Assembly (NCBI GenBank): GCA_028691835.1
Contig: JAQUYN010000024.1
Coordinates: 1-32,920 of the forward strand
Length of the DNA: 32,920 bases
Source of the DNA: Alphaproteobacteria bacterium
GTDB lineage: Bacteria; Pseudomonadota; Alphaproteobacteria; UBA9219
Direction: 5' to 3'
Shown here: piece by piece, positions 1-32,920 of the stretch
How positions within the stretch are numbered: position 1 is the stretch's first letter
Layout of the letters: each line of letters opens with the position of its first letter
Position numbers and translations under genes: made by a program
Notes under the pieces: model-generated
The model's database searches: none
Told to the model about the DNA's origin: nothing
Seen by the model: only the letters and a program-made list of their open reading frames with translations

Positions 1-1
1 T

Positions 2-499
2 TCGTCCTCCTATTACGGATGGATCGACGATCTCTATGTTTGCGATGGCGCGGGGACGACAAACAACGACTTCCTCGGTGACTGCCGCGTGGACACGCTT
101 TATCCGAACGGGGTCGGCAACAGCTCCCAGTTCACGCCAACAGGCAGCGCGACCAACTGGGAAAACGTGGACGAAATCCCGCCGGATGAAGACACGAGCT
201 ATAACGCCAGCGGCACAGCGGGAGCCATTGACAGCTTTGCCTTCACGGACGCGACGATCTTGAACGCCTCGGTCTTCGGCGTGCAGGCGAACATTCTAGC
301 GCGGAAAGACGATGCGGGAACGCGCACATTACGCGCCGTCGCGCGGGTCAACGGTGCGAACTACGAAGGTAGCGACCAGTCTCTCGGAGACACCTACCTC
401 AACCAACAGCAAATCTGGGCGCAAAATCCGGCCACGTCCGCAAGTTGGACGGAAGCCGACATTAACGCCGCAGAGTTCGGTTACAAGGTGCAAGCCTAA
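2..499 (+). CDS. Phage virion structural protein, C-terminal part
   Basis: The reading frame is open from the left edge, so the 5' end lies outside the window. The visible 165 residues begin with a Y-G-W-I-D-D-L-Y-V-C-D-G stretch, followed by N-N-D-F-L-G-D-C-R-V and a Y-P-N-G turn. I recognise this pattern from beta-rich tail or tail-fibre-associated structural proteins that recur in alphaproteobacterial prophages; the assignment is from memory. No enzyme motif is visible. The stop overlaps the next start (TAATG at 497-501), so the two are probably translated together as part of the late gene operon. A GTG at 89 could be taken as a start, but the homologous-looking residues upstream of it argue for the longer, truncated reading. 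Confidence 0.7.
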   Translation, partial: SSSYYGWIDDLYVCDGAGTTNNDFLGDCRVDTLYPNGVGNSSQFTPTGSATNWENVDEIPPDEDTSYNASGTAGAIDSFAFTDATILNASVFGVQANILARKDDAGTRTLRAVARVNGANYEGSDQSLGDTYLNQQQIWAQNPATSASWTEADINAAEFGYKVQA

Positions 500-708
500 T
501 GTTGCGCGTAACGCAAAACGCCATTGAGGTCGTTCGTAACCCGACGACAGCCGATCTGCGCGTCACGGCTTATGCGGCGGAGGTTCTGCGCCGCCCAGCC
601 GCGCCCCGTGTTTGCGCAAGCCAGCTCGCTGTCGAAATCCTGCGCGCCAACGCAGCCACCCCTTCCGGCAATAGCCAACAACCCCTCATCATCATCGTCG
701 CGGGATAA
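499..708 (+). CDS. Small phage protein with three internal repeats
   Basis: This 69-residue protein starts inside the stop codon of the upstream structural gene (TAATG), which indicates translational coupling. It is built from three diverged copies of one unit: R-V-T-Q-N-A-I-E-V-V-R-N-P, then R-V-T-A-Y-A-A-E-V-L-R-R-P, then V-C-A-S-Q-L-A-V-E-I-L-R-A-N. After these comes a linker and a hydrophobic C-terminal L-I-I-I-V-A-G. Short proteins of this repeated pattern accompany tail structural genes in tailed phages. Their exact role is unknown to me, and a virion or assembly role is inferred only from position. Confidence 0.6.
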   Translation: MLRVTQNAIEVVRNPTTADLRVTAYAAEVLRRPAAPRVCASQLAVEILRANAATPSGNSQQPLIIIVAG

Positions 709-769
709 GCCCATGACAAAAACCCAAGCGCAACCCGTTTTCGAAGAACGGGAACAGGAGAACACGCCC

Positions 770-1015
770 ATGAGTCCGAACGAACAGATCGAGTATTTCC
801 GCAGCATTGGACGCCTCGAAGCGCAAGTTGCCAGCCTTATCGCTGCCGTGTCCGAACTCAAAACCAAGGTGGATGGAATCGATACGCGCCTAGATCAACT
901 CGACCGCTTGGCGAACAGGTGGAAAGGCGGGTTTGCCGTGATCCTGACGTTGGGAGCCATCGGCGGTTTTGTCCTCGACAACCTTATTCGCTGGTGGACG
1001 AGCAAAGGCTCTTGA
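770..1015 (+). CDS. Holin-like protein, coiled coil plus one TM segment
   Basis: About 81 residues. The N-terminal half is a heptad-rich helix (I-E-Y-F-R-S-I-G-R-L-E-A-Q-V-A-S-L through L-D-Q-L-D-R-L). It is followed by one hydrophobic segment (G-F-A-V-I-L-T-L-G-A-I-G-G-F-V-L) and a short basic tail. This coiled coil plus C-terminal TM layout is typical of XhlA-like or other small holin-associated phage proteins, and the gene lies in a lysis region. I prefer the ATG at 770, which has AGGAG at 756-760 about nine bases upstream. An ATG at 713 in the same frame would add 19 residues but has no clear ribosome binding site. The exact lysis function is inferred. Confidence 0.55.
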   Translation: MSPNEQIEYFRSIGRLEAQVASLIAAVSELKTKVDGIDTRLDQLDRLANRWKGGFAVILTLGAIGGFVLDNLIRWWTSKGS

Positions 1016-1149
1016 AAGCGTTTCCAAATCGTGTAGATAGCGCCTCTTTATTCGCACGAAATGCCGATTATCCTGTTGATAATAAAGGCATAAAGAGCGT
1101 TAATGTTCATGTGGTTAGGCGATAAAGTCGCCTGAAAAAGGAGGGCAAA
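1016..1149 (+). promoter_or_regulatory. Intergenic region with possible promoter and hairpin
   Basis: A TTGATA at 1076-1081 and a TAATGT at 1101-1106 could form a weak promoter, although the 19-base spacer is long. A hairpin (AGGCGA at 1117-1122 with TCGCCT at 1128-1133) follows. A strong ribosome binding site, AAGGAGGG at 1138-1145, then serves the gene at 1150. This would give that gene its own transcription unit inside the prophage. The promoter call is weak. Confidence 0.25.
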
Positions 1150-1464
1150 ATGTACAGCAAATTGGGAAGAAAACAGTTTTGGAAACCGAGCGTGGACGAC
1201 ATCCAGAACGAAGGTTGCGATGAGGACGAACTCGAACTGCTTTGCGATTATTTTGAGCATTGCATGCGCGAGATGGCCTGCACGAAATGCCGCAAAGGCT
1301 TTTACGACCTGAGCGATTTTGAGACCGCTGTCGAGCGCGAACTCGGCAATTTCAAACTGACGATGGAAAAATATCCTCACGCGGGCGTCGAACAATGGAT
1401 CGGCATTTTCGAAGCCGAAGGCAAGAAGCTACGGCTTTTTGGAATGCTCGATCCGGAAGCATGA
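1150..1464 (+). CDS. Hypothetical acidic phage-region protein
   Basis: This 104-residue protein has a very strong ribosome binding site (AAGGAGGG, four bases before the ATG). It is acidic at the N-terminus (D-E-D-E-L-E-L-L) and carries three cysteines in C-M-R-E-M-A-C-T-K-C. The CxxC pair could bind a metal, but there are only three cysteines in this cluster. The family is not recognised. A separate possible promoter and a hairpin lie just upstream, and the next gene is convergent with an eight-base gap. It may therefore be an independently expressed cargo gene of the prophage rather than a structural gene. Confidence 0.6.
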   Translation: MYSKLGRKQFWKPSVDDIQNEGCDEDELELLCDYFEHCMREMACTKCRKGFYDLSDFETAVERELGNFKLTMEKYPHAGVEQWIGIFEAEGKKLRLFGMLDPEA

Positions 1465-1471
1465 TGTGATG

Positions 1472-1945
1472 TCAGAGTGTTTTCAACATCGGGTAAACGA
1501 TAGCGCCGAACATGCCCGTTTTGGGTTCTTGCTCGGCATAGCCCATCGCCAGATAAAAACGTCGCGCCGTGCCTGTGCTGTTGAGCGTGCAAGTTTTCGC
1601 GCCGCGTTCTTTTGCCCGCGCCTCAAGCGCCATGACCATTTTCTTGCTTATGCCGCGCATGCGCGCGGAAGGCAGAACATAGTTCAACGTGATCTCGCCC
1701 GCATCCATGATGGCGCCCACGGCGAGAACCTCATCTCCTTCGGTTGCCACCAGCATTTGGCTTGAAGAATCCTCGATCCAACTTTTCAGCGTCTCCGGCG
1801 TTTTGTTGCCGAGCCACGCGCCAAGAATAGCGGGGTCGTTCTTGTGATCCCCGATACATAGGTTTGTGACGGATTGGCGCAGAACCTCGCAAATCGCGGT
1901 GGCGTCTTCCAGTTTGGCGTCTCTGATTTCCATGAGGCCAAACAT
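1472..1945 (-). CDS. GNAT-family N-acetyltransferase
   Basis: This GNAT-fold protein would transfer an acetyl group from acetyl-CoA to an unknown amine. The N-terminal strand M-E-I-R-D-A-K-L-E-D-A-T-A-I is the usual GNAT opening. The acetyl-CoA-binding region reads Y-V-L-P-S-A-R-M-R-G-I-S-K-K-M-V, a variant of the R/Q-x-x-G-x-G/A loop. The C-terminal T-A-R-R-F-Y-L-A-M-G-Y is the classic alpha-4/beta-7 motif. The start is uncertain: I chose the ATG at 1945 because AGGCGG lies about seven bases upstream. An ATG at 1972 and one at 1933 are also possible. It runs opposite to all neighbouring phage genes, as cargo (moron) genes often do. Confidence 0.8.
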   Translation of the reverse strand: MFGLMEIRDAKLEDATAICEVLRQSVTNLCIGDHKNDPAILGAWLGNKTPETLKSWIEDSSSQMLVATEGDEVLAVGAIMDAGEITLNYVLPSARMRGISKKMVMALEARAKERGAKTCTLNSTGTARRFYLAMGYAEQEPKTGMFGAIVYPMLKTL

Positions 1946-1975
1946 ACGGGAAACCGCCTGTTTTGTACACATTTT

Positions 1976-2000
1976 GCCGCCTTCGGGCGGCTTTTTCTTT
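1976..2000 (+). terminator. Intrinsic terminator, UUCG tetraloop
   Basis: A six-base-pair GC stem (GCCGCC at 1976-1981, GGCGGC at 1986-1991) closes a TTCG tetraloop and is followed by TTTTTCTTT. It acts on + strand transcripts and would stop read-through from the structural genes, which is antisense to the GNAT gene, before the lysis genes at 2021. Confidence 0.8.
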
Positions 2001-2020
2001 GTCTAACAGAAAGGAAGCAC

Positions 2021-2683
2021 ATGACTGATAAAACGTCGCCGCGAGGCATTCGCAACAACAACCCCGGCAATTTGCGTCGGACGGATACTGCATGGCAGGG
2101 GCTAGCCGACCAGCAGGCGGATCCCGATTTCTTCATGTTTAAAAGCCCGATTTACGGGATCCGCGCACTGGCGCGGGTCTTGATCGCCTATCAGGTCAAA
2201 CACGGCTTGCGTACGATCCAGCAGATCATCGAACGCTGGGCACCCCCGAACGAAAACGACACAGCGGCCTATGTGAAGGCTGTCTCGGCGGACACAGCGC
2301 TTCCCGCAGATCAATCGCTCGACATGCACGCCTACGCCGACCTAAAGCCTCTTGTCGAAGCCATTATCAAGCACGAAAACGGCCAGCAGCCTTACACGGG
2401 CGCACAGATCGACAAAGCCTTGGTTCTGGCGGGTGTGGAGCCTCCAGCCAAGAACCTGCAACACACGCGCACCGTAAAGGGTGGAAAGGCCGCCACGGCG
2501 GCAACCGTGGGCCTTGGGGTGCTACAGGCCGTACAGGACGGCCTCGCGCCTGCGCGGGACACGCTCCAAACGCTCGTGCCGTATCTCGATGTGGCCAAAT
2601 GGCTGCTTCTGGCCATCACCCTGATCGGCCTTGGCGTGATGATCTGGGCACGGATCGATGACCATCGGAAAGGGCTGCGCTGA
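2021..2683 (+). CDS. Membrane-anchored phage endolysin/structural lysozyme-like protein
   Basis: 220 residues with AAGGAAG before the ATG. The N-terminus R-G-I-R-N-N-N-P-G-N-L-R, then W-Q-G-L and D-P-D-F-F-M-F, then G-I-R-A-L-A-R-V-L-I-A-Y, then T-I-Q-Q-I-I-E-R-W-A-P-P-N-E-N-D-T, match a phage muralytic family often annotated as structural protein P5. It is predicted to cut or bind peptidoglycan. The C-terminus has an Ala/Gly-rich linker and one hydrophobic segment (W-L-L-L-A-I-T-L-I-G-L-G-V-M-I-W), so it may be tethered to the membrane. The stop overlaps the next start (TGATG), linking it to the spanin genes. The enzymatic role is inferred from family knowledge. Confidence 0.75.
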   Translation: MTDKTSPRGIRNNNPGNLRRTDTAWQGLADQQADPDFFMFKSPIYGIRALARVLIAYQVKHGLRTIQQIIERWAPPNENDTAAYVKAVSADTALPADQSLDMHAYADLKPLVEAIIKHENGQQPYTGAQIDKALVLAGVEPPAKNLQHTRTVKGGKAATAATVGLGVLQAVQDGLAPARDTLQTLVPYLDVAKWLLLAITLIGLGVMIWARIDDHRKGLR

Positions 2684-2922
2684 TGTGGACAATCCTGACG
2701 AGCTGGTTTTCCAGCAACCTTATCAAAATCATCGGCTGGGGCGCGGTTGCCGTGTCTGTGGCCGCTGTTCTGCTCGGCGCAAAGCAATCAGGTCGCACTG
2801 CCGAACGTTATGACCAACTCAAGAAAATCGTGGAGATCAAAGATGCCCAACTTCGCGCAACGCTGGACGCTCCTCGCACTCGCGCTGACCTTGTTAAACG
2901 CCTGCGAGACGGCACGTTCTAA
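2683..2922 (+). CDS. Rz-like inner-membrane spanin
   Basis: 79 residues. One N-terminal membrane segment (I-I-G-W-G-A-V-A-V-S-V-A-A-V-L-L-G) is followed by a charged helix (A-E-R-Y-D-Q-L-K-K-I-V-E-I-K-D-A-Q-L-R). This is the usual layout of an i-spanin, whose periplasmic helix pairs with an outer-membrane lipoprotein to fuse the two membranes in the last step of lysis. Its periplasmic domain is short for the class. It follows the endolysin with an overlapping TGATG and contains the start of the o-spanin gene in another frame, a hallmark of Rz/Rz1 pairs. Confidence 0.75.
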   Translation: MWTILTSWFSSNLIKIIGWGAVAVSVAAVLLGAKQSGRTAERYDQLKKIVEIKDAQLRATLDAPRTRADLVKRLRDGTF

Positions 2923-3076
2923 CCCCGCCTGCGTTTGCCCACCGATCAAGGAGTACAGTCGGGAGTTTCAACGCAAACTTTCTGACGAGATTAATGCGTC
3001 TCTTGCAGATGCAGCGTGGCCATTGGTAGTTCAGGACTATGCCAGTTTGAGAGGCCAAATAAAATTGTGCAAATAG
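2843..3076 (+). CDS. Rz1-like outer-membrane spanin lipoprotein
   Basis: 77 residues starting at the ATG at 2843, inside the Rz-like gene and in a different frame. GGAG at 2832-2835 lies upstream. It has a lipoprotein signal: basic start (P-N-F-A-Q-R-W), hydrophobic core L-L-A-L-A-L-T-L-L, then the lipobox L-N-A-C at about residues 16-19. The mature part is about 59 residues and has further cysteines and a P-P. It is the predicted partner of the protein at 2683. It is the last prophage gene before the convergent defence operon, whose final stop is only 14 bases away. Confidence 0.75.
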   Translation: MPNFAQRWTLLALALTLLNACETARSNPACVCPPIKEYSREFQRKLSDEINASLADAAWPLVVQDYASLRGQIKLCK

Positions 3077-3096
3077 TGTAACACAAACCCTACACT
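3075..3096. other. Short dyad between convergent genes
   Basis: AGTGTA at 3075-3080 and TACACT at 3091-3096 form an inverted repeat that overlaps the stop codons of both the spanin gene and the defence operon. It could reduce converging transcription, but neither side has a U-tract, so a terminator role is doubtful. Confidence 0.2.
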
Positions 3097-4763
3097 GCAA
3101 CCGCGCCATTTCCGAATAAAGTCTCAAGCTTATTCTTATCCCCTGAACCGACATGCGCGACAATCAGTTTGTCGATAGCTCTTGAACAACAAACATAAAA
3201 GAGGTTTCGAGTGCGCTGAAGTCGCTCCTCGCTCTTGTCCCTGCCGACAAGAAGATTTCCGAAAGAATATTGATTCCATTTAGCTCCCGCATCGTCGAGA
3301 ACGACCAATACGTTCTTAAATTGATCGCCCTTAACACCGTGCTTTGTTGAATATGGCAAATTGTTTTCGAGAACTGCGCGATAATTGCTAACTTCTTGAT
3401 AGGGAATACTCAGCAATTCAGAGATAAATGCTTGTTGTTTGGCCTCAGACGATCCATCTTCAGCAGCTACTATTTTGCCAGAAATCGTCTCTTCTAATTC
3501 GTCTGGCAACGGCATCAATTCGGACTCCCGAATGAGCTTAAGCACAACGTTTATCGTAGCGCCAGAACTTGCAAGCGCGTCGAGTTCATCAAGCGTCTCT
3601 TTAACTCGCCTCTTTTCATCCATAGCCGCAATAGATTTTTTACGGACACCAATTAGCGAGATTGTTAGTCCAACTCTTCCGTTCCGCCATGCTTCGAGCA
3701 CCCGATCTATACGCTGGGTCAGAAAAGATGCGATAGGGTCTTCTCCAGCCTGAAAGCTATCTTTAGCGAAGTCACCACGATTGCTATACGCCTCCCACAA
3801 TTTTTGATAGCCGGCCTTGCGGGCTATAAGCCTATGGGTCAGAAATAAAATCTTTAGTTCTCCTTCTATTTTTAATCCAAAATTATCCTCGGCCTTCTTT
3901 AAGGCTGCCATTGTTATATCGTCGTCTGGATTAATGCCTCCTAAGCCCACATAAACAGCGGCACCTTCGGCGTTATTGCCTGCAGGTATCTGTTTGATAT
4001 CAGTTCTAATATTATTAAGTAGGTCGATTACAGCTTTTGAACAGCGATAGTTTTCTTCTTTTTGTATTGTCACAAGCCCCGCTTGGTGTGCATCTGGCAT
4101 CTCTCCGATGCCATTGGAATAAATGCTCTGCAACTTGTCACCGAAAAATCCTATTACAGGGCGTGTGTCTGTGTTCTTTAGGTGGTCAAGCAGAATTGAG
4201 ATAACCTTTGGATCTGTGTCTTGGTATTCGTCAACAAATACAAATGGAAACTTTGCCGCAACAATCTTAGAAAGCATCGGGTAAGATCGGAACATGACCT
4301 GTGCGATGCCAAGCAGATCGTCGTGAAATATTCGACCTTCGAGGAAATTTGCTCCTCGATCAGAATAGATTATGGAGGGAACGGAAAGTAGGGCTTCTTT
4401 GATGATTGCCGCGTCCTGTTTGCGTCGGCTATTTGCAGGCAGTTCCGCGTTAAAAGTTAGAAGCGCACACATCAACTCCTTCTGAAAGCTTTTTATAATC
4501 CCCCAAAGAAAGTCATGAATGGTCGAGACCTCAAATAGTGGGTCGTGGTCGGTTCGTTCAATGATCTCGTTTTTGGCAACGTTAGTGAAAGTAATGCATG
4601 CAACACGCTGACCATTTTTGATCAGCATATTTCGGCTTGGGCCACGAATGAAGTCCAGCGCACGAATGAGTGATGACGTTTTTCCCGAACCCGCACCAGC
4701 GTCTATCAAAAAACTTTTTCGCTCTGAAAGGCAGGCTAGTATCTTTTTGTCAGCTTCGGTCAT
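3090..4763 (-). CDS. UvrD/Rep-like superfamily 1 helicase, GajB-like
   Basis: 557 residues, starting at an ATG that overlaps the stop of the OLD-family gene (TAATG at 4761-4765). Helicase motifs visible in order are: A-G-A-G-S-G-K-T at about 22-29 (Walker A), T-F-T-N-V-A-K-N-E (Ia), V-D-E-Y-Q-D at 177-182 (Walker B), Y-R-C-S-K-A-V, T-K-H-G-V-K-G-D-Q-F (V) and T-R-N-L-F-Y-V-C-C-S-R (VI). It lies directly after and coupled to an OLD ATPase/nuclease gene, the order of Gabija GajA-GajB. In Gabija the helicase partner senses DNA ends or ATP state and assembles with GajA; that is family knowledge. A 21-residue upstream extension inside the previous gene is possible but lacks reason. The gene looks more AT-rich than the upstream operon. 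Confidence 0.82.
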   Translation of the reverse strand: MTEADKKILACLSERKSFLIDAGAGSGKTSSLIRALDFIRGPSRNMLIKNGQRVACITFTNVAKNEIIERTDHDPLFEVSTIHDFLWGIIKSFQKELMCALLTFNAELPANSRRKQDAAIIKEALLSVPSIIYSDRGANFLEGRIFHDDLLGIAQVMFRSYPMLSKIVAAKFPFVFVDEYQDTDPKVISILLDHLKNTDTRPVIGFFGDKLQSIYSNGIGEMPDAHQAGLVTIQKEENYRCSKAVIDLLNNIRTDIKQIPAGNNAEGAAVYVGLGGINPDDDITMAALKKAEDNFGLKIEGELKILFLTHRLIARKAGYQKLWEAYSNRGDFAKDSFQAGEDPIASFLTQRIDRVLEAWRNGRVGLTISLIGVRKKSIAAMDEKRRVKETLDELDALASSGATINVVLKLIRESELMPLPDELEETISGKIVAAEDGSSEAKQQAFISELLSIPYQEVSNYRAVLENNLPYSTKHGVKGDQFKNVLVVLDDAGAKWNQYSFGNLLVGRDKSEERLQRTRNLFYVCCSRAIDKLIVAHVGSGDKNKLETLFGNGAVAV

Positions 4764-6772
4764 TAGACTAGCCTCTGCTTGGCTAGCCAGACAAGTCCAT
4801 CTTGAATGTATAGTGGCGTGTTCCAACCAGGCTCGGCGATGAGATCAAGAGCGAAATCTACCTTGCCAAGTTTGCCGCTCAGTCCATAAGCACTCTGCAG
4901 CAATCCTGCATCTACTGCCTTTTTTACGACATTGCCTGTCGCATTGAGCTTGCCATGGTTGGTCGTCAGCCAAGGAATGTTGGCATATACGAAGGCCTCT
5001 TCAAACGAGCGCCCGCAGTTGCCATTCTCAGCAACTTGGTATGCGACGCGTATGTTGCCTTGAGTCTTGTCATCATCATTGCAAGCCATGAGTTCTTTAA
5101 CCGTTTTCTTATTGGGCAACCATTCCCTCAGGCAAGCATTGCTCGTCCCTTGCCCATTGATAACAGGACATTTTTCGGAATTTGCGTCTACAGCATCAAG
5201 GTCAGTAATAATTAGCGTTGGAATACCGAGAAAATCGATGATCGGTTTGAATTTATGGGCGTATGAACCGCCAATCTCAGAAATGCTGATGTATTGACTA
5301 GAAATATCAGCACACTCGTTTATCTTAGAACAACCCTCAATCATAAGGGGAAGCAACAACCGTTCCACTTGCCCCTCAACAAAGATAGCTTTATCCGCAA
5401 AGAACAGATCACAATGTGTAAGACGAATATAGCGCCTAAGAAAATCGAGCACACCAGACATGGTAGTGGGCAAGGGAAGTCTCGATAGGTCTCTAACAAT
5501 CACTTCACGACCAACCCTGCGGAAATATCTGACTGGTTCGAATTCCGAATACGCAATAATGTGGGAGGAATGGGTAGAAAGAATAACTTGCGCAGTCGTC
5601 CCCCCATCTCTTTCCAGGGCTTTTGAAATCTCACTGATAAAAACTGTTTGCATCTGAGGGTGCAAATGCGCTTCTGGCTCCTCGATGGCAATGATATGTA
5701 CGCGGGGATGATCGTCAATGGAAGTTTCAAGCGCAGACCGAAAAGATTCAAGCTGGAGAACAATGTATATAAGGTTTTTGTAACCCAGCCCGTTGTATTT
5801 TTCTGGAAGCTCGAACTCTTCAACTTCTCCTTGTTGATTGATATGTTGGTTCGCATAAAAAATCCTAGTGTTGTCGCGATAAACTGTCTCTGCGCTCATT
5901 TCTGCTCGAACGCGGAGATCCGGCGCGGTTTGTCCCTGCGGGTAGCCAAAGTTTTTAAGCCGTGTGGTTAATCTGCCAAACGCAGAGCCATACCTCTGCG
6001 TCAAATCGGTCGCACTAGCACTCAGCGCGTCTTCAATGGCTTGATAACCAGAAACATCGTCTACTTTATAAAATCGGGTGTAGTGGTCGTGCAGGAGCCT
6101 CGAGAGTTTGGCAGACCTACTATTGTTATCGTCATCGTCAACATGCCGTTGTGCTGGAACAACATCAATCCTTAGAAGGCGCTTGATGAGTGTGCCATCA
6201 TCAAGCTCTACGCTTTCCTTACCATTTTCCGAGACCTTAAAATAGCATCTGCCATAATAATTTCGAAAAGAGTCCTTCAAAAATTCGATAAGTGTCTGAC
6301 TTTTGCGGGAACGAATCTCAAAATCGTCCATTAACTGTTTTGCGTTCTTGAGCGAATACTCAATACATAGACACACGCGGTTTGCTCCTGGTGTCAGATC
6401 CATTAGTAGATCTGTAGCTGCAACCAAGTCCAACGGATCGTCGCCATATGAGAAAGTTAGGTTGATCCGCATGCGAGGCGAAAATCTGCGTATGATTTCT
6501 ATTCTCCTTTGCGGATCAGCCTGATGCATCAAGCGACTTTCAATCCACGCAAAATCATTATGCCTTTGTTGTGACAGGTCGTGGAGGGAGATTTTCGATA
6601 CATCTGACAGCCCTTGACCAGTGCCAACAAACAGACGAAGCGCTTCCATAACTGACGTCTTGCCGCTGTTGTTGGGGCCAACTAAAACGGTCGTTGTCTT
6701 GCCGCGGGCGAGGTCAACGGAAACCCGTCGCAATAGCCGAAAATTCCTAATTGATACAGTTTCTAACCGCAT
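4763..6772 (-). CDS. OLD-family ATPase/TOPRIM nuclease, GajA-like
   Basis: 669 residues. The N-terminal ABC-type ATPase has G-P-N-N-S-G-K-T at 32-39, a split insertion, then I-A-I-E-E-P-E-A-H-L-H-P at 362-372 (Walker B with signature region) and S-T-H-S-S-H at 399-404. A C-terminal TOPRIM domain follows, with F-V-E-G at 464-467 and D-L-D-A-V-D at 524-529, the acidic metal-binding residues expected of an active nuclease. Family knowledge: GajA is a nucleotide-regulated DNA-nicking enzyme. It starts eight bases after the DUF499 gene and overlaps the helicase gene downstream. It could instead be a stand-alone class 2 OLD nuclease, but the coupled UvrD gene favours Gabija. It is longer than the GajA proteins I remember. 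Confidence 0.85.
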   Translation of the reverse strand: MRLETVSIRNFRLLRRVSVDLARGKTTTVLVGPNNSGKTSVMEALRLFVGTGQGLSDVSKISLHDLSQQRHNDFAWIESRLMHQADPQRRIEIIRRFSPRMRINLTFSYGDDPLDLVAATDLLMDLTPGANRVCLCIEYSLKNAKQLMDDFEIRSRKSQTLIEFLKDSFRNYYGRCYFKVSENGKESVELDDGTLIKRLLRIDVVPAQRHVDDDDNNSRSAKLSRLLHDHYTRFYKVDDVSGYQAIEDALSASATDLTQRYGSAFGRLTTRLKNFGYPQGQTAPDLRVRAEMSAETVYRDNTRIFYANQHINQQGEVEEFELPEKYNGLGYKNLIYIVLQLESFRSALETSIDDHPRVHIIAIEEPEAHLHPQMQTVFISEISKALERDGGTTAQVILSTHSSHIIAYSEFEPVRYFRRVGREVIVRDLSRLPLPTTMSGVLDFLRRYIRLTHCDLFFADKAIFVEGQVERLLLPLMIEGCSKINECADISSQYISISEIGGSYAHKFKPIIDFLGIPTLIITDLDAVDANSEKCPVINGQGTSNACLREWLPNKKTVKELMACNDDDKTQGNIRVAYQVAENGNCGRSFEEAFVYANIPWLTTNHGKLNATGNVVKKAVDAGLLQSAYGLSGKLGKVDFALDLIAEPGWNTPLYIQDGLVWLAKQRLV

Positions 6773-6779
6773 GATTTAC

Positions 6780-9599
6780 CTACTCAAACTCAGCGTTTTT
6801 GAATCGAAGAACATTGCAGTTCTCCTTTACCGCGCGCTGGATACCGTCGTCGAAACCGGAGGCGTTTTCTGCTCTGATCTCGATGGCAATTTCCACGTTT
6901 ACACCTGTGCGTTGCGTAAACTGAAGAAGCACTTCGTCAACGATATCGGCGAACTGCTTTTTGGCCATGATCGGATCTAGATTCGTCGTGCCGTAGAACC
7001 TTACCTTGTTCTGTCTGGTCGGTGCTGTGTTTGCGTCATTGTCGGAACTCGTTGCATTTGTGTGGTCTGGTTCTGCAAAGCCGGTTGAACGGCCCCCATT
7101 TTCTGGCATCGAAGCGTTCTGTGCACTGAGTTGTTCTTGGATCCGCTGCGCTTGGGCAAAAGCCGACGATCTAACAGGCTCAATGAGAAGTAAGGCACCA
7201 TCCAAAATAGGAGTTGTAGCCCTGCCAAAACTGAAGCCGACATAGTTGTCTCCTTCTTTGGCGTAAGCGACGCCAAAGAAATCCTGACTTCCCGTTCCTG
7301 CCGCGATCGAGTTTCTGAAGACTTGTTCGTCTTTGATGCGGGGCAAGTACAGGTAGCAGCATGTTTTTTGCCACACATCAACCGCGCAAACTTCTTTAAC
7401 ATCGTCTTTCCAGAACCAGTTCTTAAGAAGATTGCTCAAATGAACTGGAGCCCATTCTGAGATGAGAAGCTCGTTTTCCTTCAGTACTCGTTCAATTTCT
7501 TGGCTCAAGTTCGGAGCGCTGGCATTAAGTTGGAAGTTCTCCCACTGTAGATCGGAGATACCGCGTCCATTCCGCGCTTCTTGCATGGGGGTTAACACCC
7601 ACTTGTAAGCTTCCTTGATCATGCGACGTAAGGCTTCTTGCGCCTGTTCAAGGCTCGCGCGTGCGGCATTTGCCATCAAGTTATCGATGACGATCTTGTT
7701 GTCCCTATAATCTTCGACGATTGATTGCCAAGCGAGAACGGAACGAACCTGATCCTTAAGCCTGCTGACGCAATCATAATCGGCAGCAAGAAAGATTAGG
7801 CGGTTCTGTTTCTGGCGAGGTTGATCTCCCCTTGTTTTCAGGATTTCTGTTGCGCGCTCAATAGAAATGCTTTGTCCCGTCCGGCTATATGCGGCATCAG
7901 GAGGCAAGACAACGAGCCGGAGGGCCATATCATCAGGAATATCGCTGCTCTGAGTAAAGATGTGGGTGGCGTTAAACGAGCCAGTCCCCATGCTCTTTTG
8001 CAAGCGATCCTTGATCACAGGGAAAACGTCTTCCTTATCCTGAAAGCGACGTTTCCTATCTTCCATTTCTTTGCGAAGGTTCGGACGCGTATCAAACCAG
8101 AACCGACTATCCGCGTTATTCAGGTAATGGAGGCGTTCGGTTAGCCTTTTTAGGGCGTCCTTGTACCGTGCGGGCGTTTGTCCTGGCACGACGCACCCGA
8201 GCATAACCCGCTCCATCTCCAGTCCGCGAACCATCTGGTTGGCCGTGCTTGGCGCACTGCCCAAGAAGACGGAACGCGCAGCGCGTCGGCATGCCTGTAC
8301 GCTACCCAAAAGTGTGTCTTTATTTTCAATCTCCGTTGTCTCAGCGCGTTCGCCATCGATGTCCCGTTCAAGAACGGGATCCCATCCTTGCGGAAGATAA
8401 TAAATGGCTTCGTTCCGCACATCGGCATCATAGAGAGGAAGGGTTCCGGGCATGATCAAAGGATCGGCGTTACCTTCCTTCCAAAGGCGATGGATAACCT
8501 TGGCCATCAGTTTCAAAACGCCGCGGGTTCGTTGGAAGTTATCCAACGTTGACCAATCCTCATAAAGGCGATCAAATACTTCCGGATGGATAGGATAAGC
8601 CTGACACAAGCGTTCGAAGTAACGGCTATCCTGTGTTTCCTGCGGAAAGTCATCGCCGTTTGACGCATAAAAGTCAGCGTAGGCACGGCAAACATTCGTA
8701 GCCGCTTGTTGGTCACTGATCTGGGTGAACAAGCGGCGGCGAACGATTTCAAAGGCTTCCTCTGTGGCCACTGGCTTCCAAATCGCTTGAACACGCGCAA
8801 AGTAGTGTTCCAAGGCTCTGAGGGCATTAATGCCGCGCTGACTGCCGGCTTCTTTATCAGCTTCAGGCAAAGAGGCGAGCAGAACCGCATTCGGAACAGC
8901 GGTTACGGCCTCGGTTAGAGCCTGAACAAACGACAGGTTAGAATCGTATGTTCCTCCTGCGACAGATTTTCCTTCCTCAAATTGGCGGATATAAGCAACC
9001 AATTCATCCATCAGGATGACACAAGGCCCAAATTGGGTAAGCAGATTGGCAAGAAGTTCCTTGCCTGGCGAAGTGCCGCTTAAGTCTGCTTCCTTGACGA
9101 TTTCATAGCCAGCTTCCTTGCCGAGTTGCCATGCCAACTCGCCCCACATTGTACGCGCAGTGATGCTGCCATGTTTTTTAGGAACATTGGGAGCCAGTTT
9201 GTTTCCATCCAACACGGCAATGTTGGCCTTCGGAAGGTCGATAATCTTTGCGTGGTCTAGAATGGGGGAAAGCCCCATCAGTTGGCTGACTGGCTTATCG
9301 CCTTTTGCCATGTGATACACGGCCAGCATGGTATGGGTCTTGCCGCCACCGAAAGCGGTTTGCAGTTGAATGACAGGATCGCCGCCTTTGCCTGCGATGC
9401 GGCGAACAACGGAGTCCAGAAGAAGACGCATGCCTTCAGTAATGAACGTACGCTGAAAGAACAGGTTTGCATCCTGATATTCAGCGGCAGCGCGTCCATC
9501 ATGAACACGAGACAGATCAGCGGCAAACTCAGCCTGTTGGAACGTGCCCTTAAGCACGTCTTCGTGAGGAACAGCAATTTCACGCCAGGGCTTCATCAT
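6780..9599 (-). CDS. DUF499 antiphage ATPase (Hma-type ATPase)
   Basis: 939 residues. The N-terminus [17 protein letters not shown] is typical of DUF499 proteins. Walker A is G-G-G-K-T-H-T at 84-90 and Walker B is V-I-L-M-D-E-L at 194-200, so it is an AAA+/P-loop ATPase. The central and C-terminal parts are long helical regions without clear catalytic motifs; near 870 there is a Ser/Asn/Thr-rich linker. In known genomes DUF499 proteins pair with DUF1156 methylase-like proteins and a large helicase in defence islands, exactly the neighbours here. It starts 14 bases after the methylase stop; an ATG three bases later could be used. Its role is thought to be ATP-driven DNA sensing or remodelling; that is inference. 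Confidence 0.85.
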
Positions 9600-9613
9600 G
9601 ATAGAACCTCCAA

Positions 9614-12502
9614 CTAAATGAACATTTCGGTTTGTGAGTTGACATGGCCAGCTTCATGCGAGGCACCATCGATGCCTGTCCACGCAACGACAAGTTCGTT
9701 ATAGGCGCGGGCTTCTTCCGCCCAGCCTTTACGTTCGCACAGCGTGTGCAGACGATATGCGAGCGCGCGGATAGGTTCGGCGCGATCCGGCATGCGGGCC
9801 AGCAATCCGCCGGCAGCAGATTGGCCATCTTGATTCAATGCGCGGATAAGTTGGTGCAATGCTTCCCAAACGGGGACGCGGTCATCACGATCTGGGCTCC
9901 AATCGCTCGGTAATTCCGCCCATTTCAGGAGGCGAAGCTGTCCGGCGCTGCTTTGGATAACACCGGCGTGAACCAGCCCATCAACGCTGGTTCCTTTGGC
10001 GCGAGCCAGAACATCGGCATCGCCATATTTGCCCGTGCCCCAGCCGATGCCCTCAAACCAGTGCAGGCAAAATTGCGTATCATGGTCAAAATCGTCTTCG
10101 GCAAGGAAGCGGTTGATCAATTGGAGCGCAGTTTTAACCGTCATCGGCTTACCGTCGGCTTCAACTACGGCGGCATATTTGCTGAAAATCGCCATGCCAG
10201 GGCCGATAATGGCCTGCGAAAGGTCAACTGGGGCCACGGGTGAATTCACACCGCCGCGTGTCATTTCATCCAACGCGTCCGGCAAAGCGGCGTTCAGCTC
10301 ACGGATAAATTCACGACGACCAATTGTCTCAACTTCGACTTTACGCTTGCGGCAAACAAGAACAATGCTGGAAGCAAGAGCGTTCTTTCCTGAGCCTATC
10401 AATCTGTTGCCAAGTTCTGTGCGCATTGGCCATGTGCCGTTTATAGCGAAGCCTGCGGAGATGACAGCTTGTAGAAAAGTCATCCACCCTGTACTTGAGG
10501 TGCCTTCATTCTCAGAAGTTTCTGACTGCTTGAAAGCATAATAGATACTCACAGGAAATGCTGGATGTGATTTATCGACAAGATTTTGAATAGCAACTTT
10601 CATTCCTTCAAGGAAGAAATCTTCTGCTTTTGTTTTTCCTCCATGCCTATAGGACGAAGCAATAAGCTCTTCATCTTTCGGAGTTATAAGTGTGGAATAT
10701 ATCTCTGGATAAATTTCCTTAAGCGTTCTACGCAACCATACATAAAAGTAATCAGAAAGATCGGCATATGCGATATTGTCGTAGTACGGTGGATCGGTTG
10801 AAATAACCTTATTTAAGGATATATTTTGTTTTTGTGCATCTGCTTGAAAAACGCACCCAGTCGATGAAATATTCATTTCATTTAGAACGCGCATCATGTT
10901 CTTTAATGAGACCATATAATCTCCCGCCATACCCGCAAAACAATTCGCCTCAGAAAAATCCCAAACCATTGGGAGCGCTTGCCTACCAAAGGTACCTATC
11001 GACTGATCCATGCTTGGTTTCCATCTGCACAAGGAGCTTTGCGCATCAGACATCTTACTTACCGCAAGAGCCAAATACACACCTACTGCTTGAGAGTATG
11101 CTGTCGCGGCTTTTCCACCATCAGAGAGATTAATTTTATCATCCGTGTGACCCATGTTCATTAGGTCTTGATGGCACTTTCTTATAGCCTCTGCTGCAAG
11201 ATCAGAAAAACACGATAGGCAAGCTAACTGTCTTTGTGTGAACAGGTCGGACCAATTATAAAAACCATATCCGCGTCCGCTGACTAGATCCCTGCTATCT
11301 CTATTCATCGGCTGAGAAGGATACCAGGTAGGCTTTGCTTGCTTGGCAAGAAGCTCATGTTCTTCTATCGCGGGCAGGTAAATTCTTCCGCTTTTTGTTT
11401 CTGCGACAATCGCCATCAGCCTTGTTGATAGTTTTCCTTCTAAACTAGCATTCTTAATGTACACATCTTCAATAGGTGTTTCAGAGAGCAGGCATCTAAA
11501 ATTTGCCCCACGAGATAATTTTGTGCCCGTCTCTGCTTCTGCGGGTATTTTTCCATACACAACATCTAACTTTATTGTTTCACCTACTACTTTCGGACAT
11601 ATATATGCCTCTCTGCCAGCCTTTGTTGATAAAACAAAACTTGAACACAATGGCACATCCACATGGCTGAAGGCGGGGTTGGGGCTTTTGACCGTGCGTG
11701 CCCAGAGCCACGCGATGACCGTCAGTTTTTGCCCGATAAGTGGTTTCAGGTCTGGCCTATCCTTGGCAACTTCTTCGGTAATTTCAACTTGTGGATAGAG
11801 GTGGCCGATGCGCTTTTCCGCCTCCGCCCGCATCCATGCGCCATAGCGGCACACATCCTCGGCCAGACCTTTGGCGCCAGACCAATCTTCAATCAGCTTT
11901 TTCTCACGCTCGCCTTCGGGGATGGGGCCAATGGGCTTACGACCCGCAAAGCGCGGGGGGATTTCGATCATTGCCTTGTTGATCGTCACCGCCACGGGGT
12001 TGAGGTCGGAGGCATAGGATTCAAGCCCAAGGCGCTGGGCTTCCAGCGGTAAGGCACCGCCGCCCGCAAACGGGTCGTGGAAGGCGGGGAGCTTTTCAGG
12101 GTTGAACAATTCTGCTGCCTGAGGATGGCCTTTGTTCAGTGCGCAGGTTTCGCGCCAGCTTTTCCAAATCTCATCCCGCGCGGCTTGCAACACCTGTTGG
12201 TTATTCGTGTTTTCCCATTGAACCAGATCTTTGATGATTTTGAACAGGCGCTCGCGCTCTGCCGCTGCCTTTTCCTTCTTCATGCCGCGTTGGAAGCCGT
12301 TGCCGTTTTCAAATCCTGGGTCGTTGACCATTTGGGCAAAAATAACAGCCCGTGCTGCCGCCAAAGGCCGACGCGCCCACCACAAATGCAATGTGCTGGG
12401 GTGGCCATGCCGGATCGACTTTTCCTTCGCCGCCGCGATATTGATGTCGTCCAGCGGCAACGCTACTTCGATCAGCTTTTTTGGGGACTTGATTTGGGTC
12501 AT
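9614..12502 (-). CDS. DUF1156 adenine-specific DNA methylase-like protein
   Basis: 962 residues. The N-terminus [11 protein letters not shown] followed by [25 protein letters not shown] is the DUF1156 signature. SAM-binding motif I is D-P-F-A-G-G-G at 143-149. The catalytic motif IV is D-P-P-Y-Y at 570-574, followed by [15 protein letters not shown], expected for N6-adenine (or N4-cytosine) methylation. The motif order I then IV is that of an N6 gamma/alpha-like arrangement with a long insertion of about 420 residues between them. It probably marks host DNA so the rest of the operon can act on unmarked DNA, but the recognition site cannot be read from sequence. The gap to the NYN gene is 22 bases. 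Confidence 0.87.
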
Positions 12503-12524
12503 TCTCTTTTTACTCTCTATCTTT

Positions 12525-13145
12525 TTACCGCCAGCGGGTGGGTCTCAGAAGTTGGAATCCATCTTGTCTTGTGACGCTTTGCGGAAACTGGCTTTTCCGC
12601 AAATTGGCTTCCCCCAAAACAAAGGATGCTGTGGCAGCATTCGCTAAGGAAGATGAATGTCGCGCTGGAGGGTAAACAACGATGATTTTTTTTCGAGGAA
12701 ATTTTCGCAGAACCGATTGAATGGTAGTCGTTAGATCGCTGTCTCCAGATATAATTAAGGCCACGTCAAAATTGTCATCAAACGCATCGCTCAATAATTG
12801 CGTGGCGATGTTCACGTCTGTCATTTTCTCTTCATAATCTTTCCATTGGGCGCCGCAGGTTCTGCAAGTTCTTGTTTTTTCCAGATAATGCCCATAGTGA
12901 ATGGTTATAAGCGGTTTGGTCTGAAGCGCCTCAAGGTATGTGTTCTGCCGTTGCTGATCAGAGCTGTTGTGCCCGTTCGTACGGATTCTGGCTGTAAAAT
13001 AGTGAGTGGCAGCCAGAACTTGTCCGGGCTTTAACAATCTTTCTGATAACCCTTGCAAATCAAGCCAGTAGTACTTTTTCCAGGCTTTCTCCCTAAGGCC
13101 AAAATACAAGTTAAATCCATCAATGTATGTAATAAGTCGGGTCAT
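12525..13145 (-). CDS. NYN-domain (PIN-like) nuclease candidate
   Basis: 206 residues. The opening [11 protein letters not shown], the central E-K-M-T-D-V-N-I-A and the I-S-G-D-S-D-L supply the conserved acidic residues of the NYN/PIN-like fold (LabA/DUF88 type), which binds a metal and cuts RNA in characterised relatives. C-R-T-C-G-A-Q-W supplies a CxxC that could form part of a small zinc site. The start codon overlaps the stop of a 55-residue upstream gene (ATGA) and has AGGGGG-like sequence just before it. It sits between the helicase and methylase of the defence operon, so it may be an effector embedded in the Hma set. The tail from residue 190 is basic. RNase activity is inferred. Confidence 0.85.
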
Positions 13146-13309
13146 TTAGCCCCCTTTGCAGAGGCGACGTTAACTTGACATTCAGACTCTTTCCTTACAA
13201 TAATGGTATCAACCACGTTGGAGATCGCATCTCCAGCCCGACGCCCTCCAAAAGAGGGCGTTTCTTTTTTGGTCGGAGTTTCAATGTTGGGCCATCTTTG
13301 ATCCTGCAT
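13142..13309 (-). CDS. 55-residue micro-protein coupled to the NYN gene
   Basis: A small gene supported by its spacing rather than homology. Its ATG lies one base after the TAA stop of the helicase gene, with AGGAG about nine bases upstream. Its TGA overlaps the NYN gene start (ATGA at 13142-13145). Without it the operon would have a 165-base gap, out of line with the other junctions. The protein begins M-Q-D-Q-R-W-P-N-I-E, has a Lys/Thr/Glu-rich N-terminal part, F-G-G-R-R-A-G-D-A-I and a short amphipathic V-V-D-T-I-I-V-R-K stretch. No family is recognised. It could be an antitoxin-like or regulatory partner of the NYN protein; that is speculation from the coupling. Confidence 0.6.
   Translation of the reverse strand: MQDQRWPNIETPTKKETPSFGGRRAGDAISNVVDTIIVRKESECQVNVASAKGAK
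13241..13269 (+). terminator. Terminator-like hairpin on the strand opposite the operon
   Basis: ACGCCCTC at 13241-13248 pairs with GAGGGCGT at 13254-13261, followed by TTCTTTTTT on the + strand. A second small hairpin (GGAGAT/ATCTCC at 13220-13234) lies beside it. No + strand gene is seen upstream, so it may stop antisense transcription or simply reflect the coding sequence of the micro-protein. On the operon strand there is no U-tract. Confidence 0.35.
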
Positions 13310-13310
13310 T

Positions 13311-16300
13311 TTACAAAACTCCTGCCAGATGAGATTTTGCCAATAATTGCTCCAAATCCAGATTGATGCTGGAAACCGCCCAGTCGGGTTCTTTGCTGAA
13401 TGGATTGCGGATGTAGTAAGGCCCGTCATGGCTGTCGCCATCGACCAAGACAATCGCCAGAATGAATTTGTCAGCCTGATTGAGGGCATACAAGATTTCG
13501 TTTCTGGTGACCGTGATTGTGTTTTGGCCTTTGGCGCGTCCTTTGACTTCTATGTGGCGCGCTGGCGCGATGCGACCATCATCCGTTTTGAGGAGGCTTG
13601 TAACGTCCCATCCGCATTTTTGATCGGACACATCGAAAACCTGATGTCCCATACCCGTTTCGACATCCATAACAGCACGCATGGCAACTTGTTCGACGCG
13701 CTTGCGGCTTTCCGCGTCAGCTGTCCATCCTGTTTCGCCGCGTCTCTGCAAAAGCAATCCCATCGGGATAACCAACGAACCGCCAGCCACAACAGGCGTT
13801 GCCGAGATGACGTGACGCAAGGCTTTCAACTCTTTCTCACGGCTTTCGCGGCGAGCGGTCAGGTCATCAATGGTGCGGCGAACATTCTCAAGGTTCAGTC
13901 GCGTATCTTTCCCTGCTGCGGCATCATCCTGCAGCTTGATATACCGATCTGACCAATAGTTGATTTCCTTGACCAGCCGTTCGTGGACAGCGTTAAGCGT
14001 TTTGTCGATTTGCCGTTCGCGGCGTGTGCGGACTTCCTCGAAGTGTTCTGGCACCAAGTTGGTTGATGCGTAGGAGAGTGCAAGTTGCTCCAAGTTCTGG
14101 GTGATCCATGGGGCTTGCAGGACGTCTTGGATCAGCTTCGCATCCGCATTTGAGAGCGGCTCCAGATCAAGGTGTGGCGCCCAACCTGCGTTGCTCGCAT
14201 TGCCTTTCGGGTCAATCTCGACAAATCGCATGCACCGAGACGCAATCATGTCTTGATTGCTGCCTTCTTTGACGGAGTGATCGATCATGAAAAGTATCTT
14301 CGGTTCAACACCTAAATCGTTTTGATCAAGGAGAATTGTCCCTTGTTTAAGCTTGTTGCGATGCTGCTCCAGGACAATGTCCGTCACCGACTGCATCAGC
14401 GGGTGCGCTGGGTGGATGAGGCTGGCCATCGGAGCGCCCGCGCGGCTTGTAAGGCGCACGAACTGCTTTTCAAAACAGACGCGCTCGTATTTGCGCAGCA
14501 CGGGGTCAAGGTTGCGACGATCACGACCTGTGATTTGCCGATCCCTTTCACGAATGATGGCGGGGACGTGGGTAATCTCATAGCGGCCTTCTTCGCGTGT
14601 GCGAAGCTCGCCGCCAAGTTGCTGGAAGGCTTGAGAAAAGAATGAGCGAATAAAATAGGGCTGTAATTTTCTGGCTTCAGCCTTTTCCATTTCTTCCTTA
14701 ATCGCAAAAAGACGCCGTTCGTCCATGACCTCTTCACAAAGAGCGTTTCTTGAGATGATTTCTTTAAGCTTATTCGTATCCAGATCGCTCTCGACTTTGC
14801 GAAGCAGCCGAGCGCGGACATTCGGATCATCGCCATAGCGAATGGCGTCGATTAGGAGATCTTTTAGGCTCTTGTCCTCAAAAACTTCGCCGAGAATATC
14901 GAACACTCGTCCGCCGAGAGCCTGACGCTCGACCTCAAGCTTTTCAAACAGCTTCTGGAAGACGTCTCCCTCGCGGGTTTCGTTCGCAACTATATTCCAG
15001 AGATGGCAAACTTCGGTTTGGCCGATGCGATGGATGCGGCCAAAACGCTGTTCTAGCCGGTTCGGATTCCAAGGCAGGTCGTAGTTGACCATTAAATTGG
15101 CATTCTGAAGGTTTACGCCTTCGCCGGCCGCATCGGTTGCGATCAGGACGCGCGTGCCCGGATCATTGCGGAATAGCTCCTGAACTTTCCTTCGTTCTTC
15201 GCGTTTTACGCCGCCGTGGATGACAACAACGGCATCCTCGCTTCCTAAAACGTCTCTAATGCGCAACGCGAGGTAGTTGAGCGTATCTCTGTGTTCTGTG
15301 AAAAGAATAATTTTTCGCTGGCGACCGTCCTGATCGCGCATCTCTGGTGTATTTTGTAGCAGCTTGGAAAGCTCGTCCCATTTTCGATCTTGGCCGGATT
15401 GAACTACTTGGCGGGCTTGGTCGACGAGCCCCTCGAGAATGACAACTTCAGCTTCCAATTCCTGAATGGTTTGTGCGGCTGTAGCCTGATCGACGACTTC
15501 TTCTTCAAATTCCTCATAACGATCCGACGCCATATCATCAGATGAATCCCAAATGTCTTCAGGCGCTGGGGCATCAAAAACGGACTCGCTGATAAGCTGT
15601 CCCCGTTGACGCAACCTCTCATCTTCAATGCGACGCCTCAATTTTTGATGGCGGCGTTTAAGCGATTGGAAGATGGCTTCTGGGCTGGATGCAAGACGGC
15701 GCTGGAGCGCGGTAAGGGCAAAACCAACCGTTCCTTTTCGTCCGCCATCAAGCCGGTCAGCCTTGTTCATTTCTTCTTTGACGTACTCGGTCACAGACGC
15801 ATAAAGGGCGGCTTCCATGTCCGAAAGTTTGTAATTGACGGTATACGCCCTACGTTCCGGAAACAGTGGAGTTCCATCGAATTTCAACAGTTCTTCCTTG
15901 ACCATGCGTCGCATCAGGTCTGATACGTCAACTTTATGAGCGCCATCGCGGAATTTCCCGTAGAAGCGATCAGAATCAAGGAGCGACATAAAAAGCTGAA
16001 AATCCTCTTCCTTCCCGTTGTGCGGCGTTGCCGTCATAAGCAAGAAGTGCCGCGTGATAGAGCCGAGCAACTCGCCTAACAAAAAGCGTTTTGTTTTGTT
16101 GACCTTATTGCCGAAGTAGTTGGCTGAAAGTTTATGAGCCTCATCCACGATAACAAGATCCCAGTGAGTGAGTTTGAGTTTTTCCTGAATATCTTCGTTT
16201 CTGGATAGTTGATCCACCCGCGCAACCATCAAGTCGGCATCCTCAAAGGGATTTCCTCCGCGCGTTTGTTCTTCCAGGCCGCGTGAGAAAATCGAGAAGT

Positions 16301-16832
16301 GAAGGCCAAACTTCTCATACATTTCATCTTGCCACTGTTCGACCAGACTGCCGGGAGCGACAATCAAAACACGCCTGGCATCAGCTCGCATGAGAAGTTC
16401 GCGGACAAAAAGGCCGGCCATAATTGTTTTGCCAGCGCCAGGGTCGTCGGCGAGAACGTATCTCAAGGGCTGCCGTGGAAGCATGGACTCGTAAACAGCA
16501 GTAATCTGGTGCGGCAGCGGTTCAACGTTAGACGTGTGTATCGCCATCATTGGGTCAAACAGGTGGGCGAGGTTAATCCGGTAGGCTTCCGCTGCCAGCT
16601 TAAACTCCGTTCCAGGCGCATCAAAAGACCAAGGTTTTCCCGCTTCCGCTAATGCAAGATTTGCTTCATCCGTGCGGAAAAGCATTCTTTCAAGAACGCG
16701 TCCATCCGATGTCTTGTAATAAACCGTAAGCGCGTTATCGCCGACCTGTTCGGTGGTCACAACACGAACGATTTCTTGTTGTTCAATGCCCAAAACGGCA
16801 GCGTCTTTTCTGATTTGTTCGAGCTTCAGCAT
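13311..16832 (-). CDS. SNF2/DEAD-type superfamily 2 helicase with DUF3883 domain
   Basis: 1173 residues. Superfamily 2 motifs are D-D-P-G-A-G-K-T at 129-136, I-V-D-E-A-H at 228-233, T-A-T-P-H-N after that, A-G-E-G-V-N-L-Q and [15 protein letters not shown] (motif VI, SNF2/RapA-like). A helical insertion near residues 370-470 separates the two RecA lobes. The C-terminus holds a DUF3883-type domain with I-E-V-K-G-R near residue 1094; the E-x-K is reminiscent of PD-(D/E)xK nucleases, though cleavage is not proven. This is the helicase of the Hma set and probably translocates on DNA. Its ATG overlaps the stop of the WYL gene (TAATG at 16830-16834). Confidence 0.88.
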
Positions 16833-17734
16833 TATCTTGTTTTCCTTTCCGGAGCGTATCCCGGCACAAGAACCAGATTTTCAACTCCGTATAGTGCTTG
16901 AGGGTTTTTCAGCCAGAGCTGATACTCCTTGCCTTTAAGGCCATGATCGGTTGTGCAATCCACATTCCATCTGCGCAAAAAGTATCCGGCCAGCGCCGCT
17001 CGGATTTTTATCCTCAACACGCCATTTCGCATGCCATATTCGGCTTCAATGGTATCGGGATGTTGGATGTTTGCTGGGTGGGGAACGAGTTCAAGCTCTA
17101 CAATCCTGTTCCACTGGATATCGTCGGCAAGGGACTGCGTAGCGATAGCACGATCAGGGAGTTGCTTGGCGTCGATTATTCGGCTCAAACTAAAATCTCT
17201 AAACTCTTCGTTCCGCAAATCGTACGCTCTTACGTGCCACCTGTCGCCGTTGTTGATGAAAACAAAGGGCACAATTTGTCTGACCGTCAAACCGCTGGAT
17301 AATGATCTGTAACTAATCTCTGTAACTGTGTTCGAATATATGGACCTACTAACGCACGACAAAACATCAACTGATATGGCTCTCTTTACGTCCGTGTTTT
17401 CGCTAGGTACAACCTTCTCGTGTTTTATGGAAGATACGTTTCCCAATCCCCCCACCAGCCACTGAAGCATTTGTCCGGCAGAAAATTCAAACACAGGACT
17501 GAACCACTCTCCAGCCGTGTAGCGCTTTTCGCTTTTGTTGTACGACAGGTTTTTTGGCGCGATTTTTTTGTATAAAGCAAAGTCCCGTGTTGCGGCTGCG
17601 GATTTAATCCCATAGCAGTCCGCAATGTCCTGGCGCATCGCTACCCCTGTGCACAGCAGAAGCAGGTCTATGTGCGCCATCCTGTCTCGCTGGGGCTTCG
17701 CTAGCTGATCGATGGTCTCTACGTGAGTCTTCAT
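16832..17734 (-). CDS. WYL-domain transcriptional regulator of the defence operon
   Basis: 300 residues from the ATG at 17734, which has AGGGA about seven bases upstream; a 13-residue longer start at 17773 lacks one. The N-terminal 70 residues form a winged helix-turn-helix ([19 protein letters not shown]). The middle (about 115-190) is a WYL-type domain with R-W-H-V-R-A-Y and F-R-D-F-S-L-S-R-I. The end resembles the WCX dimer domain. This is the layout of BrxR/CapW repressors, which control defence operons and are released by a ligand, thought to be nucleic acid or a nucleotide. It is the first gene of the operon and overlaps the helicase start, so it likely controls its own unit. Confidence 0.87.
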
Positions 17735-17815
17735 TTTGATTCCCTGTTGGCATGAGATAGAAAGCACGACCATTTTGATTGGTCAATACTCATCATTTCT
17801 ATCACCATACATGTG

Positions 17816-17836
17816 CAACAAGTATCATGTTGTCAA
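17816..17836 (-). promoter_or_regulatory. Putative operator over the -35 element of the defence operon
   Basis: CAACA (17816-17820) and TGTTG (17828-17832) are the arms of a 17-base dyad that also matches at one inner pair. On the - strand a perfect TTGACA (17836-17831) overlaps its right arm. A clear -10 is not visible at 17 bases: the best is a CATGTA or a later TATGGT. A regulator binding the dyad would block the -35 element. The likely ligand is the WYL protein encoded about 80 bases downstream. Confidence 0.4.
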
Positions 17837-17893
17837 CCAATTGATATAAATATATTTATTTGGCAATCAGAAATAAATCAGGCGTGATGAAGA

Positions 17894-18214
17894 TTGGTGG
17901 CTGTTTCTGAGGAAGCAATTTTCTCGGAAGGCATGGCAGAGAAAATTGACTTCCCTTTTTACCAAGATTACGACTCGTCCATGGAAGACACCATCACGTT
18001 TTTGTACGACATCTATGGTCGCATGCAAATGGAAGTCGTTTGTCGCGATGAAAGCCGCACGGCCTACCGAATCATATCAGGACGACGCCATCTGGAACGC
18101 GATTTCGTTATTCCTGACGGGTATTCTGAGAGCCAGATACGCACCTATCTGGACGATATGTTCCATGAAATGGCTCGTCCGGGGCAAGAAATCCGGCTAA
18201 TGCGCAAGACCTAG
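17894..18214 (+). CDS. Small hypothetical protein divergent from the defence operon
   Basis: Up to 106 residues. The start is uncertain: TTG at 17894 or GTG at 17897, or the ATG at 17933, which has GGAAGG but placed too close. From residue 14 it reads M-A-E-K-I-D-F-P-F-Y-Q-D-Y-D and continues with an alternating charged and hydrophobic pattern (R-M-Q-M-E-V-V-C-R-D-E; D-F-V-I-P-D-G-Y). No family or membrane segment is recognised. It shares the intergenic region with the WYL operator and so may be co-regulated, or it may be an ordinary host gene flanking the island. Confidence 0.5.
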   Translation: MVAVSEEAIFSEGMAEKIDFPFYQDYDSSMEDTITFLYDIYGRMQMEVVCRDESRTAYRIISGRRHLERDFVIPDGYSESQIRTYLDDMFHEMARPGQEIRLMRKT

Positions 18215-18242
18215 TAGGTTGCGGTCGTTATTTAACTATTCG

Positions 18243-18271
18243 TTGCAGCCGCTAACCAATTGAGTTAAAAT
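18243..18271 (+). promoter_or_regulatory. Promoter of the TyrRS leader transcript
   Basis: TTGCAG at 18243-18248 and TAAAAT at 18266-18271 are separated by exactly 17 bases. Transcription would start near 18278-18280, about ten bases before the GGGGGG ribosome binding site (18290-18295) of the leader peptide. This geometry makes the leader ORF the first thing translated on the transcript. Confidence 0.55.
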
Positions 18272-18301
18272 GCCCCCCTAAAGAAAGTAGGGGGGATCAC
18301 C

Positions 18302-18409
18302 TTGCACCGTACAACGTCCTGTTTGTCGAATTTGGCAAAAGCGCTGCCGTGGCAGTGTTGTGGGATATGCGCCTCCTATTACTACGCTCGGTACCGCATA
18401 AACGGCTGA
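18302..18409 (+). CDS. Tyrosine-rich leader peptide upstream of TyrRS
   Basis: A 35-codon ORF starting with TTG six bases after GGGGGG (18290-18295). Its peptide ends C-A-S-Y-Y-Y-A-R-Y-R-I-N-G: three successive Tyr codons at 18377-18385 and a fourth at 18392-18394, so four of six residues are Tyr. The TGA stop (18407-18409) lies in the 5' arm of a 12-base-pair hairpin. The next gene, 95 bases further, is a tyrosyl-tRNA synthetase. This is the design of attenuation leaders such as those of trp, his and pheST: a ribosome short of charged tRNA-Tyr would stall on the Tyr codons and change downstream folding. The TTG start is the weakest point. It is likely too short to have been annotated. Confidence 0.72.
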   Translation: MHRTTSCLSNLAKALPWQCCGICASYYYARYRING

Positions 18410-18499
18410 GCTTGTTCCTGCATCAGCCGTTTATAAAACAGGCTTGGTGCAGAGCGTTTTTTCAAAACAAATCGGCACCGAGCCTCCAACCAAAGGAGG
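18385..18499 (+). promoter_or_regulatory. Tyr attenuator: mutually exclusive RNA stems before TyrRS
   Basis: Several pairings compete. Stem B pairs 18386-18396 with 18473-18483 (11 positions, one A-C mismatch). Stem A pairs 18441-18450 with 18475-18484 (10 pairs, one G-U). They share the same 3' arm. Inside lies a perfect 12-base-pair hairpin, 18398-18409 with 18423-18434. CCTCC (18483-18487) can pair with the synthetase ribosome binding site GGAGG (18495-18499). In addition CGCTC (18385-18389) can pair with GAGCG (18452-18456), followed by six Ts (18457-18462), a possible terminator. A ribosome stalled on the Tyr codons would cover 18386-18396, favouring stem A, which weakens the site-covering hairpin, and would also disrupt the CGCTC pairing. 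Both effects would raise TyrRS synthesis. The mechanism is inferred. Confidence 0.6.
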
Positions 18500-18504
18500 A
18501 TCAC

Positions 18505-19734
18505 ATGGGTGCTAATGATAAAATGGATTTGGAAGAACTGGCTCATGGCGTGGCAATTATCACTCCGCCTGAAGGGCTAGAGGAAAAGCTCTGTCTTGCG
18601 AAAAAAGAAAAACGCCCCCTAGTTGTGAAACTTGGTTTTGATCCAACGGCACCAGACCTTCACCTTGGGCATGCTGTGGTGCTGCGCAAAATACGCCAGT
18701 TTCAAAAAACGGGTCATAAACTCGTCATTATTATTGGCGATTTCACGGCACGGATTGGCGATCCAACGGGCAGAAACAAAACCAGACCACCTTTATCCAA
18801 AGAACAAGTCGAAAAAAACGCAAAAACATACCTCGCTCAACTGTCCAAGGTTGTAGACACAAGAAAGATCGAAATCAGGTTTAATGCCGAATGGCTCAGC
18901 TCTATGACATTCACAGATGTTGTCTTCCTTCTTTCAAAGATGACATTAGCGCAAATTCTTCAGCGAGAGGATTTCAGCAATCGGCATAGCGCGGGAATTC
19001 CGATTTCTTTACACGAGATTCTATACCCGTTGATGCAAGGACAAGATTCCCTAGCTATCAATGCGGATATTGAAATAGGCGGAACTGACCAGTTGTTTAA
19101 CTGTCTTGTGGGGCGCACCCTTCAGGAGGCTGAAGGGAAACTCGGCCAAATCGTCCTCTCAATGCCGCTGCTTGTCGGACTGGACGGTGTCGAAAAGATG
19201 AGCAAGTCCAAGAACAACTTCATTGGACTTACCGAGGAACCGAACCAGATGTACGGAAAGGCCATGTCCATTCCGGATGCATTGTTGCCCAACTATCTTG
19301 ATCTGGTAACGGATTTTTCGTTGCAAAAGATCAACGACATGAAGGCCGCACTGACTGATGGTTCTGTGCATCCGATGGAGGCCAAGAAGGCCATCGCCCA
19401 CAACATCGTCAAACAATATCACAGCGCAGAACACGCTGACGCCGCGGCGCTGTATTTTTACAATCAGTTCCAAAAGAAGGACGCAGAAGACAAAATCTAC
19501 ATCCCAGTGAAAGCAAAAGATGTGTTCCCGCAAACGGGATCCCTAACCCTTATTGCTTTATGCAGTAAGCTGCAGCCCGACGTGTCCAAAAACCAACTGC
19601 GCCGCTTAATTGAGGCGCGCGCTGTTTCGGTCAACGGGAAGAAAATAACCGATCCACAGACAAACGTAGTTGTTCCTGTAGATGCGCCTTTGCGAATTCA
19701 GATCGGAAAGCGTGGATACTTTTCGATAGTTTAG
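18505..19734 (+). CDS. tyrS: Tyrosyl-tRNA synthetase, TyrZ type, leader-controlled copy
   Basis: 409 residues from the ATG at 18505, five bases after GGAGG. It charges tRNA-Tyr with tyrosine using ATP. The class I signature H-L-G-H is at 53-56 within G-F-D-P-T-A-P-D-L-H, and K-M-S-K-S is at 231-235. Residues that in other TyrRS bind tyrosine are kept: the D of G-D-P-T-G, and the Y, Q and D of Y-P-L-M-Q-G-Q-D; the third residue of Q-x-x-D, usually Tyr, is Gln here. G-G-T-D-Q is intact. A C-terminal S4 RNA-binding domain (about 345-409) contains L-R-R-L-I-E-A-R-A-V-S-V-N-G. A structured leader with a Tyr-rich peptide precedes it. A second TyrRS lies convergent to it. Confidence 0.9.
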   Translation: MGANDKMDLEELAHGVAIITPPEGLEEKLCLAKKEKRPLVVKLGFDPTAPDLHLGHAVVLRKIRQFQKTGHKLVIIIGDFTARIGDPTGRNKTRPPLSKEQVEKNAKTYLAQLSKVVDTRKIEIRFNAEWLSSMTFTDVVFLLSKMTLAQILQREDFSNRHSAGIPISLHEILYPLMQGQDSLAINADIEIGGTDQLFNCLVGRTLQEAEGKLGQIVLSMPLLVGLDGVEKMSKSKNNFIGLTEEPNQMYGKAMSIPDALLPNYLDLVTDFSLQKINDMKAALTDGSVHPMEAKKAIAHNIVKQYHSAEHADAAALYFYNQFQKKDAEDKIYIPVKAKDVFPQTGSLTLIALCSKLQPDVSKNQLRRLIEARAVSVNGKKITDPQTNVVVPVDAPLRIQIGKRGYFSIV

Positions 19735-19741
19735 CTTGGGT

Positions 19742-19781
19742 TAAGCGGTTTCGTTTCGTCCTACAAAAACGGAACTGCTTA
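19742..19781. terminator. Bidirectional hairpin between the two TyrRS genes
   Basis: A 15-base-pair stem with two G-U pairs (19742-19756 with 19767-19781) and a ten-base loop lies between two convergent genes. A-rich and T-rich arms give some U content on both strands but no clean U-tract follows. A shared terminator is the likely role. Confidence 0.5.
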
Positions 19782-19790
19782 TTTGGGGGA

Positions 19791-20990
19791 TCACCCAGCC
19801 TGTGGGACATATTTTACTTTGACCTTGATCTTTTTACCGACCTCCAGAACTTCTCCTTCGGAAAGGGTCGGCAAATCACCCGGGTCAGATATGGTCGTTC
19901 CAGACACGCGCACCGCATTTTGTTGGAACAGCCGCCGAATGTGGCTGTTAGACCAATCCTTGTTCAGCGTTCTCAAGACTGAATAGCCATCTGAAGCAAC
20001 GGGCACCGTGATGCACGGAACGTCTTCGCTTGGCTTGCGTTTTGAGAATGTGTCAAAGAAAAATTTGTGCTCAGCCTCTGCTGTCTCCGATCCGTGATAT
20101 CTTTCAACGATTGCGCCGGCGACCAAGGCTTTGGCCTCCATTGGATGCAAGTTTCCTTGCTCCAGGGCCATTTTTACCTCTGCAACTTTTTGGTTTGGAG
20201 CGGTCGTGTAAACTTCATAATAGGGCACTATCAATTCATCGGGCATTGACATCACTTTGCCAAATTTATCCCGAGCCGTATCAGCGATAGCGATATAATT
20301 ACCCAGGCTTTTGCTTTGCTTGGCTTTACCGTCAATTCCCGGGGTAATTCGGCTTGTCATAACCGTCTGGGGAGATTGTCCGAATTTTTCTTGGAAGAAA
20401 CGCCCCATGTTCTCATTGAACAACTGATCAGAACCGACAATCGTCAAATCAGACTTGAGCATGACGGAGTCATAGCCTTGGAGCAAAGGATATATCATTT
20501 CGTGCATTCTGATTTCTGCACCACGTTTAATTCTGTCCTGAAACATATCCCGGGCAACCAGGTGCCCATGCGATACCATGGACATCAGGTTCAAAAACTC
20601 CCTTGTTGGCATCTTGCCAAACCACTCCGAGTTTCTCCTAACCTCAAAAACCTTGCTATCGGTACGAAGAACCGTTCCGACCTGCTCAATAAAAGCATCC
20701 GAGTTCTTCTCAATGTCTGAATCCGAAATGATAGGACGAGTTGCAGACTTTCCGGTCGGATCCCCAATGGTCGTCGTAAAATCTCCGATCAAAAAGACAA
20801 CCTTATGTCCGTAATCCTGTAACTGACGCATCATCCACAAATTAACAGCGTGCCCAAGGTGCAAAAACGGGGCGGTGACGTCTACGCCATATTTAATGCG
20901 AAGCTTCCTGCCTTCAGAAAACAGGGTCTCTGCAGTTTCAGAGCCAAATATCTGATGGATGTTTCTCTCGAAAAGTTCTTTCTCAATCAT
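19791..20990 (-). CDS. Second tyrosyl-tRNA synthetase, divergent copy
   Basis: 399 residues. AGGGGG lies five bases before the ATG. H-L-G-H is at 44-47 and K-Q-S-K-S at 224-228, so the KMSKS loop has Gln at its second place. The strand before HLGH reads Y-G-V-D-V-T-A-P, where most TyrRS have D-P-T. I-V-G-S-D-Q replaces G-G-S-D-Q. The Y-P-L-L-Q-G-Y-D residues and G-D-P-T-G are intact, and an S4 domain (I-R-R-L-F-Q-Q-N-A-V-R-V-S-G) ends the protein, so it is probably active. A paralogue beside another TyrRS and biosynthetic genes suggests self-resistance or a dedicated role. Which copy is the housekeeping enzyme cannot be decided here. I saw no Tyr leader upstream of this copy. Confidence 0.87.
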   Translation of the reverse strand: MIEKELFERNIHQIFGSETAETLFSEGRKLRIKYGVDVTAPFLHLGHAVNLWMMRQLQDYGHKVVFLIGDFTTTIGDPTGKSATRPIISDSDIEKNSDAFIEQVGTVLRTDSKVFEVRRNSEWFGKMPTREFLNLMSMVSHGHLVARDMFQDRIKRGAEIRMHEMIYPLLQGYDSVMLKSDLTIVGSDQLFNENMGRFFQEKFGQSPQTVMTSRITPGIDGKAKQSKSLGNYIAIADTARDKFGKVMSMPDELIVPYYEVYTTAPNQKVAEVKMALEQGNLHPMEAKALVAGAIVERYHGSETAEAEHKFFFDTFSKRKPSEDVPCITVPVASDGYSVLRTLNKDWSNSHIRRLFQQNAVRVSGTTISDPGDLPTLSEGEVLEVGKKIKVKVKYVPQAG

Positions 20991-21177
20991 AAAATCCCCC
21001 TAAAAAAATTACCGTTGCGACATGATCTCCCGAAAGCTGGAGTTTGATGTCATTAAATTTTACAGCTGCATCCCTGCATATTGTCCTCAACCAAAGTCAA
21101 AAGACAACCGCTTTGCCTCCATCGAACGGGGATCGCCGCCTTGCTCCCGTTAACCATATCTTTCTGGCGAGGCTCTC

Positions 21178-21224
21178 TTGCGCAGGAGATAGCAACCTTT
21201 TATAATTTCTTCAAGAAAATTATA
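21178..21224 (+). promoter_or_regulatory. Promoter of the aldo/keto reductase gene with AT-rich dyad
   Basis: TTGCGC at 21178-21183 and a perfect TATAAT at 21201-21206 are 17 bases apart. The -10 element is the left arm of an imperfect dyad, TATAATTTCTT with AAGAAAATTATA, to 21224, which could be a regulator site. The rest of the 20991-21265 gap, between this gene and the divergent second TyrRS gene, holds no gene that I can support. Confidence 0.45.
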
Positions 21225-21265
21225 TGTTTTCTCCTTGAATTCAAACGTAACAGGCGGGGGTATCG

Positions 21266-22309
21266 ATGGAATATAGGTTTCTGGGGCGCACGGGGCTGCG
21301 CGTATCCGTTCTTGGCATGGGGACGATGACCTTCGGCGGTTCCGGGAGCCCTTTTTTCGAAGGCGTTGGGGGTACTAATTTGGCGGATGCCCAACGGATG
21401 TTCGATATGGCGGTGGATATCGGGATAAATTTATTCGACTCTGCCGACGTATATTCCAGAGGCATTTCTGAGGAAATGCTGGGCACCATTTCAACCAGCA
21501 AAAGAGATTCCATACTGCTCGCCACGAAATGCCATGGGCGCATGAATGATGAGCCCAACAACCTAGGGCTTTCGCGGCACCATATCATGTCAGGCTGCGA
21601 AGCAAGCTTACGTAGACTTAAGACTGATCATATCGATTTGTATCAAACTCATGGTTTTGACGCTTATACGGCATGGGAAGAAACTCTTCGCGCTTTTGAC
21701 GACCTGATTAAACAGGGGAAGGTCCGTTACATAGGCTGCTCCAATTTGTCGGCGTGGCAACTGATGAAGGCGCTGGGCGTGTCCGAGCGCAATAATATGA
21801 ACCGTTTCGTCGCCCTGCAGGCGAACTACAACTTGGTTGCTCGAGAAGCCGAACACGAGTTGCTGCCGTTGTGCCTCGATCAGAGTTTAGGTTTTCTGGT
21901 ATGGAGCCCCTTGGCCGGAGGGTACTTGACCGGCAAATACAACGCCTCCTCAAACGACGCTCAAGCACAAGGACGGCGCAATGCGATCGGAGACCAAGGA
22001 ACCATCGACGAAACCCAAGGGAAACGGATACTCGACGTTATGAGCGAAATTGCATCCGCGCATAATGCTTCTTTGGCTCAAGTTGCCTTGAATTATCTCG
22101 TTTCGAAGAAACAAATTTCGTCGGTTCTAATTGGAGCTAAAACCATAAACCAATTTCAAGATAATATCTCGTGCATCAATTGGTCTCTTAGTGAAGAAGA
22201 ATTTAAGTGCCTCAACGATGTGAGTGAAAGGCCTTTACCTTATCCTTATTGGCATCAAAAGCAGCATAACGCCAGAAGATACAAGGCGGTTGATCTCTAT
22301 CGGGAATAG
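21266..22309 (+). CDS. Aldo/keto reductase
   Basis: 347 residues. It is expected to reduce an aldehyde or ketone with NADPH in the cytoplasm. The catalytic tetrad is visible: Asp58 and Tyr63 in F-D-S-A-D-V-Y-S, Lys88 in L-A-T-K-C-H-G and His129 in Y-Q-T-H-G-F-D. The N-terminal Y-R-F-L-G-R-T-G-L-R-V-S and the cofactor-binding V-L-I-G-A-K-T are typical of the YajO/Tas-like AKR branch. AGGCGGGGG lies upstream of the start. It follows its own promoter, is divergent from the second TyrRS and convergent with the MFS gene, so its link to the biosynthetic operon is only positional. The substrate is unknown. Confidence 0.88.
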   Translation: MEYRFLGRTGLRVSVLGMGTMTFGGSGSPFFEGVGGTNLADAQRMFDMAVDIGINLFDSADVYSRGISEEMLGTISTSKRDSILLATKCHGRMNDEPNNLGLSRHHIMSGCEASLRRLKTDHIDLYQTHGFDAYTAWEETLRAFDDLIKQGKVRYIGCSNLSAWQLMKALGVSERNNMNRFVALQANYNLVAREAEHELLPLCLDQSLGFLVWSPLAGGYLTGKYNASSNDAQAQGRRNAIGDQGTIDETQGKRILDVMSEIASAHNASLAQVALNYLVSKKQISSVLIGAKTINQFQDNISCINWSLSEEEFKCLNDVSERPLPYPYWHQKQHNARRYKAVDLYRE

Positions 22310-22333
22310 CAGCGCCCCCAGTACGCTCTGTTG

Positions 22334-23581
22334 TTAGGCGGGCATTTCTTTCCACGAACGCCGCAGTAGAGCTGCGCTGGGGATTGCCAAGATGCCGCCG
22401 CCTATGCCGATAAATAGGAGCGCCTCGTTGAGGCTAAAAGCATTCGCGGCATACCCAAGCAAGGGAGTTAAGGCGGTAAACATGACATTGTAGACAAAAG
22501 ATCTGACCGAAAGAACCGTGGCTCTTCTTGATGAATCGGTCAACTTGTTTATCATATCCGTGGTAAGAGGATCCAAAGCGCCGAATGTTGCTCTCGCCAT
22601 TAGTAACAATCCCAAACCAAAGGGAGACACGCGGGCACCCAGAACAAAGAAAGAAGCGATTACGATTATTAATATGCCCAAAAGAAGCTTCCGGCTATCA
22701 ACCCGAGCTTCAAGGAGATGAACTAATTTCGAAGCGGCCATCAGGCCCAACATGGAAATCACGTTTAAAATTCCGAAATAGCTGAGCGGTATGTTTATAG
22801 CGGTCTGATAAGGTTGAGCGAACCAAATCAGCGCAAACGTCATGGAGGCCGTCAAGGCGTAAACAAAAACAATTGAACACAAGGGCGGACAGCGCAGCAT
22901 AGTGTCTCCCAAAACTCCTAGGACGCCATTTAAGGGCTTTTCCGTTTCGCAAGAATGCCTTTGGGGTTCAGAAATTGTCATGGAAATCAGAAGCGCGATA
23001 ATAAAAAACGGTAGCATAAGCATTCCGGCCGCCTGTAGATTCCACTCAGCAATCCATCCGCCTAAAACTCCCGACGTCGCCACGGAGAAAAACCCAACAA
23101 TTGCTTGATGACTGCATACTTTTCTGTAGTTTTTAATATCTCCTCGCTCCGCTAAAGAGTCATACGTCAAAGCTTGAACGCTTCCCGAGTTGAAAGCTAT
23201 GCCGATCCCAAACGTTACCTCCATAAGACAAAAATGCCAGAACCCAGTCCCAACAACATAGAAAACGCCGCTGATACATAAGAAGATTGCGCCAATTATT
23301 AAAGAAAGGCGGCGACTTAAAACATCCGCGAAATATCCTGTGGGAAGATCAATGAGAACCAACGTCAACGAATAAATGCCCTGAAGAAAAAATATTTCCT
23401 TTAAATCAAGGCCATGGGACTGCATAAACGGGACAAAAACAGGAACGATCGTCAGGGCGTTCTGGGCAGCGATAAGGGCGTACAGTTTGTTAATGTTAGA
23501 TTTTGCAGACATTCGGAGAAATCTTTCAAGCATAGAACCGGTTGTTTGTTGGGCCGACTTTCGGTAGCTTTTGTATAGCAT
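22334..23581 (-). CDS. MFS transporter
   Basis: Up to 415 residues with about twelve membrane segments. The MFS motif A loop after segment 2 reads L-P-T-G-Y-F-A-D-V-L-S-R-R. No solute can be deduced. Alternative starts at 23533 and 23512 would shorten the N-terminus before the first segment (Y-A-L-I-A-A-Q-N-A-L); none has a strong ribosome binding site. It is divergent from the HAD gene at 23622, sharing a short promoter region, and convergent with the aldo/keto reductase. In this locus it could export the product or an intermediate, as in many antibiotic clusters; that is inference. Confidence 0.85.
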   Translation of the reverse strand: MLYKSYRKSAQQTTGSMLERFLRMSAKSNINKLYALIAAQNALTIVPVFVPFMQSHGLDLKEIFFLQGIYSLTLVLIDLPTGYFADVLSRRLSLIIGAIFLCISGVFYVVGTGFWHFCLMEVTFGIGIAFNSGSVQALTYDSLAERGDIKNYRKVCSHQAIVGFFSVATSGVLGGWIAEWNLQAAGMLMLPFFIIALLISMTISEPQRHSCETEKPLNGVLGVLGDTMLRCPPLCSIVFVYALTASMTFALIWFAQPYQTAINIPLSYFGILNVISMLGLMAASKLVHLLEARVDSRKLLLGILIIVIASFFVLGARVSPFGLGLLLMARATFGALDPLTTDMINKLTDSSRRATVLSVRSFVYNVMFTALTPLLGYAANAFSLNEALLFIGIGGGILAIPSAALLRRSWKEMPA

Positions 23582-23621
23582 TGAGCTGAAACTGGAACAA
23601 CGCGTCTTGTGGAAACCGACA

Positions 23622-24311
23622 ATGATCGAATTAGTAATTTTTGACTGCGATGGGGTTCTTATCGATAGCGAAATTATCGCTAGGAGAGTCGAATCCGAAG
23701 AACTTAATAAATTAGGCTATCAAGTTACGCCCGAAGAAATAACGTTACGCTTCAATGGATTATCAACAAAAACGGCATATAGCTTGATGCGTAGCAAGTA
23801 TCAATACGATCTCCCGGAAAACTACGCGACTCTTGTCAAAGAGAGGATACTCCAAGAATTTCAGACATCGCTTCGTCCTGTTGATGGGGTCAAGGAAACG
23901 CTACCCATGCTTTCCTCCAGGTTCAAGATATGCGTAGCTTCAAGCAGCACCCCCGATAAACTGAGATTGGGGCTCACCACAACGGGACTCTTAAGATATT
24001 TTGAACCCCATTTATTCAGTGCGAGCATGGTTGCCAATGGCAAGCCAGCTCCCGATTTATTTCTTCTAGCCGCAAATTCGCTGGGTATCTCCCCAAATAA
24101 TTGTGTTGTTGTCGAGGACAGCACGTCCGGAATTCGTGCCGCCAAGGCCGCAGGCATGCGGGCATTCGGATTCTGTGGCGGCGGTCATTGCTCCCCAGCG
24201 CACGGAAATGAGTTAATGGCGAGCGGAGCCGATCTCTCTTTTTCTGTTATGACGGAATTACCCCATCTTTTAATTGACGGCTATGTCGGCGATGTTTCGG
24301 ATGGAGCGTGA
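23622..24311 (+). CDS. HAD-superfamily phosphatase, beta-phosphoglucomutase-like
   Basis: 229 residues from the ATG at 23622; an in-frame upstream start at 23571 would overlap the MFS gene. It removes or moves a phosphate on a small molecule. Motif I is F-D-C-D-G-V-L (Asp8 nucleophile and Asp10), followed by the cap domain. Motif II is V-A-S-S-S-T, motif III lysine is in G-K-P-A-P-D and motif IV is V-E-D-S-T-S-G-I. This is the subfamily IA of beta-phosphoglucomutase, phosphoglycolate and sugar-phosphate phosphatases. Its 3' end overlaps the 3' end of the convergent hydrolase gene by about 31 bases, an unusually tight convergent junction. The substrate is unknown. Confidence 0.87.
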   Translation: MIELVIFDCDGVLIDSEIIARRVESEELNKLGYQVTPEEITLRFNGLSTKTAYSLMRSKYQYDLPENYATLVKERILQEFQTSLRPVDGVKETLPMLSSRFKICVASSSTPDKLRLGLTTTGLLRYFEPHLFSASMVANGKPAPDLFLLAANSLGISPNNCVVVEDSTSGIRAAKAAGMRAFGFCGGGHCSPAHGNELMASGADLSFSVMTELPHLLIDGYVGDVSDGA

Positions 24312-25444
24312 TTGTTGGAACGATTTTGTCTACATGGCCCGTCCGCGTTCATCGGCGGCAAATTCTTTATGACAGAACTTAGTGCTAGGCAGGTGCCTCT
24401 CTCAAACAAATCATGCCCGGCTACGGTAATAGCGCAACTTGCCGGCCTTGTTCCGGCCTTCTCAAGAGCATTCACAAAAGCTTGTGCTTGGCTTATGGGA
24501 CAAACTTGATCGAACCGACCGTGAACAATGTGAATGGGTAGATGGGAAAAACTAGGCACATGATTCAAGATATAAGAAGGCTCCATAAATAAATTATTTG
24601 AAAAATAGTGCGTTTCGATTTGAGCGGAACAGAATGCTTTTACTGCCAATGCGGGTTGCTTCATGGCCTCCTCCGGCGGGGGATCTGAAACAAGATTTCC
24701 AATTGCACACCCCCATCTGAACCAGGTAGCTGCCGCTTCCATTTGAAAATCTCGTTCCGATCTGTTGGTCGGCGTCATGTCGAAAATTTCCTTGTAAGCT
24801 TTCAACATGTCATGCCGTTTGTTCGGCGGAATGAATTCGACAAAATTTCTCCATGGACTTGGATAAAAAACATAAGCGCCCGGAGCAGTTACTTTGTGGG
24901 GATTGTCTTCATAGCTGTCGGCATTACCCTGATAAATGTATTTCAAACTGCTATCCAAATCGACGAATACACCTTGCAAGATAAGCGTTTGGATCGTTTC
25001 TGAGTGTTGGACGGCATATGCCATTGCGAGGGCGGAACCCCAGCTGGCCCCAAATAGATGCATTTTTCCTTTAATGTCTAAGGCACTACGGATATTCACG
25101 ATATCGCGGATTAAATGAGATGTCGTATTGTTTCTTAAGGCAGTACGAGGATCGTCTTGAGATACGAGCGGGGAGCTTCTGCCGCAGCCGCGTTGGTCGA
25201 AAAGAATGATGCGATATCGATGTGGATCGAAAAAACGCACAACTTCTGGCTCGCTTGCGCCACCGGGCCCACCATGAAGGAAGACGACAGGTTCTCCGTC
25301 AGGAAAGCCGTATTCTTCCCAATAGATCTCATGGCGCGGGAAATCGTCTACACAAATCATTCCTTTCCTGCTGGGCGACAGCACAGGGAAAGACCAATCT
25401 GATTCAGTGGCTCTGCTGGTTTCTGGCGCAGGTAGATGTTCCAT
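24281..25444 (-). CDS. Alpha/beta hydrolase, proline iminopeptidase-like (S33)
   Basis: 387 residues, longer than the usual 310-330. H-G-G-P-G-G at 57-62 forms the oxyanion region, G-A-S-W-G-S holds the nucleophile Ser134, Asp312 is in G-R-F-D-Q-V-C-P and His344 in A-G-H-D-L-F-E-R-G. F-D-Q-R-G-C-G-R-S is another family hallmark. The first 40 and last 40 residues are extensions; the tail is Asn/Pro/Ser-rich. The family hydrolyses N-terminal Pro peptides or related amides and esters. In biosynthetic loci such enzymes mature or detoxify peptides and amides. It is the last gene of the - strand operon, 49 bases after the radical SAM gene. Confidence 0.87.
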   Translation of the reverse strand: MEHLPAPETSRATESDWSFPVLSPSRKGMICVDDFPRHEIYWEEYGFPDGEPVVFLHGGPGGASEPEVVRFFDPHRYRIILFDQRGCGRSSPLVSQDDPRTALRNNTTSHLIRDIVNIRSALDIKGKMHLFGASWGSALAMAYAVQHSETIQTLILQGVFVDLDSSLKYIYQGNADSYEDNPHKVTAPGAYVFYPSPWRNFVEFIPPNKRHDMLKAYKEIFDMTPTNRSERDFQMEAAATWFRWGCAIGNLVSDPPPEEAMKQPALAVKAFCSAQIETHYFSNNLFMEPSYILNHVPSFSHLPIHIVHGRFDQVCPISQAQAFVNALEKAGTRPASCAITVAGHDLFERGTCLALSSVIKNLPPMNADGPCRQNRSNNHAPSETSPT

Positions 25445-25493
25445 TAAGCAAGCCCCATGGTAAAAATTGCAGCATGCGACTGCATGGCCGTTG

Positions 25494-26462
25494 TTATAAC
25501 GTCAAACGATCTACAAAATCAGAATGAACTGGCCTGCAACCAGAAATATTTTTGCATGCTACGGATGGATGCAGGACCGCGCGAATGATCGCAGGATAGT
25601 CTTCTGTCTTGTGAATATCTCCAATGACAATCCGGTCACAAGTTGCGTCGGCGGCCCCGTTCCATTCATCGTTGAGTGTATATTTTGGCAACCAAGCCAA
25701 TCCATCTGAGTCAACCAACAAGTAATTTCCTTTGCGGTCAGCGCACCCTTTGAACTCTATTTCCCCTTTGAACGAGTGAGCCTTGGCCGAGCATCTGACT
25801 TCTTTCTGAAGCTGAGAATATTCCTCGTCGCTGATCATAAAATGATCCCTGTTTTTGTATCCAAGGAACCCGATAGGCATATACTGGAACAGTTGCCATT
25901 TAATAATGGACGGATAGGAAGAAAGGATGGGGGCCATTTCCGCTATAGACGTCAGGTTGTGTTTGTGCACAACCGTGTTCACACAAATCTTTGCGCCATG
26001 CTCGTCTAACAAGGACAAGATTTTTTTCTGCTCCTGAAATATGCCATTTCTTCCCGTACGGAAGGTCTCTACAACAGCGGAATTTGGCCCATCAAGAGGT
26101 ATCCCTATCAAATCGACCAGAGCAGACAATTTTTCTGCATTGACTTGTGGCACGATAGCATTGCCGAAAAAAATAGTCCTTGCCGGCCCGAGAAGGGCTG
26201 TGCCTACGGTGTCAAGGTTGATCTGAAATGATCTTTTCTTAACTTCCTCAAGGAGCGATAGTATGTCCGGTCTGGATATGGGATCTCCTCCGCTTATCGT
26301 GACCTTATTGACCCCTATCGTTTTTACGTTATCCAAGAAGTTCAAAATGACATCAGCCTTGACGGGCAAACTGTTTTTGCCAAAGTGGTTGTAGCACCCA
26401 GAACATCTGACAAAACAAGAGCGCCCAACGCTTAAATTTATGCTTAATTGTTCTCTCATCAT
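25494..26462 (-). CDS. Radical SAM enzyme with extra C-terminal cysteines
   Basis: 322 residues. The [4Fe-4S] cluster motif C-x3-C-x2-C is Cys16, Cys20, Cys23, and the SAM-binding G-G-D-P is at 58-61. The C-terminal half has Cys240, Cys275, Cys303 and Cys309, a spacing that could hold an auxiliary cluster in the manner of SPASM/Twitch proteins, with an N-Y-L-L-V-D-S-D-G-L strand in between. It should cleave SAM to a 5'-deoxyadenosyl radical and change a C-H or C-C bond of an unknown substrate. It starts nine bases after the HAD gene stop and can begin at the first or second ATG. I cannot assign it to a known RiPP or cofactor pathway. Confidence 0.86.
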   Translation of the reverse strand: MMREQLSINLSVGRSCFVRCSGCYNHFGKNSLPVKADVILNFLDNVKTIGVNKVTISGGDPISRPDILSLLEEVKKRSFQINLDTVGTALLGPARTIFFGNAIVPQVNAEKLSALVDLIGIPLDGPNSAVVETFRTGRNGIFQEQKKILSLLDEHGAKICVNTVVHKHNLTSIAEMAPILSSYPSIIKWQLFQYMPIGFLGYKNRDHFMISDEEYSQLQKEVRCSAKAHSFKGEIEFKGCADRKGNYLLVDSDGLAWLPKYTLNDEWNGAADATCDRIVIGDIHKTEDYPAIIRAVLHPSVACKNISGCRPVHSDFVDRLTL

Positions 26463-26471
26463 TTTTCTTTC

Positions 26472-27167
26472 TTACAGTTTGTTTTGCTCAAGACCTTTTG
26501 TTGATGGGCGGGCTTTTGCATGAGGAGACACAGACAATATCTTCTGAATATGTGGGTTCCCCGTAAAGCTGGCGAAGTTCTCATACACATAACCGTTCCA
26601 ACCGGCATCATTCGCAACCCGTACATTCGCGGGGCAATCGTCAAAAAAAAGGATGAAATCTTTCCGTGGATCCATGCCCAATGTTTCGTTCACACGTTCA
26701 AAAAAAGACGGGTTTGATTTTGTGACGCCAATTTTTGCAGAATAAAAAATCTCACGAAAAATCTTGTTAAGACCCAACGTGTTCCAAAGATAGCTTGCTC
26801 GAAGAATCTCCTGGTTTGTTGCTAAATATATGTGTACGCCATTGTCAGCTGACTTCTTCACCAAACGAAGAAGATGGGGGTTAATTTTTGCATCCTTTTC
26901 AAACCAGTATTTTACTACGTTTTGAGCGGATCCTTGGAAGCCACGCTCCAGCAAGTAGTCTTGCAACGATTCCAAAAGGCCTGTCTTTCCTTCCAGAACT
27001 GAACCAAATCTAGAATGAAAGAAATCATCAAGCTCCCCTCGGGCAAGGCCGATGTCTTCATAAATATCTTCATCCCAAGAACGTCGTTGAGCTGGGTTGG
27101 CATGGTATCCTTCAACCAAGACTCCATCGACGTCCATGAAGAGGTGTATTTTTTTAGCGATTGACAC
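26472..27167 (-). CDS. HAD-superfamily hydrolase
   Basis: 231 residues. Motif I is M-D-V-D-G-V-L (Asp12, Asp14), motif II Y-L-A-T-N-Q, motif III Lys in V-T-K-S-N-P and motif IV F-F-D-D, so all catalytic residues of a phosphatase are present. A helical cap (about 20-90) lies between motif I and II. The tail from 200 onward is basic and variable. It lies between the ThDP enzyme (27-base gap) and the radical SAM gene (nine-base gap) in the - strand operon. Together with the kinase at 29679 it suggests a phosphorylated intermediate. It differs clearly from the HAD protein at 23622, so the two probably act on different substrates. Confidence 0.85.
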   Translation of the reverse strand: MSIAKKIHLFMDVDGVLVEGYHANPAQRRSWDEDIYEDIGLARGELDDFFHSRFGSVLEGKTGLLESLQDYLLERGFQGSAQNVVKYWFEKDAKINPHLLRLVKKSADNGVHIYLATNQEILRASYLWNTLGLNKIFREIFYSAKIGVTKSNPSFFERVNETLGMDPRKDFILFFDDCPANVRVANDAGWNGYVYENFASFTGNPHIQKILSVSPHAKARPSTKGLEQNKL

Positions 27168-27194
27168 GTTCGTCTCCGCACGCTGCTTGTGGCG

Positions 27195-28925
27195 TCATTT
27201 CTTGTCTCCGTTGGACGATGGTTCCAAACCATTTATGTTCCATACGCCCTCCCAGAAAGCTGGGTTTGACGAAGTTTTCAACTCAAGAACCCTCGGCTTC
27301 TTTGATTTTAGCAAATCGGCCACAAGCTGAGCTAGCTCGTCGCTTTTTTGTTCTAACAATGCAGAAGGGGCATTTTCTTCTGGCCACACAAAGGCTGTCG
27401 CTTCGACTCCGTAACCCTTCGCTACGGCCACATAGTCCATGTGCTCGTTATTTAGGAGAAATTGTTCGCTTGGTTTGCCTATATCGAAGCCCTCCGATGT
27501 CGCCTGTTTTTTTAGCGATACGCTTGCCCCATTGTTGCAGACAACTATTAGAATAGCCGCTTGGTTTTCACCAGCGACGGCAAGTGCTTGGATGCCGTTC
27601 GTATATCCTTGATCGCCGACGGTGCATAAGACAGATTTTGGAGTATCCCCTAACGCCAGCCCAACGCCGTATGAAGTTCCGCTACCAACAAAAGCCCCAT
27701 GGCTTCCATGTATGCGGATAGATTGAGGTAGCAAATCATAATTGAGATCAATTAAGCCCCCCAACATTTGACTGTCATCAACAATGACGGGGTTGCTTGT
27801 TTGCTGGATGCCTTTTGCCAACCCAGAAATCATGGCTCTTGCAGAACGATTGCCTTTTCTATCTTCCGTTTGAGGGGAATGATACCAGCCGTTCTTATCG
27901 GCAGTCTCGGCAAGGCTGTTAACAATATCCTCCAACAGATCGCGCACATTTCCGATTAAGCAAACGTCGTCTTCCGCCAAATATTGATTTTTCCGTACCG
28001 CCAAACAGGAACTTGTAATGGCAATTTTTTTACAAGAAGGCATTTTGCCAACAACCCTGGGATACATATTGCGATCTTCAATGGTTATGAAAACGTCCGC
28101 AGAACTAAACAAATTTATATGGCTTTGATCGGCAGGATCATACTGCCCCACAAAATGGGGAACTGTTTTTCTTTGAAGCCGCTGGAACAACATGGGGCCA
28201 CGCCTGTAAGCGACTTGAAATACAGGGCTTCCAATCTTCGATGACAAGCGGGCCAATAGTGTCTCTACGGCTTCGTTGCGCAGGGCGTAGTCATCAACAA
28301 AGATGAGGGGGGCCTTCGCTGTTCGAATTATGTCGCAGATTGAAGAAATATCGTTTTTCGCGGCTTGAGAGACTGTCGAAGCAATATCGAGGGTGTCTGG
28401 GCGAACGAATTCTGCTGTCAAAAGGTCTTGCGGAATCCCGAGCAAAACAGGTCCGGCAGGCAAGTCACTTAAGGCCGCGATAGCTTTTCTGATAATTGAC
28501 ACAAAGGCTTTATCATCAAGCCCCTCGATCATCGAACAATCGTAAGCTGTTCGGGCAAACTTCCCAGCTGCTTGGATTAATTCAGGTTCAGCATGCGGCG
28601 GCAAATACGGAGATGAGTTCCTAGAAGCCATGCCAACAATGCACAAAACCGGAATTTCGCTACGGCGAACATCGGCGATTGCCCCTAAAGCGTTAGTCAA
28701 CCCTCTCGCTCCGTGCAAGACGGCTGCATAACGCGAGGAATTTGCCAGGTTCCCTCCAGCCGCCATGAATACGGCTTCTTTATCTCCCCTAGAATTCACC
28801 ACCGTTGGCAAAGCTTGCGCAGCAGCATCGCAAAGGGCTAATTCCGAAGTTCCCGGATAAGCAAAGAGACCACTAATTCCTGCGTTTTTTAACATAGAGA
28901 CCAAAGCTGAGGCACCTGTTAGCAT
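27195..28925 (-). CDS. Thiamine-diphosphate-dependent decarboxylase/synthase
   Basis: 576 residues with the full three-domain layout: the pyrimidine-binding domain (1-170) with catalytic Glu50 in G-D-K-E-A-V-F-M-A-A-G-G, a central domain (190-345) that looks degenerate in nucleotide binding, and the pyrophosphate-binding domain with G-D-Q-G at 437-440 and N-N at 464-465. The usual G-D-G is G-D-Q. Relatives include acetolactate synthase, benzoylformate decarboxylase and phosphonopyruvate decarboxylase. It would decarboxylate or carboligate a 2-oxo acid. Neighbouring HAD and HIT-like genes lie within about 30 bases. The exact reaction cannot be told from sequence, and no phosphoenolpyruvate mutase is in the window. 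Confidence 0.86.
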   Translation of the reverse strand: MLTGASALVSMLKNAGISGLFAYPGTSELALCDAAAQALPTVVNSRGDKEAVFMAAGGNLANSSRYAAVLHGARGLTNALGAIADVRRSEIPVLCIVGMASRNSSPYLPPHAEPELIQAAGKFARTAYDCSMIEGLDDKAFVSIIRKAIAALSDLPAGPVLLGIPQDLLTAEFVRPDTLDIASTVSQAAKNDISSICDIIRTAKAPLIFVDDYALRNEAVETLLARLSSKIGSPVFQVAYRRGPMLFQRLQRKTVPHFVGQYDPADQSHINLFSSADVFITIEDRNMYPRVVGKMPSCKKIAITSSCLAVRKNQYLAEDDVCLIGNVRDLLEDIVNSLAETADKNGWYHSPQTEDRKGNRSARAMISGLAKGIQQTSNPVIVDDSQMLGGLIDLNYDLLPQSIRIHGSHGAFVGSGTSYGVGLALGDTPKSVLCTVGDQGYTNGIQALAVAGENQAAILIVVCNNGASVSLKKQATSEGFDIGKPSEQFLLNNEHMDYVAVAKGYGVEATAFVWPEENAPSALLEQKSDELAQLVADLLKSKKPRVLELKTSSNPAFWEGVWNINGLEPSSNGDKK

Positions 28926-28958
28926 TTTACTTTCCTTTTCTTCTGTTAAGTAGAGTTT

Positions 28959-29654
28959 CTATTTGCAACCAAGTTCATGTGTGCGAGATTTTCTTGCTGA
29001 GAGATGTCTCGCTGGGGTCTCCATGCGGCGGACCAAATCTTCATCCTTTTCCGCGAGATGCGTGTCGCGGATGTAACTTCGCATCTTCTCGTTGTATTCC
29101 AGGATTGTTTCCCTATGATCTGCGATCGAGAACTGCTTTAGATATTCCATTGGCCTCACATGTGCGATCGTAGGGTATTTGACGATATCCACTATGGGCA
29201 TTAGCCAATAGTGGACGTTGCAGGCCTTGTTGGCTTTTTCCTCGTAATACATATGGATGTGTTTTATTCCCAGCGCCTCTCTCATTCCTTTCCTGATTTC
29301 TCGAACGATCAAGGCTAACCGTAAATTATCAACTTCTCCAATTTCATCCATCGAACGATAGTGTTCTATCGGGTTAACGATATAGAAGCCCGGCAATGCA
29401 AACGAAGCGTCTTGTCTCACACAAATGCCGTTTTTCTTGTATATGGGCATCAGACATTCGTCTAATTGCGGCTCAATGTCGTTCATAAATTTGCCTCTAG
29501 GCGTGTCTTTGGGAACCAAAAAACATTTGAGTCCCTTACTGCCGCCGATGAAATCAAAATATCGATAGCCATCTGGAGGTTGGGGCAACTCAGAAAGGCT
29601 TTTCACTTCTAGGCACTTAATTGCGGGAGCATTGTTGTTCATACCGATGTCCAT
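28959..29654 (-). CDS. HIT/GalT-like protein with altered His triad
   Basis: 231 residues from the ATG at 29654; an upstream TTG at 29663 would add three. The segment F-Y-I-V-N-P-I-E-H-Y-R-S-M-D-E-I looks like the HIT strand and helix before the active site. The site itself reads A-C-N-V-H-Y-W-L-M-P-I: the H-x-H-x-H triad has become N-x-H-x-W, keeping the central His that serves as nucleophile in HIT and GalT enzymes. It might bind or transfer a nucleotide or phosphate. The family call is moderate because identity outside the motif is low. It sits between a kinase-like gene and the ThDP gene, so a nucleotidyl or phosphate step in the pathway is plausible. Its C-terminus is basic. Confidence 0.55.
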   Translation of the reverse strand: MDIGMNNNAPAIKCLEVKSLSELPQPPDGYRYFDFIGGSKGLKCFLVPKDTPRGKFMNDIEPQLDECLMPIYKKNGICVRQDASFALPGFYIVNPIEHYRSMDEIGEVDNLRLALIVREIRKGMREALGIKHIHMYYEEKANKACNVHYWLMPIVDIVKYPTIAHVRPMEYLKQFSIADHRETILEYNEKMRSYIRDTHLAEKDEDLVRRMETPARHLSARKSRTHELGCK

Positions 29655-29678
29655 TTCTTCCAAGAAAAAGTGTTCCCA

Positions 29679-30584
29679 TCACATAACCAAGCCATCAGAC
29701 GCACATTGAAGCCGCACGGAGATTGGGGCAGGTCTTTTGGTTTGAGCGTTCTGTTCTATCAGAGTTAACACCCTCAGTTCATGGTCGTTTGTCGTCCGGT
29801 GTTTTGTGCATAACGCTGCATCGGCGGCCATATCGTGACAATATCGTCTGTCATAAAATTTTACATGTCCTCTCAGAGTTTCGGATATTCGAGCCAAATC
29901 ATAGATCCTGTTTTCTTCCATTCTTTCTGCAAGAAAGTCCGAGATCGATGCTGCAGCGACTTCTCTGTGTTTAGAAAATTGCAGACAAGCCCTGATGGCT
30001 ACGGTCAAATCAAAGCTGTATTGCACTGAAAGAGGCACTCCCATTGGAAAGCCAACTTTGACGTCAAAATCTATAAAAGACGTCTCGCCATCGTTTCGTA
30101 TTAGCTCATTCGCCCCCCAACGATCCCACAAGCATTCTCCTTTCAAATGCGCGGAACAAAGACCGTTGAAAAAAGACCTTGTAGCAAATTGCGTTCTTTC
30201 CTCCGAGCAATCGGACAACAGAAGTTTTAGCGGTGTTCCCTCGACAAAAGACATTAGCATCCAGTTTTTTCCGTGTTCCAACACTCGCGGAACGTTAATG
30301 CCTTTTGAGGCCAGTTGCTTAGTTCGGGCAACTTGTTCCGCGACGGTCCTGAACGATATTGTCCCGCCATAGGCCCCTAACTGCATAGAATTATACAGTT
30401 CCATCAGATAAGCGTGGCTCTCATGCCGTTTATCATCCCTTACGACCCTCAAGCAAAACCTTTGGCCCTTGGAGTTTGTAAAGAACTCGACACGATTCAA
30501 ATTGCCATGCGCAATGGTTTCCGAAGGCACCCACGGGGTTAACTCTCTTTTGGCCAAGCACTGCAGCAACGTTATGTCTGACAT
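29679..30584 (-). CDS. Kinase-fold protein, APH/RIO-like
   Basis: 301 residues. A small N-lobe has G-N-L-N-R-V-E-F-F and the strand R-F-C-L-R-V-V-R, where Arg stands in the place usually held by Lys, as in some aminoglycoside phosphotransferase-like families. A-E-Q-V-A-R-T-K supplies the helix C Glu. V-P-R-V-L-E-H-G and M-S-F-V-E-G-T-P-L form the hinge. The catalytic loop is D-R-W-G-A-N (D-x4-N) and the metal-binding motif F-I-D-F-D. It is therefore probably an ATP-using small-molecule or protein kinase. In antibiotic loci such kinases often inactivate the product for self-protection. It follows the 149-residue gene by 59 bases. Confidence 0.7.
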   Translation of the reverse strand: MSDITLLQCLAKRELTPWVPSETIAHGNLNRVEFFTNSKGQRFCLRVVRDDKRHESHAYLMELYNSMQLGAYGGTISFRTVAEQVARTKQLASKGINVPRVLEHGKNWMLMSFVEGTPLKLLLSDCSEERTQFATRSFFNGLCSAHLKGECLWDRWGANELIRNDGETSFIDFDVKVGFPMGVPLSVQYSFDLTVAIRACLQFSKHREVAAASISDFLAERMEENRIYDLARISETLRGHVKFYDRRYCHDMAADAALCTKHRTTNDHELRVLTLIEQNAQTKRPAPISVRLQCASDGLVM

Positions 30585-30643
30585 CTTTTCTTCTACCTTT
30601 GTGACGCGGAGCCTTAAATTGTGTTTCGCTTCTTAAATATCTC

Positions 30644-31093
30644 TCAGTTTCCTGAGCCTCCGCCCATAAGCAATGAAAGCAAATTAGTTTTTCTTGACGG
30701 TTTCTCCTGTCGTTTTGGTGTTCCGCAATAATAGGAGATGACGCCGATGATATTCTTTAAATCTTCCGTATGACGGGTATATCCAACTGCAGATGTGGCA
30801 GCTAAGATTGTTCCATGCCCGAAGCTGGGCAAGATAAAATATGTGCTAAGGAAATGAACTTCCTGTGCATCGAAATCGCATAAAACTTGGTATGCTTCCC
30901 CGGGTCTTTTAGGAGATAAGGCCGTAAATGCGACTGATCCTTTGCTAAGAAAAATCTGAATCTGTGGATCAACAGGATGTGTCCAGAGACCGCTTTCGTT
31001 CACGCAGAAATCCTCAACATACCCTCTGGCGCCTAACTCGTCAAAAACGTCAGGGCTCCTTTCGTATCTTTTGCTTTCTTTCTCACTGGTCAT
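30644..31093 (-). CDS. Unknown protein, first gene of the biosynthetic operon
   Basis: 149 residues. The N-terminus is charged (E-K-E-S-K-R-Y-E-R-S-P-D), the centre is rich in beta-type segments (I-Q-I-F-L-S-K-G-S-V-A-F-T-A-L and Y-Q-V-L-C-D-F-D), and the end is basic with a Gly-rich tail (L-M-G-G-G-S-G-N). There is no signal peptide or membrane segment, and I recognise no family. A Gly-rich C-terminus after a structured leader-like part could suggest a modified precursor, but 149 residues is long for that. Placement at the head of a seven-gene operon supports a real gene. Confidence 0.6.
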   Translation of the reverse strand: MTSEKESKRYERSPDVFDELGARGYVEDFCVNESGLWTHPVDPQIQIFLSKGSVAFTALSPKRPGEAYQVLCDFDAQEVHFLSTYFILPSFGHGTILAATSAVGYTRHTEDLKNIIGVISYYCGTPKRQEKPSRKTNLLSLLMGGGSGN

Positions 31094-31343
31094 CAGTCCG
31101 TTCCGCTTGGTTGTTTTGTTTCATCCGTTTTAGCTATGTCGTTACCATAAAAAAGTAGCTAAACTCAATGCACAATCATGGTTAATTATATGATTTATAA
31201 GGCGTTACTTGTCATTTTAGGTCTCCGTTTTGTGCTGAATTGATCTGCTCTTTGTGCTCAAAATCGTTTCTTTCCATCAAGTTGTTACTGTTCACTATTC
31301 TCCGTCCATTTTCTCGCGCCTTCCCAAATTGGGAAGGTCAGTC
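31094..31343. promoter_or_regulatory. Upstream region of the biosynthetic operon
   Basis: It holds an eight-base-arm dyad, TTTAGCTA (31129-31136) with TAGCTAAA (31156-31163), likely a regulator site or transcript hairpin for the - strand operon. No convincing promoter hexamers were found beside it. Two very short - strand ORFs, a 17-codon one beginning M-E-R-N-D-F-E and a six-codon one overlapping its stop (ATGA), are seen but cannot be supported as genes. A 19-base palindrome lies at the far end. Confidence 0.35.
31319..31337. repeat. Perfect 19-base palindrome
   Basis: CCTTCCCAA, a central A, then TTGGGAAGG: nine perfectly paired bases per arm. It lies seven bases past the stop of the metallo-beta-lactamase-fold gene. 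It could be a transcript end or a protein-binding site, but no U-tract follows on either strand. Confidence 0.6.
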
Positions 31344-32054
31344 TCAAAGAGTGAGCGTGCCTCCCTCGCGAGAGGGAGCGAACCCTTTCACAAAAACGCC
31401 CCGAAAAACCCTTTCAGCCTTTCTTCCCGCGCAATGTGTAGGCGAGACCATCCTTATCCCTTCGTTTTTCAACTCGTTGGCGCAGGCATAGATTTCATCC
31501 GTCTTGGCGTGCATAAGGTGAAGGCCTCCGATGACGCCATAAATGGGTGCGCTAAACGTTTCTTTTGCCTTTCTGACGATGGCAACGATACCGGGGTGAG
31601 AACAGCCAACCAAAACAACTAGACCCTTTTCGGCCTTTATCAGGATAAACTGCTCTGCAACGGATTTCCCATTGAACGCGCCGATCATCTCGTCGGAAAG
31701 CAGGATGTTCTCTTTCAGCGTTTTGATCCCCGGCGCGTCGATGAGATTGCCTCCGGTAGCAACGACACGTCGTTTGACGGCATCCTTGGCTGTTGCCGGA
31801 AGATAAACGTCAATGCCGGGGCGCTTTTCAAGAAACGTCCACAGTCCGCCTGTATGATCCCAGTGATCATGCGAAAGAACGACGGACTGAATAGCCGAAG
31901 GATCGACCTGCGCTTTGCGAAGCTTTCGCTCCAGCACGCGATAGTTGGCGAATGTATCGAAGAGGATCGTTCCATCGACAAGATACGACAGCCCCCAATA
32001 GCCCAGCCAAAGTTCCCAAGGCCTTGATCCAACCGCGAGCAGTTTAATGTCCAT
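31344..32054 (-). CDS. Metallo-beta-lactamase-fold hydrolase
   Basis: 236 residues from the ATG at 32054, which has AAAGG about eight bases upstream. Metal ligands are S-H-D-H-W-D-H-T-G-G at 61-70 (His62, His64, Asp66, His67), His153 in G-C-S-H-P-G and His179 in G-G-L-H-L-M. The G-C-S-H-P-G and G-G-L-H patterns resemble the methanopterin-pathway RFAP-synthase-like branch and related archaeal-type proteins of the fold. The exact substrate is unknown. It is separated from the biosynthetic operon by 250 bases with its own palindrome, and transcribed together with the upstream gene at 32117 with a 62-base gap. Confidence 0.85.
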   Translation of the reverse strand: MDIKLLAVGSRPWELWLGYWGLSYLVDGTILFDTFANYRVLERKLRKAQVDPSAIQSVVLSHDHWDHTGGLWTFLEKRPGIDVYLPATAKDAVKRRVVATGGNLIDAPGIKTLKENILLSDEMIGAFNGKSVAEQFILIKAEKGLVVLVGCSHPGIVAIVRKAKETFSAPIYGVIGGLHLMHAKTDEIYACANELKNEGIRMVSPTHCAGRKAERVFRGVFVKGFAPSREGGTLTL

Positions 32055-32116
32055 GTCTGCAGCCTTTCTGTAACAACAAAGCAAGCGTAAGATTCCTCCT
32101 GCCAAATGACAACGCC

Positions 32117-32920
32117 TTAACGAACGAACTCCAACGGTTTGACATCTTTCTTGGTTCCAAACCCGTCCGGACGTCTCGTCTCGATGTCGAAGCAGGACTT
32201 ACCGCAAAAAGCGAAGTATGTCGGCAAATCAAGGCCATAAAACGCTGTTGCAAGTTTATGCCCGTCCAAAACGTTATCTATGGAGCAAAGCGGATAGATA
32301 CCGATGTGCGAAGTGAACTTGTCCTTCACTTTGTTGTTGGCGATATCGTACCGGATGGCTCGCAATGTCGCGGCATTGCCTGCGGCACAGTTGGGCTTGT
32401 CGTTTGTTAAGACGACGATCCGTTCGTTCCCCACGACCATTTCCCAATCATTGCCGCTTTTGATGAACTGGCCATTCTCGTCCTTTTTCTTGCTTTTAAT
32501 GTGACGCTTGAACCGATCAGCCATATTTTTCTCACTGCAGAAATGCAGGTCAATCTGTCTGCACAGCCTTGCGGAATAGCGGAGCAACAAATCGTTTATC
32601 TGCGGAGGGATGATGTATGGCGAAACGGCTTCTTTCCTGTAGGCGTTCGCGTTTCCCTCATCGGTTCCGGCATCTTTTTCCATGTAGAAGTCGTTCAGCG
32701 GCACAAGGAACTCGGCTCGTTTCCCAAACCCCTCCTGCAAATGCGCGATCAGGCCAAGCGCCAAATCGGCGGATTTTACGACTTCCTGCCCGACGTTAAA
32801 TCTGTCCTTCAAATTGACGACCGTGTGTCCTCCGGCAACGATGGCTTTATCGGTAATTTCCGTTCCGGCAAGACGCACCAGAACCGAAACCGTTTTTTCA
32901 ATTTCCGGATGGTTCTCTCC
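32117..32920 (-). CDS. Unknown protein, C-terminal part
   Basis: The frame is open to the right edge; 267 codons are visible, continuing upstream of a GTG at 32878 with no stop. I recognise no family. Visible features are an even mix of charged and hydrophobic residues, a very basic patch (R-F-K-R-H-I-K-S-K-K-K-D) near the middle, eight or so cysteines including C-S-E-K-N, P-N-C-A-A-G-N and F-C-G-K-S-C, and no membrane segment. The C-x3-C in the last part could bind metal. Confidence 0.6.
   Translation of the reverse strand, partial: GENHPEIEKTVSVLVRLAGTEITDKAIVAGGHTVVNLKDRFNVGQEVVKSADLALGLIAHLQEGFGKRAEFLVPLNDFYMEKDAGTDEGNANAYRKEAVSPYIIPPQINDLLLRYSARLCRQIDLHFCSEKNMADRFKRHIKSKKKDENGQFIKSGNDWEMVVGNERIVVLTNDKPNCAAGNAATLRAIRYDIANNKVKDKFTSHIGIYPLCSIDNVLDGHKLATAFYGLDLPTYFAFCGKSCFDIETRRPDGFGTKKDVKPLEFVR

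Follow-up and report, generated by a model that had tools for sequence, protein, structure and literature searches.

The window, a stretch of 32,920 nucleotides that is contig C99 of an alphaproteobacterial draft genome (2.54 Mb, 93.6% complete, 5.3% contamination), carries two converging genes related to tyrosyl-tRNA synthetases (TyrRS):

18505..19734, + strand: tyrZ-type tyrosyl-tRNA synthetase, 409 aa, HLGH and KMSKS motifs intact
19791-20990, - strand: divergent TyrRS-like gene, convergent neighbour, its product 41% identical to that of 18505-19734

The product of the first gene matches TIGR00234 (335 bits) and the Pfam families PF00579 and S4, its nearest solved structure is a Thermus-type TyrRS (1h3e) and both signature motifs are kept in the alignment with its homologues. 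Including the tyrZ-type gene, there are four TyrRS-like genes in the genome. The TyrRS on contig C2 is 67% identical to the 18505-19734 product, and the TyrRS on contig C76, which is of the common housekeeping type, is 29% identical to it. The convergent neighbour, whose end is 56 bases away from that of the tyrZ-type gene, has KQSKS in place of KMSKS and sits on a very long tree branch; no Tyr leader was seen upstream of it.

A DUF7661 gene (17894-18214) lies on the same + strand upstream of the leader region. A defence island on the - strand (3090-17773), made up of a Gabija-like GajB/GajA pair (3090-6772), an Hma system HmaC/HmaB/HmaA (6780-16832) and a WYL-domain gene, directly adjoins the TyrRS pair. 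The cluster at 21266-32878 comprises genes for an aldo-keto reductase, an MFS transporter, a prolyl aminopeptidase-like protein, radical SAM and HAD proteins, a TPP-dependent enzyme, an APH-like kinase and metallo-beta-lactamase-fold proteins, and it could be a biosynthetic cluster beside spare TyrRS genes.

Anatomy of the leader region

The interval between the DUF7661 gene and the tyrZ-type gene contains the following features:

18243..18271, + strand: promoter-like pair TTGCAG - 17 - TAAAAT, read from the sequence, predicted start ~18278
18273..18295, + strand: inverted repeat CCCCCCTA/TAGGGGGG, exactly at the predicted transcription start
18302..18409, + strand: leader peptide ORF, 35 codons, TTG start, TGA at 18407-18409, C-terminal SYYYARYRING
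18377..18394, + strand: control codons TAT TAC TAC GCT CGG TAC, encoding Tyr-Tyr-Tyr-Ala-Arg-Tyr
18384..18462, + strand: predicted intrinsic terminator (stem C), 18384-18389:18452-18457 and 18391-18395:18446-18450, enclosing the hairpin 18398-18434 and followed by the T-run 18457-18462
18398..18434, + strand: 12-bp hairpin, 18398-18409/18423-18434, perfect pairing, 5' arm containing the stop codon of the leader
18440..18485, + strand: stem A, 18440-18450:18475-18485, 11 bp
18483..18499, + strand: CCTCC:GGAGG helix over the tyrS Shine-Dalgarno (SD) site, 18483-18487:18495-18499

A first-pass annotation of this DNA had already proposed a tyrosine-sensing leader here, and most of its anatomical description was recovered: the G-rich ribosome binding site, which is a G-run (18290-18295) six bases 5' of the leader TTG; the 35-codon frame with its run of tyrosines; the 12-base-pair hairpin; the pairing over the GGAGG of the synthetase gene; and two long stems with a common 3' arm, namely stem A and a stem B formed by 18386-18396:18473-18483 with 10 of 11 pairs. 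Two points needed correction. The promoter-like pair has the spacing of 17 that had been described, but its -35 box (TTGCAG, 18243-18248) agrees at only 3/6 positions, as compared with 5/6 for the -10 box (TAAAAT, 18266-18271), and a consensus promoter scan did not call it. Further, the end of the Tyr codons does not coincide with the start of stem B: the fourth codon is within the stem B arm. The 3' arm of the inverted repeat coincides with the ribosome binding site of the leader, and an RNA starting near 18278 would lose most of the repeat arm able to cover that site.

The encoded peptide has 35 amino acids (MHRTTSCLSNLAKALPWQCCGICASYYYARYRING), and its short ORF carries clustered codons for the cognate amino acid upstream of the gene, with TAT TAC TAC at 18377-18385 and the fourth Tyr codon, TAC, at 18392-18394. 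When the leader was shuffled with its dinucleotides preserved, a short ORF with at least four Tyr in six codons arose in only 5 of 20,000 cases, and the reverse-translated YYYARY motif is found in a single copy genome-wide, at this leader.

What the earlier description had overlooked is stem C and the T-run behind it, which together are predicted to form an intrinsic terminator between the leader and the gene. The region 18376-18461 folds into one dominant structure of -36.9 kcal/mol (z -5.7) that no shuffle equalled; a terminator of -36 kcal/mol or lower occurred in 0 of 1,500 shuffles, and the structure adjoining the T-run 18457-18462 is the strongest among the 143 runs of at least five T in the window. 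The 5' arm of stem C starts within the third Tyr codon and takes in the fourth as well. Stem A is exclusive both with stem C, through the common segment 18446-18450, and with the helix covering the SD site, through 18483-18485. The anatomy, this exclusion of A by C and the excess over shuffled sequences are direct results of the computation. Folding with one stem enforced at a time gave a probability of an unpaired SD site of 0.002-0.004 for stem C, 0.42-0.69 for stem A and 0.10-0.26 for stem B. In folds of the growing RNA, stem C forms once 18458 has emerged. When the sequence up to 18394 was masked, stem C did not form and stem A appeared once 18482-18488 had been made; in these folding models the terminator could not form while a ribosome occupied the control codons.

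Tyrosine leaders among relatives of the enzyme

Close relatives provided no counterpart. A search of 33 genomes of the order revealed no homologous leader; within the order, the clade of the window TyrRS is present only in the genus, and a Tyr-rich leader is absent from the four other same-clade TyrRS genes of the genus (that on contig C2 of the same genome and those of G002, G003 and G005). Searching the DNA of 59 relatives with the leader returned only chance matches of 15-36 bases, a search of plasmid DNA found nothing, and neither did searches of viral contigs, whether by protein or by motif. Among 337 genomes of the class, six besides that of the window contained YYYARY. This rate did not exceed that of the reversed control, and in none of the six was the motif beside a TyrRS gene. 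A leader of this kind is absent from 26 tyrS-type genes of the class. Short YYYARY ORFs away from TyrRS are seen in the class members L218 and L221. In another alphaproteobacterial family (L043), a Tyr-rich mini-ORF (MLNTVTYAVYSYYYGL) lies ~230 bases upstream of a related TyrRS match, with no clear terminator. On a Pantoea dispersa plasmid (L196), a tyrS gene with 50% identity adjoins a TylF-type methyltransferase gene and a B12-binding radical SAM gene.

The comparative support came from another phylum. The upstream regions of 96 homologous TyrRS genes were scanned for short ORFs enriched in one amino acid, taking each amino acid in turn, and the regions with Tyr-rich leaders were nearly all from Bacteroidota; the same scan yielded 0-3 regions with such a run for the other similar two-codon amino acids, and 6 for lysine. 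The Bacteroidota branch falls in the same clade as the window TyrRS with support of 100. A conserved leader, LNSILRLPFFS-YY, precedes the same-clade TyrRS in ~50 Bacteroidota genomes (35 distinct aligned sequences and 15 more) belonging to Weeksellaceae, Sphingobacteriaceae, Chitinophagaceae and Fluviicola, and its YY is invariant across the aligned set, even where FF has been lost (L062). Standard pairs occupy 225/244 cells of the protector, 242/245 of the antiterminator and 317/329 of the terminator helix, figures obtained by counting pairs in an alignment that the authors selected and not by a formal covariation test, and two-sided changes (U-A/C-G, G-C/A-U) are present in these helices. 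A separate antiterminator of the trp type is found in the Bacteroidota relatives.

Mapping the presence of Tyr leaders on the tree required 4 changes as compared with 16.9 in shuffles; six housekeeping tyrS genes of the same Bacteroidota genomes have no such leader, and Bacteroidota TyrRS genes outside the clade (L138-L148) are without it. Genome-wide, counts of the Bacteroidota leader motif were only modestly above control. A Rufibacter TyrRS gene (L055) is preceded by a different Tyr-rich leader (MTLHQQSFYPYAAYSTYYPIVVAWDCYS) and then by a strong terminator. An Rfam search of ten Bacteroidota loci gave nothing at the gathering threshold, and the Bacteroidota Tyr leader is a family for which neither Rfam nor the open-access literature searched has a description. 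It shares with the window the enzyme clade, the cognate Tyr codons and a terminator before the gene. In contrast, it has its own conserved core and the classical order of protector, antiterminator and terminator, and the two leaders show no detectable sequence homology: that of the window lacks the LNSILRLPFF core and is arranged differently from the Bacteroidota 1:2, 2:3 and 3:4 pairings.

The proposed switch and its alternatives

We consider it probable that the region upstream of 18505 is a ribosome-mediated, tyrosine-specific leader-peptide attenuator of the second (tyrZ-type) TyrRS. The match of the Tyr codons to the amino acid of the downstream gene and their overlap with the terminator arm speak for it; the TTG start of the leader, the poor -35 box, the lack of this leader at the four other same-clade TyrRS genes of the genus and the different layout of the Bacteroidota attenuator speak against it. 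The idea in the first-pass annotation that a shortage of Tyr-tRNA induces the TyrRS gains support from the Bacteroidota homologues, but the switch has to be revised, and folding indicates that it is most likely transcription termination at stem C and its T-run. We infer leader translation, stalling, termination and induction as follows. The 35-codon leader would be translated while the RNA is being made. With ample Tyr-tRNA, the ribosome would clear the Tyr codons and allow 18384-18395 to pair with 18446-18457, and once stem C had formed RNA polymerase would stop at the T-run. Under a shortage of charged tRNA-Tyr, the ribosome would stall on TAT TAC TAC GCT CGG TAC. Because these codons overlap the 5' arm of the terminator, the stalled ribosome would cover that arm, transcription would run on and TyrRS expression would be freed. 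The released 3' arm could then form stem A, break the CCTCC:GGAGG helix and permit translation of the synthetase.

The opening of the SD site by stem A is a plausible second layer in the folding models. Since stem C hides the site and stem A opens it, termination and site hiding would act in the same direction. At equilibrium, the SD site of the RNA extending to 18545 is still hidden even with the Tyr region masked (0.04 unpaired), so that this second layer would need the RNA to be kinetically trapped in stem A, whose persistence is of no consequence for the termination layer. No separate antiterminator hairpin of the trp type lies before the T-run, and the 3' arm of stem A is located 3' of it; the element is for this reason not classed with the trp-type attenuators, and the ribosome is proposed to occlude the terminator arm directly.

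An unlikely alternative is the purely translational scheme of the first-pass annotation, in which the stall blocks stem B, stem A frees the SD site and termination plays no role. Stems A and B and the CCTCC:GGAGG pairing do exist and the SD site is more accessible with A enforced than with B, but the probability of stem B in competition with stem C is ~0, which rules it out as the main OFF state, and the scheme leaves out a stem of -36.9 kcal/mol followed by six T. Somewhat less likely again is an ordinary 5' UTR that combines the terminator of an upstream transcript with a chance ORF and senses no amino acid. The same-strand gene at 17894-18214, the weak -35 box, the TTG start and the lack of conservation in the order are compatible with such a UTR, whereas the cognate identity of the amino acid, the overlap of its codons with the terminator arm, the rarity in shuffles and the use of the same amino acid by the same-clade Bacteroidota leaders argue against it. 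TyrRS genes are frequent T-box targets, and GGTACCGC at 18390 resembles a T-box core. A T-box riboswitch reading tRNA-Tyr directly, as in Bacillus tyrS and tyrZ, is nevertheless very improbable, as the window has no T-box stem I/antiterminator architecture and no Rfam match to a T-box even at E up to 10, and T-boxes are not characterized by a coding leader in which Tyr codons cluster. Rfam returned nothing at the gathering threshold for the window, and a weak L31 match (E 2.5) was taken as chance. Equally remote is the reading that the region encodes an extended N-terminus of the synthetase starting at GTG 18349: the frame is open to that point, but the ATG at 18505 has a strong GGAGG site and is close to where the homologues start, and the extension would run through the terminator.

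Relation to known synthetase leaders

The attenuator of pheST is built on a classical antiterminator/terminator pair. Leader peptides are known to control the synthetase genes pheST, trpS and leuS (PMC1262725). The gamma-proteobacterial pheST attenuator (PMC1262725) resembles the window element in that an aminoacyl-tRNA synthetase gene is under the control of a leader peptide that contains cognate codons; in contrast, it responds to phenylalanine, and the window element has its codons in the terminator arm itself. In Bacillus, the duplicated hisS gene hisS*/hisZ is under a histidine leader peptide (PMC2965389). The parallel is that of a duplicated synthetase with a cognate leader in a lineage otherwise under T-box control for that gene, although the amino acid is histidine, the lineage is Firmicutes and there is no sequence similarity to the window element. 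Attenuators have been described for trpS2 and leuS in Streptomyces (PMC1262725), and the TrpRS1 of S. coelicolor is, according to work cited in PMC9437257, inducible and indolmycin-resistant. These systems likewise place a second, inducible synthetase under leader attenuation, but for Trp and Leu and in Actinobacteria, and the resistance role is that of TrpRS1. The auxiliary TyrRS of B. subtilis, tyrZ, also has a regulatory RNA leader; as cited in PMC9437257, it is controlled by a T-box and a MarR regulator (Williams-Wagner 2015), unlike the window element, and involves no leader peptide.

No TyrRS under a leader peptide was found in the open-access literature searched, in agreement with the first-pass annotation, which knew of no such case for TyrRS in this type of organism. 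The window element is very probably a leader-peptide attenuator that lacks an antiterminator hairpin before the terminator, that is, a known mechanism acting on a new target, and it extends leader-peptide attenuation to tyrosine and TyrRS. Whether Tyr leader attenuation is a recurrent control of one auxiliary TyrRS clade in two phyla, with the alphaproteobacterial form as a two-layer variant in which the ribosome covers the 5' arm of the terminator and the freed 3' arm opens the ribosome binding site, appears to us evenly balanced. A housekeeping TyrRS is also present in each genome checked (6/6 Bacteroidota genomes and that of the window), and for this reason the attenuated TyrRS is probably an inducible spare for conditions in which tyrosine is short or the main enzyme is inhibited, which would make it comparable to the inducible resistant TrpRS.
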